A stretch of 64,000 nt of DNA from Cystobacter ferrugineus (GTDB lineage: Bacteria; Myxococcota; Myxococcia; Myxococcales; Myxococcaceae): contig NZ_MPIN01000006.1 of assembly GCF_001887355.1 (NCBI RefSeq), positions 62,001 to 126,000 on the forward strand, given 5' to 3'. Positions 1-64,000 of the stretch are shown here, one piece after another. Position 1 is the first letter of the stretch. Each line of letters opens with the position of its first letter. The position numbers and the translations under genes were made by a program. The notes beneath the pieces are model-generated. The model was not told where the DNA came from. It worked only from the letters and a program-made list of their open reading frames with translations, and made no database searches.

Positions 1-804
1 CCGCTGTTCGCCGTGGGCGCCTTGTCGGCCTTCACCCTCTCACAGACAGGCATGGTGCTGCATTGGCGGCGTGTGGGCGGAGAGCGGGCGCGGCGCTTCA
101 TCTGGGTGAATGGGGTGGGGGCCGTCACGACCGGCGTCACGCTGTGCGTGGTGGCGGTGGCCAAGTTCACCGAGGGCGCCTGGCTCACCCTTGTCTTCAT
201 CCCCCTGGCCTACTTGCTGTTCCGCGCCACGCACGCCCACTACACCCGCGTGGAGCGGGTCACCGCCGCCAACCGGCCGATGGAGGTGGGCCCCCTCTCC
301 CCACCCGTGGTGGTGGTTCCCATGAAGCGCCTGGATCAGGTGACCGAGAAGGGCCTGCGCTTCGCGCTGACCATCTCTCCCGAGGTCCACGCGGTCCAGG
401 TCCGCGCCCACCCGCGGGAGTGTGGTGACCTCGCCGCCCGGTGGAAGAGCCATGTGGAGGAGCCGCTACGGAGCGCGGGCCTGCCGATGCCCAGGCTCGT
501 CGTGCTCGACTCCACGTACCGGCAACTGGTGGATCCACTCCTCGGCTACGTCCGCGAGTTGTCCGCTGCTCACCCGGAGAGCTTCATCGCGGTCATCGTC
601 CCAGAGCTCATCGAGCGGCGCTGGTACCACTTCCTTCTCCACAGCCACACGGCCACGCTGCTGAAGATGATGCTCCTGTTCCGGGGAGGGCCGCGGGTCG
701 TGGTCATCAATGCGCCCTGGTACCTGAGGGAGCGTCGGCGCTCCGCGGCGTCCACATCGATGCCACCGCGAAGAAGCGTGAGTTCCCGCCCGAGCCCGTC
801 GTGA
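1..804 (+). CDS. APC-family amino acid permease, C-terminal part (5' end outside window)
   Basis: The reading frame is open from base 1, so the gene starts before the window. The visible 268 residues begin inside a membrane segment (PLFAVGALSAFTLSQTGMVL). Two more hydrophobic segments follow (VNGVGAVTTGVTLCVVAVA and AWLTLVFIPLAYLLF). After them comes a hydrophilic tail of about 180 residues that probably lies in the cytoplasm. The pattern of late membrane helices plus a soluble tail fits APC-superfamily permeases of the type annotated as amino acid permeases. The substrate cannot be read from this fragment. The frame ends in an Arg/Ser/Pro-rich stretch that looks less conserved, so the last 20 residues may reflect a shifted end. 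Confidence 0.75.
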   Translation, partial: PLFAVGALSAFTLSQTGMVLHWRRVGGERARRFIWVNGVGAVTTGVTLCVVAVAKFTEGAWLTLVFIPLAYLLFRATHAHYTRVERVTAANRPMEVGPLSPPVVVVPMKRLDQVTEKGLRFALTISPEVHAVQVRAHPRECGDLAARWKSHVEEPLRSAGLPMPRLVVLDSTYRQLVDPLLGYVRELSAAHPESFIAVIVPELIERRWYHFLLHSHTATLLKMMLLFRGGPRVVVINAPWYLRERRRSAASTSMPPRRSVSSRPSPS

Positions 805-1084
805 CGTGAGCGCGGAAACGTGAGCGGGTCCGTCGCCCCCACGAAGGAGGCGGAAGCGATGGACAAGGAAAGCCGCGCACCACCTGGGAGCGCGGCCTGG
901 GCAGACGTGTGCCCAGGGTCCCCCTTTGTCTGGGCGGAGTCGCGCGCCAGGCCGTAGAGCCACGTGTTGCTTGAACTGTTCAACATCGGGCACGACGCCA
1001 GACCATATGTACTCACGAAAACCACACGACTGATACGTTACTTGATGCTTTTATTTTCTGTCAGGAACAGATGGGAGGATGTTC
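805..1084 (+). other. Intergenic gap with hairpin and possible 32-codon ORF
   Basis: An inverted repeat at 896-917 has 8-bp perfect arms (CCTGGGCA/TGCCCAGG) and a 6-nt loop. It could terminate the permease transcript but has no clear T-run. A 32-codon ATG frame at 859-957 is preceded by AGGAGG at good spacing and overlaps the hairpin. I see no recognisable protein family in it, and it may be chance. An AT-rich stretch at 1010-1060 probably carries the ceramidase promoter. Confidence 0.3.
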
Positions 1085-3241
1085 ATGCGGACAATCATAG
1101 ACAGGGCTCATCGGATTCTTTCCTTGCTGCTCTGGGGATGCATCGTCAGTGCCCCCGGGTGCGTGGAGAGCGCCCGGGACAACAACTCGTTGTCGGAAGA
1201 GACGGGACATCAAAGGGACCATCAGGGCATGAGCGGAGTGACCGCCCAATCCGGTGGCAACGTCTTCCTCATCGGCAGCGGCATCTATGACATCACCGGC
1301 CCGGCCGGAGAAATCACGATGATGGGATTCGCCGTCTCGGAGCAGAAAACCGCCGGCATCCACATGAGGCTGCGGTCACGCGCTTTCGTCATTGGCGACG
1401 GTACCAGGCGGGTCGTCTTCGTCAGCGCGGACCTGGGCCAGCTCTTCCAGAGCGTGAAACTGAAAGTGAGTGAGAAGATCGCGGCCAATGCCGAACTCGC
1501 GCAGTATTACAACACGAAAAACGTCCTCCTGTCGGCGACGCATACCCACAGCGGCCCCGGGGGATATTCGGGGTATTTCCTGTATGACGCGACCGTCAAC
1601 GGGTTCGTGAAACAGAATTTCGACGCCATCGTGGAGGGCATCTACCAGTCCATCCTGCGCGCCCACAACAACGTGAAGCCCGGGAGGATCCTCGTCAACG
1701 AAGGAACGCTCGAGGGCGTCGGCGGCAACCGCGCGGTGGAAGCCTACAACAACAACCCCGCGGCGGAGCGGGCCCGGTATGAAGGCATCACGGACAAGAC
1801 CATGACACTCCTGAAGCTCGTCGGCCTCGATGGCGAGGAGATCGGCATGGTGAACTGGTACGCGGTGCACCCGGACAGCATCGGCCCCGGGAACAAGTTG
1901 ATCAGCGGCGACAACAAGGGCTGGGCGTCGTACCTCTTCGAGAAGGACAAGGGGGCGGACTACCTGGCGTCCAAGACGTTCGTGGCCGCGTTCGCGCAGT
2001 CCAACGCCGGCGATGTGACGCCGAACATCGGGTTCGGCCAGGCCCCCCCCGATTTGACGTTCGAGAAGAACAAGAGCCTGGAGAACGCCACCCTCAAGCA
2101 ATACAACAAGGCGAAAGAGCTTTATAACGGCGCGACGCGGGAGCTGACCGGCTCGGTGGATTTCCGCCACGAGTGGGTGGACATGCGGACGCTCTACGTT
2201 GCTTCCGCGGGAACCACGACCTGCGCGGCCGGCATGGGGGCCTCCTTCTCGGCTGGCAGTCCGTATGACAATCCGAGCCCCTCGCCGCTCTTCCCGAACG
2301 GGACCACGGTGGACAGCGTGCAGTGGAGCGAGGGCGCCGGCAAGGCGGCGCTCTTCCAACTCCTGGGTGGAGTCTTCGCCTTCGCGTGGCCGGCGACCTC
2401 CGACGCGGCGTACAAGCAGTGCCATGCGGAAAAACCGGTGCTGATACCGACCGGCGTGGCGGGCCTCAACATCAACGGTCCGACCATGACCCCGCAGATC
2501 ATGCCCCTCCAGGTCTTGAAAATAGGCAACCTGGCCATCGTCGCCGTCCCCACCGAGGTGACCACCATGGCGGGCCGCCGCCTGGAGGACACGGTGAAGA
2601 CGGAGCTGGCGAGCGTCGGCGTCGACACGGCGGTCATCGCCGGGCTCTCCAACTCGTATGCGTCCTACCTGGCCACCCGGGAGGAGTACGCCCTGCAGTG
2701 GTATGAGGGAGCCTGCACGCAGTTCGGCCCGAACGAGCTGGCCGCCTTCCAGCAGGAATATGCCAGGCTCAGCAGGGCCATCGTCAGTGGCGCCGACGTC
2801 GCGGCCGGCCCCACGCCCGAGGACGTGACGGACCAGACGGTCGATCTGACCCCGAAGGTGGTGCTGGACGACAAGCCGCTCGACAAGGACTTCGGGAGCG
2901 TGATCACTCAGCCAGCCGCGAGCTATGCGCGGGGAAGCCTGGTGACCGTGCAGTACTGGGGCGGACATCCGAACAACAATCTCCAGACGCAGGGCTCGTT
3001 CCTGGCGGTCGAAAAACTGGTGAACGGCGCATGGGTCGCGATCGCGTGGGACTGGGACCCGGAAACGACCTACCGGTGGGAACGGAGCGGCATCTCATAT
3101 TCCAAGATAACGATTACCTGGGACACGAAGAACGCCGCGGCCGGAACCTACCGCATCCGCCACAAGGGCCACTGGAAGTCTGGATGGACCGGGCAGATAA
3201 GCCCCTATGAAGGGGTTTCAGCGTCATTCACGGTGCTGTAG
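1085..3241 (+). CDS. Neutral/alkaline ceramidase, lipoprotein
   Basis: Predicted to hydrolyse ceramide to sphingosine and fatty acid outside the cytoplasm. The 718-residue product matches the neutral ceramidase family in length and layout. The N-terminal catalytic part has the zinc-binding SATHTHSGPGG motif, GGNRAVEAYNNNP in the position of the family's NRSP-type motif, NWYAVHPDSIG, and QSNAGDVTPN. A C-terminal immunoglobulin-like domain follows. The N-terminus has a hydrophobic signal ending in a lipobox (SAPGC), so it is probably a lipoprotein. I chose the ATG at 1085 because GGGAGG (1073-1078) lies 6 bases upstream. The ATG at 1079 directly abuts that site. The gene stands alone, with an AT-rich upstream region and a hairpin downstream. 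A role in attacking prey or host lipids is inference. Confidence 0.9.
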   Translation: MRTIIDRAHRILSLLLWGCIVSAPGCVESARDNNSLSEETGHQRDHQGMSGVTAQSGGNVFLIGSGIYDITGPAGEITMMGFAVSEQKTAGIHMRLRSRAFVIGDGTRRVVFVSADLGQLFQSVKLKVSEKIAANAELAQYYNTKNVLLSATHTHSGPGGYSGYFLYDATVNGFVKQNFDAIVEGIYQSILRAHNNVKPGRILVNEGTLEGVGGNRAVEAYNNNPAAERARYEGITDKTMTLLKLVGLDGEEIGMVNWYAVHPDSIGPGNKLISGDNKGWASYLFEKDKGADYLASKTFVAAFAQSNAGDVTPNIGFGQAPPDLTFEKNKSLENATLKQYNKAKELYNGATRELTGSVDFRHEWVDMRTLYVASAGTTTCAAGMGASFSAGSPYDNPSPSPLFPNGTTVDSVQWSEGAGKAALFQLLGGVFAFAWPATSDAAYKQCHAEKPVLIPTGVAGLNINGPTMTPQIMPLQVLKIGNLAIVAVPTEVTTMAGRRLEDTVKTELASVGVDTAVIAGLSNSYASYLATREEYALQWYEGACTQFGPNELAAFQQEYARLSRAIVSGADVAAGPTPEDVTDQTVDLTPKVVLDDKPLDKDFGSVITQPAASYARGSLVTVQYWGGHPNNNLQTQGSFLAVEKLVNGAWVAIAWDWDPETTYRWERSGISYSKITITWDTKNAAAGTYRIRHKGHWKSGWTGQISPYEGVSASFTVL

Positions 3242-3283
3242 GCTCCTGTCCGGCGTCGCCTGATCGCGGATGCGGAAGGACGT

Positions 3284-3307
3284 GGAGGGCATCCGAGGAT
3301 GCCCTCC
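3284..3307 (+). terminator. Hairpin after ceramidase gene
   Basis: Perfect 10-bp stem GGAGGGCATC/GATGCCCTCC with a 4-nt loop, 43 bases after the ceramidase stop. There is no T-run, so it is a probable but unproven terminator. Confidence 0.5.
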
Positions 3308-3405
3308 AGTCAGGCCAGGAGCGGGTCTGTCTGGCGGCACCGATCAGGCAACGCTCATCGTCCGAGATGCATCTTCATCACGAACTGAATGAAAGGAACG
3401 TCGCC

Positions 3406-4020
3406 ATGGGCCGTCGAGACCACGCCAGTCAACCCACGACGGAACAGGAACTGCGTGAAGTGACCATCGGTGCACCCACCGAGGTCAACGGCCGGATCCT
3501 GCTCGTCGACTACGATCCGCGATGGCCGGTCCTGTTCGAGCGTGAGGCCGCGAAGATTCGCGCGGCACTGGGTGAGCGGGCGCTCATGATCGAGCACGCC
3601 GGGTCGACGTCGGTACCGGGGCTGGTGGCAAAACCCATCCTCGACATCATCGTCGCCGTGGCGGATTCCGGAGACGAGGCGGCCTACGTTCCCGCGCTGG
3701 AGGCGGCTGGCTACCAGCTTCGAATCCGCGAACCAGAATGGGAGCAGCACCGCCTGCTGATAGGAACCCAGCCCGACGTGAACATGCATGTCTTCAGCAG
3801 CGGTGCGCGGGAGATCACCCTCATGCTGACGATGCGGGACTGGTTGCGCTCGAACGAAGCCGATCGTGAGCTCTACGCCGCCACCAAGCGGGAGCTGGCG
3901 TCTCGTACCTGGAAGTACGTGCAGCACTATGCCGATGCCAAGACAACGGTGATCTCCGGGATCCTGGCTCGGGCCGAGGCGGCTCGCGCCATCCCGACCC
4001 CGACTCGAGGAATGCAATGA
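3406..4020 (+). CDS. GrpB family protein (UPF0157)
   Basis: A 204-residue protein of the GrpB/UPF0157 family, related to nucleotidyltransferase folds and often found fused to dephospho-CoA kinase. Its cellular role is not established. Visible family motifs are VDYDPRWPVLFEREAAKIRA, IEHAGSTSVPGLVAKPILDI (the classic GST-SVP-L--KPI-D signature) and NMHVFSSGAREI. I chose the ATG at 3406 because AAAGGA sits about 8 bases upstream. An earlier in-frame ATG at 3367 lacks such a site. The stop overlaps the start of the next gene as ATGA (4017-4020), which suggests translational coupling with the di-haem oxidoreductase. The functional link between the two is unknown. Confidence 0.88.
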   Translation: MGRRDHASQPTTEQELREVTIGAPTEVNGRILLVDYDPRWPVLFEREAAKIRAALGERALMIEHAGSTSVPGLVAKPILDIIVAVADSGDEAAYVPALEAAGYQLRIREPEWEQHRLLIGTQPDVNMHVFSSGAREITLMLTMRDWLRSNEADRELYAATKRELASRTWKYVQHYADAKTTVISGILARAEAARAIPTPTRGMQ

Positions 4021-6272
4021 AGAACCGGGCATCATCCGCCGGGCGAGAGAAGACTCTCACCCAGCCACCTCCGGCCACCGCCCTGCCCGCGTTGTTCGCG
4101 GCCCTGCTGTCCCTCACCGCGTGCGGTGGCGCCGCGGACTCGAAGACCAGCGAAGCCCCGTCGCAGCCAGGCCCCACGTCCGCGGCACCGTCGGCGGCCG
4201 CGCCGGAGGCCACTCCCGTGCCCGTGCCCATGCCCGGGCTGGGAGCAACGGACTATGTCCCGCTCTACGCCGCCGGCACACCGGTGTTCGAGCAGATCCA
4301 ATACACCGAGGCCGATGGAACCCTGGTCACCCTGGCCGGCTTCCGTCCGACCAACCGGCATGCCCGCGAGCGAGGCGAGCCCTGGTTCGAGCCTGATGTC
4401 GGCCCAGGCAACTACTTCACCTTCCCGACGTGGTATTTCCAGAACCGGACCTTCGGTCTCATGATCCGTGACCAGGTCCCGGCCGGTCGTTCGCGCATCG
4501 AGATCTCCCTGCGCGTGAACGATGGAACCTTCATCAACACGGGACTCAGCGCGTTCCGCCGCGATGATCCCGACGTCCGGGATTACGGCTGGAAGATGAA
4601 CGTCGGCTTCCAGAATCCCACGGAGGGAGGCAAGAACACCTGCCACGCGACCTCGGCGCGGGAAGACTGCATGGTCGTGATCACCGACAACTGGCGCGCC
4701 CCCAAGCCCGGCACCCCGTTCAAGGTGGGCGACGTGATCGAGCTGGCTCCCGCGCCGTTCCTCCCGCATACGGCCGACAACAAGGCCATCATCGATGGCG
4801 GAGGCAGCCGCTACTATTCCTTCGAGAACCTGTACCAGGTGGGCGTGGGCATGCGCGCGTGGTATGGCGTTGCCCCCATCCTCGACTCCGTTCCCCTGCC
4901 CGACAGCACCCTGCTGGGTGGCGAGGCCAGCGTCTCCTACAACTATTCCGAGGAGCCGCACCGGGTGTTCCAGCAGCTCGCCAACAACATCGGCATCGCC
5001 AATACCAGGCGCTTCGTCGAGGGGCGGCGGCTGTTCCACACCTCGTTCGTCGACGGGAAGCACTCCGAGAGCCCGGACATCAACCCCGCGTTCACCCAGC
5101 ACGCCAATCAGCTCGGGCCTCGTTACAACAACATCCGGTGCATTTCGTGCCACGCGCTCAACGGGCGCAGCGCGGCTCCCACGCCAGGCGCCACGCTGGA
5201 CACCATGACCATCGAGACCGCCGCGGCGAGCTCCACCGCGGGGAACACTCCGGATCCCACCTACGGCATCAACGTGCAGCAGCGGGCCCAGGCCGTGGGC
5301 GCACCCGACTACTCGGTCTCCGTGAAGTCGTATGAGACGAGCGTGCGCACCCTGCCCGATGGCGAGACGGTCGAGTTGCAGAAGCCCGTCTACGCATTCA
5401 AGGGGCCCGTGCCCGCGTACTACTCCGTGCGGCAGGCGCCCCAGGTCATCGGCATGGGCCTGCTCGAGGCCGTGGACGAGTCGACGCTCCTGGCCCTGGC
5501 CGACCCGAACGATGCGAACGGCGATGGCGTGAAGGGCGTGCCCAACTGGACCATCAACCCGGAGACTGGCAAGCGGCATCTCGGCCGGTTTGGCTGGAAG
5601 GCGGGCAAGGCCAGCGTGCGCCATCAGTCGGGCGCCGCGTTCCTCAAGGACCTGGGTGTCACCTCGCCCGTCTACAAGTCGCTCGACTGCCAGAAGGGTG
5701 TGGCCCATTGCAACGCGTCGACCGCGGCGACGGCCATCTCCGAGACGGAGATCGAGCGGATCTCCTCCTACCTGTCGCTGCTCGGAGTCCCGGCCCAGCG
5801 CGGCCTGCGCAGCGGCTATCCCGAGGGGATGCGCGTCTCGCCCGAGCATGACGTGAACCCCGAGCAGATCAGCCGCGGCGCCACCTTGTTCGCCCAGGCT
5901 CGGTGTGGGACCTGCCACACGCCCCAGATGAAGACCGGCACGAACCATCCGTTCGCCGAGCTGCGCGACCAGACCATTCGCCCGTACACCGATCTGCTGC
6001 TCCACGACATGGGGCCGGAGCTGGCCGATACGCTCACCGAAGGCCAGGCCGGGCCGGGCATGTGGCGCACCCAGCCGCTCTGGGGCATCGGCTCGCTCAA
6101 GTACGTCCAGGGAGGCGCGCAGAACGTGCGCTACCTGCATGATGGGCGCGCGCGCACGCTGATGGAGGCCATCGCCTGGCACGGCGGCGAGGCGACCAAC
6201 AGCCGCGACAAGTTCGAGGCGCTGAGCAAGGCCGAGCGGACCGCGGTGCTGGCGTTCCTGGAGTCGCTCTGA
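4017..6272 (+). CDS. Di-haem oxidoreductase (DHOR/DUF1111-type cytochrome c), lipoprotein
   Basis: A 751-residue exported c-type cytochrome of the di-haem oxidoreductase family, often called thiol-oxidoreductase-like. It carries two haem-binding CxxCH sites, CISCH at residues 375-379 and CGTCH at 630-634. These flank a large family-specific region that includes LGRFGWKAGKASVRHQSG and ends in YLHDGRARTLMEAIAWHGGE. The N-terminus has a signal with lipobox LTAC (Cys36), then a Pro/Ala/Ser-rich linker, so it is probably anchored in a membrane facing the periplasm. The start overlaps the GrpB stop as ATGA and has no clear ribosome site of its own. An imperfect hairpin follows. The physiological electron donor cannot be inferred from the sequence. 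Confidence 0.88.
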   Translation: MKNRASSAGREKTLTQPPPATALPALFAALLSLTACGGAADSKTSEAPSQPGPTSAAPSAAAPEATPVPVPMPGLGATDYVPLYAAGTPVFEQIQYTEADGTLVTLAGFRPTNRHARERGEPWFEPDVGPGNYFTFPTWYFQNRTFGLMIRDQVPAGRSRIEISLRVNDGTFINTGLSAFRRDDPDVRDYGWKMNVGFQNPTEGGKNTCHATSAREDCMVVITDNWRAPKPGTPFKVGDVIELAPAPFLPHTADNKAIIDGGGSRYYSFENLYQVGVGMRAWYGVAPILDSVPLPDSTLLGGEASVSYNYSEEPHRVFQQLANNIGIANTRRFVEGRRLFHTSFVDGKHSESPDINPAFTQHANQLGPRYNNIRCISCHALNGRSAAPTPGATLDTMTIETAAASSTAGNTPDPTYGINVQQRAQAVGAPDYSVSVKSYETSVRTLPDGETVELQKPVYAFKGPVPAYYSVRQAPQVIGMGLLEAVDESTLLALADPNDANGDGVKGVPNWTINPETGKRHLGRFGWKAGKASVRHQSGAAFLKDLGVTSPVYKSLDCQKGVAHCNASTAATAISETEIERISSYLSLLGVPAQRGLRSGYPEGMRVSPEHDVNPEQISRGATLFAQARCGTCHTPQMKTGTNHPFAELRDQTIRPYTDLLLHDMGPELADTLTEGQAGPGMWRTQPLWGIGSLKYVQGGAQNVRYLHDGRARTLMEAIAWHGGEATNSRDKFEALSKAERTAVLAFLESL

Positions 6273-6304
6273 GCCAGACCCACGGCACGGAGTGCTGATT
6301 CGAG

Positions 6305-6332
6305 CCGCTGGGGGCCGATGCGTCCCCAGCGG
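6305..6332. terminator. Bidirectional terminator between convergent genes
   Basis: Perfect 9-bp stem CCGCTGGGG/CCCCAGCGG with a 10-nt loop, midway between the stops of the converging di-haem oxidoreductase and 2OG-oxygenase genes. Confidence 0.6.
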
Positions 6333-6378
6333 TGCTCGTCCCACGTGCCCCCTCCTGGCCCTCGGGAGCGCGCGGGCC

Positions 6379-7086
6379 TTACACCGGGGGCCCGCCGCCG
6401 TACAGCGTCTCGGCGCGGTGGAACAGCACCCAGGACGTGATGATGTATTTGTCACCCGACCGCGGGACGTTGCCCCGGTGGGTGTGGGTGAATCCCGCGG
6501 GGAAGATGAGCATCCGGCCGGCCTTCGCCTGGACCTTCTTCTCCTGGTAGAAGAACTCGGTCTCGCCGCCGTCGCTCACGTCGTTCAGGTAGAACTGGAA
6601 CGCGAGCACTCGGTGCAGGGGTTCGCAGCTCGCGTCCTTGGGAAAGATCTCCGAGTGCCAGTGCGGATAGCCCCCGGAGCCCTGGAGGTACTTCTGCACC
6701 TGGAGGTTGCCGTAGCGATAGATCGTGCCGACGAGCTGGTCGAGGGCCTGGCCCTGGAGCTGGGAGAAGTTCTCCCGGGTGATTGTCATCAACTGGCCCG
6801 TCTGGGGATTCTTCATCGACAGCGAAACGGCGCCCACCAAGGCATACAGGTATCTGGTCAGGTATCTCCTGAGCGGAGGGAAGGCGCGATCCAGGAGGAC
6901 GCGGAGCAACTCCTGGTATTCGGGATGGGCGTTGAGCAGGAGATCGTAGCTGTCCTTCTTGCTCAGGTCGACGCCGCCCCCTGTCTGGCCTCGATGCTTG
7001 TGCGGACTCTGCTCGAAGCGCTTGATGATGTCCTGACATAACCCGGCAGGAAGGACGTCGTCGTGGACTTCGATGAAATCGGTCAT
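6379..7086 (-). CDS. 2OG-Fe(II) oxygenase (prolyl 4-hydroxylase-like)
   Basis: A 235-residue cytoplasmic oxygenase of the 2-oxoglutarate/Fe(II) superfamily with a prolyl-hydroxylase-like fold. The C-terminal double-stranded beta-helix is visible. PHWHSE (residues 141-146) carries the proximal metal ligands, probably His144 and Glu146 in place of the more usual Asp. FTHTHRG carries the distal His (203), and GDKY supplies Lys213 for 2-oxoglutarate. The start at 7086 is supported by GGGAGG about 8 bases upstream. It lies 93 bases downstream of the subtilisin gene on the same strand and may be co-transcribed with it. A decayed copy of both genes in the same order lies at 9876-10070. The substrate is unknown; peptide or protein hydroxylation is inference from the family. 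Confidence 0.82.
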   Translation of the reverse strand: MTDFIEVHDDVLPAGLCQDIIKRFEQSPHKHRGQTGGGVDLSKKDSYDLLLNAHPEYQELLRVLLDRAFPPLRRYLTRYLYALVGAVSLSMKNPQTGQLMTITRENFSQLQGQALDQLVGTIYRYGNLQVQKYLQGSGGYPHWHSEIFPKDASCEPLHRVLAFQFYLNDVSDGGETEFFYQEKKVQAKAGRMLIFPAGFTHTHRGNVPRSGDKYIITSWVLFHRAETLYGGGPPV

Positions 7087-7179
7087 GGCGGTGGCCTCCC
7101 TGTCTACCCGCAATGCACACCGGGGACCGTGGCAGGAGCGCACGGCCCCCAGTGGGCTCATTCGTGCCTCAGCGCCGGC

Positions 7180-8352
7180 TTACAGCGAGCCCTTGTTGAG
7201 CAGCTTGTTGGGCGTGCCGGAGACGTTGCTGGTGACGGCGTTGTTGGTGGCGTTGTTCTTCAGCCACGCGTCGATGGTGGCCTGGGAGGCGTCGCCGTAG
7301 GCGGCCTTGTAGAGCGCGGCCACGCCGGCCACGTGCGGAGAGGCCATGGAGGTGCCGCTGAGGGAGTTGGTGCTGCCGTTGGACCAGGTCGAGGTGATGC
7401 TGGAGCCCGGGGCGTAGATGTCCACGCAGCTACCGTAGTTGGAGTACGAGGCGCGGGCGGTGGTCTTGGTGGTGGCGGCCACCGTGGTGACGACCGGGGC
7501 GCTGGCCGGCGAGTAGTTGCAGGCGTTGGCGTTGTCATTGCCCGCGGCCACGGCGACGAACACGCCGGCATTGGACAGGTTGGTCACCGCCGTGTTGACG
7601 GTGGCGGAGTAGCCACCGCCCAGGCTCATGTTGGCCACGGCCGGCTTGATGTGCTTGGTGCGTACGTAGTCGATGCCGGCGATGACCCCCGAGTTGGTGC
7701 CGGACCCGTTGCAGTCCAGAACGCGCACGCCGTGCAGGGAGACGCCCTTGGCCACGCCGTAGGTGGTGCTGCCCACCGTGCCGGCCACGTGGGTGCCGTG
7801 ACCGTTGCAGTCCTGGCCATTGCCACCCAGCGCGTCATACACGGCGGTGGCGCGGCCACCGAAGTTCGAGTGGCTCGTCAGGATGCCCGTGTCGATGATG
7901 TACGCGTGCACGCCGGCGCCCGTGCTGGTGTACGTGTAGGAGCTGTTGAGCGTGCTGGATGTCTGGTCGATGCGGTCCAGGCCCCAGGTGGCGCCCGTCT
8001 GGGTGGCGGTCGACGAGACGAACTGGTCCTCCTCGACATACTCGATGTTGGGATTGTGGCGCAGGGCGCGCAGCTGGGTCTCGTTCAGCGTCACCGAGAA
8101 GCCGTTGACGGCCTGCGAGTACACCAGGTTCGGCGAGACGCCCAGGATGGCCGCCACCGAGCGAGCCTCCGCCCCATCCTTCAGCTTCACGATGTAGTCG
8201 CCATCGACACGCAGGCCCGGAGCGGCCTGATGCAGCGGTGCCACGCTTTGACCGAGCTCCTCTTGCCCGGCCACCATGTCCAGTTCGTTACCACCGCAAG
8301 CCGCCAGGGACAGCACAGAACCAAGGAACAGCACATTACGCATCGCGCGCAT
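7180..8352 (-). CDS. Subtilisin-like serine protease (proteinase K type), secreted
   Basis: A 390-residue secreted S8 protease. The signal carries a possible lipobox (SLAAC). It is followed by an I9-type inhibitor propeptide (about residues 45-110, ending NIEYVEEDQ) and the catalytic domain. The triad is Asp154 (YIIDTG), His185 ([10 protein letters not shown]) and Ser335 (GTSMASPH). The oxyanion Asn272 is in AAGN. The length and the motif ATWGLDRID just after the propeptide fit the proteinase K branch. ATG 8352 has AGGAAG about 6 bases upstream. The gene lies upstream of the 2OG oxygenase on the same strand. An 18-bp inverted repeat lies in its probable 5' leader. Confidence 0.95.
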
Positions 8353-8394
8353 GGAGTCTTCCTTTGTGACTGCTGATGTATGGGGAGGGGGATT

Positions 8395-8426
8395 CGCTTC
8401 ACGAGTGAAGCGGGCGCAACCCTATA
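8395..8426 (-). promoter_or_regulatory. Extended -10 promoter and inverted repeat upstream of the subtilisin gene
   Basis: On the minus strand TGCTATAGG (8421-8428) resembles an extended -10 box. The predicted transcript start is near 8413. Immediately downstream is a perfect inverted repeat, CGCTTCAC-GA-GTGAAGCG (8395-8412), which could be an operator or a 5' hairpin. A weak TTGCAA lies 15 bases upstream of the -10. I see no gene in the rest of the gap 8353-8648. Confidence 0.35.
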
Positions 8427-8648
8427 GCAAAAGCAACTGTGTTGCAACTAGGCGACAGCCGTTTCCCTGACCTTGCCGGGGAAACGCGAGAAGGTCGAGT
8501 TGGGCTGGAAAAATCCTCTCCCCGGCGGATCCGCCCGCGGGGAATGAATGTCACCATGACAATCAACGGCCGCGTGATGGCTCACGGACTTCCTGTCCGT
8601 CTATATTCACGCCCAGTCAGATGAGAACCGAACCCGGCGCGCGCCGTG

Positions 8649-9014
8649 TCACTCGCGTTCTTTATCGACGCCCTCGAGAAGAACGCGCAGGTCCTCGGGA
8701 ATGGGCATGGGGGTGAGAATGCCCACGTTGGCGCCCCCCGTGTTGCCGAGGGGTGCCCGGCCCAGCCACGAGCCGGGCCCGGCCACCAGGATTCTCGCGA
8801 GCTGTCCGAGCAGCTCGCGCACATCTCCGCGCCGCCACCCGAAGGCGAACATGAGGCAATGCACCCGGACATGGGGCCCGGCATACGCCTGGCTCAAGAT
8901 GTGGGCCCGTTCCAGGTGACGCCAGGCACGCGGCAACGCCCCTCCCCGCTCCGCCTCGACCGCCTGACGCAACTCGGCCTCGAACGCGGCACGCAGCTTC
9001 GACTCCATCGGCAT
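8649..9014 (-). CDS. DUF3703 family protein
   Basis: A 121-residue protein with the hallmarks of DUF3703: RHLERAHILSQAYAGPHVRV near residue 33, VRELLGQLARI, then GRAPLGNTGGANV and a PMPIPEDL end. The biochemical role of this family is not known. I chose the ATG at 9014 because GGAGGAGGG lies about 5 bases upstream. The frame stays open upstream to 9260, but that part overlaps the AraC gene and is not conserved-looking. It follows the AraC regulator by 65 bases on the same strand and may be its target or its operon partner. Confidence 0.8.
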   Translation of the reverse strand: MPMESKLRAAFEAELRQAVEAERGGALPRAWRHLERAHILSQAYAGPHVRVHCLMFAFGWRRGDVRELLGQLARILVAGPGSWLGRAPLGNTGGANVGILTPMPIPEDLRVLLEGVDKERE

Positions 9015-9079
9015 GACTTCCCTCCTCCGTGACCACGCCACCTTCTCGCGAGGAGGAAGCACGCGCTTGTAAGAACTCG

Positions 9080-9853
9080 CTATTCCGACGGGGGAAGCAC
9101 CCACTCGACCACGCCGGCGATTTCCGAGGGGGACAACCCGAACATGCGACGAAAGGTGTGGCTCAGATGGGCACTGTCGGTGAAGCCCGCCGCGTGCGCC
9201 GCGACGGTGAGCGGTGAACCCGCCCGCAGGAACCCGGCGGCACGGAGAAGTCTCAGCCATAGGATGTAGGGCCGGAGCGGGAGGCCCACCTCCGCGCTGA
9301 AGAGATGGGAGAGCCGGCTGGTGGAGAGCCCCACCCGGGCGGCGAGCGCCTCGAGGCGCACGTCGTCCTCGAGCATCCCTGGCAGGAGATGCAACAGCCG
9401 CTTCACCGCCGGATGGGTGGGCCGTGGACTCGTCGCGTTCACCCGGAGCGCGAGCGTCATCGCCCGCGTCAGGGCCTCGGCCTCGTGCCAGTGCCGTGGC
9501 AGCACATCCGGGACAATCGAGAGGAGACGCTCACCCGCCCGCTGCCAGTCGGCCACGGAGTCCCTGGCCAGACCGAGCGTCCGGAGGCCCCGCCCGGCGA
9601 GGTCATCGGGGGAGACGTGCAACAGCACCGCGGCGCTGGACGAGCCCACCACCGCGTGCCCCGCATCCGGCGGGATGACGGCCGCCCCGCACTCCCTGAT
9701 CTGCCGGCGGGAGTCACCCAGCGCGACCGGCTCTCCGAGCGAGAGCACCAACTGGAAGCTGTGGTGGGCATGCAGCCGCGTCTCGCCCAGGGGCCCCGCG
9801 TAGAGCAGTCGCCCGGGCCCGAAGAAGAGATGCCCCCTCCACCTGGAAGTCAT
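9080..9853 (-). CDS. AraC family transcriptional regulator
   Basis: A regulator of 257 residues. The N-terminal cupin-type sensor half contains ETRLHAHHSFQLVLSLGEP. The C-terminal AraC DNA-binding half has two helix-turn-helix units (LEALAARVGLSTSRLSHLF and LTVAAHAAGFTDSAHLSHTF) followed by FRRMFGLSPSE, the family signature. The start is uncertain. ATG 9853 has AAGGG about 10 bases upstream. ATG 9877 is also in frame but lies at the edge of the decayed 2OG-oxygenase sequence, so the native 5' end may have been altered by that rearrangement. The likely target is the downstream DUF3703 gene or its own promoter; this is inference. Confidence 0.85.
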   Translation of the reverse strand: MTSRWRGHLFFGPGRLLYAGPLGETRLHAHHSFQLVLSLGEPVALGDSRRQIRECGAAVIPPDAGHAVVGSSSAAVLLHVSPDDLAGRGLRTLGLARDSVADWQRAGERLLSIVPDVLPRHWHEAEALTRAMTLALRVNATSPRPTHPAVKRLLHLLPGMLEDDVRLEALAARVGLSTSRLSHLFSAEVGLPLRPYILWLRLLRAAGFLRAGSPLTVAAHAAGFTDSAHLSHTFRRMFGLSPSEIAGVVEWVLPPSE

Positions 9854-9875
9854 GGCCACGGTGCCCTTGTAGCTC

Positions 9876-10070
9876 ATTGCCCCGGCGGGTGTGGGTGAAC
9901 CCCGCGGGGAAGACGAGCATCCGGCCGGCTTTCGATTGAACCTGGAACTGGAACGCGAGGACGCGGTGCAAGGGTTCACAACGGGCGTCCTCGAGAGGGC
10001 TCTCCGAGTGCCAGTGCGATGTGCCTGGTGCGTACGTCGTCGATGCCAGCGATGACACCCGAGCCGCCTC
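9876..10070 (-). pseudogene. Composite remnant of a subtilisin gene joined to a 2OG-oxygenase gene
   Basis: Read on the minus strand, the right end (about 10022-10070) encodes [14 protein letters not shown], nearly matching [14 protein letters not shown] of the protease at 7180-8352. The rest (about 9876-10020) encodes HWHSE, ARCEPLHRVLAFQF and QSKAGRMLVFPAGFTHTRRG in one frame. These match the oxygenase at 6379-7086 with an internal loss of about 60 bases. The two pieces have the same order and strand as the intact pair, but their frames do not join. It is non-functional and is either the scar of a duplication or the remains of a lost paralogous pair. Confidence 0.85.
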
Positions 10071-10087
10071 CCCCCAGGCGGAGGTGC

Positions 10088-10122
10088 TTGACACCTTCCC
10101 GACAACTTTCGCGACACCTTCC
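10088..10122 (+). repeat. Paired GACACCTTCC motifs upstream of the kinase gene
   Basis: TTGACACCTTCC (10088-10099) and GACACCTTCC (10113-10122) lie in the intergenic region. They match the core of the dispersed element found at 41321-41380 and 59356-59413. Confidence 0.5.
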
Positions 10123-10230
10123 AGGTATTCCTGGGAGCACAGGGAGCCATTGAGCTCCGCGCCTCCTTCCGGGAGGGCTCCTCCGCTACACTCCAGCGGA
10201 GCCGTTCGTCATCGGGGCCGCACGTCCACC

Positions 10231-11403
10231 ATGAGTCTTCGCTCTCCCAGTGCCGAGAAGAACCCCGAGCCAAGAGAGCTCCCGCGGGACGAGGACATCA
10301 CGAATACGGTTCCCAGCGGCCATGCCGCACCCTTCTCATGGCGGCTCGCCGAGGGCGAGTTGATCGCGGGCCGCTACCGGATCCTGCGCTTCGTGGACGA
10401 GCGGGCCATGGGCGCGGTCTACGCGGTGGAAGACCTGTCGCTGCACGAGCGTGTGGCCCTCAAGGTGATCCGCCCGGGAGGGGCCTCCGCTCCGCAGATG
10501 CTCAAGCGCTTCAAACGCGAACTGCGTCTGGCGCGCCGCGTGACGCACCCCAACGTGTGCCGGGTGTTCGACCTGGGCGAGCACTCCATGGGAGCGGAAC
10601 ACGAGACGTCCGCGTTCACGTTCCTCACCATGGAGTTCCTGGAAGGAGAAACCCTCAAGGAGTTCGTGACGCGTCACGGGCGGATGTCTCCCGAGCGGCT
10701 GCTGCCCCTGGCCGAGCAGATGGCGGCGGCGCTCGATGCCGCGCATGCCGCGCAGGTCATCCACCGCGACTTCAAGAGCAGCAACGTGATGCTCGTGCCC
10801 GCGGCCTGTGGAGGCTCGCGCGCGGTGGTGACGGACTTCGGGCTGGCGTGCGGCAAGGGGCTCGACGACGACATCGCGACGCAGGAGGGCACCGTGATGG
10901 GGACCCTCGGCTACATGTCCCCCGAGCAGGTCGAAGGCCGGAGCCTGACACCCGCCTCCGATCTCTACTCCTTCGGGGTGGTGCTCTTCGAAATGGTGAC
11001 GGGCCAGATGCCCTTCCAGGGGAACACGCCCATGATCGTCGCCGTCAAGCGCCTCTTCGAGCCGCCGCCCTCGCCCCGCCACCTCGTTCCCGGGCTGTCC
11101 GCCGCCTGGGAGGCGGCCCTGCTGCGCGGACTGGCCCGTCAGCCCGATGAGCGCTTCACCACGGCCGGTGAGTTCGTCGAGGCCCTGCGCGAAGCCACCG
11201 CCTCTCGGGCCCCGAGCACCCGCTCGCCCTCCCCCACCCGGAGAAGCTCCCAGCCGTCGAGCCCCCAGCGGCGAGGACCTTCCCAGGCAGCGGCGCGGCG
11301 GCACGGCGCGTGGTGGCCGTGCTCGCCCCGCGCAACCTCTCCGGCCAGGCCTCTTCGGCGTGGCTCTCCACGGCCCTGGCGGAGATGCTGTCGGCGGAGC
11401 TGA
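10231..11403 (+). CDS. Serine/threonine protein kinase (N-terminal part of a frameshifted kinase-TPR gene)
   Basis: A Hanks-type kinase domain at about residues 49-315. Lys78 is in VALKVI, the catalytic loop is HRDFKSSN with Asp180, Asp202 is in TDFGLA, and GTLGYMSPEQVEG and SDLYSFGVVLFEMVTG follow. The glycine-rich loop (FVDERAMGAVY) is weak. After about residue 325 the frame turns into an Arg/Ser/Pro string and stops at 11403. From 11220 the +3 frame reads on smoothly as a proline-rich linker and then RRVVAVLAPRNLS of the TPR protein below. One missing base near 11205-11222 would join them into a single protein of the common myxobacterial kinase-TPR type. The start ATG 10231 precedes conserved sequence. 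Confidence 0.85.
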   Translation: MSLRSPSAEKNPEPRELPRDEDITNTVPSGHAAPFSWRLAEGELIAGRYRILRFVDERAMGAVYAVEDLSLHERVALKVIRPGGASAPQMLKRFKRELRLARRVTHPNVCRVFDLGEHSMGAEHETSAFTFLTMEFLEGETLKEFVTRHGRMSPERLLPLAEQMAAALDAAHAAQVIHRDFKSSNVMLVPAACGGSRAVVTDFGLACGKGLDDDIATQEGTVMGTLGYMSPEQVEGRSLTPASDLYSFGVVLFEMVTGQMPFQGNTPMIVAVKRLFEPPPSPRHLVPGLSAAWEAALLRGLARQPDERFTTAGEFVEALREATASRAPSTRSPSPTRRSSQPSSPQRRGPSQAAARRHGAWWPCSPRATSPARPLRRGSPRPWRRCCRRS

Positions 11404-13433
11404 CCGCGGGCAGCCAGGTGCGCCTGCTGTCGGGGGAGAGCGTGGACCGGATGTGCCGCGAGCTCTCCCTGCCCACGGTGGACAACCTGGCTCCGGATAC
11501 GCTCCAGCGCATCCGCGCCCACTCGGGCGTGGAGTTGGTGCTCACGGGCTCCTACCTCGTGTTGGGGGCAGCGGACTCCGCGGGGATCCGGCTCAACCTG
11601 CGCCTGCAGGAGACCGCCACGGGCGAGACGGCGGTGCTGCTGACCCAGACCGGGATGGAGCGCGAGCTGCTGTCCATCGTCCTGGGACTGGGGGCCCGGC
11701 TGCGCGAGCGGCTGGGAATCGGACCTCTGACGGACGAGCAGGTGCGCCGGGTGCGCGGCGCCATGCCCACCCATCCCGACGCCGCGCGCCTCTACGCCGA
11801 GGGGCTGCTCGCGCTGCGCAACCATGAAGCCCCGCTGGCCGTCGAGCGGCTCGAGCGCGTGGTGGCGCTGGAGCCGAACTTCGCCCCTGGCCACTCCGCG
11901 CTCGCCACCGCCTTCAAGCACTTCTTCCTCGAGACGCGCGCCCGGGCCTCCGCGCGCCGGGCCTTCGAGCTGTCCGAGGGCCTGCCGCGCGAGGAGCGGC
12001 TGCTGGTGGTGGCACGCCACCACGAGATGAATGCCGAGTGGGCCCTCGCCATCGAGGCCTACCGCACGCTCTTCGAGTTCTTCCCCGACAACGTGGAGTA
12101 CGGCACGGCGCTCGTCTGCGCACAGGCCTCCGCGGGCCTGACGCGCGAGGCGCTGGGCACCCTCGAGACGTTGCAGCGGCTGCCGGTGGGCGAGGATGCG
12201 CGCATCGACCTGGTGGCGGCCACGGCCACGGCCCAGGCGGGTGACTTCCAGGCCTCGCGGCGGCACGCCGAGCAGGCGGTGGCACGCGCACGCCGGGCCG
12301 GACAGGAACTCCTCGTCGCCTCCGCGCTCCTCGCCCAGTCCTTCGCCATGCGCAACCTCGGCGAGCATGTGCAGGCCCTCGCGCACCTGGAGGAATCCGT
12401 GCGGCTGTCCCTCGCCAAGGGGGACCGGGGCGGGGCGGCCCGAGGCATCATCGCGCGCTCCATCGTGCTCATCGACCTGGGGCGGATGCGCGATGCCCGG
12501 AACTCCTTCGCCACCGCGCTGCGCGTGGCCCGGGAGCTACAGAATCGCGTCATCGAGGCCGAGGCCCTGGGCAATGCCGCGTGGCTGAGCTGCAACCTGG
12601 GGGACCTCAAGGTGGCGCTCAAGCACACGCGCCGGGTGAAGGAGATGTTCCGCCGGATGGAGATGCGCGCCGAGGAGGCCGCCTACGACGTGCAGCTCGG
12701 GATGGTGCTGCGGCGGCGCGGCAACCTGGATGAGGCCCAGCGTCTGCTCGAGCAGGCGAGGCAGGTGCAGAACATCGTCTTCGGCGATGAGTACATGGAG
12801 GGGTGGGCGAGCTACGAGCTGGGCCTGCTCTACCTGGACCGGGGCGAGCTGACCCTGGCCCGGCGGTGGTTGGAACGGGCCCTGGAACTGCGCCGGGCGA
12901 AAGGCCTGCGGCTCTTCATCGCCGAGACGGAGCTGGCCCTCGCGGGGCTGGAGCTGGAGTCGCGGCGGCCCCTGGAGGCGCTGGCGCTCGCCGAGCGCGC
13001 CTGCGCGCTCTACGCGGAGCAGCGGCATCTGCCCATGCAGGGCAGGGCCCAGGCGGTGCGGGCCCAGGCCCTGCTGGCGGGTGGCGAGCTCCAGCAGGCC
13101 CGCGAGGCACTCTCCCAGGCCAGGGAGCTGACGGCGCACAACGAGCACGTGCTCGTCACGTCGGAGGTGGTGCTCACCGAGGCCCAGGTGGCACTGCGCA
13201 CGGGGACGTCCGAGGAGCGACAGGCCGCGGCCCGGCGACTCCATGCGCTGGGCCTCCAGGCGGCTCGGGGAGAGATGCTGGGCGTGCGGTTGGAGGCACG
13301 GCTGCTCCAGGCGGAGTTGGCTCTCCTGGGCGGAGAGACCGAGGCCACCGCGGAGCTGAGAAGCCTCGAGTCGGAGGCGGACCGGCTCGGCTACCGCGCC
13401 CTGGCACGCAAGGCGGGCGCGGTCCTCGGCTGA
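11310..13433 (+). CDS. TPR-repeat protein (C-terminal part of a frameshifted kinase-TPR gene)
   Basis: The frame starts at an internal GTG and runs 707 residues. The first 150 or so resemble the FlgO-like/adenylate-cyclase-associated region found after many myxobacterial kinases (VVAVLAPRNLS, VELVLTGSYLVLG). The rest is a tandem array of tetratricopeptide-like helical repeats (for example YAEGLLALRNHEAPLAVERL and ASYELGLLYLDRGELTLARR), a protein-interaction scaffold. It overlaps the kinase frame by 94 bases. There is no convincing ribosome site at 11310, so independent translation is doubtful. It is most likely the sensing and scaffolding half of the same kinase gene. Confidence 0.85.
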   Translation: MVAVLAPRNLSGQASSAWLSTALAEMLSAELTAGSQVRLLSGESVDRMCRELSLPTVDNLAPDTLQRIRAHSGVELVLTGSYLVLGAADSAGIRLNLRLQETATGETAVLLTQTGMERELLSIVLGLGARLRERLGIGPLTDEQVRRVRGAMPTHPDAARLYAEGLLALRNHEAPLAVERLERVVALEPNFAPGHSALATAFKHFFLETRARASARRAFELSEGLPREERLLVVARHHEMNAEWALAIEAYRTLFEFFPDNVEYGTALVCAQASAGLTREALGTLETLQRLPVGEDARIDLVAATATAQAGDFQASRRHAEQAVARARRAGQELLVASALLAQSFAMRNLGEHVQALAHLEESVRLSLAKGDRGGAARGIIARSIVLIDLGRMRDARNSFATALRVARELQNRVIEAEALGNAAWLSCNLGDLKVALKHTRRVKEMFRRMEMRAEEAAYDVQLGMVLRRRGNLDEAQRLLEQARQVQNIVFGDEYMEGWASYELGLLYLDRGELTLARRWLERALELRRAKGLRLFIAETELALAGLELESRRPLEALALAERACALYAEQRHLPMQGRAQAVRAQALLAGGELQQAREALSQARELTAHNEHVLVTSEVVLTEAQVALRTGTSEERQAAARRLHALGLQAARGEMLGVRLEARLLQAELALLGGETEATAELRSLESEADRLGYRALARKAGAVLG

Positions 13434-13477
13434 CGGCTCACACAGGAGGACGCGAACAGGCGCATTCGCGACGAGCC

Positions 13478-14296
13478 CTACGCACCTCGCTTCTTCACAT
13501 AGGCCGTGTACCCATTGCCCACCGCGGGCTGGATCATTCCCCACTTGGCCTCGAACCCGAACCCACCGAGGAAGGCATCGAATTCATCCACGGTCGGGAG
13601 GCCGTCGTAACGGTCCTTGAAGTTGTTCTCCAGGAAGATGAACTCCAGGTTCTCGAGGGCCTTGGTCGCGCCCTTGAGTGCATTCAGCTCGGACCCCTGG
13701 ATGTTCATGTACAACCCGTTGTAGCGGGCCGTACTCCCCGAGTCCTGTAGTTCCTGGAGCAGGCTGTCGAGGGTCCTGACGGGGACCTTCACGCAATCGA
13801 CGAGGGAGACGTCCTGCTTCGTATTCGATTGGTGGAGCGCCTCGTTGTTCGGCTTGTTCAGCGAGCTCAGCATGCTGTGGGACATGACGAAGAGGTCCGC
13901 CTCCCCGTCCTGATCGCTGATGGCACACTGGGCGAGTTGGATTTGCGTCTCGGTCTCGCAGGCGAGAAAGCGATCATACACCAGACTCAACGAGCTGGCC
14001 GCCCTGGCCATCACCGCGAGGTTCTTGAAGACCTCCGGCTGGGGCTCGATCATCAGCACGTTGCGGAAGCCGAGCATGAGCCACACCCACAGCAGGCCGC
14101 CATGGTGGGCACCCACGTACAACATGCCCTCCGGCTCGACCTTGTATCTGCGCAGCAACGTGCCGAAAACGAGGAGCCGGCGCATGGAATGGTCGTACCA
14201 CTCCGCCTGGCGCTTCTCCCCCCAGAGCTCAACGGACTTGCGCCACAGCGTGATGAGCTCGGGCGAGTGCTCGTGATAGATGTCTTTGTTTTTCAT
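13478..14296 (-). CDS. FkbM family methyltransferase
   Basis: A 272-residue SAM-dependent methyltransferase of the FkbM family. Motifs are MLYVGAHHGGLLWVW (SAM loop), LMIEPQPEVFKNL, VPVRTLDSLL and YNGLYMNIQGSELNALKGA near the C-terminal half. FkbM enzymes typically O-methylate hydroxyl or carboxyl groups of natural products or sugars. It is the last gene of the minus-strand peptide locus, 9 bases after the degenerate JmjC gene and facing the kinase-TPR gene convergently. In this setting it could methylate a hydroxyl introduced by one of the oxygenases or a Glu side chain of the peptide; this is inference. The ribosome site is weak, so coupling to the upstream gene is likely. Confidence 0.85.
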   Translation of the reverse strand: MKNKDIYHEHSPELITLWRKSVELWGEKRQAEWYDHSMRRLLVFGTLLRRYKVEPEGMLYVGAHHGGLLWVWLMLGFRNVLMIEPQPEVFKNLAVMARAASSLSLVYDRFLACETETQIQLAQCAISDQDGEADLFVMSHSMLSSLNKPNNEALHQSNTKQDVSLVDCVKVPVRTLDSLLQELQDSGSTARYNGLYMNIQGSELNALKGATKALENLEFIFLENNFKDRYDGLPTVDEFDAFLGGFGFEAKWGMIQPAVGNGYTAYVKKRGA

Positions 14297-14305
14297 GGAG
14301 GCAGC

Positions 14306-15532
14306 TCAACCTGGGGTGGGCGCCGAGCCCGGAGGAGTGACGAAGGTCAGGACGCCCATGGAAATGAGCTGCCTGGTCAGGGCGATGCGCTCCTGATCCG
14401 TGTACCAGCCAGGGATGTCCTTGACCTTGAACTGACGGGTCTCGCTGATGAAGTCCAGTGCCAGATAGACCTTTTCCGGAGCCTGGTAATAGTAGCCCGG
14501 GAAGATGAGCTCCACCACGCCATCGTAGAGCTGCACCCGCCCCTCGACGCCCGGCCTTCGGATGACCTCCGTCTCCAGACCGACCGAGTCCACATGGCGG
14601 AGCAGATCGAAATGCCCATCGGACAGGATGGGCAGCCGGCGGCTGTGCTCACTCGCGAGCAGGTGGTTCGCCTCCTTCCACGACGGACTGTCGAACGCCT
14701 GCGCCACCAGCTCCCGGAAACGCGACTCCATCTGCCCCCGGCCGGACACACTCAGGGGGCCACCGAACCCGAGCGCCCGGCGCAACTCGACGTTCTTGCC
14801 ACTGGCGACCGCCACCGTCCTGGCCAGCAGATCGGCCCAGGTCACCCGCTGGATGGTCAGGACCAGATGCAAGGCGTGTCCATCCCCGGTTTCGACCATG
14901 GGCAACGCCGCCGCCCCCGAAGCGCCCGTGCCCGGGGCATTCCCGTACGGGAGGTACAGGGTGTCTCCCGGGCGCAGGGAGACGGCTCCGGCGTGCTCCT
15001 GGTTCTCCGGGGACGTGCCCTCCTGAGCGCTCGCCAGGGGCTGGAACCGGCCAGCGGGGAGGTGCCACGTGGCCGCGCCCTCGAGCTGGAGGACGATCAG
15101 ACTGCGGCTGTCGGCGAAGATGCCCGCGTTGCGAGACCTGGGGGGAGTCGCCACCAGCTCGGCGGTGACGGAGAAGCCCGACTCCCGGGCAACCGCGCTG
15201 ACGAGCTGGGTGATGGGCTTCCAGCGCACCTGCATGTCCCGAAGGCAGATGCTCTTGCCGCTGGCGAACTCCTTGTAGAACTCGCTGAGGGTCGTCTTGG
15301 TGGGCCGCCTCAGCCGGGGGGTGATGACTCGCTCCCCCTCGAACATGAAGAGGCCGAGGTTGGTGAACGACACGTTGATGAGCCGGTCGAGCTGCTCGAC
15401 GGAGAACAACGAGCCGAAGTACCCGGGCGTGCCCCGGGAGATGTGGAGGGCCTTCTTTTCCCAGTACAGCGAGGCGAACCGCTCCACCGGCGTGGGCGAG
15501 ATGACCGACTGGAAGTCTTCGCAAGGGCTCAT
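14306..15532 (-). CDS. JmjC/cupin_4-type protein with lost metal ligands
   Basis: A 408-residue paralogue of the next gene upstream. Both open with PVE-F-WEKK-LHISR and share LQLEG-W and a similar C-terminal region ending in a DIPG box. Where the paralogue has HWDDHD, this protein has FADSRS (residues 139-144). The first His ligand becomes Phe139, while Asp141 is kept. In place of the distal His of YFPRGVIHEP it has YLPYGNAPGT, so that His becomes Pro200. Two of three iron ligands are therefore missing, and the protein is unlikely to be an active oxygenase. It may be a partner or peptide-binding subunit for the intact paralogue. It lies 30 bases downstream of that gene. Confidence 0.82.
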   Translation of the reverse strand: MSPCEDFQSVISPTPVERFASLYWEKKALHISRGTPGYFGSLFSVEQLDRLINVSFTNLGLFMFEGERVITPRLRRPTKTTLSEFYKEFASGKSICLRDMQVRWKPITQLVSAVARESGFSVTAELVATPPRSRNAGIFADSRSLIVLQLEGAATWHLPAGRFQPLASAQEGTSPENQEHAGAVSLRPGDTLYLPYGNAPGTGASGAAALPMVETGDGHALHLVLTIQRVTWADLLARTVAVASGKNVELRRALGFGGPLSVSGRGQMESRFRELVAQAFDSPSWKEANHLLASEHSRRLPILSDGHFDLLRHVDSVGLETEVIRRPGVEGRVQLYDGVVELIFPGYYYQAPEKVYLALDFISETRQFKVKDIPGWYTDQERIALTRQLISMGVLTFVTPPGSAPTPG

Positions 15533-15562
15533 GGATTTATTCCGCGATGAGGGGAAATGCCG

Positions 15563-16765
15563 TCAGCGGGCATTCCGCGGGTCGGCCACTTTCAAGAAAC
15601 CCACCTGGATGAGCTCGCGAACCAGGTCGAGCCGCTCTCGCTCGGAGGCCTGTCCAGGAATGTCCCTGACGCAGAACCCGTCCTGCCGGGTCATGAAATG
15701 CAGAGCGGGAGCAAGCGCGGCGGACGCGGTGTAGGTTCCTCCGGGGTAGTGGAGCTTCACACCGGCTCCCTGGGGCAGGACCACACCGACCATGCTCTTG
15801 CGCTTCTCGAGCCGCGTCTCCAGGTCCACCTTCGCGACGTCATCCAATCGCCCGAAGTGTCCATCCGCCAGGGGAGCTATCCTCCCGAGCACCCTGGCCG
15901 CGAGCCGGGAGCGCGACTCCTCGAAGCGCGCCTCCTGAATGACCCGTGCCGCCATTTCCGCGGCCCGGGGCTGGAGCGCCTCGCCGGCGGCCGCGTTCTT
16001 GGAGAAGCCGAACGGCAAGCCCTCCTGGAGCAGGGGCTCCTTCTCGGCCAACTCGTGGATCGACTCGGTGACGAGGTGCTCCCAGGCATCCGGGTACAGC
16101 CCGTAGGTCAGATGCAGGGAGGAGCACGTCCGGGTCCGCGGCTCGTGAATGACCCCCCTGGGGAAGTACAACAGGTCTCCCGCCTTCAAATCGATGATCT
16201 GGGACGCCTGTCCCAAGGTGGGGTGCTGCCGCTGGTAATCATTGCGATCCTGGCTGTACCGGGGGAGCGTGGGACCCGTGTCGTACAAGCGCCACTCCTT
16301 CTCCCCCTCGAGCTGGAGGGCGAAGATGTCGTGGTCATCCCAGTGCGACGAGAACCCTTGCGAGTTCTCCGGAGTCGCGTACATGTGCGTGCTGATGAAG
16401 CAGCCGAAGGCGAGCGCGAGCTCGTTCGCGATCTCTCCGATGGGCTCCCAGAAGAGATGGATGTTCCGGACGACGGGCGTATACCCCGTGCGGTACAGCT
16501 CGTAGAACTGATAGAGCGTCGTCTTGGATTCACCCTCGACGCGGGGGTAGATAACCTTGCCTTCCTTCGCCGAGCGCACCTCGTCATTGGTGAGCGTATG
16601 CCCGAGGAAGGCGTCCAGATCCCGAAGGGTGAAGAGGCGCTTGTAATAGTCAGGCTGGTTCCTGCTGATGTGCAGGACCTTCTTCTCCCAATACTCGTTG
16701 AGGAAGACCTCGACGGGCATCGGGTGGAGGATGTACTCGAGCGCGGACAGGTCTGGCACTTTCAC
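15563..16765 (-). CDS. JmjC/cupin_4 oxygenase (ribosomal-oxygenase-like)
   Basis: A 400-residue 2OG-Fe(II) oxygenase of the JmjC cupin_4 family, which includes the ribosomal protein hydroxylases YcfD/RoxA, MINA53 and NO66. The iron ligands are all present: His141 and Asp143 in SHWDDHDIFALQLEGEKEW and the distal His207 in YFPRGVIHEP. A winged-helix-like C-terminal region follows, ending VRDIPGQASERERLDLV. I chose GTG 16765 because GGGAG lies 7 bases upstream and the N-terminus then aligns with the paralogue downstream. It follows the peptide gene by 234 bases, which contain a strong hairpin. The family acts on peptide side chains, so the small peptide 17000-17203 is the natural candidate substrate. 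Confidence 0.85.
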   Translation of the reverse strand: MKVPDLSALEYILHPMPVEVFLNEYWEKKVLHISRNQPDYYKRLFTLRDLDAFLGHTLTNDEVRSAKEGKVIYPRVEGESKTTLYQFYELYRTGYTPVVRNIHLFWEPIGEIANELALAFGCFISTHMYATPENSQGFSSHWDDHDIFALQLEGEKEWRLYDTGPTLPRYSQDRNDYQRQHPTLGQASQIIDLKAGDLLYFPRGVIHEPRTRTCSSLHLTYGLYPDAWEHLVTESIHELAEKEPLLQEGLPFGFSKNAAAGEALQPRAAEMAARVIQEARFEESRSRLAARVLGRIAPLADGHFGRLDDVAKVDLETRLEKRKSMVGVVLPQGAGVKLHYPGGTYTASAALAPALHFMTRQDGFCVRDIPGQASERERLDLVRELIQVGFLKVADPRNAR

Positions 16766-16868
16766 ATCTGCTCCCGGTGGACTGGCGGTCGCGTGCAATG
16801 GAGGGCTCCTGACGGAAGGAGAGTGGCCGGCAATGCCATGACAAATACCCGACTCGGCGGGAAGACCA

Positions 16869-16903
16869 GTCCGATCCCCATCCAGCGAGGACGGGGATCG
16901 GAC
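16869..16903 (-). terminator. Strong hairpin between peptide gene and JmjC gene
   Basis: Perfect 11-bp stem GTCCGATCCCC/GGGGATCGGAC with a 13-nt loop in the 234-base gap. On the transcribed strand it is followed by a short pyrimidine stretch, not a clean U-run. It may act as a partial terminator or RNA-stability hairpin that keeps the peptide mRNA more abundant than the enzyme genes downstream, an arrangement common in peptide natural-product operons. Termination is inference. Confidence 0.55.
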
Positions 16904-16999
16904 CAGCCCATGGTTCCTACCCGCGTTCATCCGACGGGAAGCGGACGGCCTTTCCCCTCAGCGGGAACGAAGGAAGGTCCCAAAAAGACCACTGGCCTC

Positions 17000-17203
17000 T
17001 CAGGCAATGGTCTCCTCGGCGGCCACCTCTTCGGCCGCAGCGGCGGCGCCACCGGCGACCGCGGACAGGTCGCTCTCGGAGAGCTCCACCGCGAGCTGCG
17101 CGGCGACGGCCTGCTCGAGGGACATGCCCTTGGCGCTCGCGAACGCCTCGGCCTTGGCGCGGGTATCGCTCGACATGTTCTGGATGATGGTCTTGACGTT
17201 CAT
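17000..17203 (-). CDS. Putative RiPP/secreted peptide precursor with double-glycine leader
   Basis: A 67-residue small protein. Residues 1-52 look like a double-glycine leader: a helical N-terminal part (MNVKTIIQNMSSDTRAKAEA), then MSLEQAVAAQLAVELSESDL and the cleavage motif SAVAGG (GG at 51-52). The remaining 15 residues, AAAAAEEVAAEETIA, would be the exported core. They are only Ala, Glu, Val, Thr and Ile, with no Cys, Ser, aromatic or basic residue. Neighbouring genes encode a C39-peptidase ABC exporter that cuts such leaders and several peptide-type oxygenases. I use ATG 17203; the frame stays open to 17275, but that part is Cys/Arg-rich and unlike a leader. It resembles no named precursor family that I can identify with certainty. 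Confidence 0.72.
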   Translation of the reverse strand: MNVKTIIQNMSSDTRAKAEAFASAKGMSLEQAVAAQLAVELSESDLSAVAGGAAAAAEEVAAEETIA

Positions 17204-17286
17204 CTTCGACTCACTTTCAGTGTGGAGTGGGGGGCTGCTACCCCGCGTGCGAATACAAACGCGGCATTTCGACACAGGACAGCAGT

Positions 17287-17314
17287 TACTGCCTACTGCG
17301 TACTGCGTGCTGCA
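17287..17314 (-). repeat. Four tandem heptamers upstream of the peptide gene
   Basis: On the plus strand TACTGCC, TACTGCG, TACTGCG and TGCTGCA run in tandem directly after the stop of the PhyH gene. They lie about 84-111 bases upstream of the peptide start. They overlap a small palindrome GCAGT-T-ACTGC (17282-17292). The spacing suggests an array of protein-binding sites or a replication-slippage tract. Confidence 0.6.
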
Positions 17315-18211
17315 CTACACCTTGAAATCCAGGAATTGGGTGAGGTGCCGGGTGGCGGCCGGACCCAACTCACACATCCGCTGGATGCCTACTTCCTGGA
17401 TGAGCCGATTCTTGAGCGGGAGATCCTCGGGGTTCGGGTAGTACCGCGAGGACAAGATGCCGTCTGGCCGCTTCCGATCCAAGCCCAGCATCTGTCTGCG
17501 GATCGGCTCCTGGGTCCGCGTCTCCAGGTCGCCGAGGGTCATCGCATCGACAGGATACAGCCAGCGATAGGCCCATTGGACGAAGATCGTCTTGCGGATG
17601 GTGCCAGAGAGATTGGGGCTGCCCTGGCTGTGCAGGGTGCGTTGCTGGAACAGGACGGCCGAGCCCGGCTTGACCTTGAGCGCGACGGCATCCTTCGGTG
17701 GCGGCGTGAACTTCTTGTACTCATCCCGCCAGCTCCGCTCGCCAATATGCGAGCGTGGAAGAATGTACGTCTGCCCTCGTTGAGGCTCACGCAGATCCGT
17801 GAGATAGAACCCGACCTTGATCGCCGTCATGGGGGCCTGGAATTGCAGGTCCGTACTGAAGACGCCTCCATCCACATGCCAGTCGTAGCGGTAGTTCTCC
17901 TCCGACGCATCGGGAGGACGCACGTTGTAGTGGGTATGGTTGACCCAGATATTCCAACCCAGAAACCCACTCACCTTGCCCAGAACCGCCGGGTTGTCGA
18001 CCAGCTCGACGAAAGCGTCATCACGTCCGAGAATATTGAGACGGTTGTAGTAGTGCGCGCTCTCACTTTCCTGGTCACCGCCACACCGATCAATCGCAGC
18101 CAACAACCTGTCTACCTGCGCGGGAGAGAGCGCATCCTCCACGACGAGGTATCCCTCCCGCTCAAAGAAAGCTCGCTCTTCGCTGCTGGGCCAATACGAG
18201 GAAAGGCTCAT
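17315..18211 (-). CDS. Phytanoyl-CoA dioxygenase (PhyH) family oxygenase
   Basis: A 298-residue Fe(II)/2-oxoglutarate oxygenase of the PhyH family. The iron ligands are His112 and Asp114 (YDWHVDGG) and the distal His194 (LHSQGSPN). Arg206 (TIRKT) is placed to bind 2-oxoglutarate. PhyH members hydroxylate or halogenate small molecules and carrier- or peptide-bound residues, and several act in natural-product pathways. I use ATG 18211 because a good -35/-10 promoter lies 37-65 bases upstream. The longer open frame to 18379 would run through that promoter. It is the first gene of the second half of the locus, followed 112 bases later by the peptide gene. Its substrate is unknown. Confidence 0.85.
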   Translation of the reverse strand: MSLSSYWPSSEERAFFEREGYLVVEDALSPAQVDRLLAAIDRCGGDQESESAHYYNRLNILGRDDAFVELVDNPAVLGKVSGFLGWNIWVNHTHYNVRPPDASEENYRYDWHVDGGVFSTDLQFQAPMTAIKVGFYLTDLREPQRGQTYILPRSHIGERSWRDEYKKFTPPPKDAVALKVKPGSAVLFQQRTLHSQGSPNLSGTIRKTIFVQWAYRWLYPVDAMTLGDLETRTQEPIRRQMLGLDRKRPDGILSSRYYPNPEDLPLKNRLIQEVGIQRMCELGPAATRHLTQFLDFKV

Positions 18212-18247
18212 TCGGTTGTGGTTTCTCGAACCGCGAGTAGGTCTCTT

Positions 18248-18276
18248 AACGTACTCTTGGGATTTTGGAGAGTCAA
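18248..18276 (-). promoter_or_regulatory. Sigma70-like promoter for PhyH-peptide-JmjC-FkbM genes
   Basis: Minus-strand TTGACT (plus 18271-18276), a 17-bp spacer and TACGTT (18248-18253). Transcription would start near 18241, 30 bases before the PhyH start. It lies in the 194-base gap after the exporter gene, so the biosynthetic half may be controlled separately from the export half. Confidence 0.5.
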
Positions 18277-18405
18277 GCATATCTCGTGGATTCTGCAAGT
18301 ACGGGAATCCACTCCACCGTCGCTCACCCAGGCATTGCTGACGAACTGTTTCAGCAAGCGAGCCCACGTATGAACTCATGCAGCCCCGCCGCGCGCGGAG
18401 GCGCG

Positions 18406-20646
18406 TCAGGCGCTGCGCGACAGGGAAGACTTCTGCTCCATCTGGGCATCAACGAGTTGCGCATAGGTACCGCCTCGAGCGAGCAGTTCCTCATGGCGGC
18501 CCATCTCCTCCACGCGGCCTGAATCCATGACGACGATGAGGTCGGCGTTGCGGATGGTGCTCAGACGGTGGGCGATGACGATTCGCGTGCACCGCAGCGA
18601 GGCCAGCGCATGCTGGACACGGCTCTCGGTGATCGCATCCAGCGCGCTCGTCGCCTCGTCCAGCAGCAGCACCGCTGGCCGGTGCACCAGCGCTCGCGCC
18701 AGGGCGAGCCGTTGCCGCTGGCCTCCGGACAACGAGAGGCCCCGGTCCACCATCAGCGTGTTGTACTGCATGGGCATGTCCATGATGTCGTCATGGATAT
18801 GGGCGAGCTTTCCCGCCTCCACCACCCGGTCCATCGGCAGTTCCGGAGCGCCCAGGGAAATGTTGTCGCGCAGCGAGAAGGCGAAGAAGGCCGGGTCTTG
18901 CAACACGATGCCCATCTGGCCGCGCAACGAGCGCAGGTCCAGGCTGGCGAGGTCCAGCCCATCGTAGAGGACGCGTCCGGAAGTGGGCAGGTACAGCCCC
19001 AGCAGGAGGTTGGCCAGGGTCGTCTTCCCCGCGCCCGAGCGCCCGACGATGGCCACCATCTGCCCCGGTTCGATGCGCAGCGAGATGTCCCGCACCACCC
19101 AGGAGGAGGCGGCGTTGTAGCGGAAGGAGACCTTCTCCAGTTCGATGGCGCCCTCGAGCGTCAGCCTCTGGCGTGACTGCTCCGCGGGTTGCTCCGGCGG
19201 TGTGTCCAGCACGTCGTTGATGCGATCCAGGTAGCTGCCCAGGAGCTGGAACTGACCCGCCGCGCCAATGAGGTTGGACAGCGGAAGGAGCAGCGCGGCG
19301 GTGAGGGCGTTGAGGCTGAGCATCTCCCCCAGCGTCAGCGTCTCCTCCAGGACCAGGTAGGCGCCCAGGCTCAACAGGATCAACGGAGAGGCCAGGCGCA
19401 GCGCGCTCGTCAAGGACTCCACCCACAGCGCCAGCCGCCCTCGTGCCAGCGACGCGTTCAGCACGTCCACGAAGAGGTGCGAGTAGCTCTCCACCGCCCT
19501 TTGCTCCGCGCCAAAGGCCTTGAGCGTCTGCATGCCCGTCAGCATCGAGATCTGGTAGCTCTGGCTCTTGGACTCCAGCTCCAGGCTCTGGGACAACTGG
19601 CTGCGGCGCTGGTTGCTCGTCAGGATGAAGATGAGCACCTGCGCCAACCCCAGGCCCAGGACCGTCAACCCCATCCACCCGCTGGAGGCGAACAGCACCG
19701 CGAAGTAGAGCAGGACCAGCGTTCCGTCCAGCAGCGTGGAGACGGTCGTGGAGGAGAGGAGCTCCCGCACGTGGGTCTGCGTGTTCATGCGCATCATCAG
19801 ATCGCCCGCGGGGCGTATCTGGAAGAAGGAGTAGGCCAGGCTCACCAGGTGATCCAGAAAGCCCAGCGTCATTCCCAGATCCAGCCGGGTGCGCATCTCC
19901 AGCAGCAGGTGACCCCGGATGAGGGAGGCCAGCAGGTGGAAGATGACCATCGTGGTCAGCGACAGGGACAGCACCAGCAGGAGCTGGTAGTCCCCACGAG
20001 GCACGACCCGGTCCACCACCATTCCGGTGAGCATGGGCACCCCGAGCGCGAAGAGCTGGAGTATCGCGGACAACACCACGATGCGGCCCAGCGTGCCCGA
20101 CTGCTGCAGGAGCGGAAGCAGGTAGCGGAACGTGTTGCCCTTGTGCGCGGACATCGTCTGGAAGTCCGCCGCGGGCTCGAAGAGGAGCACCACGCCCGTG
20201 AAGTGCTGACGGAAGTTCTCCAGGGCCACCATGCGGCGCCCCTGCGCGGGGTCCACCACATGCACGTGGCTGTGCTCCAGCTTCTCGAAGAGGACGTAGT
20301 GATTGAAGTCCCAGTGGAGGACGGTGCCGGTGGGCAGAAAGGGCAGCCGGTCCAGATCGATGGAGAGGGCCCTCCCCCGGAGCCCTAGCTGGCGGCCGGC
20401 ATCCAGCAGCGTGCGCGCGGTGACCCCGTCGCGTCCCGCGCCCGTCACCTCGCGCACCGCGTCCAGGGACATCTCCCGGCCATAGTAGGTGAGCACCATG
20501 GTGAGGCACGCCGCGCCACAATCCGTGGCCGACAACTGCCGCACCTCCTGCAGGCGCCGCGATCGTTTCCGCAGCCGATTGAGCGCGGGGAAGCGCTCCA
20601 TCAACCCGGGCTTGCTCTGACCCGCTTCCTCGTTCTCAGCCGTCAT
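18406..20646 (-). CDS. Peptidase-containing ABC transporter (C39 peptidase-TMD-NBD)
   Basis: A 746-residue exporter that removes double-glycine leaders and pumps the peptide across the inner membrane. The N-terminal C39 peptidase (about residues 33-165) has Gln37 and catalytic Cys43 in RQLSATDCGAACL, a His in HWDFNHYVLFEKL and an Asp in HVVDPAQGR. A six-helix ABC membrane domain follows (about 195-470). The ATPase has Walker A GRSGAGKTT, signature LSGGQRQRLALARAL and Walker B VLLLDEATSALD. The start overlaps the stop of the HlyD gene upstream by 11 bases, so translation is probably coupled. The intact peptidase and the nearby leader peptide at 17000-17203 make a consistent pair. Confidence 0.93.
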   Translation of the reverse strand: MTAENEEAGQSKPGLMERFPALNRLRKRSRRLQEVRQLSATDCGAACLTMVLTYYGREMSLDAVREVTGAGRDGVTARTLLDAGRQLGLRGRALSIDLDRLPFLPTGTVLHWDFNHYVLFEKLEHSHVHVVDPAQGRRMVALENFRQHFTGVVLLFEPAADFQTMSAHKGNTFRYLLPLLQQSGTLGRIVVLSAILQLFALGVPMLTGMVVDRVVPRGDYQLLLVLSLSLTTMVIFHLLASLIRGHLLLEMRTRLDLGMTLGFLDHLVSLAYSFFQIRPAGDLMMRMNTQTHVRELLSSTTVSTLLDGTLVLLYFAVLFASSGWMGLTVLGLGLAQVLIFILTSNQRRSQLSQSLELESKSQSYQISMLTGMQTLKAFGAEQRAVESYSHLFVDVLNASLARGRLALWVESLTSALRLASPLILLSLGAYLVLEETLTLGEMLSLNALTAALLLPLSNLIGAAGQFQLLGSYLDRINDVLDTPPEQPAEQSRQRLTLEGAIELEKVSFRYNAASSWVVRDISLRIEPGQMVAIVGRSGAGKTTLANLLLGLYLPTSGRVLYDGLDLASLDLRSLRGQMGIVLQDPAFFAFSLRDNISLGAPELPMDRVVEAGKLAHIHDDIMDMPMQYNTLMVDRGLSLSGGQRQRLALARALVHRPAVLLLDEATSALDAITESRVQHALASLRCTRIVIAHRLSTIRNADLIVVMDSGRVEEMGRHEELLARGGTYAQLVDAQMEQKSSLSRSA

Positions 20647-21580
20647 GGGAGAAGAGCACCTTGAGTCCTGGGATGAGTGCCTGGATGATGGGCTCGGAGC
20701 GCACGGCGACCTCGGCGCGCGCGGGCATTCCATCGAAATAGTCGAACACCTTTCCCTCGAGGGAGAAGGTACGTGAGGGCATGCGTGCTCGCACCAGGAC
20801 GAGGGGGCCCTCCGCAGTCACCGAGCCCGCCAGATCCGGTCCCAGATAGCGCTGAAGCTCGCCCGGGCCGATGATCTGGTCTCCCACCGATTCGATGAAC
20901 ACTTCCCGGTATTCGTAGCGGAAGCCGTCCAGCTCCACCCGCATGGGCATGCCGGGCCGCAGCAACGGGCGGTAGTAGCCGGGCAGGAAGGCCATCAGAT
21001 ACACCGGAGCGTGATCCTCCACGAGCGACGCCACCTGCGTCCCTGGCGCCAGGTACTGGCCCGGCTGGATGCGCAGGTCTCCGATCACCCCCGCCACGGG
21101 GGCTCGCAGGGAGCGCGCTTCCAGGCGCGAGCGTGCCAGTTCCTGCTCGGCCTGCAGCGTCGTCAACGCCTGCCGGGCGGCCACATCCGTCAGGTTGCGC
21201 ATATAGCGAATCAAGTGCAGCTCCGTCTCGCGCTCGAGACGCGCGAGCGAGTTGCGTTCGTCTTCGGACTGGAACGTCGCCAGGACCTGCCCCTGCGTCA
21301 CCCGCTCGCCAGGCGCGACCTCCACCGAGGCGACGACACCGCCCGCGGAGGCCGTCACGCCCGTGCGCCGCTCCACCCTCACGAGCGCGGGCCCGGTGGA
21401 ATACTCGGACACGGTGCCGACCAGGCAGATCAACACGGCCATGACCACGATGGTCACCAGCAGCACGTAGGTCCACCGCGTCCATTCGGGGGCGATGCGC
21501 AGCACATCACCTTCCTGGCGGCGGTGGTGCTGGTAATAGTCAAGAGCCTCCTTGCGAAATATCGACGTCTTGCCTTCCAC
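20636..21580 (-). CDS. HlyD-family membrane fusion protein (peptide exporter adaptor)
   Basis: A 314-residue periplasmic adaptor. A short cytoplasmic N-terminus (SIFRKEALDYYQHHRRQEG) precedes one membrane helix (WTYVLLVTIVVMAVLICLV, about residues 34-52). A lipoyl/biotinyl-like hairpin region (GGVVASVEVAPGERVTQGQV and SLRAPVAGVIGDLRIQPGQY) and a beta-barrel domain follow. It bridges the inner-membrane ABC exporter to an outer-membrane channel. I chose GTG 21580 with GGGAG upstream, because it places IFRKEAL near the N-terminus as in related adaptors. A GTG at 21634 is the alternative. It overlaps the exporter gene by 11 bases. Confidence 0.87.
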   Translation of the reverse strand: MEGKTSIFRKEALDYYQHHRRQEGDVLRIAPEWTRWTYVLLVTIVVMAVLICLVGTVSEYSTGPALVRVERRTGVTASAGGVVASVEVAPGERVTQGQVLATFQSEDERNSLARLERETELHLIRYMRNLTDVAARQALTTLQAEQELARSRLEARSLRAPVAGVIGDLRIQPGQYLAPGTQVASLVEDHAPVYLMAFLPGYYRPLLRPGMPMRVELDGFRYEYREVFIESVGDQIIGPGELQRYLGPDLAGSVTAEGPLVLVRARMPSRTFSLEGKVFDYFDGMPARAEVAVRSEPIIQALIPGLKVLFSHDG

Positions 21581-21637
21581 GTTGCTCCCGCGCCCATCGG
21601 CGTGAGACAGGGTAGCGTGCAGCGGGCCCGCCACCTG

Positions 21638-22597
21638 TCAGGGACTGTTCGAACCATTCCGCTCCGGCGATACGATATCCGCGTGGGCCTGCTCGAAGTC
21701 CACGCGCACCCGCATCACCGTGCCCGCGGGCACGGTGTCCTTGGCGGGCACCTCCACCTCCGCGATCGCGAACACCATCAATGGGGCGACATCCACCTCG
21801 GGAGCCACCTGGGTGACGCGTCCCTTGAACACCCAACCCTGCTCCACGGCCGACAGCACCAGCCGCTGGCCCACCGCCACCTGCCGCACCTGGGCGGCGG
21901 GAATGGCGAAGCGCACCTGCACCACTCCCCCTCGCATCAGGTGGAGGAGCGGCTGCCCCGGTTGAAGCAGTGCGCCGGGGGCCACGAAGCGGCTCGCCAC
22001 CACGCCGTCGAAGGGCGCGCGGATGGAGGTTTCCGCCAGGCGCTGGCGCAGCCGGGCCACCCGTGCCTGATGTTCCAACACCAGGGCACGGGCAATCTCC
22101 TGCTTGGCCACCGCCAGGCGCTCCTGATAGCTCGCCGCGGACAACTCTTCCTCGGAGATGGCTCCCGTACGGAGCTGGCCCGGCGCCTGTCGCCGCTTCA
22201 GCCGCTCCTGGGCTTCTTCCAGAGTCAGCGCCGCCACCTGCAACTCGGCACGGCTGGACTGCAACTCGGCCTCGGCAACGGCCAGCTCCTGCTGGGCCGC
22301 CCGGTCCTCCAGCGTCGCCACCACCTCACCCCGCTTCACCCGGTCTCCCACCTGGACGCGCACGCTCTCGACAATCCCCTCGTTGCGCGTGGCGAGGTCC
22401 ACGGACTCCTCGGAGATGACGACGCCCAACCAACCCTTGTCGCCGCTGGGGGACTGGGGCGCGTGCTCCGTTCGTCCCCCGAGCGATGGCGGCGTACCCT
22501 GGGTCTGCCGGGCGGTGCGTCCGCGCAGCGCGGCCACCCCGCCCACCAAGACCAGCAGCAGCAGGCCAAGCCCGCTCACGAATCTCCGGGACGCCAT
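21638..22597 (-). CDS. Second HlyD/RND-type efflux adaptor subunit
   Basis: A 319-residue membrane fusion protein with an N-terminal membrane anchor (VSGLGLLLLVLVGGVAAL), a biotinyl-lipoyl half-motif (GIVESVRVQVGDRVKRGEVV), an alpha-helical hairpin rich in Glu/Ala/Gln (about residues 100-195), the second lipoyl half (IRAPFDGVVASRFVAPG) and a beta-barrel. Having two adaptors for one exporter is unusual. They may form a mixed ring, or this one may belong to another pump. It is the first gene of the locus. Its start lies only about 3 bases from the predicted transcription start, so its mRNA may be nearly leaderless; no ribosome site is visible. Confidence 0.85.
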   Translation of the reverse strand: MASRRFVSGLGLLLLVLVGGVAALRGRTARQTQGTPPSLGGRTEHAPQSPSGDKGWLGVVISEESVDLATRNEGIVESVRVQVGDRVKRGEVVATLEDRAAQQELAVAEAELQSSRAELQVAALTLEEAQERLKRRQAPGQLRTGAISEEELSAASYQERLAVAKQEIARALVLEHQARVARLRQRLAETSIRAPFDGVVASRFVAPGALLQPGQPLLHLMRGGVVQVRFAIPAAQVRQVAVGQRLVLSAVEQGWVFKGRVTQVAPEVDVAPLMVFAIAEVEVPAKDTVPAGTVMRVRVDFEQAHADIVSPERNGSNSP

Positions 22598-22606
22598 CGC
22601 AGTAGA

Positions 22607-22634
22607 ACTATACGTACTCTGGAGACCGACTCAA
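22607..22634 (-). promoter_or_regulatory. Sigma70-like promoter for the adaptor/exporter genes
   Basis: Minus-strand TTGAGT (plus 22629-22634), a 16-bp spacer and TATAGT (22607-22612). The predicted start is near 22600, against an ATG at 22597. I see no other feature in the gap 22635-22856 before the divergent ABC permease gene. Confidence 0.55.
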
Positions 22635-22856
22635 TCCCCGTGTTACCGGAAACAATGGAAACATTCCGAACATGGGGAATGGACTCCTCTCGTCAGACCT
22701 TCACCCGGCCGCGAATTCCGCCGCCAACGGCGACTTGACACCCACCCACTCGTGGAACCTGCGCGGCCCTGGTGGACTCGCGCCCATGTCAATGGTCATT
22801 CTGGAATGTTTCTGGCTTTAATCCCGGTCCCGTTGGCCCTCTCCGGGTGATCCCTC

Positions 22857-25283
22857 ATGACCCAGCTCCTGTTCGATTTGCGCTTCGCCGTGCGGCTGCT
22901 CCTCAAACAGCGCGGATTCACCGTGGTGGCGCTCACCCTCATGGGGCTGGGCATCGGCGCGAACTCGGCGCTCTTCAGCGTGGTGCACGCCGCGCTCCTG
23001 CGCCCGCTCCCCTTCGCCCAATCCGAACGGCTGGTATGGCTCACGGAGACGGTGAAGCATGACGGCAACCTGGAGACACGACCTTTGTCCTATCCGGACT
23101 TCAGGGACTGGAAGGCGAATGTCAAGGGCTTGAGCGCCATGGGGACCTTCGCCGGTGCAACCCTTACCCTCGGGGCAGACGGAAATCCCGAGCACATCCC
23201 CGCGGAGTTCGTGAGTGAGGGGTACTTCGAGGCGCTCGGCGTCAGCGCGGCCCTCGGCCGCACCTTTCTGCCCGAGGAGAACGAGGTACCCGATGCGCAC
23301 GCGGTGGCCGTCATCTCCCACGGGCTGTGGCAACGGCGCCTGGGCGGCACGCGCGACGTGGTGGGCCGCACGCTCCTGCTCAACGAGCGCTCCTTCACCA
23401 TCGTCGGGGTGATGCCCGAAGGCGTTGGCGGTTGGGACACGCGGGCCCAGGCCTGGGTGCCCATGATGATGATTTCGATGGACAGGGGGGCGGCCACACT
23501 CGAGCGGCGCGGCGAGCGCTGGCTCTCGGCGGTGGGGCGGCTGGCTCCTGGCGCGTCGCTGAAGGGAGTGCAGGGGGAGCTCGACACGATTTCGGCCCGG
23601 CTCGCCCAGGTCCATCCCACCACCAACGCCGAGCGTGGCGCCCGGGCCCAGCTCGCCCAGGAGGCGATGTTTGGCGAGCTACGGCCCGCGCTGCTGATGC
23701 TCTGGGGCGCGGTGGGCTTCGTTCTGCTCTCGGTGTGCGCGAACATCGCGAACCTGCTGCTCGCCCGCGCGGTGGCGCGTCAGCATGAGATGGCGGTGCG
23801 GGTGGCCCTGGGCGCGAGTCGCGGCCGGCTGGTGCGACAGCTCGTGGTGGAGAGCCTGCTGTTGGCCATCCTGGGCGGAGTGCTGGGGCTCCTGTTCTCC
23901 ATCTGGCTCATGGATCTGCTGCGCCTGCTCATCCCCGAAGGCTTCACCACGCGGCTGCGCTTCGGATTGGAGGCGCCGGTCGTCCTCTTCAACCTCGGGT
24001 GCGCGCTCTGTGCCGGGCTGCTCGTCGCGGTGCTGCCGGCAATCAAGCTCTCGCATCCCTCGTTTCTCGACGCGCTCAGGGATCGCTCGGCCCAGAGCGG
24101 CCCCGGCAGGGGGCGGCTGCGCAACCTGCTCGTCGCCACCAACGTGGCCGTGGCGGTGGTGCTGCTGGTGGGCGCGGGGCTGATGGTTCGCAGCTTCCAG
24201 TCGCTGAGCCGCGTGGACGCGGGTTTCAACCACGAAGACGTGCTCACCCTCACCCTCCACCTGCCGCGCGAGCGCTATCAGGCGAGTGCGCTGGTGGACT
24301 TCCAGGAGCGGCTGCAGGAGCGGCTGAGCGCGATACCGTTCTTCACGGCCGTGAGCTTCTCCTCCGATGTGCCACTCGGCCCCCGCTTGAGCGCTGGCAT
24401 GGTGGGCGTCACCCCGGAGGCCGTGGGCAGTGCCGAGGAGCGCATCCGGATGTACCGCCACTCGGTAGCCCCCAGCTTCTTCTCCACCTTGAAGGTGCCT
24501 CTGCTCAAGGGCCGTGTCTTCACCTCCGCCGACAAGGAGGGGATGCCTCGGGTGGCGGTGATCTCCAGATCTCTCGAGAAGCGGATGTGGCCACGCAAGG
24601 GCGCGCTCGGACAGCAGTTGAACGTGGGAAATGGGACGATGGTGGAGGTGGTGGGCGTCGCGGGCGACGTGCGCTTCCGCGACCTCACCGAGACGAGGGA
24701 TCAAGAACCGGACCTCTATTTCCCGCTCGCGCAATCGCCTCAGGCGAGGCTCACGGTCCTCATGCGCACTTCGGCCGAACGCGCGGCAGCGCTCCGTGCG
24801 GTGGGCTCCGTGGTGCACGAGCTCGACCCGAAGCTGGCGCTCGACAACGTGGCGAGCATCGAGGAATACGTGGCGCGCGAGTTGTCACCCACGCGCCTGA
24901 GCATGCTCCTGCTCGGCGCCTTCGCGGGGATCGCGCTGGTGCTCGTCTCGCTCGGCCTCTACGGCCTCATCGCCTACATGGTGAGTCAGCGCCACAAGGA
25001 GATCGCCATCCGTATGGCACTCGGGGCGCGCATGCAGGACGTGCTGGCACTCATCCTCAAGCAGGGACTGATGCCCGTCGCGATGGGATTGGCGGTAGGC
25101 CTGCCCGCCGCGCTCGGCTTGTCGCGCCTCATCTCCTCCCAGCTCTTTGGCCTGAGCCCCTTCGATCCTCTCACCTACATCTCCATTGCCACCCTTCTGC
25201 TCACCCTCTCGGGGGTGTCCTGCTACCTGCCCGCGCGCAGGGCAACGAAGGTGGAGCCGGCGGCGGCGCTCCAGGCGGACTGA
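22857..25283 (+). CDS. ADOP-type ABC transporter permease (MacB/FtsX duplicated)
   Basis: An 808-residue inner-membrane protein with the internal duplication typical of the ADOP group. The first half has an N-terminal helix (GFTVVALTLMGLGIGANSAL), a MacB-like periplasmic core domain (about 50-245) and an FtsX helix bundle (about 280-400). A second periplasmic domain (about 430-650) and the last FtsX bundle (about 690-800, containing QRHKEIAIRMALGAR) follow. The domain order is permease only, with no ATPase fused or adjacent in this window. It is divergent from the peptide-export operon, but nothing ties it to that operon. Such proteins are numerous in myxobacteria and acidobacteria, and their substrates are mostly unknown. 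The ribosome site is weak. Confidence 0.88.
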   Translation: MTQLLFDLRFAVRLLLKQRGFTVVALTLMGLGIGANSALFSVVHAALLRPLPFAQSERLVWLTETVKHDGNLETRPLSYPDFRDWKANVKGLSAMGTFAGATLTLGADGNPEHIPAEFVSEGYFEALGVSAALGRTFLPEENEVPDAHAVAVISHGLWQRRLGGTRDVVGRTLLLNERSFTIVGVMPEGVGGWDTRAQAWVPMMMISMDRGAATLERRGERWLSAVGRLAPGASLKGVQGELDTISARLAQVHPTTNAERGARAQLAQEAMFGELRPALLMLWGAVGFVLLSVCANIANLLLARAVARQHEMAVRVALGASRGRLVRQLVVESLLLAILGGVLGLLFSIWLMDLLRLLIPEGFTTRLRFGLEAPVVLFNLGCALCAGLLVAVLPAIKLSHPSFLDALRDRSAQSGPGRGRLRNLLVATNVAVAVVLLVGAGLMVRSFQSLSRVDAGFNHEDVLTLTLHLPRERYQASALVDFQERLQERLSAIPFFTAVSFSSDVPLGPRLSAGMVGVTPEAVGSAEERIRMYRHSVAPSFFSTLKVPLLKGRVFTSADKEGMPRVAVISRSLEKRMWPRKGALGQQLNVGNGTMVEVVGVAGDVRFRDLTETRDQEPDLYFPLAQSPQARLTVLMRTSAERAAALRAVGSVVHELDPKLALDNVASIEEYVARELSPTRLSMLLLGAFAGIALVLVSLGLYGLIAYMVSQRHKEIAIRMALGARMQDVLALILKQGLMPVAMGLAVGLPAALGLSRLISSQLFGLSPFDPLTYISIATLLLTLSGVSCYLPARRATKVEPAAALQAD

Positions 25284-25398
25284 GCACCCGCCACGCGGGG
25301 CTGGCGACCCGGGCCGCCGAGACAAATCCCGGAGCGCCGGCCCCGCGCGGCAGTCATCGCCGCTCAATCGTAGATAATTCCTGTCACGCGAGGGCCCC

Positions 25399-27153
25399 AT
25401 GCCTGCTTCACCGTACGAGCTCGTCATCGCCAATGGACTCTTCTTCGACGGGCGGGGCAGCCCTCCCCAGGTGCGGCACCTGGGCATCCATGGCGGGAAG
25501 GTGACGGCCCTCAGCGAGTCTCCCCTGCCTCACGGGCCCGGCACGCGCGTCATCGACGCCACCGGCCGCTGGGTGATGCCCGGCTTCATCGATCTGCACA
25601 CCCACTATGACGCCGAGGTGGAGCTGGCCCCCGCGCTCTCCGAGTCCGTGCGGCACGGCGTCACCTCGGTGATGGTGGGGAGCTGCTCGCTCAGCCTCGC
25701 GGTGGGCACGCCCGAGGACCTGGCCGATCAGTTCTGCCGCGTGGAGGCCATCCCCTACGACGCGGTGCGCGCGCTGCTGGAGCGCGAGAAGAACTGGGAC
25801 TCGCTCGGCGGATACCTCTCGCACCTGGATGGGCTGGCGCTGGGGCCCAACGTGGGCTCCTTCGTGGGCCACTCGGCCATCCGGGCGTACGTGATGGGCC
25901 TGGAGCGCAGCCTGGACGAGCGGGTGAAGCCCTCGGCGGAGGAACTGCGCCGGATGGAGGCCCTGCTGCACGAGGGGCTCGACGCGGGCTACGCCGGCCT
26001 CTCCATCATGACGCTGCGGTGGGACAAGATGGGCGGCAACCGCGACATCCGCAGCCGCCCCCTCCCCTCCACCTTCGCGAGCTGGTCCGAGTACCGCCGC
26101 TTCACGCGCATCCTCCGGGAGCGGCGGCGCGTCTTCCAGGGCGTGCCCGACATCACCACCAAGGTGAACGTGCTGCTCTTCCTGTGGGAGAGCATGGGGC
26201 TGTTCCGCCAGCCGTTGAAGACGACGGTCATCTCCATGATGGACACCCGCGCCAACCGGGGCATCCACTGGCAGATCGGCCTGCTGTCGCGTTTCTTCAA
26301 CCGGATGCTGAAGGCGGACTTCCGCTGGCAGGCGCTGCCGGAGATCTTCGACCTCTGGTCGGACGGCATCGACCTCGTGGTCTTCGAGGAGTTCGGCGCG
26401 GGAGCGGCGGCGCTGCACCTGCAGGACGCGGCCGAGCGCAAGCGGTTGTTGGAAGATCCGGCGTATCGCGCCCGCTTCAAGCGGCAGTGGAAGAGCAGGC
26501 TACTGCCCAAGGTGTTCCACCGGGACTTCAACCAGTCCAGGGTACTGAAGGCGCCAGACCCCACCCTGGTGGGGCGCTCGTTCGCGGACATCGCCCGCGA
26601 GCGGGGGCAGGACGTGGTGGACACCTTCCTGGACCTCGTGGCGCGCTACGGCCCGGAGCTGCGCTGGTACACGGTGATGGGCAATGATCGGCCGCGCGCG
26701 CTGGAGTCCATCGTGAGCCATCCGGACGTGCTCATCGGCTTCTCGGACGCGGGGGCGCACCTGCGCAACATGGCGCACTACAACTTCCCCCTGCGGATGC
26801 TGCGGCTGGTGCGCGAGGCGGACAAGCGCGGGGAGCCGGTGATGCCGGTGGAGCGCGCGGTGCACCGGCTCACGGGGGAGATCGCCGAGTGGCTGGGCCT
26901 GGACGCGGGGACGCTCGCGCCGGGCCGGAGGGCCGACGTGGTGGTGCTGGACCCGGAGCGGCTCGGCGCCGAGCTGGACACACCCCGCGAGTCCCCGGTG
27001 GAGGGCTTCGATGGCTTCGTGCGGCTGGTGAACCAGAACGGGGGCGCGGTGGAGGCGGTGCTCATCAACGGCCGGCTCGCGGTGCACGGCGGCGCGCCCG
27101 TGCCCGAGCTGGGCCGGGAGCGCGGCTTCGGGCGCGTGCTGCGGGTTCAATGA
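25399..27153 (+). CDS. N-acyl-D-amino-acid deacylase-type amidohydrolase
   Basis: A 584-residue metal-dependent amidohydrolase (TIM-barrel). The HxH metal motif is in MPGFIDLHTHYDAEVEL (about residues 58-74). GVTSVMVGSCSLSLA follows, and GFSDAGAHLRNM carries the late Asp. The C-terminus has LGLDAGTLAPGRRADVVVLD, typical of D-aminoacylases, hydantoinases and related cyclic-amide hydrolases. The N-terminal YELVIANGLFFDGRGSP is the usual opening beta-sandwich strand. Substrate preference cannot be read from the sequence; annotation as a D-aminoacylase-like enzyme is by family resemblance. It converges with the next gene, and the stops overlap by 7 bases. Confidence 0.85.
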   Translation: MPASPYELVIANGLFFDGRGSPPQVRHLGIHGGKVTALSESPLPHGPGTRVIDATGRWVMPGFIDLHTHYDAEVELAPALSESVRHGVTSVMVGSCSLSLAVGTPEDLADQFCRVEAIPYDAVRALLEREKNWDSLGGYLSHLDGLALGPNVGSFVGHSAIRAYVMGLERSLDERVKPSAEELRRMEALLHEGLDAGYAGLSIMTLRWDKMGGNRDIRSRPLPSTFASWSEYRRFTRILRERRRVFQGVPDITTKVNVLLFLWESMGLFRQPLKTTVISMMDTRANRGIHWQIGLLSRFFNRMLKADFRWQALPEIFDLWSDGIDLVVFEEFGAGAAALHLQDAAERKRLLEDPAYRARFKRQWKSRLLPKVFHRDFNQSRVLKAPDPTLVGRSFADIARERGQDVVDTFLDLVARYGPELRWYTVMGNDRPRALESIVSHPDVLIGFSDAGAHLRNMAHYNFPLRMLRLVREADKRGEPVMPVERAVHRLTGEIAEWLGLDAGTLAPGRRADVVVLDPERLGAELDTPRESPVEGFDGFVRLVNQNGGAVEAVLINGRLAVHGGAPVPELGRERGFGRVLRVQ

Positions 27154-28313
27154 GTGGACTGTTCGGACAACAACCGCACGTTGAGCGCGGCGTTTCCGAA
27201 GAACTGGGTATTCCTGCCGGTCGAGTGGGTTTCGATCCGTCGCTGGAGATCGGCATCGTAACGGCCGAGCTTCATGAAGCCGTCGTTGAACCAGCCATCG
27301 CCCGTCCCCGAGCCGTCAACGAACCGGGCGTACTGGCCGTCTGAATGCCAGATGATGGAGTCGAGCGTCACGATGAGGGCGCGCACATCCTCGTCCGTCC
27401 ATTCCATTCCCGCCTCCTGCGCCTCGACGATGTACCCCACCACGGCGTTGCCGTGGGACACGTCCTGGCCAGGGCCGGAGTGGACACCCCATTCGTCGCT
27501 CCAGAAGGAAGCCGCCGCGTTGATGGGATGGGCGCCCAACTGCCCACGCAGGCACGAGGGATGGTTCGGCAGACCCCGGTTGATGCGGTCGAACACCTCC
27601 AGGTAGCGCTCCTTGCGTGCCGCGTCGGTAGTCATGAGCGACAGATCCATCGCGATGGAGGCCCAGTGCGAGGCCATGTGCGTGTTTTCCCGGTAGATAT
27701 GGGCATCTGCCCCGCGTTGAAACCATTTCTCGAAAATGTCTATCTCCGAGAACTCCAGCAGATGTTGGTACTGCCCGCGGTATCTGGCGTTGTCGTAGAG
27801 TTCGGGTGTCTCACGGATGACGCGCAGCAGGCGGGTCACGTAGCGCCAGCAGTAGCTCTCGTACAGCGGCACTTCCAGCCCCAGGCTCTTCGGGTGCCCG
27901 GAGCTCCAGCCCCTGTACTCGTCCCTGAATTGACCTCCCTCGAGCGACCACGAGTCCCTCGCCGCGCTGACCATGTTGTCGACGTAGAGCAGGGCCCGGT
28001 CGAGGTATTGGACCTTCCCCGTGGCCCGGTACATGGCGGTGTTGCCATCGATGCCATAGGCGAGGCCGTAGAACTGCCAGCTGTCACGCGAAGTGCTCGC
28101 GGGCAGGAAGCTCTCCGCATGCTCGACGTCCCAATGGGAGAGGAACCGTTTTTCCCAGTCATCCACGGATTGGAGCCCGGAAGGCGCTGGGAGGGAGCCA
28201 AAGCCCGGCTCGGACTGGGCCCGAGAGGCACAAGCCACTCCGGCCAGGAGCAAGAGGAACACGATCGCGCATCCGCGCGGACCACGGTGGATTCGACGAC
28301 AGGAGTTCAACAT
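27147..28313 (-). CDS. Putative lipoprotein with alpha/alpha-toroid-like fold
   Basis: A 388-residue protein with a signal ending in a lipobox-like LLLAGVACAS. The mature part is rich in paired helices with aromatic and acidic residues (SWQFYGLAYGIDGNTAMYRA, GQYQHLLEFSEIDIFEKWF, NTHMASHWASIAMDLSLM, NAAASFWSDEWGVHSGPGQD). This pattern resembles six-hairpin glycosidase, alginate-lyase or glucuronyl-epimerase-like toroids. I cannot assign a family with certainty. ATG 28313 places the signal correctly; the longer open frame to 28376 is unlikely. A role in polysaccharide handling is inference. It is convergent with the amidohydrolase gene. Confidence 0.6.
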   Translation of the reverse strand: MLNSCRRIHRGPRGCAIVFLLLLAGVACASRAQSEPGFGSLPAPSGLQSVDDWEKRFLSHWDVEHAESFLPASTSRDSWQFYGLAYGIDGNTAMYRATGKVQYLDRALLYVDNMVSAARDSWSLEGGQFRDEYRGWSSGHPKSLGLEVPLYESYCWRYVTRLLRVIRETPELYDNARYRGQYQHLLEFSEIDIFEKWFQRGADAHIYRENTHMASHWASIAMDLSLMTTDAARKERYLEVFDRINRGLPNHPSCLRGQLGAHPINAAASFWSDEWGVHSGPGQDVSHGNAVVGYIVEAQEAGMEWTDEDVRALIVTLDSIIWHSDGQYARFVDGSGTGDGWFNDGFMKLGRYDADLQRRIETHSTGRNTQFFGNAALNVRLLSEQSTH

Positions 28314-28509
28314 GAAGGGCGCCCTGGGTAGAGAAACAACCGGCCACATGCCAGGACGGTTACTTAAACGAAGCACCGCGCGCGCTCATGGACCGCCGGG
28401 ACATGTGTGCACAAGTTCTTGCTCCGCCCCATGGATTGTCGCCTGGCGCGCGAGGCCCTCGCCCCCAAGGGAAATCCAAGCCATCCGGCTCGACCAGCCG
28501 CCAGGGCGC

Positions 28510-28972
28510 TCACGCGGCCTGGGTCACGAGCACGGGCTTCTCGTCACCTTCCAACCGCAACCGACTGCGCAGCCAGCGCGCCAGGACCTCGGCCCTGCCA
28601 AGATCCCTGTATTCGGCCAGGGTCACGCTCGTGGTCTCGCCGGAGGCCCAGATGAAGGTGAGAATGGGACGCCAGCGCGACACCGGATCTCCCTCGGAGT
28701 CCTTCGTGATGTGCTCCTCGATGGAGACGGACTGGATACGGCTCAACGCCAGGTTCAGCCGCTCCGTGCGGCCGAACATCGCCGGCACCGCCAGCCGCTC
28801 CCTCCTCTCGTCCAGGATGGTGGTAGAACACCGGGACGGTGGCGCCCGCGGGGAAGCGGCTCTTCAGCTCGTCGACGCGGGCGGGATCCCCGGGTGAGCT
28901 GTAACTGAGCGTGGAGCCGTTGTAGCTGCCCCCGTTGACCTCAGACCTGTACAGCACATGCAGGCGAAACAT
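28510..28972 (-). pseudogene. Decayed DUF3592-like gene (frameshifted, N-terminally short)
   Basis: The upstream frame reads FRLHVLYRSEVNGGSYNG and PARVDELKSRFPAGATVPVF, the DUF3592 pattern (a beta-rich domain normally next to membrane helices). Near 28815-28822 the sense shifts to another frame that continues ILDERRERLAVPAMF and a 90-residue tail to the stop at 28510. The transmembrane N-terminus usual for the family is absent. It follows the ATP-grasp gene on the same strand by about 90 bases. The function was unknown even when intact. Confidence 0.55.
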
Positions 28973-29060
28973 ATCCCGAAGTCGTGTCTTCCCCGTGTCA
29001 TTGCCGTGACATGAGTTCGCCGATTTGGGGACGAACACCCGGTTGCGGACACCGAGCGGC

Positions 29061-30188
29061 TCACCGTGGCCAGGCCTGCCGCAGCATGTTGAGCAGCAGT
29101 TCCTGGTAGGACCAGCCCACGCCGCGTGCCGCGAGGGAGCAGAGGCTGTCCTGCGCCTCGCGTCCCGGCCGGCCGGGCCCCGTCATGTTGGGCTTCATGT
29201 TCAGATCGAACAGGAGGAACTCTCCGTCCTCGGCCGAGCGGCAGTCGATCCGGATGGGAGCGAGTGCCTGGACCCTGCTCGCCGCCTGGGCACACCACGC
29301 CATGAGCCGTTGCATGGCGGGCTCGCCCTGTTCCCGCTCCGAGAGCAGCGCGCTGTTGGCCACCACGGCGACCACGCCGCTGTAGGGCGCGATGCCATCG
29401 TGGTGATTGAAACGCCGGATGGCGGGAAGGACCCAGTGCGAGGCGAAGGTCCGCTCCGTGCCCTCGATGAGGTAGGAGCCCGGCGGCATCACCGTCAGGG
29501 TCACCTCGGTTCCAGGCAGGAAGCGCTCCAGGATCAGCCGCTGGCCGTACCGGAGAATGCCCAGGACCGGATCCCGAGCCGCGAGCAATCCGGCCGCGGA
29601 ACGCTCCAGTTCCGCGAGAGAGCGCACCACCCCCACCCCCTCGCTGCCCCGCCCGCGCACGGGCTTGATGACGAGGGGAAAGCGCAAGCCCCGCTCCTCG
29701 AGCCGCGCCTCGGACAGGGAGCCCACGGCCAGGGCGCCGGACTCCTCCGTCATGCCGATCAGGGTGGAGGCCGGCACGGGACATCCCGCCTCGCGCAACT
29801 CCTGCTGGGTGATCCACTTGTCATCGTACCGATCCACCCGCGCCGGATGCTGGCCGACGACGCGCACGCCCTGACCAACCACGGCCTCCAGCGGGTGCCC
29901 GGCGAACAACACGGTGTTGGCCCACAGCACGCGGGCCCCCCGGCGGAGCGCCTCGGCGATGCCCTCGGCGGTATCGGGGAAGACCCAGTCCATGGCCTGA
30001 GCGGGATCGGGTTCCGCGCGGGGAGTGATCAGGGAGACGCCCGCCGTGCGCAGGGCATGGCCGATATCGGCCCCGCTGTCGCTGTAGCCCCCGGGCTTCA
30101 TGGGTTTGCGAATGCCATCGATCTCCGGCGGAGGAACCGCTTGATACAGGATGGCGACGGGTGAGGCCTCGGGCGTGGAAGCGGGCAT
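29061..30188 (-). CDS. ATP-grasp ligase family protein
   Basis: A 375-residue ATP-grasp enzyme of the D-Ala-D-Ala-ligase/carbamoyl-phosphate-synthetase-like fold. Visible motifs are RYDDKWITQQELREAGCPVP, FPLVIKPVRGRGSEGV (the ATP-grasp lysine and glycine loop), LERFLPGTEVTLTV and, near the C-terminus, DCRSAEDGEFLLFDLNMKPN with the metal-binding acidic and Asn residues. Such enzymes join a carboxylate to an amine or thiol through an acyl-phosphate. The substrate is unknown. ATG 30188 has GGAG about 6 bases upstream. It begins 15 bases after the beta-helix gene stop, so the two are probably one operon. Confidence 0.82.
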   Translation of the reverse strand: MPASTPEASPVAILYQAVPPPEIDGIRKPMKPGGYSDSGADIGHALRTAGVSLITPRAEPDPAQAMDWVFPDTAEGIAEALRRGARVLWANTVLFAGHPLEAVVGQGVRVVGQHPARVDRYDDKWITQQELREAGCPVPASTLIGMTEESGALAVGSLSEARLEERGLRFPLVIKPVRGRGSEGVGVVRSLAELERSAAGLLAARDPVLGILRYGQRLILERFLPGTEVTLTVMPPGSYLIEGTERTFASHWVLPAIRRFNHHDGIAPYSGVVAVVANSALLSEREQGEPAMQRLMAWCAQAASRVQALAPIRIDCRSAEDGEFLLFDLNMKPNMTGPGRPGREAQDSLCSLAARGVGWSYQELLLNMLRQAWPR

Positions 30189-30203
30189 GTGCTCTCCAGG
30201 ATA

Positions 30204-31721
30204 TTAGGGGCAGTCGGACTCGCGCGCGCCGATATCCGGGCCCTGGCCACAGTACGTGTCGCCCAGGGACAGGCCCGCGTCCCGGGCGGGAGACGAGACG
30301 TCGAGCCAGAAGCCCTCGGTGGCCCCGCTCTGGAACGCGGGGCTCGCGTCCAGCGAGTGCGCGTCCCACCCCGTGGCCGAGCGCCAGGCGGTGAGTTTCA
30401 GGTAGCTGCCGCCCTTGCGCAGCACGGCCGCCCCCTGGAGCGCGGCGTACAGGTTGCCATCGAACGCGGTGTCCTGGAGGGTGGTGCCCAGCCGCACCGT
30501 CGCGGCCGAGCACGCCCCCAGGATGTTGTTGCGCACCCGCACCTGCTGGCTGGGTCCGTTGTCCCCGTTACCCACGATGAGGCCGTAGGCGGGCATGTTC
30601 CACACCGTGTTGTTGTCCACCTTCACGTCGATGGCGGCATCCACGCGGATGCCCGAGCCGTCATTGCTCTCGGCGCCGTAGCCATCGAAGACGCGGTTGC
30701 GCCGCAGGACGATATGGGTGGGGGGCTCGTCCTGCCGGACGCCGCCAATCTGGATGCCCCGGCCGTTGTCGTGCACCTCGTTGTCCTCGAGCGTGACGTC
30801 ACGCGCGGACATGTGCACCACCACGCCCTCTCCCGCCGACGACGGGGTGCGGCGGTGGCCCCAGATGCGGTTGCCCCGGAGTGTCACGCGGGTGCACGTC
30901 TTGATGTCCACGCCGTTCTCCTGGTTCTCGTGCAGGTCATTGTCCTCGACGAGCAGGTTGTCGAACGGGGTGCCCGCCTCGGTGGCGCCGCCCTCGGGTC
31001 CCAGGCACTGCACGCCATCCCCGGAGTTGTGGTGGATGTCGTTGGCGCGGACGATGACGTTCTTGGAGTTGGTCTGCACGCACACGCCGTGGCTGTCGTC
31101 TCCCGAGCGCTGGAAGTTCGAGATGCTATTGCCCTCGATGAGCACGTCCCGGGCCTTGTCGGCCACGTAGACTCCCGCTCCCTCGGTGCCGTTCTTGAGC
31201 GTGCAGCCGCGAAGGATGCCGTGGTGCGCGCCCTCGCCGCGCCAGTACGCCGCGAAGGCCTTGTCCCCCGCCGCGTCAAGGGTGAGGCCCTCGACGCGCC
31301 AGTACGCGCCGCGCACGTCCAACAGGGGCGTCTTGCTGCCCGTGCCTCCCTTGAAGACAGGCTTCGCACCAGGCGCGGCCTTGAGCGTGAGAGAGAGGCT
31401 GGACGAGCCGCCTTTCTCCTCCAGCCTCAACCGCTCCGTGTACGTGCCGGACTTGAGGAAGATGGCCTCGCCCGGCTTCACCTGCGACAGCGCCTTGGCC
31501 ACGGTGCGAAAGGGCGAGGCTTCCGTCCCCGCGGCGGTGTCCTGTCCCGAGGGGGACACCCAGAGCACGCGGGAGAACTCCGGCGTGGCCGCGGCGGCGG
31601 ACAGGGACAACTCCGAGGGGAAGGCGGCCTCCTGGGCGGCGGCGAGGACTCCGGCGCCAGAAGTCAGAACACCCACGACGGCCAGGGCCGAGACGGCCTT
31701 CGGCGAACGGTTGATGCGCAT
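30204..31721 (-). CDS. Secreted right-handed parallel beta-helix protein
   Basis: A 505-residue secreted protein. The signal peptide is AVSALAVVGVLTSGAGVLAA. Next is the typical opening LWVSPSGQDTAAGTEASPFR-TVAKAL seen in pectate-lyase-like and right-handed beta-helix proteins. Repeated short strands with Asn ladders follow (VLIEGNSISNF, VIVRANDIHHNSGD, LLVEDNDLHENQEN, VTLRGNRIWGH, VTLEDNEVHDNGRG). The fold binds or cleaves polysaccharide in many relatives. ATG 31721 has AAGGAG about 6 bases upstream. It is followed closely by the ATP-grasp gene and is divergent from the M48 protease. Confidence 0.87.
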   Translation of the reverse strand: MRINRSPKAVSALAVVGVLTSGAGVLAAAQEAAFPSELSLSAAAATPEFSRVLWVSPSGQDTAAGTEASPFRTVAKALSQVKPGEAIFLKSGTYTERLRLEEKGGSSSLSLTLKAAPGAKPVFKGGTGSKTPLLDVRGAYWRVEGLTLDAAGDKAFAAYWRGEGAHHGILRGCTLKNGTEGAGVYVADKARDVLIEGNSISNFQRSGDDSHGVCVQTNSKNVIVRANDIHHNSGDGVQCLGPEGGATEAGTPFDNLLVEDNDLHENQENGVDIKTCTRVTLRGNRIWGHRRTPSSAGEGVVVHMSARDVTLEDNEVHDNGRGIQIGGVRQDEPPTHIVLRRNRVFDGYGAESNDGSGIRVDAAIDVKVDNNTVWNMPAYGLIVGNGDNGPSQQVRVRNNILGACSAATVRLGTTLQDTAFDGNLYAALQGAAVLRKGGSYLKLTAWRSATGWDAHSLDASPAFQSGATEGFWLDVSSPARDAGLSLGDTYCGQGPDIGARESDCP

Positions 31722-31940
31722 CCACGCTCCTTCTACGAGCCCCGTCTTCGACGGGGAACAGGGGGTCGGGCGCCGGACAGTTGGCTGCCTCTCGTCATTC
31801 CCCCTGCCCGCCCGCCACGCGGCCTGGCCGTTCGCCGAGGTCACGGGCGAGATGTGTCATTTCAAGGGCTTGGAAGGGGCCTGGCCTGATATCCAGACAG
31901 GTGCGGTAGCGTCGGCTTCCTCTCCTGCCCATCGCCCTTC

Positions 31941-33788
31941 ATGCACCCCACATCGACCGTCCCCGGCTTCCTGCGCGTCTACGCGCTGCCCGCCCTCTGG
32001 CTCTTCGCCCTGCCACTGCTTGGCCTGTGGTTCTCCGGGCACGCCACGGGCTGGTTCGACCGGGAAATCCTCACCACCGTCGAGCGCCAGATCTCCCAGG
32101 ACACCCGCCTCGACGAGGAGAAGAGGCAGGAGGCGCTGGCCTTCTTCCGTGCCGTGCCCGCCTCGGCCGCCTGCTTCGCCGAGGGCGAGGAGCTCGCGGG
32201 GTTCCGTGACAACCTCGGAGAGGCGTGCTCGGACGCGCGGCAGTTCCAGTGGATGCGCCGGGTGGCGCTCGCCTCCATCGCACTGGGGCTCGTGTCCGCG
32301 GTGATCGCCCTGCTGTGCGCCCTGGCGGCATTCATCTCGCGGCCCTTCCAGTACGGCAGCTTCGTGGTGGGCTGGAACGTGCTCCGGGTCACCGGGGCAC
32401 TACAGGCGCTCGCGCAGGGAGGCCTCGCCGTGTGGCTGTCCTACTGGATGACGGCGGTGTGGTTCGAGCGCTACATCCCGAAGCTCATCATGATGGTCGG
32501 CATCCTGGCCGGCTTCGCCCTCTTCCAGGTGGTGGCCGCCATCTTCCGCCGCCCCGTCATGGACTTCGAGGTGGAGGCGAAGGTGATCGACGAGGCGCGC
32601 GCGCCCGAGCTCTGGGCCCACGTGCGCCAGATGTGCGAGCGGCTGGGCACCCCGCCTCCGGACCACATCCTCGCTGGCATCGACACCAACTTCTTCGTCA
32701 CCGAGAGCGAGGTGCGCGTGGGCGAGCGGACGCTCAGCGGCCGGACGCTCTACGTGAGCCTGTCCCTGCTGCGCCTGCTCGAGCGGTCCGAGGCGGACGC
32801 GGTGCTCGCGCACGAAATGGGGCACCTGCTCGGAGGAGACACGGGCCATGGCAAGCGGCTCGCGCCCATGCTCGCGCGCTTCGGACAGTACCTCCATGCG
32901 CTGCGAGCGGGCATGCTCACGCTGCCCATCTTCCACTTCATGGTGGCCTACCGCGGGCTGTTCGAGCTGTCGCTTGGGCGCAGCCGGCGCGCGAGCGAAC
33001 TCGCCGCGGACCGGCTCGCCGCGAGCATCACGTCGGGCCGGGACATCGCCCGCTCGTTGGTGAAGGTCGGCGCCTACGCGAACTTCCGCGACCGCGTGGA
33101 GTCCGACCTCTTCGCCGGCGGCGAGCAGCAGACGGTGGCCATCGCGCAGCGGGTCGCGCTCGGCTTCACGGACTACGCCGGCTCCGAGGCCGTGCACGGC
33201 GACCTGCACGGCGCGGTGACGCCGCACCCGTTCGACTCCCACCCACCCCTCGCCGCGCGCCTGGAGAACGTGGGCGAGGTGCTCGCGCCGGCCGACGTGG
33301 CGCGGGTCCTGCTCGAGCCCACCACCTCCTCCTGGGTGAGCGCCATCCTGGATGCGGACACCATCGAGGCGCGGCTGTGGGGGGCGTACGAGGAGCGCTT
33401 CGCGCAGGCGCATGATCTGGCGCTCGCCTACCGCTATGTGCCGTCCACCGAGGCCGAGCGGCAGCACGTGGAGAAACACTTCCCGCCCCTCACCTTCCCG
33501 GGCAAGGAGGCCGGGCTGGAGGTGCACCTGGACTTCGCGCAGGTCAACTGCACGGAATGGGAGCAGCCCGTCCGGCTCGAGCAGGTGAAGTCCGCCAGCA
33601 CCGAGGAGCGGCTGTTCAAGAAGTACCTGGATCTGCAGCTCAAGGAAGGGGGCCTGTTCAAGGGCAAGCGCTCCATCTGCCTGAGCAAGCTGCAGGACGG
33701 GGACGGGATGCTCCAGGCGTTCGGGCAATACCTCGGGCGCCACCGGGCCATGGAGGAGCACCAGGCACAAGCGAAGCAGGCGGCGTGA
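31941..33788 (+). CDS. M48 family metalloprotease, membrane-anchored
   Basis: A 615-residue zinc protease of the HtpX/Ste24-like M48 family. The active site is HEMGH (His291, Glu292, His295) in AVLAHEMGHLLGGD. The third ligand lies in SELAADRLAA further on. Membrane helices are visible at about residues 12-33, 107-132 and 183-202. A C-terminal extension of about 220 residues with no motif I recognise follows the protease domain. Relatives take part in quality control of envelope proteins. The gene stands alone, divergent from the beta-helix gene and followed by a perfect hairpin. No strong ribosome site is visible before ATG 31941. Confidence 0.88.
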   Translation: MHPTSTVPGFLRVYALPALWLFALPLLGLWFSGHATGWFDREILTTVERQISQDTRLDEEKRQEALAFFRAVPASAACFAEGEELAGFRDNLGEACSDARQFQWMRRVALASIALGLVSAVIALLCALAAFISRPFQYGSFVVGWNVLRVTGALQALAQGGLAVWLSYWMTAVWFERYIPKLIMMVGILAGFALFQVVAAIFRRPVMDFEVEAKVIDEARAPELWAHVRQMCERLGTPPPDHILAGIDTNFFVTESEVRVGERTLSGRTLYVSLSLLRLLERSEADAVLAHEMGHLLGGDTGHGKRLAPMLARFGQYLHALRAGMLTLPIFHFMVAYRGLFELSLGRSRRASELAADRLAASITSGRDIARSLVKVGAYANFRDRVESDLFAGGEQQTVAIAQRVALGFTDYAGSEAVHGDLHGAVTPHPFDSHPPLAARLENVGEVLAPADVARVLLEPTTSSWVSAILDADTIEARLWGAYEERFAQAHDLALAYRYVPSTEAERQHVEKHFPPLTFPGKEAGLEVHLDFAQVNCTEWEQPVRLEQVKSASTEERLFKKYLDLQLKEGGLFKGKRSICLSKLQDGDGMLQAFGQYLGRHRAMEEHQAQAKQAA

Positions 33789-33807
33789 GCCCCGCCGCCA
33801 GAGAACA

Positions 33808-33831
33808 CCCGGGGAACGAGGGCTCCCCGGG
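33808..33831 (+). terminator. Hairpin after M48 protease gene
   Basis: Perfect 8-bp stem CCCGGGGA/TCCCCGGG with an 8-nt loop, 20 bases after the stop. The rest of the gap to 33978 is AT-richer than its surroundings, with a small palindrome CTCTCGA-TAC-TCGAGAG at 33936-33952. I see no gene in it. Confidence 0.5.
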
Positions 33832-33978
33832 CGTGAGGGCTAGTGGACCGTAAACGATCTGGTTCGACCCTTGGCTTTATTCAAGACGTCCGTTTGATAT
33901 TTGATTGCCAGGGATTTCCAGCCACGGTATCGCGTCTCTCGATACTCGAGAGCCTTTCTCCAGGGCCTTGGGAAAACA

Positions 33979-35424
33979 CTATCCCGTCCGCTTCTTCGGG
34001 CTCGCGTAGGGTGCCAGGAGCTCGGGTTGGTCCACCAGGCAGCGCAGCGCCCTGCCCGCGAAGCCCTCCAGCCGCTCGATGAAGGCGAAGTCGTGCTCGT
34101 CGCCCTGATCGTGCGCCAGCTCATGCAGGATGATGCCGAGCGTGCGGGGCTCCAGCGGATCGTCCAATCGCACCTGCCCCCGCATGTTCACGCGCAGCAG
34201 GTGGCGCTCGCGATCGTACTCCGCATCCACCTGGGCGCTCGGGTCGCGCACCTTGCGCTCGAAGAACTCCACGCCCGCCTCGCGCCCGGTGAGTTCGCGC
34301 GACAGACAGCGCACCAGCCCCACGAAACGCTCGGCACGCGCCCCGGGGTTCACCCGCACGTCGCGCGGTGGGCCCTCCATCCGCTCCACATACGCTTCCG
34401 CGGACTCCACCAGCGTCTCGAGCTGCTCCACCGCCGGCAGCGGCATTCCCCGCAGATCCACCACCTTCGCACCGAGCTGGCGCGCCCGATCATCCATCCG
34501 AGGCCCCACCGACAACACCGCCCGAGCGGGCAACACCTTCGCCACGTAGGCCTCGAGCGCCTCCTGGCCCAGTGTGAAGTGCGCGAGCACCTCCGTCACC
34601 CACGCTCCCGACAGCTCCTGGCGGCTCAGCTCCGGTGCCAGCGATTCGAGGAGGATGGCCGCCAGCGTGCGCTTGTAGGCATCCCTCGCCGCGTCGCGCT
34701 CGGCCGCCAGCGGAATGCGCTGCTGCACGTCCACATGCCACGGCAGGTGGTGCGGCTCCACCGGCAGCCCCAGCTCGAAGAGGTGCGGCGTCTCCCCTGG
34801 GCGCGGGTGGTAGAGGTCCACCTGGGTGGGCCGCTCGACGTACCGCTCCACGCCCCGGTGCAGCTCCACCGTCTCCAGCGGGCAGTCCTCCAGTGAGTCC
34901 TTCACGCGTGGAGGCCGGACCGTGCGGCCGTTGATGACCAGCTCCACCTCGGGAGGGGGGATGGTGAGGCGCAGCAGTTGGACGGCGGCCTCGCGCTCGC
35001 TGGCGCTCGTGCGGCGGAAGAGCCGCAGGCACGTGCCCACCTCGCGCGTGTTGGGCTTCACGTGGCGCCCGGTGTTGTCGAAGACGAGCGTGCGCCCCAC
35101 CGTCTCCACCTCGGCGCGGTCGCTCGCGGCGATCATCTCCTTCAGGCCCCGGCCCTTGCGGCCCCGCCACGTGGGAGGAGTGTCCTTCTCCCCGAGGAAG
35201 ACGGTGAAGGCGAACTCGTCGCGCGCCAGCCCCGTGGGGGCGTCGTCCTCGATGCGGACCTCGTCCTCCTCCAGGCGCACCTTCACCCGGCGCGCGCGCT
35301 GGTCGAACGCGTTCTGCAGGGCCTCGCGCACGAGCTGACCGAGCGGCCGGGCGCGGTTGGAGCGCCGCCAGCCTTCCTCCGACAACTCGAACCACTCCGA
35401 ACGGCCATTCCGGGCCTGACTCAT
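33979..35424 (-). CDS. GHKL ATPase domain fused to an HExxH metallopeptidase-like domain
   Basis: A 481-residue protein. The N-terminal part is a GHKL (Hsp90/MutL/histidine-kinase type) ATP-binding domain. Its N-box is LVREALQNAFDQRA, the G1-like box is IEDDAPTGL, and GRKGRGLKEMIAAS serves as the G2 loop. The C-terminal part has GIILHELAHDQGDEHDFAF, an HExxH zinc site followed by further acidic and His ligands. This pairing is uncommon. It suggests an ATP-switched protease or a degenerate stress protein, but no function is known. ATG 35424 has GGGAG about 8 bases upstream. The longer open frame to 35967 overlaps the porin and is not real. The gene lies downstream of the porin on the same strand, behind a terminator. 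Confidence 0.78.
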   Translation of the reverse strand: MSQARNGRSEWFELSEEGWRRSNRARPLGQLVREALQNAFDQRARRVKVRLEEDEVRIEDDAPTGLARDEFAFTVFLGEKDTPPTWRGRKGRGLKEMIAASDRAEVETVGRTLVFDNTGRHVKPNTREVGTCLRLFRRTSASEREAAVQLLRLTIPPPEVELVINGRTVRPPRVKDSLEDCPLETVELHRGVERYVERPTQVDLYHPRPGETPHLFELGLPVEPHHLPWHVDVQQRIPLAAERDAARDAYKRTLAAILLESLAPELSRQELSGAWVTEVLAHFTLGQEALEAYVAKVLPARAVLSVGPRMDDRARQLGAKVVDLRGMPLPAVEQLETLVESAEAYVERMEGPPRDVRVNPGARAERFVGLVRCLSRELTGREAGVEFFERKVRDPSAQVDAEYDRERHLLRVNMRGQVRLDDPLEPRTLGIILHELAHDQGDEHDFAFIERLEGFAGRALRCLVDQPELLAPYASPKKRTG

Positions 35425-35582
35425 CACCACGCTCCCAGTCCCGGGCTCCCGCGGGCGCATGAGCCGCCGCGAGGCAACCGGACCAGGAGGAACACCTCGG
35501 GCCGCGAGTCTCTTCCCGCTCCCCGGCCCGGGACAGGCGGCGCCCAAATCCCCTGCCGTGCCCCTGTGGGGAGGGCGGAGAA

Positions 35583-35614
35583 GGAGCCCCCGGCCGGACT
35601 CGCCGGGGTGCTCC
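35583..35614 (-). terminator. Terminator after the porin gene
   Basis: Stem of GGAGC plus CCCCGGC pairing with GCCGGGG plus GCTCC, followed on the minus strand by TTCTCC. It lies about 35 bases after the porin stop. A second small stem, CCTCC-GAAG-GGAGG, precedes it. Confidence 0.5.
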
Positions 35615-35648
35615 TCCAGCCTCCCTTCGGAGGGCTTACCGAGACCTC

Positions 35649-36878
35649 TTAGTAGAGGCCGAAGCGGACCAGGACGTTCGCGCGGTGCTGCGTGCCCCGC
35701 TCCAGTCCGAACGTCGCGCGCTTGCCGTAGGTGTACTCGAGACCCACTTCGGTGTTCTTCGTGATCTTCCAGAACGTATTCACGAACAGCTGGTCGATCC
35801 GCTTGTTCGGGATGAAGTCGGTGGTCCCGGCGCCCTCGGAGAACGCCCGCTGCGCGGCCTCGAGCCTGTCGTTCTGAGCGAAGAACGTCTGGGTCCAGAT
35901 GACGTTCGAGCGGACCGCGGGGCTCCAGGCGTGGGTGAGGCCGATGTGATACGCGTAGGCCCTCCACAGCTCGAGCTGGTCGCCCGTGTCGAACGCGCCC
36001 TGGAGGAGCGAGTTGAACATGTAGCGGCCAATGCCATCACCGCCCTGCACGGCGGCGACGAGCGTCTCATTGGCGAACTTGAAGCTGCCCGAGAGGCCCA
36101 CACCGTAGGCGCGCTTGCTGTGCTCGGTGGTGCGGAACTCATGCGTCACCGCACGGGCCGACACATGGCCCCTCGAGCCACCGTAGCGGAAGGCGGCGAT
36201 GAAGTCGGGCACCGCGTCATAGTCCGAGGAGAAGGTGAGGCTCTGCGGATTCTCGATCGCGAGGGCGAGAGAGGCCTCGGGGCTGAAGGTGAACGTGTAG
36301 CGGGCCACCGTCTGGCGCATGAGGGCGAGCGCGGCGGCGGGGTTGAAGTCGACCGTGTCGGGGGTCGACTCCCCGTCGAAGAAGGTGGACCAGGTCTGGC
36401 CGATGAGGAGCCCGCCGAGCTGTCCGTACGCGTGGCGCAGGCGGAACGCGGTGCTGTTCGTCGCCAGCTCGCCCTGGAACGTGTTCGGCGCGACGAAGTC
36501 AGCCTCCAGCCGCACGGAGAGGGGACCGAGCGGCGTGGGGGTGTTGCTCATGATACCGAGACGCGAGGCCCGTGCGGTGATGAACGCCTGCCGCTTCATC
36601 GGCTCCTCGACGCCGAGGTTGTCGAACGGCTGCACGGAGACGAAGCTCGCCCAGTCGAAGTTGTTGATGTCGGAGGTGCGACCGTCGAAGTCGTAGGTCG
36701 CATCCACCTCCGCGAACCCGTACACACTCACGGTCGTGTCGGTGCCGGGAATCCGGAACGTTCCGGGGGGCAGGGCCGCGGAAGCGGTGTCTTCCGCGGC
36801 GTCTTCCGCGGCGGCGGCGAGCGGGAGGGTCGAGGTCAGTACGGCGAGCATCGTTGCGAAGCGCTTCGAACCGATCAT
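35649..36878 (-). CDS. Outer-membrane porin, DcaP-like
   Basis: A 409-residue outer-membrane beta-barrel with a cleavable signal (MLAVLTSTLPLAAAA). Conserved opening strands are VSVYGFAEVDATYDFDGRTS and ARASRLGIMSNTPTPLGPLS. Next come LEADFVAPNTFQGELATNST and RLRHAYGQLGGLLIGQTWST, the hallmark of DcaP-type porins. Alternating strands continue to a C-terminal aromatic end (HRANVLVRFGLY), as expected for Bam-dependent insertion. Relatives import dicarboxylates and other small acids through trimeric channels; the substrate here is unknown. ATG 36878 places the signal correctly. It is followed by a terminator and is divergent from the methionine importer operon. Confidence 0.85.
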   Translation of the reverse strand: MIGSKRFATMLAVLTSTLPLAAAAEDAAEDTASAALPPGTFRIPGTDTTVSVYGFAEVDATYDFDGRTSDINNFDWASFVSVQPFDNLGVEEPMKRQAFITARASRLGIMSNTPTPLGPLSVRLEADFVAPNTFQGELATNSTAFRLRHAYGQLGGLLIGQTWSTFFDGESTPDTVDFNPAAALALMRQTVARYTFTFSPEASLALAIENPQSLTFSSDYDAVPDFIAAFRYGGSRGHVSARAVTHEFRTTEHSKRAYGVGLSGSFKFANETLVAAVQGGDGIGRYMFNSLLQGAFDTGDQLELWRAYAYHIGLTHAWSPAVRSNVIWTQTFFAQNDRLEAAQRAFSEGAGTTDFIPNKRIDQLFVNTFWKITKNTEVGLEYTYGKRATFGLERGTQHRANVLVRFGLY

Positions 36879-37349
36879 TGCTTTGAGTTCCCAGTATGTG
36901 GTTGCGATGAGAGGACCCCATCCGAACCAGCCGGCGGGAGGGAATAGCACGGCTTCTGCCTCACCTCACCTGAGATCATGTCACCTCGCGCGTAATGAGG
37001 CGCCGCGGGCGCGGGGAGAGCACGGGTTGACCGTGGTGACGGGCAGGGCGGCCATGGCCGACTCAAGCGGACGCGCTCAGAAGGCCACCCAGCACAACGT
37101 TGCATGCTTGGACATGAGACTGTTTCTCGAGAATCGTCGACATGCGTTCACCCAGCATTGGGACATTCTCGAATGCAGCCAAGGCGCTGCGTCCGCACAC
37201 CGGCTTCACGCGGGACACGAAGAAGGGCGAGGAGCTCACCGCCAAGGAAGTACGTCGAATCGGCGCTGGCCCAGCTTGACACCGCGCGTCGCACGTCGTA
37301 GCAATCCACGCGTGCACGCCTCCCTCCTGCGATGTTGTCGCTGTCCCAT
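36879..37349. other. Long intergenic region between porin and met operon
   Basis: No convincing large gene lies between the divergent porin and metN. The porin promoter should lie in 36880-36960. A 45-codon plus-strand ATG frame at 37142-37279 (listed separately) is the only coding-like stretch. The remaining part up to 37644 holds a structured leader. Confidence 0.4.
37142..37279 (+). CDS. Possible small protein, 45 residues
   Basis: Reads MRSPSIGTFSNAAKALRPHT, then a charged, soluble-looking tail GFTRDTKKGEELTAKEVRRI. The composition is protein-like, but there is no clear ribosome site. It may be a fragment of a lost gene. No family recognised. Confidence 0.25.
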   Translation: MRSPSIGTFSNAAKALRPHTGFTRDTKKGEELTAKEVRRIGAGPA

Positions 37350-37478
37350 CACCCGCCGCCCGGGTGAAGAGGGAGCTTGTGAGCGCGCGTTCCTCGTCTA
37401 GAAGCAACGTCAGCCCCAGTGGCCTGACGTCTTCTGCGCCGCCCCGGTTCCCGACAACGGACCGGGGCGTTTTCGTTT
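37350..37478 (+). promoter_or_regulatory. Structured 5' leader with intrinsic terminator upstream of metNIQ
   Basis: Three hairpins in series. First, CACCCG/CGGGTG (37350-37366). Second, a long stem of AGAAG-CA-ACGTCAG with CTGACGT-CTTCT around a 10-nt loop (37400-37435). Third, a 9-bp GC-rich stem CGCCCCGGT/ACCGGGGCG followed by TTTTCGTTT (37440-37478), a good intrinsic terminator. It lies about 165 bases upstream of metN on the same strand. It could be a methionine- or SAM-responsive attenuator, or simply the terminator of an unrecognised small RNA. I do not see the consensus of a SAM-I (S-box) riboswitch. Confidence 0.5.
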
Positions 37479-37644
37479 CCATCGAGGTTCTCTTCCCGCT
37501 CCACGTTGCAATCCCCTCCCCGTCCCTCTATTTCCGCCATGCCCAACGCGCAGCGCTTTCCCCGGCCCCCCCCTGCGCCCAGACCTCCGAGGCCTCGCGT
37601 GGTGCGGGCCTCCTTCCTGGAGGGAGCCGGAGTGGCAGTGATGC

Positions 37645-38643
37645 GTGATTGAGCTGCGAGAGGTGAGCAAGGTGTACAGGCAGGAGGGCCGCGAGGTGGC
37701 CGCCCTGCAAGGCGTCTCCCTGCGGGTCGCTCCTGGCGAGGTGTTCGGAGTGCTGGGACAGAGCGGCGCTGGCAAGAGCACCCTCATCCGCTGCGTCAAC
37801 CTCCTGGAGCGTCCCACGTCGGGCGAGGTGCGGGTGGAGGGCCGGGACATGCTGGCCCTCGAGCCACATGAGCTCCGCCAGGCCCGGCAGGGCATTGGGA
37901 TGATCTTCCAGCACTTCAACCTCTTCTCCTCACAGACGGTGGCGGGCAACGTCGCCTATCCGCTGGAGGTGGCCGGCTGGCCGCGCCCACGCATCCAGGA
38001 GCGGGTGGCGGAGTTGCTGCAACTGGTGGGGCTGTCGGACCGGGCCCACGCCTACCCTGCCCAGCTTTCCGGTGGCCAGAAGCAACGGGTGGGGATTGCC
38101 CGGGCACTCGCTCCACGGCCGAAGCTGCTGCTCTCCGACGAGGCCACCTCCGCCCTGGACCCGGAGACGACACGCTCGGTGCTCGGGCTGCTGCGCGACA
38201 TCAACCGCCAGCTCGGACTGACCATCCTGCTCATCACCCACCAGATGGACGTGGTGAAGGACATCTGCGACTCGGTGGCGGTGCTGGAGCGGGGGCGGCT
38301 GGTGGAGCAGGGAAAGGTCATCGACCTGGTGACGCGTCCGGGCTCGCGGTTGCATGAGCTGTTCTATGCGCCGTTCGCGGCGCGTGACTGGCCGGTCCAT
38401 CCCGGACGGCGGTTGGTGGAGCTGACCTTCGTGGGCGAGAAGGCCAGCCAGCCCGTCCTCACCACAATGGCGCGCCGCTTCGAAGTGGACGCCAATCTGA
38501 TGGAAGGCTCGCTGGATCGCGTGGCCGGGGCTCCGGTGGGGCGTTTGCTCTTCGAGCTCACGGGCGAGCCGGAGGCCGTCAAGCAGGCGCTGGCATTCCT
38601 GCGCGAGCAGGGCCTGACGCTGGAGGAACGGGCCCATGTCTAG
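37645..38643 (+). CDS. metN: Methionine ABC importer, ATP-binding subunit
   Basis: A 332-residue ATPase that powers uptake of methionine. Walker A is GQSGAGKSTL, the Q-loop region is GMIFQHFNLFSSQTV, the signature is LSGGQKQRVGIARAL, and Walker B LLLSDEATSALD ends with the D-loop. The C-terminal about 80 residues (from LVELTFVGEKASQPVL) are the NIL regulatory domain that binds methionine and shuts transport down in MetN proteins. The start is GTG 37645; GGAG upstream is rather far. It overlaps metI by 8 bases. A structured leader upstream suggests attenuation. Confidence 0.93.
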   Translation: MIELREVSKVYRQEGREVAALQGVSLRVAPGEVFGVLGQSGAGKSTLIRCVNLLERPTSGEVRVEGRDMLALEPHELRQARQGIGMIFQHFNLFSSQTVAGNVAYPLEVAGWPRPRIQERVAELLQLVGLSDRAHAYPAQLSGGQKQRVGIARALAPRPKLLLSDEATSALDPETTRSVLGLLRDINRQLGLTILLITHQMDVVKDICDSVAVLERGRLVEQGKVIDLVTRPGSRLHELFYAPFAARDWPVHPGRRLVELTFVGEKASQPVLTTMARRFEVDANLMEGSLDRVAGAPVGRLLFELTGEPEAVKQALAFLREQGLTLEERAHV

Positions 38644-39316
38644 CGAGCTGTTGGCTTCGCTGTGGAAGGCCACCCTCGAGACGCTCTACATGACGTCGGT
38701 GGCCGCGGTGCTGGTGTTCCTGATGGGGCTGCCGCTGGGCGTGCTGCTGGCGATCGCCGACCGGGGAGGACTGTGGGAACGGCCCCTGCTCCACCGGGTG
38801 CTGGGGACGCTCGTCAACGTGGGGCGCTCCGTGCCCTTCATCATCCTCATGGTGGCCATCGTCCCGCTGACCCGCCTGCTGGTGGGCACCACGATTGGAA
38901 CCACCGCCGCCATCGTGCCCCTGGTGGTGGCGGCCATCCCCTTCATGGGACGCGTGGTGGAGCAGAGCCTGCGGGAGGTGGATCCCGGACTGGTGGAGGC
39001 CGCCGTCGCCATGGGCTCCACCCACCGGCAGGTCATCCTCCGGGTGCTCATCCCCGAGGCGCTGCCCTCGCTCATCCGAGGTACCGCGCTGATGATCATC
39101 AGCCTGCTGGGCTACAGCGCCATGGCGGGGGCCGTGGGTGGGGGAGGCCTGGGCGACCTCGCCGTGAAGTATGGCTACATGCGATTCCGCACCGACGTCA
39201 TGTTGGGATGTCTCGTGGTGCTGCTGGTGTTGGTGCAGTTCGTCCAGTGGCTCGGGGACGGACTGGCGGCCCGGTTCGATCGCACCACTTCCCGTCCCAC
39301 GCGTTCCCTCGATTGA
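38636..39316 (+). CDS. metI: Methionine ABC importer, permease subunit
   Basis: A 226-residue inner-membrane permease with the usual five helices (for example TSVAAVLVFLMGLPLGVLLA and MLGCLVVLLVLVQFVQWL). The permease/ATPase coupling motif EAAVAMGSTHRQVILRVLIP matches the EAA loop of MetI. Start ATG 38636 lies inside the last codons of metN, so translation is coupled. It is followed 20 bases later by metQ. Confidence 0.93.
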   Translation: MSSELLASLWKATLETLYMTSVAAVLVFLMGLPLGVLLAIADRGGLWERPLLHRVLGTLVNVGRSVPFIILMVAIVPLTRLLVGTTIGTTAAIVPLVVAAIPFMGRVVEQSLREVDPGLVEAAVAMGSTHRQVILRVLIPEALPSLIRGTALMIISLLGYSAMAGAVGGGGLGDLAVKYGYMRFRTDVMLGCLVVLLVLVQFVQWLGDGLAARFDRTTSRPTRSLD

Positions 39317-39336
39317 TTCCCCTGGAGGACCCAACC

Positions 39337-40182
39337 ATGAAGCGATTGTCCAAGGTAGTGCTCGCCCCCTTGCTGGTCTCCGTGATGACGATGGCGGGCT
39401 GCAAGAAGTCCGAGGAGAAGTCCGACGCTCCCGCCGCGCAGCAGCCCGGTGCCGTCCGCACGTTGAAGGTCGGCGTCAACCCCGTGCCCCATGGTGAAAT
39501 CCTGCGCGTGGCCGCCCCGCTGGCCGAACGTGACGGCGTTCGCATCGAGGTGATCGAATTCACCGACTACGTCCAGCCGAACATCGCCCTGGCGGACAAA
39601 CAACTGGACGCGAACTACTTCCAGCACGTGCCGTATCTCGAGCGGTTCAGCGCCGACCGTCAGCTCTCGCTGGCCAGCGTGGGCGCGGTGCACCTGGAGC
39701 CCCTGGGAGTCTATTCGACGAAGCACGCGACCATCGCCGCCCTGCCCGAGCGGGCGAAGGTGACCATCCCGGCCGATCCCACCAACGGGGGCCGGGCCCT
39801 CCGCCTGCTGGAGCAGCAGGGTTTGCTCCAGCTCCGGGAAGGCGTGGGTGCCAGCGGGACCCTGAAGGACGTGGTGGGCAACCCGAAGAAGCTGGAGCTG
39901 AGTGAGATTGATGCCGAGCAGCAGCCGCGCACCCTCCAGGACGTGGATGCCGCCATCATCAACGGCAACTACTTCCTCGAGGCCAAGAAGAACCTCCAGC
40001 TCGACGCGAAGACGCTGGCCCAGGAGTCCGCGCAGGGCAACCCCTACGCGAACGTCGTGGTCGTGCGCAAGGGCGACGAAGGACGGCCCGAGATCAAGAC
40101 ACTGGTGAAGGCGCTCCAGTCCCCCGAGGTGCGCCGCTACATCGAGTCCACCTACGGCGGCGCGGTGATTCCGGCCTTCTGA
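39337..40182 (+). CDS. metQ: Methionine-binding lipoprotein
   Basis: A 281-residue substrate-binding lipoprotein of the NlpA/MetQ family. The signal ends with lipobox VMTMAGC. Family landmarks are LKVGVNPVPHGEIL, FTDYVQPNIALADKQLDANYF (the QPN-AL---ELDAN-FQH box), VTIPADPTNGGRALRLLEQQ and VDAAIINGNYFLEA. Start ATG 39337 has GGAGG 8 bases upstream. It delivers methionine to MetN-MetI. A GC-rich inverted repeat just after the stop (about 40196-40227) may end the operon. Confidence 0.93.
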   Translation: MKRLSKVVLAPLLVSVMTMAGCKKSEEKSDAPAAQQPGAVRTLKVGVNPVPHGEILRVAAPLAERDGVRIEVIEFTDYVQPNIALADKQLDANYFQHVPYLERFSADRQLSLASVGAVHLEPLGVYSTKHATIAALPERAKVTIPADPTNGGRALRLLEQQGLLQLREGVGASGTLKDVVGNPKKLELSEIDAEQQPRTLQDVDAAIINGNYFLEAKKNLQLDAKTLAQESAQGNPYANVVVVRKGDEGRPEIKTLVKALQSPEVRRYIESTYGGAVIPAF

Positions 40183-40206
40183 CAGCTTTCCCCAGCCCGC
40201 CCGGAG

Positions 40207-40314
40207 TCAGACGTCGGCGGGCGGGTCACGCCGTTCCTCCGAGCGGGCCGCGGCGCCGAGCGCCTGGACCCGCTCGTCCTGGATGATCGCCAGCACTTCA
40301 AAACCGAGGCGCAT
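40207..40314 (-). CDS. Possible small protein, 35 residues
   Basis: Reads MRLGFEVLAIIQDERVQALG and ends in EERRDPPADV. It has a strong ribosome site (GGAGG, 6 bases before ATG 40314), and the start resembles an amphipathic helix. The gene has no recognised family and lies between metQ and the siderophore-interacting protein gene. It may equally be a fragment. Confidence 0.35.
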   Translation of the reverse strand: MRLGFEVLAIIQDERVQALGAAARSEERRDPPADV

Positions 40315-40425
40315 CTTCGACCTCCGACCGGGTTGTCCCGGAGGCGGTAGTCGGGGGTTGCCCGAGCGCTGAAAAATGTGTCTGGGATTGCCCGGTACAC
40401 TGAGCCGGCCCATGGGGTGGATGCT

Positions 40426-41145
40426 TCAGTCGAGCCCGCTCTTCCCCGCCGACCAGTACGCCTTCACCTTCTGTGTCGCACCCACCCTGTCCACCCGGAG
40501 CCGCGAGCGCAGCGCCTGGATGGCCTGCGCCCGCCCGGTCATGACGAGGGCCGCGCCCGGCCGCTGCTCCAGCGCCACGCGCAGCCGTTCAGCCACCGTG
40601 GGCAGGTGCGCCTCGTCCGGCGTCCGCTCGATGACGGCGCTCCCCGACAGGTGGAGTTCCCTCAGCACCGGCTCGGCGTCCGCGCGGGAGGAGACCTCGA
40701 ACACCTGCTCGACGCCGCCCACGCCGGCCCGCAGGTTGCGCAGCGTGTGGGCCACGGCGAAGGACGTCTCGTCGCCGAACAGCACCACGGGCCCCTTGAG
40801 CGCCCCCAGCGCCAGCGAGCCGCGCGGCCCCATGAACTGGCACCGGTCCCCCACCCGGACGTTGCGGCCCCACTCCGCGCCGGGGCTGTTGCCGTGGAGA
40901 TACACCAGCAACTGCGTCGCACCGCGCACCGTGTCCCAAGCCAGGGGCGTGTACGTCCGCATCCCCACGCCTGGGAAGAACACCTGCACCTTGTCCCCCG
41001 CGCTCCAGGAACTATCGCGCAGCCCCGCGCCCACCAACTCCATCCAGCGGAAGCGCGGGGACAGCTCCCTCACCTGCTCCACCTGTGCCTCACGGAACAA
41101 GAACCGCCCCAGCATGCTCCCGAGAATCGCCTTCCCTGACGCCAT
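40426..41145 (-). CDS. Siderophore-interacting protein (FAD-dependent ferric reductase type)
   Basis: A 239-residue flavoprotein of the siderophore-interacting family, predicted to reduce Fe(III)-siderophore with NAD(P)H and release iron in the cytoplasm. The FAD-binding beta-barrel has MRTYTPLAWD (the R-Y-T FAD motif), VYLHGNSPGAEWGRNVRVGD and FMGPRGSL. The NAD(P)H domain follows with VVLFGDETSFAVAHTLRNL and a C-terminal KVKAYWSAGKSG. The family's usual end is YW--G. It is shorter than many members, with a compact N-terminus. GGGAG lies about 10 bases before ATG 41145. No siderophore receptor is adjacent. Confidence 0.85.
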   Translation of the reverse strand: MASGKAILGSMLGRFLFREAQVEQVRELSPRFRWMELVGAGLRDSSWSAGDKVQVFFPGVGMRTYTPLAWDTVRGATQLLVYLHGNSPGAEWGRNVRVGDRCQFMGPRGSLALGALKGPVVLFGDETSFAVAHTLRNLRAGVGGVEQVFEVSSRADAEPVLRELHLSGSAVIERTPDEAHLPTVAERLRVALEQRPGAALVMTGRAQAIQALRSRLRVDRVGATQKVKAYWSAGKSGLD

Positions 41146-41320
41146 TCCATGTCACTCCCGGGAGGCGCCACGCCTCCCTTCACACGGACCATCCTCTCAC
41201 CTGCCCCCCGGCGCAGGAATGAACCAGTGTGAGGGGAGTATGAAGAAGAGTGAAGCCAGAGGCTCAGGCCGCGGCCAGGAATCCGACGGACGGAGCCACT
41301 CCGTGGGAATGGGCCGCGGG

Positions 41321-41380
41321 AAGGTGTCAAAAGACTTGTTCCGTCCCCTCGTCTCCTACGAATCGTCTGACACCTTTCCG
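41321..41380. repeat. Inverted pair of the GACACCTT dispersed element
   Basis: The left arm starts AAGGTGTCAAAAGACTTG (41321-41343). The right arm is CGAATCGTCTGACACCTTTC (41359-41380). The reverse complement of the left arm matches 59363-59385 at 21 of 23 positions. It lies between the siderophore-interacting protein gene and a decayed gene. Confidence 0.65.
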
Positions 41381-41400
41381 GCTCCCCGGGTGAGTCGGCC

Positions 41401-41654
41401 GGCGCGCTACCGGCTGGACCCCCTGGGGAGGTGGAGCTCACGGGGGCGATGGTCGCCCCCTCCTCGGGGCCGTTCTCGGACTCGACGGTCTTCATCCAGG
41501 GCCACCGACCTGACAGGGTGCTGTTCCACAACACCCACGACGGGAACCGCCTACTCACCGTCAACGTCTACCCCACCAGCGAGGGGCGGTGGTGAATGTC
41601 GCGGCCAACTCGGAGATCTCCCTGGACGGCTTCTGTTTCCAGACCGTCAATTGA
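41401..41654 (+). pseudogene. Remnant of an unknown gene with frameshift
   Basis: One frame reads GEVELTGAMVAPSSGPFSDS, TVFIQGHRPDRVLFHNTHDG and NRLLTVNVYPTSEG to a stop at 41595. Shifting frame in the G-run at 41583-41586 continues AVVNVAANSEISLDGFCFQT to a stop at 41654. The two parts look like one protein end broken by a single base. No start was found and no family recognised. Confidence 0.4.
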
Positions 41655-41719
41655 CCAGTGTGACCAGCGCAATCTGCTCCAGTTCCCCAAGGGACATATC
41701 AAGGCCCTTTGAAATTGGC

Positions 41720-42762
41720 TTAGTCATCACCCTCGCTCAGCCATCTACAGTGAGCACAACCATGAAAAGCCGAATCCTCCGTGTCATAACCCATCCAAAG
41801 CTCATAGCATCGCCCACACTGTCCACTGTTGCCCCCCTCAAATTGGGCGCCACAGTCGACACAAGCAAATATCTCTGACCCGTCCAAGTCGCCCACGGGG
41901 ACAATGGTCTGTTGGGCGAGGCAAAATCCACAGTTGTAACGCGTCTGGCCAGCGCTGGATTTCTCCTTGGGACTCATGTGGCTCGCGGGATCCAACTCAT
42001 CCAGGAGTTGATCCCGGCTATGCACCTCGCCGCACGAACAATCCTTTGGTAGGCTGTCTAGCGCATGCCACTGTGAGCACCCGAACTGCCCTGCAGACCC
42101 CTCTGCCTGGCACACCAAGCACACAAACTCGGAAATCCGCAGTCCTGGACAGGCGAGCACGCCCGACTCGAAATCACACGCTGGACATGCGAACAGAGCC
42201 CCTTTTGCCTTCGGCCCCTTGAGCCTATCCTCCAACTGCTTGTATCTCACATCAAGATATGTCTTGTATGCAAACAGTCCCCTATCAACAGCACCAATCC
42301 GATCCTTGAATCGGGCGAAGTATCCCGACCACACCGTAGTGAGCAACTGATGGAGGAAATACCATGCGCTACACTGCTCGGCCGCTGCCTTTTCGATATC
42401 ATTCGACGGAATCCAATGGAGCACTCTATTTCTGTGCGCAAACACTTCCACAAATGCTTTCTTTGAGTGCTGAAACGACGTGCCCGTTTTAATCGTGATG
42501 ACGGAGCACAACTCAGATGCCTGAACCGTATGCGCGCGGCCGGCTTCAAGTCCGACCAACTACACGCATGAGGATCGCTCGCAGTGAGACTCCAGTGTTC
42601 AGCGAAGAGCCTAGCCTTGAGTAGCAGTTCGAGACCCGTCGCGAAATGCACAATGGAGAATTTCGGCTCCTTTTCAAGCTCTCCCGTTGAGCGCTCAATA
42701 AACTCAAGCCCATTGGCAACTAGCGCCTCGAACACCTTTTCGATCTCTTCTTTACTTGGCAT
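41720..42762 (-). pseudogene. Frameshifted zinc-ribbon protein gene in a low-GC patch
   Basis: The first frame starts at ATG 42762 and encodes a helical region (IEKVFEALVANGLEFIERST and ATGLELLLKARLFAEHWSLT). Near 42548 one base appears to be lost: SWSDL in the first frame is followed in the second frame by EAGRAHTVQASELCSVITI. The second frame runs to 41720 with five Cys-rich zinc-ribbon-like knuckles (CPACDF, CLVCQAE, CGFC, CVDCG--CGRC, CAHC). GC content is clearly lower than in neighbours (near 50%), which suggests recent transfer. No function is known. If the frameshift is a sequencing error, the gene is an intact protein of about 346 residues. Confidence 0.7.
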
Positions 42763-42917
42763 GACAATACGATGATATCAAACCTTGCCACTGAGGGCTG
42801 GTGTCGGGTCGGCGTATGGGCGGTCAAAATGGCCTGTTTTGACGGCTGCACGCATGGTCGGACTGACGCAGCGGTTGTCATGATGCCTATCAAGCAGATG
42901 AGCAAACAAGCGCGGGC

Positions 42918-43502
42918 TCACGGCCCGGGAGTGGGCATGGACCGGGGTGCCCAGAGCCGCCCCAGGTCGAGAGGCTCCGCGTCGAACGGCTCGGCGCGGA
43001 CCACCTCCTCGCCCCCATACCGGGCGAACCGCCAGCCTCGCGCGCCCCGCCGGTAGACCTCCAGGGTGTGGGCCCTCGGGTCCACCAGCCATGCGTGGCT
43101 CACGCCTTCCCGATGGTAGAGGGGCAGCTTGCGGCCCCGGTCCAGCGCCGCCGTCGAGGGGGACAGCACCTCGCACACCCAATCGGGCACCAGGTCGAAG
43201 AAGGGCTCATCCCGCTCGAACAGCCCCGGAGCCCGCTCGTACCGCCACGCCGCCAGGTCCGGCACCAGCACCTGTCGGCCGAGGTGCAACTCCGGCTCAT
43301 CCACGAACCACCAGCCGCCCGGTCCCCCCTCCCCCACGCCAAAGGTGGCTCCCAGCCTCACGCCGAGCACCGAGGCCACCCTCGCGTGCCACCTCGCCGG
43401 CCGAGGGAAGGCCCACAGCTCGTCGTCGATGATCTCCCCCACCCATCCTGGTGGCAGGGCCTCGATGTCCTCGTAGGTGGCTGGACGCTTTCCCCGACCC
43501 AT
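42918..43502 (-). CDS. Uma2 family (DUF820) restriction-endonuclease-fold protein
   Basis: A 194-residue protein of the Uma2/DUF820 family, with a PD-(D/E)XK nuclease-like fold. Visible landmarks are YEDIEALPPGWVGEIIDDEL, VDEPELHLGRQVLVPDLAAW (the conserved PD) and FFDLVPDWVCEVLSPSTAAL, then RGRKLPLYHREGVSHAWLVD, which hold the acidic and lysine residues of the core. These genes are numerous in cyanobacteria and myxobacteria, and their target is not known. A very strong ribosome site (GGGGAGGAG) precedes ATG 43502. It sits between the low-GC patch and the NRPS operon, alone on its strand segment. Confidence 0.85.
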   Translation of the reverse strand: MGRGKRPATYEDIEALPPGWVGEIIDDELWAFPRPARWHARVASVLGVRLGATFGVGEGGPGGWWFVDEPELHLGRQVLVPDLAAWRYERAPGLFERDEPFFDLVPDWVCEVLSPSTAALDRGRKLPLYHREGVSHAWLVDPRAHTLEVYRRGARGWRFARYGGEEVVRAEPFDAEPLDLGRLWAPRSMPTPGP

Positions 43503-43615
43503 GACCGCTCCTCCCCCCAGGCGTTCCCGCCTGACCGCTCACATTCTATCAGAGAGTCTGACGGGAAAGGTAGTGCTGGCGGCCACGGCCAGAACGCGTT
43601 CAGGCGCGGTCCTGG

Positions 43616-44806
43616 CTACCAGGAGACCGGCACCTCGTGCGCGCCGAGCAGGTTCTCGTCCTGCTTGAAGGGGATGTCCTCGACGGGTACGGCCAGCCGC
43701 AAGGTGGGGACGCGTCGGAACAACGTGCCGAACACCACCTCGAGTTCGATGAGGGCGAGCGCGCGCCCCATGCACAGGTGGATCCCATGGCCGAGAGACA
43801 GATTGCGGTGGGGGGCGCGGTTGACATCCAGACGATCCGGGTCGGAGAAGACCGTCTCATCGCGGTTGGCCGAGTCGAGCTGGACCAGGACCCCCTCCCC
43901 GGCTCGAATGAGATGTCCGCCGATGGTGAGGTCCTCCGTGGCGGCGCGTTGCCGGGCGTTCTGTGAAACGGTGACGTAGCGCAGGAGTTCCTGGACGGCC
44001 TGCGTGGGATCCTTCGCCGCGAGGAACTCGCCGATCTGGTCCGGGTTGAGCAGAAGTGCCACCGCGCCCATCCCGAACATGTACGCGGACGGGCCGTGCC
44101 CGGTGAAGAAGAGGAATTGGAACATCGAGACCGCGTCCTGCTCGCTCAGCTTCCCCGGAAGCACCTGTTCCGCCACGACTCGGCCCATGAGCGTGTCGCC
44201 GGGCTCGCGCTTGTTCGCGTCCACCATGCGCTGGAAGTAGCCATCCATCTCGTCCAGCGCGCGTTCGACCGCCTCCCTCCCCTCGGTGCGGGATCCGATG
44301 GTACGGCTGATGACGTGCAGGCGCTCGTAGTCCTCGCGGGGGACGCCGAGCAGCTCGCAGATGACCAGACTGGCCACGGGAAGCGCGAAGGCCACCATCA
44401 GGTCAGCCGGCCTCGGTCCGGCCAACATCGCGTCGAGCGTCTCGTCGACCGTGCGTTGGATGAGCGGTCGCAAGGCTTCCATCCGCCGCGGCGAGAACTC
44501 CTGGAGGATCATCGCCCGCTGGGCCCGGTACTCTTCATCGGAGCGAAATGGGAACGGCAGGAGCCGGTCCCTCCGGGTCGCCGATGCGGGTGAGATGTGG
44601 GGGAATCCCGGCAGCCTGAAGTCCATGCTCAACCGTGGGTCGGCCAGGGCCTCGAGGGCTTGCGCGTAGCCGGAGATCAGCCACGGCGTGCTGCCATCCC
44701 ACACCCGAATCCGAGACACCGGCGCCTCTTGCCTGAGACGCTTGAACCCGGCCGGAGGATCCAGAGGGCACCGCCAGTCCTTGGGCATCGGATAGGAATC
44801 GCTCAT
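43616..44806 (-). CDS. Cytochrome P450 associated with NRPS
   Basis: A 396-residue bacterial class I P450. The haem Cys345 lies in LGHGIHLCMGRALA, and the ExxR motif is Glu273/Arg276 (VQELLRYV). The I-helix segment FFTGHGPSAY lacks the usual acid-alcohol pair (AGxE/DT), which may mean altered oxygen activation. It starts inside the stop of the C-PCP gene (ATGA overlap), so it belongs to the NRPS operon. P450s in such positions often oxidise a carrier-bound amino acid or the finished peptide. The substrate is unknown. No ferredoxin gene is nearby. Confidence 0.9.
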   Translation of the reverse strand: MSDSYPMPKDWRCPLDPPAGFKRLRQEAPVSRIRVWDGSTPWLISGYAQALEALADPRLSMDFRLPGFPHISPASATRRDRLLPFPFRSDEEYRAQRAMILQEFSPRRMEALRPLIQRTVDETLDAMLAGPRPADLMVAFALPVASLVICELLGVPREDYERLHVISRTIGSRTEGREAVERALDEMDGYFQRMVDANKREPGDTLMGRVVAEQVLPGKLSEQDAVSMFQFLFFTGHGPSAYMFGMGAVALLLNPDQIGEFLAAKDPTQAVQELLRYVTVSQNARQRAATEDLTIGGHLIRAGEGVLVQLDSANRDETVFSDPDRLDVNRAPHRNLSLGHGIHLCMGRALALIELEVVFGTLFRRVPTLRLAVPVEDIPFKQDENLLGAHEVPVSW

Positions 44807-46317
44807 CGTGAATCTCCAGCTCGCTCGAGGCGAGCGGCGGCTCCGGCCACCGTGGGGGTTTGGTACAGATCGCGCAATCCGATATCACGGCCGAGTTCGG
44901 CGCGAACCCGGACCGCGACATCGATCAACAGCAGGGAATGGCCGCCAAGACGGAAGAAGTCATCGTGTGGGCCAACCGTCTCGACGCCGAGCACGTCGGC
45001 GAAGATCCGGGTGAGAACCCGCTCCGTCGCGGCGCGAGCGGGCAGCAGGCGGGACACCGGCACATCGAGAGCGGCGGCGCACAGGACTTCCTCATAGGAG
45101 GACAACAGGCCGTCGATGAATCCTGTGCCGAACACGCTCTCATCGAACTCGGCCCAGACGACGCTCGCTCCGTCCGCGGTCTCCTCGACACGCAGGGTGA
45201 GTTCGAACTTGGCGGTGGCGAAGTCGAGCAGGTGTTCGCGCACCGCGCAGCCATGCAGTGCCATCACCCCAAGGGTCTCCGCCGGGTGATGGGCGAAGTT
45301 GACCTGCACGATGGGCGAACGGGTCGGGTCTCTCGGGGGATCGAGTTCGGCTACGAGCTGCTCGAAAGGCAGAGCCTGGTGCGCGGAGGCGGCGGCGGTG
45401 GCGTCGGCCACCCTCCCGAGCAGCTCGCGGAAGTCCGGGTCCCCGCGCAGATCGATCCGCAACGTGACGGTGTTGACGAAGAAGCCGAGCACGCGCTCGA
45501 CCTCGGGCAGCTCGCGGTTGGCCACGGCCAGGCCGAGCAACACCTGCTCCCTGCCCGCGTGATGTGCGAGCACGACCCCACAGGCGGCGGCCAGCACCGT
45601 GAACACGGTCTGTCGCCCGGCGCTCGCGAGCGAGTGCACCGCCGCGGCGACCTCGGCGGGCAGAACGCGGTGCACGCGCCGTCCCCGTCCCATCGCGCGG
45701 CGGGGCGGGACGAGCTCCAACACCAGAGGGGTTCCAGCCAGATGCTGACGCCACCAGCGCGACAACTCCACGCGCCGCGGCTCGGTGAGCTGTTCCCGCT
45801 GCCAGACCGCCCAGTCCGCGTACTGCACGGGCAGTTCGGTCCACCCGGCGGGCACACCGGAGATCGCCTCCCGGTAGGCCATGGCCAGTTCCTCGAGAAG
45901 GACCTGCAACGACCATCCGTCGGCCGCCAACAGATGGACCGACAACAGGAGGAAGTGCGTCTCCGGAGTTGGCTTCAGAACGGAGAGCCGCAGCAGCGGT
46001 CCGCGCTCGATGTCGAACGGTTGGGAGGCGAGGGCTTCCACGAGCCTCAGCGCCTCGGATTCGTCCGGCACGTCGATCACCCGCACGTGGCCACACCCGT
46101 GTGACGACACATGTTGGCTCGCACCGAGCGGAAAGACGGTCCGCAGCGGTTCGTGCCGGGCCACCAGCACGTCCACGGCCGCGCGCAGGGCGGTGACGTC
46201 CAGCGGACCCGTCACCTGGAAGCAGCGGGCCGTGCTGTGGGCGCATCCCGTGGGATCGAGCCCGTGGAGGAAGCACAACCGCCGCTGGGCGAAGGACATC
46301 GGGAACACGTTCGTCAT
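44803..46317 (-). CDS. NRPS didomain: degenerate condensation domain plus carrier protein
   Basis: A 504-residue protein. Residues about 5-420 form a condensation-type domain (FPMSFAQRRLCFLHGLDPTG, LPVQYADWAVWQREQL, GLAVANRELPEVERVLGFFV, QALPFEQLVAELDPPRDPTR). Its active-site motif is HLLAADG (128-134) where HHxxxDG is expected, so the catalytic second His is Leu129. A carrier domain follows with the phosphopantetheine Ser in LGGHSLLLID (about residue 459). The domain may be inactive in bond formation and instead a recruitment or epimerase/cyclisation-like domain. ATGA overlaps at both ends tie it to the NRPS upstream and the P450 downstream. Confidence 0.88.
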   Translation of the reverse strand: MTNVFPMSFAQRRLCFLHGLDPTGCAHSTARCFQVTGPLDVTALRAAVDVLVARHEPLRTVFPLGASQHVSSHGCGHVRVIDVPDESEALRLVEALASQPFDIERGPLLRLSVLKPTPETHFLLLSVHLLAADGWSLQVLLEELAMAYREAISGVPAGWTELPVQYADWAVWQREQLTEPRRVELSRWWRQHLAGTPLVLELVPPRRAMGRGRRVHRVLPAEVAAAVHSLASAGRQTVFTVLAAACGVVLAHHAGREQVLLGLAVANRELPEVERVLGFFVNTVTLRIDLRGDPDFRELLGRVADATAAASAHQALPFEQLVAELDPPRDPTRSPIVQVNFAHHPAETLGVMALHGCAVREHLLDFATAKFELTLRVEETADGASVVWAEFDESVFGTGFIDGLLSSYEEVLCAAALDVPVSRLLPARAATERVLTRIFADVLGVETVGPHDDFFRLGGHSLLLIDVAVRVRAELGRDIGLRDLYQTPTVAGAAARLERAGDSR

Positions 46318-49300
46318 GCGCGGGGCAACCTGCGGATCGTGGGCCGCGCGGGAGGCAACGTGGAGAGCACGTCGGCCAGTTGCGCGATGGTCGGGCGGGT
46401 GAAGATCGTGGAGAGGCCGACCTCCCGGCCGGCCAGCCTGCTCAGCCGCGCGGCGAGCTTCATGGCCTGCAACGAATGCATGCCCAGCGCGAACAGGCTG
46501 TCATGGACACCGATCCGCTCCACCTTCAGCAACTCGATGACGAGCGCGGCGATCCGGGCCTCGGTCTCGTTGCGCGGTGCCAGGAAGGGCGCGTCCGCGC
46601 TGCCGTGCGGCGTTGGCAGGCGGGCCCGGTCGAGCTTGCCACTGGTGTTCAACGGCCACGCATCGAGGACCATGATGACACCAGGCACGAGGTGTCCGGG
46701 CAGCCTGCGCGCCATGTCCTCGCGGATGGCTTGACCAGACAGTGCAACTCCAGGCGCGGCCACGACGTAGCCGATGAGCCGCGACTCGCCCCCCACTCGG
46801 TCGGTGGTGGCGACGGCGTCGAGCACCCCGGGATGGGCGGCCAGTCCGGCCCGCACCTCGGCCAGCTCCACCCGGAAGCCACGGATCTTCATCTGGTCAT
46901 CGCGACGGCCCAGGAACTCGATCACACCACCCGGGAGCCACCGGCCCAGGTCCCCGCTGCGGTACAGCCGTTCGCCTGGGAGCGAACCGACCGGGTTCGC
47001 CACGAACCGCTCGGACGTGAGGCCCGGCAGGCCCAGGTATCCACGCGCCACGGTGGGTCCGCCGATGCATATCTCTCCCACCACGCCGGGTGGAACCACC
47101 TGCGAGAAGGCGTCCAGCACGACAAGCTGGGCGTTGGACAGCGCCCGGCCGATCGGCACCCGGGGCTCCCCGGTGTCATGCCAGTCCTCGAGCCGCTGAG
47201 CGCTGGCGAGGATGGTCGTCTCGGTGGGGCCATAGGCATTCGTCACCCGCGTGAAGCCCCTGCCGCGCAGCGCGCGCAACGCGTCCGGGGAAACAATGTC
47301 GCCCCCAACCAGGAGCTGGTCCAGGTGGTCGAGCACCTCCGGGGACTCGGCCACCACCTGGTGGAACACCGCGGGTGTGAGGAAGGCGTGGGTGAGCGCG
47401 TTGCCAGTGAGGCATCGCCCCAGGTCTCGCACGTCCCAGCCGGGCGGCAGGAAGTGGATCGCCGCGCCGTTCACCAGTGGTCCAAAGAGCTCCAGGACCG
47501 ACACGTCGAAGGAAGCCGACGTGATGGCCAGCATCGTCTTACCCGGTGCCAGGTCGATCGCGTCGAAACCGTGCAGACGGGCCACGACCGAGCGGTGCTC
47601 GATCTGGATTCCCTTGGGTCTGCCGGTCGACCCGGACGTGTAGATGACATATGCGAGGTCGGAGGGGTCTCCCGCGGGCAGAGATATCCCCGGCTCGTCG
47701 GAGAGGTCGTCCATCCGCACGGCGGGGATGCCGGGTAGCCGGCCGGCCAGTTCCGCCGTCGTGACCACGGCTCGCGCCCCGGCACTCTGGATGAGCCGCT
47801 CCAGGTGGGCTGGCGGGTGGTGGGGATCCAGCGGAAGGTAGGCGGCTCCCGACCGGAGGACACCCAGTTGGGCCACGACGAGCCGGGCCGAATACGGGAC
47901 GCACACCGCCACCAGATCTCCACGGCCGAACCCCATGCCGCGCAGATGACGCGCCAGCCGCGCCGACCGATGCATGAGCTCGCGGTAGGACATCGGCGGG
48001 TCGTCCGACACCACGGCGGGTGCGTCCGGCGTGCGTTCGGCCCAGTGCTCGATGAGCGCAGGCAGCCATTGCGCCGGAGCCTCTCGCCTGGGTCCCACGG
48101 AGACGAGCGCCCTCCGCTCCGCGTCATCCAGCAGGGACAGCGCCGACACCGGAGTGTCTGGCGCGTCGGTGAAGGCGTGCAGCAGCCGCTGATACGCGGA
48201 CAGCATCCCGGTGACGAAGAACTCCTCGAAGAGGTCGGAGTCGAACTCCCAGGCAAGCATGATTCCTCGCAGGGACGAGCGAGGGCTGGCACGGACCGGG
48301 GCCTCGGACCGGGGAATGTGCACGACGTCGCCAGCCAACCGGCTGACCTGCCCCGGCTCGGCATAGCGGGGAACGGCGACGACGGACAGCTCGAACCTGG
48401 CCGAACCATTGCTCAGCCCCTCGACGAGGGTGACGTCGAGCGGAGCCGCGCCGAGCGGGCCCAGCGGTGCGTCGTGGAAGCTGAACATGGCCTGGATCAA
48501 CGGGTGGAGTCCGCCGTGGTGCCTCGCGGGTGACTCCGCGAAGATCATCTCGTAGGGCAACTCCTGATGGTCGTAGACCGCCAGGGTGGTCCGCCTCACC
48601 CGCTCCAGGAACTCCACGAACGTGGGGTTTCCGTGCAACCGGCCGCGCAGCACGACCGTGTTGACGAACATCCCCAGCAGGTTCTCGGTGTCCTGCCAGC
48701 GCCGATTGGCGACCCCGGAGCCGACGAGGATGTCCCGTGAGCCGGTGTACCTGTGCAGCAACACGAAGAACGCCGCGAGCAACGTGGTGAAGAGAGAGGT
48801 CTTGTTCCGGTCCGCCAGGTCCTGCAGGCGGCGCGCGAGCTCGCCGTCGATCTCCATCCGGGGCGCCCATCCGCGGAACGTCCTGGACGAGGACACGGCG
48901 CGGCGGGGGAGTTGGAGCACGGTCTCGGCGCCCTCCAATTCCTGACGCCAGAAGCGGCGCTGCGCCGCGGCGGCCTCCGTGCCACACCACTCCCGCTGCC
49001 ATCGAGCGTAGTCGTAGTACTGCACGGGCAGTTCCAGACGCCGCACCCGGCCGTTGCGCACGTGCTCGGAGTAGCCCTCGATGAGATCTCGGACGAAGAC
49101 GTTGAACGACCATCCGTCGTGCACGATGTGGTGCTCGACGTGCACGAAGACGTGCTCGTGCGCGCCGAGCCTGAGCAGCAGCCAGCGGAAGGGTCTGCCC
49201 TCGGCGAGCGAGAACGGCGTCTGGAGCAGGTCGCGAATGGCCGCACCGACCAGCGCCGCCTGCTCGGCTTCGTCCGCGCCACGCAGCTCCCGCAGCGGGA

Positions 49301-51473
49301 CCTCCACTTCCCAGGGCGGCTCCAGCTCACACCGCAGCTCTCCATCCACCTCGGGGAAGCGCGAGCGCAGCACGTCGTGGCGACGAACGATGTCGGTGAG
49401 GCTGGCGTGCAACGCGGTGATGTCCAGGTCACCCGCGAACCGGAGCACCGCCTGCGTGTGGTAGGCCCGCGCCTCCGGGTTGAGATTGTGCATCAGCCAC
49501 ACCCGCTGCTGCGCGTACGACGGAGCGATCGCGGTGCCAGGTTCCGCCCTCCGCGGGCCCGGTTCCACACCGCCCCGCCGGGCCTCGATGCGCGCCGCGA
49601 TCTCGGCGACCGAGGGGGCGCCGAGAACGGCACTCAGCTCGACGTGTGCCCCCAGCACTCCGCGCGTGCGGGCGACGAGCTGCGTGGCGAACAGGGAATG
49701 GCCGCCCAGCTCGAACAGGTTGTCATGCACCCCGATCCGATCCATCCGGAGCAACTCCGCCGCGATCCCCGCCAGGGCCTCTTCCGTGGGCGTGCGCGGC
49801 GGTTGAAAACCCTCGCGATCCAGCCGTCGCGGCCGGGGCAGCCGGGACCGGTCGACCTTGCCGCTCGTGGTCAGCGGCCATTCGTCGACCACCACGAGCA
49901 CGTCTGGCACCAGATAGCCGGGCAGGCGACGACGCAGCTCGGCACGGAGCACCTCGGCCGAAAGCGCCCCCTTCGCGGCCGGTAGCACATAGCCCAGCAG
50001 ACGCTCACCCCGCCCTTCGATGACGGCCACCGCGTCGCTCACGTCCGGCAGCGCGACCAGTGCGGCCTCGACCTGCCCGAGCTCGATGCGCGCGCCGCGA
50101 ACCTTGACCTGGTCATCACTCCGGCCGAGAAACTCGAGCGTGCCGTCCGCCAGTCGCCTGCCGATATCGCCGCTGCGGTACAGGCGTCCGCCCGGCACCG
50201 GACTGAAGGGATCGGGAACGAACCGCTCGGCGGTGAGGGCGGGTTGTCCCAGATACCCGCGCCCGACACCGCTCCCACCGATGCAGATCTCCCCCGGGGT
50301 TCCATCGGCGACCGGCCGCGGGTGCTCGTCGAGGATGACGACATGGTAGTTGGAGAGGGGACGGCCGATGGGAACCCGCTCGCCGTCCGGAGCGCCCACG
50401 ACGGTGTGCAGCGTGCTCGCTACCGTCGCCTCCGTCGGCCCGTAGCCATTGAAGAAGCGGTGGAACTCCGACCATTGCCGGGCCGTCTCCGGAAGGCACA
50501 CGTCACCGGTGCTCATCACCACCTCGAGGTCGATGAACCGGCCCGGCCGCAGCGTGCGCAGGACCGACACGGGCAGCACCGCGTGGGTGATCCGACGGGT
50601 CAGCAGCACCTCGGCCAGCAGCTCCCCGGAGAGTCGCGAGTCGTCGATGGTCTCCAGACGACCGCCGTTGGCCAGCGCCATCAGGATGTCGAACAAGGCC
50701 GCGTCGAAGGAGGGGTGGAAGAACTGCAGCACCCGCGTCCGCGGCCCCAGCTCCCCCAGGACGTCACGCTGGGCATGGAGCAGATTGGCGACCCCCCGAT
50801 GCTCGACCATGACCAGCTTGGGCTCACCGGTCGAGCCGGACGTGCAGATGATGTACGCCAGATCCTCCGGGGCGAGCACCGCCTCGTCCCCCGTGTCCTC
50901 GATCCCTGACTCGCCGGTGCCGGACTCGGCGCCGAGTTCGAGGTGAGGGACACCCGGCACGGCGCTGGCCGACGACAGGCCCACCACCAGCACCGCCCCC
51001 GCCCGCCGGATGACATCCCCGCGCCAGGCCTCCGGGTGCGCCGAAGCCAGCGGAAGATAGGCCGCGCCGACCCGCCAGAGGGCGAGCGCGGTCTCGATGA
51101 AAGCCAGTCCACGATCCATCACGACCGCGACCACATCCCCGCGCCCGATCCCCCTGGCGCGCAAGCGTCCGGCCAGGGCGCGGGTGCGCTCGCTCAATCG
51201 CGCGTAGGTCACCTCGACGGTCTCGTCCGCGATCGCCACCCGGTAAGCATGCAGTCGCGAGTGCTGCTCAATCACGTCCAACGCCGACCGCCACGGTCCG
51301 TGATCGACCTTGCTGTCTCGCACGCGCGCGGCCACCCGCGCACCGTCCTCGCCCTCCGGTGGAAAGGACCCGGAGTGCTCTCGAATCGCCCACGGGCTCT
51401 TCAGCCGCAGGCTGGGCAACAGCCGTTCGTATTCTGTTCCGGTGACCAGGGTGAAGGGGGGCGTGGAACGCAA
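46314..51473 (-). CDS. Nonribosomal peptide synthetase, A-PCP-C-A-PCP
   Basis: A 1719-residue NRPS. After about 60 unassigned residues come A1 (about 65-560, core YIICTSGSTGEPK), PCP1 (LGGHSLFATQ, about 591), C (about 640-1080, active HHIVHDG near 781), A2 (about 1100-1590, core YVIYTSGSTGRPKG) and PCP2 (LGMHSLQAMK, about 1664). No epimerase, methyltransferase or thioesterase domain is present. By-eye binding-pocket reading gives Asp at the first position of both A domains, so alpha-amino acids are likely substrates. I do not assign which ones. The start is TTG 51473 with AGGAG about 7 bases upstream. The stop overlaps the next gene (ATGA). Confidence 0.93.
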   Translation of the reverse strand: MRSTPPFTLVTGTEYERLLPSLRLKSPWAIREHSGSFPPEGEDGARVAARVRDSKVDHGPWRSALDVIEQHSRLHAYRVAIADETVEVTYARLSERTRALAGRLRARGIGRGDVVAVVMDRGLAFIETALALWRVGAAYLPLASAHPEAWRGDVIRRAGAVLVVGLSSASAVPGVPHLELGAESGTGESGIEDTGDEAVLAPEDLAYIICTSGSTGEPKLVMVEHRGVANLLHAQRDVLGELGPRTRVLQFFHPSFDAALFDILMALANGGRLETIDDSRLSGELLAEVLLTRRITHAVLPVSVLRTLRPGRFIDLEVVMSTGDVCLPETARQWSEFHRFFNGYGPTEATVASTLHTVVGAPDGERVPIGRPLSNYHVVILDEHPRPVADGTPGEICIGGSGVGRGYLGQPALTAERFVPDPFSPVPGGRLYRSGDIGRRLADGTLEFLGRSDDQVKVRGARIELGQVEAALVALPDVSDAVAVIEGRGERLLGYVLPAAKGALSAEVLRAELRRRLPGYLVPDVLVVVDEWPLTTSGKVDRSRLPRPRRLDREGFQPPRTPTEEALAGIAAELLRMDRIGVHDNLFELGGHSLFATQLVARTRGVLGAHVELSAVLGAPSVAEIAARIEARRGGVEPGPRRAEPGTAIAPSYAQQRVWLMHNLNPEARAYHTQAVLRFAGDLDITALHASLTDIVRRHDVLRSRFPEVDGELRCELEPPWEVEVPLRELRGADEAEQAALVGAAIRDLLQTPFSLAEGRPFRWLLLRLGAHEHVFVHVEHHIVHDGWSFNVFVRDLIEGYSEHVRNGRVRRLELPVQYYDYARWQREWCGTEAAAAQRRFWRQELEGAETVLQLPRRAVSSSRTFRGWAPRMEIDGELARRLQDLADRNKTSLFTTLLAAFFVLLHRYTGSRDILVGSGVANRRWQDTENLLGMFVNTVVLRGRLHGNPTFVEFLERVRRTTLAVYDHQELPYEMIFAESPARHHGGLHPLIQAMFSFHDAPLGPLGAAPLDVTLVEGLSNGSARFELSVVAVPRYAEPGQVSRLAGDVVHIPRSEAPVRASPRSSLRGIMLAWEFDSDLFEEFFVTGMLSAYQRLLHAFTDAPDTPVSALSLLDDAERRALVSVGPRREAPAQWLPALIEHWAERTPDAPAVVSDDPPMSYRELMHRSARLARHLRGMGFGRGDLVAVCVPYSARLVVAQLGVLRSGAAYLPLDPHHPPAHLERLIQSAGARAVVTTAELAGRLPGIPAVRMDDLSDEPGISLPAGDPSDLAYVIYTSGSTGRPKGIQIEHRSVVARLHGFDAIDLAPGKTMLAITSASFDVSVLELFGPLVNGAAIHFLPPGWDVRDLGRCLTGNALTHAFLTPAVFHQVVAESPEVLDHLDQLLVGGDIVSPDALRALRGRGFTRVTNAYGPTETTILASAQRLEDWHDTGEPRVPIGRALSNAQLVVLDAFSQVVPPGVVGEICIGGPTVARGYLGLPGLTSERFVANPVGSLPGERLYRSGDLGRWLPGGVIEFLGRRDDQMKIRGFRVELAEVRAGLAAHPGVLDAVATTDRVGGESRLIGYVVAAPGVALSGQAIREDMARRLPGHLVPGVIMVLDAWPLNTSGKLDRARLPTPHGSADAPFLAPRNETEARIAALVIELLKVERIGVHDSLFALGMHSLQAMKLAARLSRLAGREVGLSTIFTRPTIAQLADVLSTLPPARPTIRRLPRA

Positions 51474-51574
51474 CGAGGTCTCCTCTCTGAGCGCCCTAGA
51501 TAAACAAAGGGGAGACGGTATCGAGCAAAAACCCGGTTGAACCGCGGCCCCACCTGGCGCATTACAGAAGGACC

Positions 51575-52264
51575 ATGAGCGACCGAGGCTCTCCCAAGAA
51601 GAAGAACGAGGCGTTCAACAATCCCTTCAAGGCGGCTCTCACGGACCTCAAGAAGAAGCAGGCCGAGGCCGAGCCGCCCAAGAAGCCCCAGGCTCCTCCC
51701 CCGCCCCCCAAGCCGGCCAAGGCCTCGCGTGCCCGCGAGGAGGATGACGCCTCCCTCTTCTTGTCCGCCATGGACGGCGTGCAGCAGATCACCAACCGGG
51801 GCGAGGCCCCCGTGCCCAATCCCCGCCTCCCGGAAATCATCGACGAGAACGCCGAGGCGCTCGCCGAGCTGGCCGAGATGGTGGCGGGCCAGGGCGAGTT
51901 CGACATCTCCGGCTCGGACGAGTTCATCGAGGGTGCCGCTCCGGGGCTCGACGTGCGGCTCATGCGCTCGCTGCGCCGGGGCGACTTCGTCATCCAGGGT
52001 CAGTTGGACCTGCACGGAAAGACCCGGGCCCAGGCCCAGGAGGCCGTGGACCGCTTCCTCACCGAGAGCCACCGCGCCCGCAAGCGCTGCGTGCTCATCG
52101 TCCACGGCCGGGGGCTCAACTCCCATGATCAAATCCCCGTGCTCAAGGAGTGGCTGCGCGACTGGCTCGGCCAGAAGCGCATCGGCAAGACGGTGCTGGC
52201 GTTCGCCACCGCACGGCCCCAGGACGGTGGGGCCGGCGCGGTCTACGTGCTGCTGCGCCGGTAG
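51575..52264 (+). CDS. Smr/MutS2-type domain protein
   Basis: A 229-residue protein. The N-terminal half is low-complexity (Lys/Pro/Ala-rich) and probably disordered. The C-terminal Smr domain (about residues 140-229) has LDLHGKTRAQAQEAVDRFL, VLIVHGRGLNS and a GGAGAVYVLLRR end, as in stand-alone Smr proteins. Smr domains are endonucleases on DNA or RNA, and in bacteria they act in recombination control or ribosome rescue. The role here is not known. AAGGA sits 4-5 bases before ATG 51575. A weak -35/-10 pair (TTGAAC, 17 bp, CATTAC) lies upstream. The gene is divergent from the NRPS. Confidence 0.88.
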   Translation: MSDRGSPKKKNEAFNNPFKAALTDLKKKQAEAEPPKKPQAPPPPPKPAKASRAREEDDASLFLSAMDGVQQITNRGEAPVPNPRLPEIIDENAEALAELAEMVAGQGEFDISGSDEFIEGAAPGLDVRLMRSLRRGDFVIQGQLDLHGKTRAQAQEAVDRFLTESHRARKRCVLIVHGRGLNSHDQIPVLKEWLRDWLGQKRIGKTVLAFATARPQDGGAGAVYVLLRR

Positions 52265-52300
52265 CTGGACGCCTGGGCGGCTCCGTGCATACATGCCGCC

Positions 52301-53296
52301 ATGGCACGCGATCTAATCGATCTCCACATCCACCTGGGCAGCTCCGTGGCTCCCCATGTCCTCTGGTCCCTCGCGCACCAGCAGGGCTTCAAGCTCCCGG
52401 TGAAGGACTACTTCGAGTTCGTCGAGCTCATCACCTCCCGTCCCGGCAAGGTGGGCAGCCTCGAGGACTACCTGAAGATCCTCCACACCTGGACGGAGAA
52501 GCTCCAGAGCTCTCCCCTGGCCGTCGAGCGCTGCGTGTACGAGATCATCGGCAAGGAGTACCGCGGCAGCCGCGTCACCCAGATCGAGCTGCGCTTCAAC
52601 CCCATGAAGCGCAACCTCAACTCCGAGCTCGACCTGGATCACATCATCCACGCGGCCCTGCGTGGCATGGACCGGGCCATGCTCGAGTACGGCGTGAAGG
52701 CGGGCCTCATCTTCTGCCTGGCGCGCGAGTTCGATCACCGGCTCAACAGCATCCTCGTGGACAAGGCGATCAAGTACCGCAACCGCGGCGTGTACGGCAT
52801 CGACCTGGCCGGCACGGAGACGAACGCGCTGGAGTTGGAGCCCGACGTGGTGACGAAGTACGAGGAGCTGTTCGAGCGCGCGCGCCAGGCGGGCCTCAAG
52901 TGCACCGTGCACACCGGCGAGACGCGCGGCACCGGCGCCGAGGGCGTCATGGCGGTGGTGGACAAGCTCAAGCCGCACCGCATCGGCCACGGCATCCGCG
53001 CCGCCTACGACGAGACGGCCATGAAGATGCTGCGCGAGCGCGGCGTGGTGCTGGAGATCTGCCCCACCTCCAACCTGCACACCCGCGCCGTGGACGGCAT
53101 CGCCGAGCTCAAGCACATCCTGGCCACCTTCTGGGACAGAGGGGTCAAGTTCACCCTCAACACCGACGGCACCTACCTGCTGGAGACGGACATGCTGCGC
53201 GAGGTGGAGCTCGTCGAGAAGAACGGCCTGCTCACCCCCGCCCAGGTGGATCAGACGATCGCCTGGGCGCGCCAGGCCTCCTTCATCCCCGCGTGA
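52301..53296 (+). CDS. add: Adenosine deaminase
   Basis: A 331-residue amidohydrolase that deaminates adenosine to inosine in purine salvage. Zinc ligands are the HxH in IDLHIHLG (residues 9 and 11), the His of CTVHTGETRG with catalytic Glu, and HRIGHGI. The late Asp is in FTLNTDGTYLLE. Most adenosine deaminases read N/S-TDDP here, so the second Asp is replaced by Gly. This may shift substrate choice towards another adenine-type nucleoside. The neighbouring pyrD, 5 bases downstream, suggests a nucleotide-metabolism operon. Confidence 0.88.
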   Translation: MARDLIDLHIHLGSSVAPHVLWSLAHQQGFKLPVKDYFEFVELITSRPGKVGSLEDYLKILHTWTEKLQSSPLAVERCVYEIIGKEYRGSRVTQIELRFNPMKRNLNSELDLDHIIHAALRGMDRAMLEYGVKAGLIFCLAREFDHRLNSILVDKAIKYRNRGVYGIDLAGTETNALELEPDVVTKYEELFERARQAGLKCTVHTGETRGTGAEGVMAVVDKLKPHRIGHGIRAAYDETAMKMLRERGVVLEICPTSNLHTRAVDGIAELKHILATFWDRGVKFTLNTDGTYLLETDMLREVELVEKNGLLTPAQVDQTIAWARQASFIPA

Positions 53297-53301
53297 GCCC
53301 C

Positions 53302-54384
53302 ATGTACTCCCTGCTGCGCGCCCTGCTCTTCCTCCTGTCCGCCGAGCGCGCCCACCGCCTGGGCATGGCCGCGCTGCGCCTGCTCGGACACCTTTCCGGG
53401 CTGTGCCGGCGTCTGCGTGCCCGCGCGCTCGCCCCCGCCACCTATGACGCCTCGGTGCGGGTGGCGGGCCTCGCCTTCGAGCACCCGGTGGCGCTCGCCG
53501 CGGGGCTCGACAAGGAGGCCGAGGCCGTGGACGGCCTGTTCGCGCTGGGCTTCTCCGCGGTGGAGGTGGGCACCCTTACCCCGCGGCCCCAGCCGGGCAA
53601 CCCCCGCCCGCGCCTCTTCCGCCTCCCCGAGCACCGCGCCCTCATCAACCGAATGGGCTTCAACAACCACGGGGCCCCGTCCGCCGCGGAGCGCTTGCGT
53701 GCGCGCACCTGGCAGCCCGCGCCGGTGGGCGTGAACATCGGCAAGAACAAGGACACGCCGCTGGAGCGCGCGGTGGACGACTACGTCGCGTGCGTCGACG
53801 CGCTCGCCCCGCTCGGGGACTACGTGGTGGTCAACGCGAGCTCCCCCAACACGCCCGGCCTGCGCCAGTTGCAGGAGCCCGAGCACCTCACCGCGCTGCT
53901 CCGGGCCGTCCAGGCACGGCTCGCCCAGGTGGCCCCCGGCAAGCCCCTGTTCCTGAAGATCGCCCCGGACCTCACGCCCGAGGCCGTGGACGAGGTGGTG
54001 GACGTGGCGCGCGCCTGCGGGCTCGCCGGCCTCATCGCCACCAACACCACGATTGCTCGGCCCTTCGAACACCCGGTAGCGAAGGAAGCCGGCGGCCTGT
54101 CCGGGGCGCCCGTGCGCGAGGCCGCCAACGCCGTCATCCGCCGGGCCTACGCGCGCAGCGGCGGCGCGCTGCCCATCATCGGCGTGGGGGGCGTCTTCAC
54201 CGCCGAGGACGTGTACGAGAAGCTGCGCGCCGGGGCCTCGGTGGTGCAGGTGTACACCGGCTTCATCTACGAGGGGCCCGGCATGGTGCGCCGGCTGCTC
54301 GCGGGCCTGGGCCCCCTGCTCGCCCGGGATGGCCTCGGCTCGGTGCGCGAGGCCATTGGCGCCGATCACCGCCCCCGGGCCTGA
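53302..54384 (+). CDS. pyrD: Dihydroorotate dehydrogenase (quinone), class 2
   Basis: A 360-residue membrane-associated flavoenzyme that oxidises dihydroorotate to orotate in pyrimidine synthesis, using quinone. The N-terminal helices (MYSLLRALLFLLSAERAHRL) are the class 2 membrane-docking segment. Motifs are VALAAGLDKEAEAVDGLFAL, EVGTLTPRPQPGNPRPRLFR, INRMGFNNHG, NIGKNKDTP, VNASSPNTPGLRQLQ (catalytic Ser), LKIAPDLT, ATNTT and IIGVGGVFTAEDVYEKLRAG (FMN phosphate site). ATG 53302 lies 5 bases after add. A hairpin follows the stop. Confidence 0.93.
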   Translation: MYSLLRALLFLLSAERAHRLGMAALRLLGHLSGLCRRLRARALAPATYDASVRVAGLAFEHPVALAAGLDKEAEAVDGLFALGFSAVEVGTLTPRPQPGNPRPRLFRLPEHRALINRMGFNNHGAPSAAERLRARTWQPAPVGVNIGKNKDTPLERAVDDYVACVDALAPLGDYVVVNASSPNTPGLRQLQEPEHLTALLRAVQARLAQVAPGKPLFLKIAPDLTPEAVDEVVDVARACGLAGLIATNTTIARPFEHPVAKEAGGLSGAPVREAANAVIRRAYARSGGALPIIGVGGVFTAEDVYEKLRAGASVVQVYTGFIYEGPGMVRRLLAGLGPLLARDGLGSVREAIGADHRPRA

Positions 54385-54392
54385 GCACCCGA

Positions 54393-54408
54393 GCCCCGTC
54401 ACCGGGGC
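54393..54408 (+). terminator. Hairpin after pyrD
   Basis: GCCCCG-TCAC-CGGGGC inner stem, nested in an outer GGGCCTG/CAGGCCC pairing that begins at the last codons of pyrD (54377-54414). There is no T-run. Confidence 0.5.
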
Positions 54409-54487
54409 AGGCCCAGGAGAGTCCATGCCGGAAGTGTGAGTGCCGCGAGGATGCTACTGTCGGCACATCACGTTTTCGGAGGCGTGC

Positions 54488-55129
54488 GTGGCATCACCCT
54501 GGGACGACTTCTGGCCGAAATTCCTGCTCACCGTCGTGGACAAGGTGATCCTCGGTGGCGCCTTCGCCCTCGCCACCTACTTCCTGCAGAAGAGGCTGGA
54601 GGTCTTCAAGCGCGACCAGGCACACGCCTCCGAGCTGGCCAAGTCACGCATCGCCGCCTACCACCGCGTGTTCGCGGCGGAGTCGGGCACGGAGTTCGCC
54701 CTGACCCTGGCGTGGTCCGCCGTGGGCCTGCTGGGGACCCACTCGGACGAGAGAGCGGCGGCCGAGCAGCGGCAAGAAGTACTCCGCAGGATGGATGACT
54801 TGCACAAGCGCATCGACACCTTTCAGGGCTCGCTGGGGACGGAGCGTTATCTGATCGGTGACAACTTCGCGCGAGCCGCCCTGGTGCTCAACGGCGAGAT
54901 CACCCAGGCCCTGCGGTTCATCCAGAGATGCCTCGAAAAAGACGAGGCCCCGGACAGACAGGCGGTGGATCGACGCTCGCAGGCGATTCATCACGCCCGC
55001 CGTGCTCTCATGCTCTGTCTCCCACCGTTCGCGAGGGCGCCCGCGGAGGATCTGCAATTCAGCGAGCCCGACGTCGACGACATCTACGCGGGGCTCACCA
55101 CCCGGGTGCACCAGGCGCCGAGGAGCTGA
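54488..55129 (+). CDS. Membrane-anchored hypothetical protein
   Basis: A 213-residue protein with one membrane helix near the N-terminus (VDKVILGGAFALATYFL, about residues 16-33). A long alpha-helical soluble part (QKRLEVFKRDQAHASELAKS and MDDLHKRIDTFQGSLG) follows. GTG 54488 has GGAGG 5 bases upstream, a strong site. No enzymatic motif is visible. The layout (short cytoplasmic start, single helix, helical tail) is common in small myxobacterial proteins of unknown function. The C-terminus ends 51 bases before the convergent metalloprotease gene. Confidence 0.6.
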   Translation: MASPWDDFWPKFLLTVVDKVILGGAFALATYFLQKRLEVFKRDQAHASELAKSRIAAYHRVFAAESGTEFALTLAWSAVGLLGTHSDERAAAEQRQEVLRRMDDLHKRIDTFQGSLGTERYLIGDNFARAALVLNGEITQALRFIQRCLEKDEAPDRQAVDRRSQAIHHARRALMLCLPPFARAPAEDLQFSEPDVDDIYAGLTTRVHQAPRS

Positions 55130-55180
55130 CGGCCCCCGCGACCCGATGCGGCTCGCGGGGGACGTGGTTTCGACGTCTCG

Positions 55181-56341
55181 TTACGGCTTGGTGTAGCCAA
55201 TGCTGAGGCTGTAGCTGCCAGCGGAGTAGCCGCGCACCATGATGTAGGCCTTGCTCTGGCCCGCGGGCACGGTCAGGGTGCACGCCTCGGAAGCACCGGA
55301 GAGGTACGGGCGGCAGGCGTAGGAGGAGGTGGTGGGGGCCGAGCCGAACCGCACGAACAGATCCGGGTCTCCCGAACCGGTCATCGTCACCTTGAAGGTG
55401 GTGCCAGCCACCACCGCGTACGGGCCATGATGGACCTCTTGGCTCCTGGCCACGCTGCCGCTGACCGTCTCGGACACCGGGGTGCCGCCACCCGTCGGAG
55501 GAGGCGGCTGGCTGCCTGGCGCACCATAGATGCTGACGGCGCCCTGCTGATCCTTGGCGGTGATGACCAGGTCCCCCGTCTGGCTGCCGTTGCAGTGCGG
55601 GTAGTGCATCACGGAGGCCGAGTCATACGTCGTCAGGACGCGCCAGTTGCTGTCCTCGTAGCAGCCGCCGCCCGCCTCGGGGCGGGTGTGCTCGTGGCGG
55701 AAGCCCAGCGTGTGGCCCAACTCGTGACGAAGCACGCCGGCCAACGTCCTCGGAGCGAGGCTGCCGAAGGCGGTCCTGTCGATGAGGACGTTGCGATTGG
55801 CGCGCGTATCATCCGGGAAGAAGGCGCGCGCCACGTACTGGCCTCCCGTGGTCACCGGCCGTACGTCGAAGAGGACGTTGGAGTTGCTGGCGGTGCAGCT
55901 ACCGTCCTGGGCGCTCACATGGATGAAGTTGACGTTGGCCACGCCTTCCCAGGCGCCGACGGCACTCGCCATATCCTGCACCACACGGTCGTAGTTGGTG
56001 CCGAAGGTGGTGCTCACACAATAAGTGAGGTTGAGCTTCTGCGTGTCGCTCCACTTCGTGTCCGCTCCACCCACGGTGTTGAGGATGAGCTGCCCGCGAT
56101 TCACGTACAGTTCATAGAACTCACGCAGCTGCTTCTCATCATGGAGGGGGATGTCCCCGTCGACGATGAACGCCCCCTCGGGATCCACGTAGACCTCGGA
56201 ACGGAACTGCTCCCACGAGAGAGCCTGGCTGATCGGCTCGGTGTCCGGCCCGGTGACAGGGAATTCATCGGCCCCACCGCAGCCGACAGTGGCCAACAGC
56301 GAGAGCCCGCCAAGAGAGACAGCCATGAGTGATTTGGTCAT
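55181..56341 (-). CDS. Secreted M57-like matrixin-type metalloprotease with PPC domain
   Basis: A 386-residue exported zinc protease. Lipobox VGC (Cys21) marks a lipoprotein signal. The catalytic domain (about 95-275) has HELGHTLGFRH (His206, Glu207, His210, His216; HExxHxxGxxH) and a Met-turn VMHYP (Met245), the metzincin pattern of the M57/myxobacterial dual-action protease group. A Pro/Gly linker and a C-terminal bacterial pre-peptidase domain (about 295-386, TMTGSGDPDLFVRFGSAPTT) follow. The latter domain is typical of secreted proteases. ATG 56341 has AAGGCGG about 6 bases upstream. The substrate is unknown. Confidence 0.9.
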   Translation of the reverse strand: MTKSLMAVSLGGLSLLATVGCGGADEFPVTGPDTEPISQALSWEQFRSEVYVDPEGAFIVDGDIPLHDEKQLREFYELYVNRGQLILNTVGGADTKWSDTQKLNLTYCVSTTFGTNYDRVVQDMASAVGAWEGVANVNFIHVSAQDGSCTASNSNVLFDVRPVTTGGQYVARAFFPDDTRANRNVLIDRTAFGSLAPRTLAGVLRHELGHTLGFRHEHTRPEAGGGCYEDSNWRVLTTYDSASVMHYPHCNGSQTGDLVITAKDQQGAVSIYGAPGSQPPPPTGGGTPVSETVSGSVARSQEVHHGPYAVVAGTTFKVTMTGSGDPDLFVRFGSAPTTSSYACRPYLSGASEACTLTVPAGQSKAYIMVRGYSAGSYSLSIGYTKP

Positions 56342-56444
56342 GCGTCCGCCTTGAGCAGACATCGTGCCAACGCACAGACCGCATGAATTGTCGGAATAAC
56401 AAGCGTCAATCGGCGGGTTCGCACTCCACCGTCCATCCCGAGAA

Positions 56445-56461
56445 TGTAAATCGATTTTACA
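56445..56461. promoter_or_regulatory. Palindrome upstream of the metalloprotease gene
   Basis: TGTAAA-TCGAT-TTTACA, 6-bp perfect arms, in the AT-richer gap 56342-56641 about 105 bases upstream of the metalloprotease start. It may be an operator. I see no gene in the rest of the gap. Confidence 0.3.
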
Positions 56462-56641
56462 TACCCCATCCGATCCGCCAGGATTCCAAGGGCTTTCTCG
56501 TGGACTCGAGCGCTGTCCTGGATGAAGACAATCCCTGTCCTCGTTCGCGACGATCGCTCCACCGGACCTCCAGAATGACTTTTGAGACCATCTTATAAAG
56601 GCCTGGATTTTGAGTTGTGTTTCCATCTTCTTGGATTGTGA

Positions 56642-56920
56642 TTGTTTGAGCGGGCGTTGGCACTCGAAGGCAGGAAAAGAGATGAAACCAGGGTAAGCAG
56701 CTCATCCCGCGGATCACAGTTCTGGGGAGAGCGGTTCCGTTGGCGCACCTTCCTCGAACTCGCGGGCCTCACGACGGTGACCGCCTCCCTGTCACTGCTC
56801 GGCGCGAGCCTGGCCACCACCCTCGGCTCGGCGCTGACGGGACAGCTCTCCAAAACGGTCGTGCAGTTCGTGGGCATGACCGTGGGGGGCCTCACTGGGG
56901 GCGGAGGACCCGCGCCCTGA
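56642..56920 (+). CDS. Possible small membrane protein, 92 residues
   Basis: The frame opens with TTG and has a hydrophobic C-terminal half (LTTVTASLSLLGASLATTLG and QFVGMTVGGLTGGGGPAP). No good ribosome site is visible. The product could be a small holin-like or membrane peptide, or a chance frame. No family recognised. Confidence 0.25.
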   Translation: MFERALALEGRKRDETRVSSSSRGSQFWGERFRWRTFLELAGLTTVTASLSLLGASLATTLGSALTGQLSKTVVQFVGMTVGGLTGGGGPAP

Positions 56921-56998
56921 CCCGTGAGGCGGATAGAGTCCACCCACTTCGACGGCACGACGCAGTATCCGGAGTGGAGCCCACGAAAGCACGACCCC

Positions 56999-57943
56999 AT
57001 GAGCCAGCTCACGATTGACACAGTCCAGGACGACACCTCGCTTCGCGCCTGGACGGAGGTAGTGGACGCGGTGGATGTGTGGGGGGTGACCTCGTTCGAG
57101 GATGCCCGCTACCTGCGTGAGGCCCAGGCGGGCCGGGTGGACTACGTGCTGCGGCGGGAGGGAGTTCCCGTGGGCGCCGCCTTCGTCCGCCCGCGCGGCG
57201 GCGGCAGCGAGACACCATGCGCCGTGGCCGGCATCTGGGTGCGGCCAGAGCACCGGCGCAACGGCCTGGGGACCAGGCTCCACGACACCCTCTCCACGCA
57301 CGCGCGCGGTCTCGGGATGAGGGAGCTGGAGATCGAGGCCTATGAGTCCCAGGAGGACGCGCTGTGCTTCCTGGGCAACCGGGGCTACCAGGAGGTCACC
57401 CGGCACACGGAGCTGGTGCTCGAGTTGGACGACGTGCCCATGCCCGAGGTGCGTCCGCCCCCGGGCATTACCTTCATCACCCGCGAGGGGCGGGAGGATC
57501 TGCTGCCCGGCATGTACCAGGTGGCGCGGGAGGCCATCCCCGACATCCCCATGGACGGGGAGGACGAGGTGGGCACCTTCGAGGACTGGCGCGCCTCCGA
57601 CATCGACCGGCCCATCCACACGCCCGACCTGACCTTCGTCGCCCTGCATGGAGACGAGGTGGTGGGCTACGCGGTGCTGCAACGCGCCCAGCGTGGGGTG
57701 GCCTTCCACAGCCTCACGGGCGTGAAGCGCGCCTGGCGGGGGCGGGGGATCGCGAGCGCGCTCAAGCGGGCACAGATCGCTGGCGCCAAGAAGGCCGGCT
57801 TCAAGCGGCTGGTGACGGAGAACGTCGTGGAGAACGCGCCCATCCGCCACCTCAACGAGAAGATGGGCTACCGGACACTCCCCGGCGCCATCGTCTTCCG
57901 CGGACCGCTCGTCGGTTCCACGGAGCCCACGCGCCCGAGGTAA
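56999..57943 (+). CDS. GNAT acetyltransferase, tandem-domain
   Basis: A 314-residue protein with two GNAT (Gcn5-related N-acetyltransferase) domains. The N-terminal domain has VAGIWVRPEHRRNGLGTRLH (acetyl-CoA loop). The C-terminal domain has VGYAVLQRA, HSLTGVKRAWRGRGIASALK (acetyl-CoA loop) and NEKMGYR. The catalytic half cannot be told from the sequence. Such tandem GNATs often acetylate small molecules or aminoglycoside-like amines; the substrate is unknown. ATG 56999 is used; the longer frame to 56924 has no better site. It is convergent with the LysR gene. Confidence 0.85.
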   Translation: MSQLTIDTVQDDTSLRAWTEVVDAVDVWGVTSFEDARYLREAQAGRVDYVLRREGVPVGAAFVRPRGGGSETPCAVAGIWVRPEHRRNGLGTRLHDTLSTHARGLGMRELEIEAYESQEDALCFLGNRGYQEVTRHTELVLELDDVPMPEVRPPPGITFITREGREDLLPGMYQVAREAIPDIPMDGEDEVGTFEDWRASDIDRPIHTPDLTFVALHGDEVVGYAVLQRAQRGVAFHSLTGVKRAWRGRGIASALKRAQIAGAKKAGFKRLVTENVVENAPIRHLNEKMGYRTLPGAIVFRGPLVGSTEPTRPR

Positions 57944-58169
57944 CCAGAGCGCTCCCGTGGACCAGATGACGTCCACCCGCGACGCAGTTCCCCGGCTCCC
58001 CTTCCCTGGCAACTCCTGCTCAGCCCGGCGCCAGTATATGGATATGCCCAATCGTCATTGGCCGAACACCCGGGACACTGCTTGACGGCCGATGAATTCA
58101 CCATGGGATCGCCTGCCGCGCGGCTCGGCACACGCCCCAGCGTGAAGCTGGAGAGCTGAGCGTGGCGTG

Positions 58170-59162
58170 TCATCCCAAGGACGCGAGGCGCGACACCGCG
58201 GTGAACTCGGACCACGAAGGCACGGCCCCCCAATCCACTGCCTCGCCCGCCAGTGCCCTGCGCACGTCGATCGGGTCGACCCGCGATGCCACCCCGGCGA
58301 TGAAATCCATGGCGAAATTGCACAACACTTGATCGCGGCGAAGCACAATCCAGGTGGTGCAGACCGGCAGCAGACCGCCAAGGGAGATGACCTTCAGGTC
58401 ACGTGCGTCGTCGGCCAGCACGGCCATTTCCGCCAGGATGCCCACGCCCAGCCCGGCCCGCACGTAGGTCTTGATCAGGTCCGCGTCCAGTGCCGTGCAG
58501 GCGAGCGTGGGCGCGTAGCCGGCGAGCTGGAAGGCCTGGCGAAGGGAGGACTCGGGCCGCAGCGCCGATTCGTAGGTCACCAGCGGCCAGGCGGCGAGAT
58601 CCGCGATGGTCAGCGGCCGCTTCAGCCTGGCCAGCGGATGACTCCTGGGTACCACCAGCACCCGTTGCCAACGGAAGGCGGGAACCGCCACGCAGCCCTG
58701 TGGCGTACCCACGGCACTGACGATCGACAGGTCCACCTCGCCCCGCCCGACCCACTCCAGCAGGTTCTTCTCGTCGGCCGGTAGCAGGTGTACCGCGACG
58801 GACGGATAGGACTGGCGCAGGCGTGCCACCGCCGAGGGCAGCACGAAGCGCGCCTGGGTGTGCGAGCTGGAGATGCGCAGCTCACCGCTGTTCTGGTCAC
58901 GGTGGTTGGCGGCCAGCGCCCGGATGTTGGCCTCCTCGAGGACCATCAGCCGCGCCCGGCGCACCACCTCCTGGCCCGCATCGGTCAGGTGCTCGAGGTT
59001 CTTTCCCCGGCGGGTGAAGAGCTGCAGGCCGAGTTCGTCCTCCAACAGCCGGATCTGCTTGGAAATACCGGGCTGGGTGGCGTGAACGCGTTCAGCCGCG
59101 CGGCTGATGTTGAGGCCGGCGTCGACGATGGCGATGAGATAGCGGAGTTGGGTGAGCGTCAT
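58170..59162 (-). CDS. LysR family regulator, CysB/Cbl-like
   Basis: A 330-residue LysR regulator. The N-terminal helix-turn-helix is NISRAAERVHATQPGISKQI followed by LEDELGLQLFTRRGKNLEHL. The C-terminal part is a periplasmic-binding-fold effector domain (GELRISSSHTQARFVLPSAV and TALDADLIKTYVRAGLGVGI). The sequence TQPGISKQIR and the effector-domain layout resemble CysB/Cbl sulfur-assimilation regulators, but no sulfur gene is adjacent. It is divergent from the DUF3626 gene across a 316-base gap. Its target is probably that gene or a distant regulon. Confidence 0.85.
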   Translation of the reverse strand: MTLTQLRYLIAIVDAGLNISRAAERVHATQPGISKQIRLLEDELGLQLFTRRGKNLEHLTDAGQEVVRRARLMVLEEANIRALAANHRDQNSGELRISSSHTQARFVLPSAVARLRQSYPSVAVHLLPADEKNLLEWVGRGEVDLSIVSAVGTPQGCVAVPAFRWQRVLVVPRSHPLARLKRPLTIADLAAWPLVTYESALRPESSLRQAFQLAGYAPTLACTALDADLIKTYVRAGLGVGILAEMAVLADDARDLKVISLGGLLPVCTTWIVLRRDQVLCNFAMDFIAGVASRVDPIDVRRALAGEAVDWGAVPSWSEFTAVSRLASLG

Positions 59163-59355
59163 GGCTTGCCTGCACGGGGTCCACGGGAATCGGCACGAGG
59201 GAGCACGAATGCCGACAACACCCCATGGGGACGGGCTTGCCGCCCTCTTCGAAAAACGCCTCGCTCACGACCGCCATCCTCACCGCATGTGGATCGGACG
59301 TCGACCCATCCGGTCTCACGATACTTGCAACATCCGAGGGAAAATCAAGGCGACA
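59163..59355. other. Gap between LysR and DUF3626 genes (left part)
   Basis: Divergent intergenic region that likely holds the LysR promoter; no coding sequence is supported. The right part to 59478 contains the dispersed element listed next. Confidence 0.35.
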
Positions 59356-59413
59356 AAGGTGTCGGAACGAGTCGTTTGACACCTTACCAGCGCCTTACCA
59401 GCGGACACCTTCC
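59356..59413. repeat. Dispersed GACACCTT element with inverted repeat
   Basis: AAGGTGTC (59356-59363) pairs with GACACCTT (59378-59385) across 14 bases. The segment 59363-59385 (CGGAACGAGTCGTTTGACAC...) matches the complement of 41321-41343 at 21 of 23 positions. A further GACACCTTCC lies at 59404-59413. It sits in the divergent gap before the DUF3626 gene. Confidence 0.65.
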
Positions 59414-59478
59414 CGGCGCTTTCCCGGCGCGGCGCCGCGCTAACATGCCGCGCATCGCCACCAGCCCCTCTCGCCCCG

Positions 59479-60381
59479 ATGCCCACCCACCGCGCCGGAC
59501 ACGACGAGCCCTGGACACCGCTGGCCACTTCCGTCCAGGCCCGCGCGCTGGCCCATGTGGCCGCGCTCAGCCAGGGCGCGCCGCTGGACCCTGCGTTACG
59601 CGTCACGCTGAACTTCCACCCCGATCGGCTGCACGGCGGCGTGCCGATACTGCACGCGATGGCCGCGGACGGCGTCTACCGCTCCCAGTTCGAAACCGGC
59701 ACCAGCAACGGCGGGTTGACCGCCTTTCCGGGCGGCGACCGCTGGCGATGGGAGAGCCGCATCTTCGGCGGCGCCTATGACGAGGCCGGACCGGAGCAGC
59801 GTCCCAAGTACGGCGCGCTGAACCACAACCACCGCGCCATCGGCGGCTCGCCGCGCTTCGGCTCGGCCCATCTGCGGCTGCGCGCGGCGGTGCTGCCACG
59901 CTGCACCTTCTGCCATCCCGACAGCGTCTTCCATCCCACCGATTTCGGAGTGGCCGAGCGCATCGCGCTGCTGCCGCTGGCGCGGCGGGCAGCGTGCGGC
60001 AGCGGCACCGATCCACTCGACGACTACATCGAGGCCCATGTGCACGGCCCGCTGCGGCTGGAGCAGGACGTGGAGGCGCTGGTGCTCGACCCCTGCTATC
60101 GCGGCACCGAGGTGGAGATGCTGGCTCGCACGCTGCCATGCGCGCTGGAATGGCATACGGGCTTTCGCGTCCAGGTGCGGGAACTGCTGCCGCACGCCAG
60201 CTACCGCGGTGCCGCATTCATCGAACTGGCCCAGGCACTGGCGCCGGACGGCTGGCTGACGCCCGTGCGGATCGGCGCGGCCGCTCGCACGGGCCGCCAT
60301 GCCTCGCAGGACTTGAAGAAGGTCTGGCACTATCTGGCTCGCTTCGGCGATCCCACGAGCCCGGAAAGCGCCAGGCCCTGA
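59479..60381 (+). CDS. DUF3626 family protein
   Basis: A 300-residue protein with the features of DUF3626: VTLNFHPDRLHGGVPIL near residue 42, then YRSQFETGTSNGGLTAFPGG and WRWESRIFGGAYD, GALNH-NHRAIGGSPRFGSA (residues about 115-133), TFCHPDSVFHPTDFGVA, and DYIEAHVHGPL. Many His, Asp and Arg residues are conserved in these blocks, which suggests a metal- or ADP-ribose-binding enzyme, but no activity is known to me. It may be regulated by the divergent LysR gene. The ribosome site before ATG 59479 is not clear. Confidence 0.8.
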   Translation: MPTHRAGHDEPWTPLATSVQARALAHVAALSQGAPLDPALRVTLNFHPDRLHGGVPILHAMAADGVYRSQFETGTSNGGLTAFPGGDRWRWESRIFGGAYDEAGPEQRPKYGALNHNHRAIGGSPRFGSAHLRLRAAVLPRCTFCHPDSVFHPTDFGVAERIALLPLARRAACGSGTDPLDDYIEAHVHGPLRLEQDVEALVLDPCYRGTEVEMLARTLPCALEWHTGFRVQVRELLPHASYRGAAFIELAQALAPDGWLTPVRIGAAARTGRHASQDLKKVWHYLARFGDPTSPESARP

Positions 60382-60430
60382 GCGCCCTCCGCGATTGAAG
60401 CCGCGAGGCGACGACCCGCGGGCAGGTGGC

Positions 60431-62722
60431 CTACGGCGATTCGGACGCATCCTGGATGGCGCGCACGCTTACCGGGACATGCTTGTGGTACGGCGTGCGC
60501 GCGAGCGGATCGCAATGCTCGCTCGCCGTGAGGCGGTTGATCTGCGGGCCACTCGGCTCGCCCCCGCGATAGCGCATGCCGTATCCGTGGGGAAGGATGG
60601 CCATGCCCGGGCGGAGCATCTCGTCGAGCTCGATGGTGACGGGAATCTCACCCGCAGCCGAGGTGCAGAAGGCTCGCGCGCCTTGCCCCAACCCGAGCGC
60701 GCGCGCGTCGTCGGGGTGCATCCGCATGGCACCGTCGAGGTCCGTCTTCCGCCACGCCGGATCACGGTAGATCTGGTTCGCGTTGTATCCCCGGCGCTCG
60801 CCGGCGAGCAGCACCAGGGGGTGGCTCGACGAGGGTTCGTCGCGAAGCGCGTGAAGCGCCTGGAGCATCTCGGGGATGTCGAGATGGATGCGCCCGTCCC
60901 GGTGCCGGATGAACGACCACGTGTCCTCGAACTCATGCCGGGTGACCAGGGTCCCCTCCGCACGCTCCAGAATCGCGTGGAACAACGACACGCCCAACGT
61001 GAGCCTGTTGCCCCGGTGCCCAGCGCGGCGCACGGCGGCGGGCTCCCGGCTCGCCATCTGCAGGGCCAACGCGAGCAGGGGCGCCGCCGCGGCGGCTGGA
61101 ACGCGCGAAGCGCTCGCGCGCGCGGGCCGGAGCGTCCGCCCCAGGGTGCGGTAGATGATGGACGCGGCGAAGGGCTGAAGGTGGGGTTGCTTCACCAGCA
61201 GGGCGCCCATCGCCGCGAGGAAGACGAGGTGCTTCGTCGCCGCGGGCTCGCGAGTGGCGATGCGCTCCAGCACCGGGAATGACGACGGGAGCTCCCCCAT
61301 CGCCTCGAGCAGGCGCGTGTAGATCTCCGGCTCCGGCAGGGCCTCTGCCCGTGGCGGGAACACGGGATGGCGCAGGTGGAACGCGTTGTCCGGGAACTCG
61401 AGGTTGAAGCCGGTGCACTCCCACTTCTCGAACTGCGTCGCCGCGGGCAGGACATAGTGGGCGAGCCGGGCGGTTTCCGTCATGGCCACGTCCACGACGA
61501 CCAGCAGCTCGAGCTTGGAGAATGCCCGCTCATAGGCGGTGGTGTTCGCGCCCGTGAGCACGGGGTTGGCGCTGTCGACGAACATCGCGCGGATGCGGTC
61601 CTCTCCCTCATGCTCGATCTCACTCGGCAGGATGTTCGGCGGGTAGAGACCGGAGATGGGATACATCTTGTGATGGGCCGTGCGGGGGTGCCGGGCGTCT
61701 CGCTCGTCGGTGTGGCCGAGCAGCGGCAGAAAGAACGAATGGAAGTTGTTGCTCCCTCGCTTGCCGAGGTTGCCGGTGACGAGGAACAGCAGCTTCTCGA
61801 GGTATGAGTTGAGCGTGCTGTGGAGGCTCTGTTGCAGGCCGAGGTCGACGCGCACGCAGGCCGCCCGGGCCTGGGCGAACCCCCGAGCCACGCGCTCGAC
61901 GTCGGCGAGAGGCACGTCGGCCCGGCGGACGTAGTCCTCGACCGGAATCGAGCGCAGCTCCGCCTCCAACGCGGCGAAGCCGGTGCAGCGCCGCGCGAGA
62001 AACGCGCGATCATGCAGCCCCTCTCGCACGATGATGGCGAGGATGGCCGCCATCAGGAACGCGTCGGTGCCGGGGCGAAGCTGCAGGTGGACGTCGGCGA
62101 GGCGCGCGGTCTCCGTCTTGCGCGGATCGATCACGACCATCTGGCGCGCGGGGTCCTTCTTCAGCTCGCGCAGGGTGTCGCGCGCGTTGGGGATGCCGTG
62201 CGCCTGGAACGGGTTGGTGCCAATGAACAGCACGAAGTCCGCGTGCTCCACGTCCTCGGTGAGGTGGCACCGCTGATCACCGAAGAGCCGTCCATTGACC
62301 CAGAAGTCACCCGTCTTCTCTTGCGCGAGGGCGCTGTAGACGAAGCGGCTCTTCATCGCCTTGGTGAGCTGCCGGCTGTAGGCGCCTCCCAGGTGGTTGC
62401 CCTGGCCGCCGCCACCGTAGAACGCGAACGCCCGCCCGCCGTGCCGTTCGCGGATGGTGACGAGGCGCCTGGCGATGTCCGCCAGCGCCTCGTCCCAACC
62501 GACGCGGACGTAGGTGCCGTCAGGCTCGCGCCGCAGCGGATGCTCGAGGCGGTCCGCGTTCTCCTGGTAGTGCTGCAGCCGCGCGGCCTTCTGGCAGAGG
62601 TAGCCCTTGGAGACCGGATGCGCCTCATCGCCGCGAATGCTCGTGATGCGTGAACCCTCGACTTCGACGCGGAGCCCGCAGTTGCGGGAGCACAGGATGC
62701 AGGCGGTCTGTTCGGTGGTCAT
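60431..62722 (-). CDS. Molybdopterin-dependent oxidoreductase (formate-dehydrogenase-like)
   Basis: A 763-residue enzyme of the DMSO-reductase family. The N-terminal 4Fe-4S cluster is bound by Cys8, Cys11, Cys15 and Cys43 (CILCSRNC ... GYLC). Molybdopterin-binding regions follow (YSALAQEKTGDFWVNG, DFVLFIGTNPFQAHGIPNAR, QMVVIDPRKTETARLADVHL, NPVLTGANTT) with the late dinucleotide domain (GERRGYNANQIYRD and MRMHPDDARALGLGQGARAF). There is no Tat-type twin-Arg signal, so it is cytoplasmic. Family members oxidise formate or reduce other substrates; the substrate is not clear. It is divergent from a TetR gene whose operator lies at its start. Confidence 0.88.
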   Translation of the reverse strand: MTTEQTACILCSRNCGLRVEVEGSRITSIRGDEAHPVSKGYLCQKAARLQHYQENADRLEHPLRREPDGTYVRVGWDEALADIARRLVTIRERHGGRAFAFYGGGGQGNHLGGAYSRQLTKAMKSRFVYSALAQEKTGDFWVNGRLFGDQRCHLTEDVEHADFVLFIGTNPFQAHGIPNARDTLRELKKDPARQMVVIDPRKTETARLADVHLQLRPGTDAFLMAAILAIIVREGLHDRAFLARRCTGFAALEAELRSIPVEDYVRRADVPLADVERVARGFAQARAACVRVDLGLQQSLHSTLNSYLEKLLFLVTGNLGKRGSNNFHSFFLPLLGHTDERDARHPRTAHHKMYPISGLYPPNILPSEIEHEGEDRIRAMFVDSANPVLTGANTTAYERAFSKLELLVVVDVAMTETARLAHYVLPAATQFEKWECTGFNLEFPDNAFHLRHPVFPPRAEALPEPEIYTRLLEAMGELPSSFPVLERIATREPAATKHLVFLAAMGALLVKQPHLQPFAASIIYRTLGRTLRPARASASRVPAAAAAPLLALALQMASREPAAVRRAGHRGNRLTLGVSLFHAILERAEGTLVTRHEFEDTWSFIRHRDGRIHLDIPEMLQALHALRDEPSSSHPLVLLAGERRGYNANQIYRDPAWRKTDLDGAMRMHPDDARALGLGQGARAFCTSAAGEIPVTIELDEMLRPGMAILPHGYGMRYRGGEPSGPQINRLTASEHCDPLARTPYHKHVPVSVRAIQDASESP

Positions 62723-62741
62723 GGGTCCCCCTTGCCGGAAA

Positions 62742-62757
62742 GATAACGAACGTTATC
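62742..62757. promoter_or_regulatory. TetR-type operator between divergent genes
   Basis: Perfect inverted repeat GATAACG-AA-CGTTATC in the 49-base gap, 14 bases from the TetR start and 20 from the oxidoreductase start. It is a likely site for the TetR repressor to control both genes. Confidence 0.75.
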
Positions 62758-62771
62758 CTGGTTGACGCCCT

Positions 62772-63362
62772 ATGCGCCATCCCCCTGAACAGAAGTCGCC
62801 GTCCCGTGAAAAACTCGTGCGTGCCAGTGCCTCGCTCGCCAAGCAGCAGGGGTTCGCGGGCAGCGGAGTCGATGCGCTCGCGAGCGCGGCGGGGCTCACC
62901 AGCGGCGCGTTCTACCGGCACTTCAAGGGCAAGGACGAGATGCTGTCCGCCATCGTCGAGACAGAACTCGAGGCGACGCGCGGTCGCTTCTCCACGATCG
63001 AGCCGCGCAACGAAGAGCAGTTGCTGCGCGCCATCGACGCCTACCTCAGCCTCGCGCATGTGCGGCATCCGGAGTCGGGATGCGTGCTGCCAACGCTGGC
63101 TTCGGAGATTGGTCGCGCTCCGGCCAGGACGAAGAAGGTATTCGAGCGCGCGCTTTCGGAGCTGATGGCCGTCCTCTCCGACAAGGTGGGCGACTCATCG
63201 GTCGCCTTCTCGCTCCTCAACCAGTGCGTCGGGGCGGTGATGATCGCGCGTGGTCTCGCGACGGACGACGCGAAGCACGAGGTGCTCGCGGCCGCACGCA
63301 AGAGCGTACGCGATGGCATCGCCTCGCTGCGGATGCGGTCCCCTCCAAAAGGAACGCCGTGA
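62772..63362 (+). CDS. TetR family transcriptional repressor
   Basis: A 196-residue TetR regulator. The N-terminal DNA-binding domain (about residues 10-60) has FAGSGVDALASAAGLTSGAF followed by YRHFKGKDEMLSAIVE, the family signature. The ligand-binding helical C-terminal part contains HPESGCVLPTLASEIGRAPA. The palindrome 62742-62757 lies at its 5' edge, and the short spacing leaves little room for a leader. It probably represses itself and the molybdopterin oxidoreductase, being lifted by an unknown ligand. Confidence 0.9.
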   Translation: MRHPPEQKSPSREKLVRASASLAKQQGFAGSGVDALASAAGLTSGAFYRHFKGKDEMLSAIVETELEATRGRFSTIEPRNEEQLLRAIDAYLSLAHVRHPESGCVLPTLASEIGRAPARTKKVFERALSELMAVLSDKVGDSSVAFSLLNQCVGAVMIARGLATDDAKHEVLAAARKSVRDGIASLRMRSPPKGTP

Positions 63363-63399
63363 CTTCGGCGTCGGCGTCCCCGGGAGGGCCGACAGGAAC

Positions 63400-64000
63400 T
63401 CAAGGCCCGGGGGGACCGGCCGGTAGCGCGTGCGCGTCGGCCGCGCCCTCCAACACCGGGAGGGTGAAACGAAAGGTCGAGCCGGAGCCCACCTCGCTCT
63501 CCACCCAGATGCGGCCTCCGTGGCGCTCGACGATGTCACGGCAGATGTAGAGCCCCAGCCCCAGCCCTCCGAAGCCCGAAATGGGGGCGTTGCGCGCCCG
63601 GAAGAAGCGCTCGAAGAGGTGAGCCTTCTGGTCCGATGGGATGCCTATCCCCGTATCCATCACCGAGACGAGAGCCTGGGCGCCGTACCGATCCACCGTG
63701 AGGCGGATGAGTCCCCCCGTGGGGCTGTACTTGATGGCGTTCTCCAGCAGGTTCACCAGCACCTGGGCGAGCCGTCCCCGGTCTCCCTGGATGATGAGCA
63801 TCTCGTCGGGCTCCTCGTACTCGAGCGTGTGCTGAGGGCAGACCGAGCGGAGGTCCGCGAGCACCTCGCGGGTGAGTTGCTGGAGTGGCACGGGCTCGTG
63901 CTTCAACTCCAGCCGTCCCGCCTGGATGCGCGAGGTGTCCAGCAGATCATTGATGAGCCCGGAGAGCCGCGCGACCTGGGCGAGCGCCTTCTCCACATGT
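63400..64000 (-). CDS. Sensor histidine kinase, C-terminal part (gene continues beyond window)
   Basis: The frame is open to the window edge, so the N-terminal sensor and the phosphorylated His are missing. What is visible is the end of the dimerisation helix (LINDLLDTSRIQAGRLEL) and the HATPase domain. The N-box is LVNLLENAIKYS, G1 is MDTGIGIPS, the F-box is LFERFFRA, and G2 is GFGGLGLGLYICRDIVERHG. WVESEVGSGSTFRFTLP closes the fold. It is probably a full sensor kinase; no response regulator is within view. The C-terminus ends in a short Ala/Pro tail. Confidence 0.9.
   Translation of the reverse strand, partial: HVEKALAQVARLSGLINDLLDTSRIQAGRLELKHEPVPLQQLTREVLADLRSVCPQHTLEYEEPDEMLIIQGDRGRLAQVLVNLLENAIKYSPTGGLIRLTVDRYGAQALVSVMDTGIGIPSDQKAHLFERFFRARNAPISGFGGLGLGLYICRDIVERHGGRIWVESEVGSGSTFRFTLPVLEGAADAHALPAGPPGP

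Follow-up and report, generated by a model that had tools for sequence, protein, structure and literature searches.

A predicted double-glycine leader peptide encoded beside ROX-type, PhyH and FkbM proteins in Cystobacter ferrugineus

The predatory soil bacterium Cystobacter ferrugineus carries, within the 64,000-nucleotide stretch analysed here (hereafter the window), a short minus-strand open reading frame (ORF) that is read, with a probability of roughly 0.7, as the gene for a secreted, RiPP-like peptide precursor whose core would be hydroxylated, methylated, cut after Gly-Gly and exported. Two features by which RiPPs are recognized were found, namely a small precursor with a conserved leader and a variable core, and modifying enzymes encoded beside it. 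The predicted peptides are a real and new family of RiPP-like kind.

The precursor ORF and its homologues

The coordinates of the ORF in the initial annotation, which had given no strand, proved exact, and the frame lies on the minus strand. Its full translation, from 17203 to 17000, is MNVKTIIQNMSSDTRAKAEAFASAKGMSLEQAVAAQLAVELSESDLSAVAGGAAAAAEEVAAEETIA followed by a stop codon, and it divides after ...LSAVAGG into a leader portion, MNVKTIIQNMSSDTRAKAEAFASAKGMSLEQAVAAQLAVELSESDLSAVAGG, and a core:

17000 to 17203, minus strand: precursor peptide of 67 residues, with a 52-residue leader ending in Gly-Gly and then the core AAAAAEEVAAEETIA, read from the sequence and from homologues in two further genomes.

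In the minus-strand translation the core agrees with what had been claimed, its 15 residues being exclusively Ala, Glu, Val, Thr and Ile. Unmodified, it would have a mass M of 1415.678, with [M+2H]2+ at 708.846. The plus strand of the same positions is likewise open and falls within a 938-residue frame antisense to several genes. A longer reading of the precursor, of 91 residues from a GTG at 17275, was dropped because its upstream stretch bears no resemblance, by eye, to that of the homologue in genome G063. Within its own 12.05-Mb genome, the precursor was matched at this single place.

A protein search of 145 genomes of the order returned two further clear matches to the precursor, in genomes G067 (72%) and G063 (75% over 55 residues), and a profile of the three sequences, searched against 195 Myxococcota genomes, found a clear precursor in these three genomes with none other clear. 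The single locus returned by a search of genome contigs with the neighbouring protein JmjA, from Corallococcus sp. CA053C, was counted as one genome with G067. Weaker candidates were discounted as homologues: among six matches in the 145-genome search, L004 to L006 (E 0.04 to 0.1), the first for the lack of such a cluster at its locus and the others on E-value, and, among six matches in the 195-genome profile search, L012 to L014 (E 0.004 to 0.01), also on E-value. On plasmids, no match to the precursor was obtained at E <= 0.01.

The three precursors end in ...SAVAGG-AAAAAEEVAAEETIA, ...AAVSGG-IGAGIAIEEDKEETAA and ...SGVVGG-LQAIENVELPDGTEVIEG, the Gly-Gly at the junction being invariant. Over 51 codons of the leader, 41, 40 and 38 residues are identical per pair (75 to 80% identity). 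The cores are 15 to 18 residues long, and two of the three core pairs align at shuffle level (0.29 and 0.51 of 2000 shuffles scoring at least as high as observed); for the remaining pair, that of the window and G067, 0.04 of 2000 shuffles reach the score, and EET is common to the two near the end. Only Ala, Glu, Ile and Thr occur in all three cores, each of which has four or five acidic residues and never more than one basic residue, and no single position is conserved across them as a target. Comparison of homologues, proposed earlier as a check, thus found a conserved leader and a varying core in the three known members, and the long conserved C-terminus that had been named as grounds for refutation was looked for in these members and is absent. 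Since three genomes carry the ORF between the PhyH and JmjC_2 genes of the same operon, it is more than chance, and the predicted product is a diversified leader-core precursor.

The suggestion that the leader resembles those of Nif11/NHLP type did not hold, as no such model matched any of the three precursors in NCBIfam at E <= 1. Seven families in all were matched by the three at that threshold; matches with an E above about 0.1 are mostly dropped by the HMMER filters. The window precursor gave weak matches to two bacteriocin families, both under the cut-off, and its two homologues gave weak matches to further bacteriocin families and to two unrelated ones; the match to the CTB family bacteriocin (NF038167) was of 19.9 bits against a cut-off of 32, for one of the three precursors and over residues 29 to 57 only. 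The Gly-Gly leader thus appears to belong to no known family.

The cassette and its encoded proteins

The minus-strand genes around the precursor are ordered, in the direction of transcription, HlyD1, HlyD2, C39-ABC exporter, PhyH, precursor, JmjA, JmjB and FkbM, and together with a divergent permease gene they make up the following features:

13445 to 25377, no strand assigned: the whole cassette, 11.9 kb, absent from the same site in two genomes of the same genus.
13478 to 14296, minus strand: FkbM-family SAM methyltransferase (PF05050; Pfam E 2.9e-13, above cut-off), conserved in all three clusters.
14306 to 15532, minus strand: JmjB, a degenerate JmjC_2 protein without the iron triad, likely a non-catalytic partner (Pfam E 2.9e-7).
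15563 to 16765, minus strand: JmjA, a predicted JmjC_2 (PF08007) ROX-type 2OG oxygenase with a C-terminal winged helix (Pfam E 2.4e-26; triad; model).
16862 to 16910, minus strand: hairpin, between the precursor stop and the JmjA start (21 pairs, reached by 0 of 200 shuffles).
About 17315 to 18211, minus strand: PhyH-family 2OG oxygenase, 298 residues (Pfam E 3e-17; start taken from homologues).
About 18406 to 20646, minus strand: C39 peptidase-ABC exporter (PCAT; Peptidase_C39 5.2e-32, ABC_tran 1.4e-32; start taken from homologues).
20636 to 21634, minus strand: HlyD-type adaptor 2 (Pfam HlyD_3, 2e-15), in all three clusters.
21638 to 22597, minus strand: HlyD-type adaptor 1 (Pfam HlyD_D23, 5.9e-16), in two of the three clusters.
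22857 to 25283, plus strand: MacB-like permease of the ADOP family, lying inside the cassette and oriented divergently to the operon (TIGR03434, E 6.9e-262).

The order from HlyD2 through PCAT, PhyH, precursor, JmjA and JmjB to FkbM is kept in all three clusters. HlyD1 had no match in the 20-kb stretch of G067, and the ADOP permease adjoins that cluster too and is absent from the 19 kb of G063. Two genomes of the same genus, G073 and G074, were used to delimit the cassette; a third, G075, was uninformative in that it has no closely spaced matches to the two flanks. The flanks in G073 and G074 are 93 to 96% identical to the window, and in both of them homology ends at 13444 and restarts at 25378, with 2.8 kb and 1.2 kb, respectively, of other DNA between the breakpoints. 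The 11.9-kb block therefore behaves, by this comparison, as a single unit of gain or loss, the edges of which match the gene set with the ADOP permease included. In G073 the cassette site is occupied by other genes (L067:2206-5013), among them a candidate lipoate-protein ligase, and it looks like a point at which genes are exchanged. Beside the cassette, at 10021 to 13433 on the plus strand, ORFs for a Ser/Thr kinase (10021-11403) and a TPR protein (11310-13433) lie in different frames, whereas in a same-genus relative (L067:5025-7481) a single ORF holds both the end of the kinase and the TPR portion; the split reflects a frameshift or a sequence error.

That PhyH, JmjC and FkbM genes surround the precursor was borne out, except that the catalytic residues are retained in one JmjC protein and lost from the other. 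Both match PF08007 (JmjC_2) above the Pfam cut-off. In JmjA, for which homologue starts indicate a GTG at 16765 or 16759 as the likely start, the HxD...H iron triad is intact by alignment; in the JmjB proteins of all three clusters, the first His is replaced by Phe, Phe or Trp and the distal His by Pro, and in one of them the Asp is replaced by Gly. In one alignment the triad was present in JmjA and in nine of nine other JmjC_2-type proteins (10/10) versus none of the three JmjB proteins; six of these ten were scanned with Pfam and match PF08007, and four are tblastn relatives of JmjA. A second alignment with more relatives gave 12/12 versus 0/3. Of the loci L041 to L045 discussed below, these alignments include only L042, and a regular expression for HxD missed all five. 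With the triad absent from JmjB in every cluster, what had been taken for two JmjC oxygenases is therefore one oxygenase and a likely non-catalytic twin. JmjB does not appear to be in decay, because its two homologues are 60 to 61% identical to it and have open frames of similar length.

Among the matches listed, MINA53 and NO66 lead the solved relatives by sequence, JmjA being 22 to 24% identical to NO66 and MINA53 and 14% identical to E. coli YcfD. Structure models built from four sequences each are of low confidence overall (mean pLDDT 57.7 for JmjA and 52.7 for JmjB), and the C-terminal domain is better modelled (10-residue means mostly about 79 to 89 for JmjA and 58 to 88 for JmjB). The best fold match of JmjA, to NO66, had a Z of 16.2 (rmsd 5.2, 324 residues) and the best match of JmjB to the ROX fold a Z of 14.4 (rmsd 11.8, 312 residues), both rmsd values being high. 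Both models align over near their whole length with NO66, MINA53 and YcfD, with Foldseek also for JmjA, and the structure matches listed comprise ROX, JmjC, cupin and vitamin K carboxylase chains for JmjA and ROX, JmjC and cupin chains for JmjB. RRE-type folds are not among these matches, all places being taken up by the chains named. JmjA thus models as a ROX-type protein of the NO66/MINA53/YcfD kind. In both models the C-terminal domain consists of strands followed by a helix, a short helix and a helix, the arrangement of a winged helix; a Pfam scan of this domain gave no match, nor did a profile comparison with the two PqqD matches of the same genome. Proteins of PF08007 from eukaryotes with legitimate RRE-like folds, the closest bacterial JmjC homologues of which occur in RiPP-like contexts, were reported in 2025 (PMC12710340), and binding of the leader by the C-terminal winged helix of JmjA and JmjB is for that reason plausible by analogy.

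With the PhyH protein, the histidines of the HVD and LHS motifs are invariant in all three clusters, and the homologues are 72 and 74% identical. At E <= 1e-25 a PhyH profile recovered the same three of 195 genomes only. The Asp of the PhyH HxD motif would be missing from a halogenase, and its presence counts against that activity. The FkbM protein found no solved-structure match at E <= 0.01. The exporter is nearest to TIGR03796 (NHLM_micro_ABC1), at 591 bits against a cut-off of 853, and its candidate residues C72, H145 and D161 (numbering of a 775-residue ORF) are those that we take to be the catalytic Cys, His and Asp of C39. A Gly-Gly leader and a C39 exporter, the marks of a double-glycine leader substrate, are both present here, and cleavage at that site is predicted.

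In peptide operons, the precursor gene is commonly followed by a hairpin. Between precursor and JmjA lie hairpins of 21 (window), 18 (G067) and 17 (G063) pairs, counted with G-U pairs and one mismatch allowed; 200 shuffles of each gave as many pairs in 0, 1 and 0 cases, respectively. By eye, the three share no sequence. Elsewhere in the window cassette, hairpins in three further intergenic regions were not above shuffles. When longer stretches were folded whole, z-scores of -5.5, -1.2 (G067) and -2.2 were obtained; 23 of 200 shuffles of the G067 stretch were as stable, and with a z of only -1.2 its hairpin is weak by this measure. Synonymous divergence of the leader between the window (17048-17200) and G063 was 0.15, lower than in any of 373 overlapping windows of 51 codons taken from five neighbouring genes, and the values for window and G067 (0.26) and for G067 and G063 (0.31) were within the range of the neighbouring windows. 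The low value hints at codon bias or at a constraint at the nucleotide level.

Proposed maturation and its alternatives

Given this arrangement, the hairpin behind the precursor gene would allow precursor to be made in excess of the enzymes. JmjA, with JmjB as its non-catalytic partner, would grip the leader through the RRE-like C-terminal winged-helix domains and hydroxylate residues of the core, and PhyH would add further hydroxylation; the likeliest targets would be Ile, Glu, Thr and Ala, which the three cores have in common. FkbM would then methylate either a new hydroxyl (O-methylation) or a backbone amide nitrogen, after which the exporter would cut behind Gly-Gly and the linear modified peptide would leave through HlyD. 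The sites of hydroxylation and methylation in this scheme are a guess. Methylation of side chains, as first suggested, stands as one of two options only, because EreM, an FkbM protein, methylates backbone amides (PMC9259500, PMC11285071, PMC9505594). More tentatively, at a confidence well short of that given to the precursor itself, the cluster may represent a class of linear, acid-rich RiPPs made by a heteromeric ROX-like pair of one active and one inactive protein, the latter binding the leader or setting specificity, after which PhyH would oxidize the peptide and FkbM would N-methylate its backbone; a ribosomal-protein hydroxylase would here have been recruited, with its winged helix as leader reader.

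The alternative that survives best, itself unlikely, is that the peptide is an unmodified Gly-Gly-leader bacteriocin or signal exported by the C39 protein, and that some other protein or a small molecule is the substrate of the oxygenases and the methyltransferase. The weak bacteriocin matches of the precursors speak for it, as does the fact that modification of the core is so far inferred only, and the solved ROX-type relatives are, by their entry titles, ribosomal-protein hydroxylases. Against it, the seven genes occur together in three of three genomes and as one block in C. ferrugineus, and no other peptide substrate showed up: of eight intergenic ORFs of the cassette, candidates for a second precursor, none was conserved (none below E 0.02 in the other two clusters). 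Relatives of JmjC_2 type elsewhere, moreover, adjoin small ORFs or RiPP enzymes.

Ranked next, and improbable as well, is a less simple oxidation of the core, such as desaturation, oxidative backbone cleavage or C-terminal trimming, with methylation as a capping step only. Iron enzymes in RiPP pathways are capable of such reactions, HEXXH enzymes in these pathways reportedly bringing about backbone cleavage, and the window core is without the residues used by common RiPP cross-links; the iron residues of hydroxylases, however, are kept in both JmjA and PhyH.

Far less probable is a Thr-Glu ester or similar cyclization in the manner of graspetides. It had been held that thioether, azole and Lys-lactam formation are excluded by the core; the composition agrees, the absence of Lys applying to the window core and not beyond it (the G067 core has one Lys), but Thr would in principle still permit an ester or dehydration. 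Thr and Glu do occur in all three cores, yet a scan of ten proteins from the cassette and its surroundings found neither an ATP-grasp nor a dehydratase domain (LanM, LanB), and with the latter result lantibiotic-type dehydration was also set aside. A chance ORF, conceivable for a short frame in GC-rich DNA open on both strands, is refuted by conservation at the protein level together with synteny in three genomes.

Related systems and other JmjC_2 settings

The hydroxylated and methylated peptide proposed here has its nearest likeness in the pythonamide pathway, a proteusin system (EreA, EreM, EreI) that likewise combines a precursor with an FkbM protein and a 2OG oxygenase and has a hydrophobic core (PMC9259500). 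EreM adds a first methyl to backbone amides by itself and others only with the oxygenase EreI (PMC11285071, PMC9259500), and it was then the sole FkbM enzyme characterized in a RiPP cluster (PMC9259500). Its methylated amide was assigned an NMR signal at 2.88/25.9 ppm (PMC9259500). The cleavage motif of EreA, AVAGG, is identical to the last five letters of the window leader (PMC9505594). On the pythonamide side, however, there is an NHLP-like leader, a core of 46 residues, a B12 C-methyltransferase (EreB) and epimerization by EreD (PMC9259500, PMC11285071, PMC9505594), whereas the window has a 52-residue leader without NHLP match, a 15-residue core and, among the ten proteins scanned, no radical SAM domain. 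EreI belongs to the Asp/Asn hydroxylase family, and the window encodes PhyH and ROX-type JmjC proteins instead.

Hydroxylation of a ribosomal precursor by a JmjC- or cupin-type 2OG enzyme is known from the biphenomycin enzymes BpmG and BipG and from the cupin PbsQ (PMC12257519, PMC12707348). BpmG and BipG, both JmjC enzymes, hydroxylate Orn of the precursor (PMC12257519; PMC12707348); this Orn derives from Arg, which the window core lacks, and an MNIO takes part in the pathway, as does a B12-binding radical SAM enzyme. Also ribosomal and myxobacterial is the corallotide of Corallococcus, which a 2OG oxygenase hydroxylates, but it is a graspetide, with a synthetase-made macrocycle, an oxygenase of PF13640, a large precursor with repeated motifs and Lys as the target (PMC13097080). 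To the ROX family (NO66, MINA53, YcfD) the likeness lies in the whole-length fold match of the models, and in the iron triad for JmjA only; unlike in that family, the gene for JmjA stands in a peptide operon with a triad-less twin. The JmjC/RRE-like proteins of PF08007 share with JmjA and JmjB the Pfam family, the modelled C-terminal winged helix and an adjoining peptide gene, and the passage that describes them names no precursor, PhyH or FkbM partner or degenerate partner, all of which the window cluster has (PMC12710340).

JmjA matched 20 plasmid records, grouped into five loci, of which one of the 16 Streptomyces clavuligerus records and all four others were inspected. In the Pseudanabaena plasmid, genes for LanM, for a Nif11 precursor and for NHLP export adjoin JmjC_2. 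That of Streptomyces sp. NBC_00503 has two adjacent JmjC_2-type genes (L072:5754-8158), both with the triad, neighboured by a YcaO gene and several peptidases. The Rhizobium etli plasmid (L071:4236-8161) encodes, in a row, a 77-residue ORF, a radical SAM/SPASM protein, an unmatched protein and JmjC, and in Dolichospermum (L069:5682-8167) JmjC_2 adjoins a 71-residue ORF with a GG site. With S. clavuligerus (L068:7793-9188), an acidic ORF of 48 residues directly precedes JmjC_2. All five loci were judged RiPP-like, a call of the author made without a formal control. Two side observations concern these plasmids. The 48-residue ORF of S. clavuligerus, which has genes for an S9 peptidase and an ABC transporter in its vicinity, ends in an acidic, aliphatic and Pro-rich stretch and has no Cys, a kind of composition like that of the window core; the Dolichospermum locus also encodes a protein similar, by eye, to the AurF-like one of L042 described next.

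Two further JmjC_2 settings were seen in Myxococcota. At L038 (4573-11208), L039 and L040, a short ORF ending in ELTDEQLLQMAEGSCTWGANCGK, a stretch identical in the three genomes, lies upstream of a weak squalene-cyclase match, PhyH and two JmjC_2 proteins (domains assigned at L038 only, where both JmjC_2 proteins keep the triad); this setting is possibly a second RiPP family. At L041 to L045, JmjC_2 occurs near C39-ABC exporter genes in all five loci, with HlyD matches in three, and L042 also encodes an enterochelin-esterase-like protein and one that weakly matches AurF. The single JmjC_2 genes of L046 to L048 had no match to other cassette proteins nearby.

The combination of a Gly-Gly leader, a ROX active/inactive pair, PhyH, FkbM and an acid-rich linear core was not found among the matches listed in the open-licence papers searched; the parts are of known kinds, and what is new is their combination. 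The cluster is compact, with a single precursor and exporter, one pseudo-enzyme and three tailoring enzymes that are probably active, and a core such as that of the window, without Cys, Ser, Lys or an aromatic residue, would escape mining rules based on residues. For the JmjC_2 (PF08007) proteins of RiPP-like settings, to which the one paper found on them gives brief mention, it supplies concrete candidate precursors. If the FkbM protein here N-methylates backbone amides, it would be, by the accounts of PMC9259500, PMC11285071 and PMC9505594, the second such case among RiPPs. As a guess, the acidity of the peptide, with its possible hydroxyls, would suit metal binding. For C. ferrugineus and its two relatives, the cluster points to what may be an undescribed kind of bacterial natural product.
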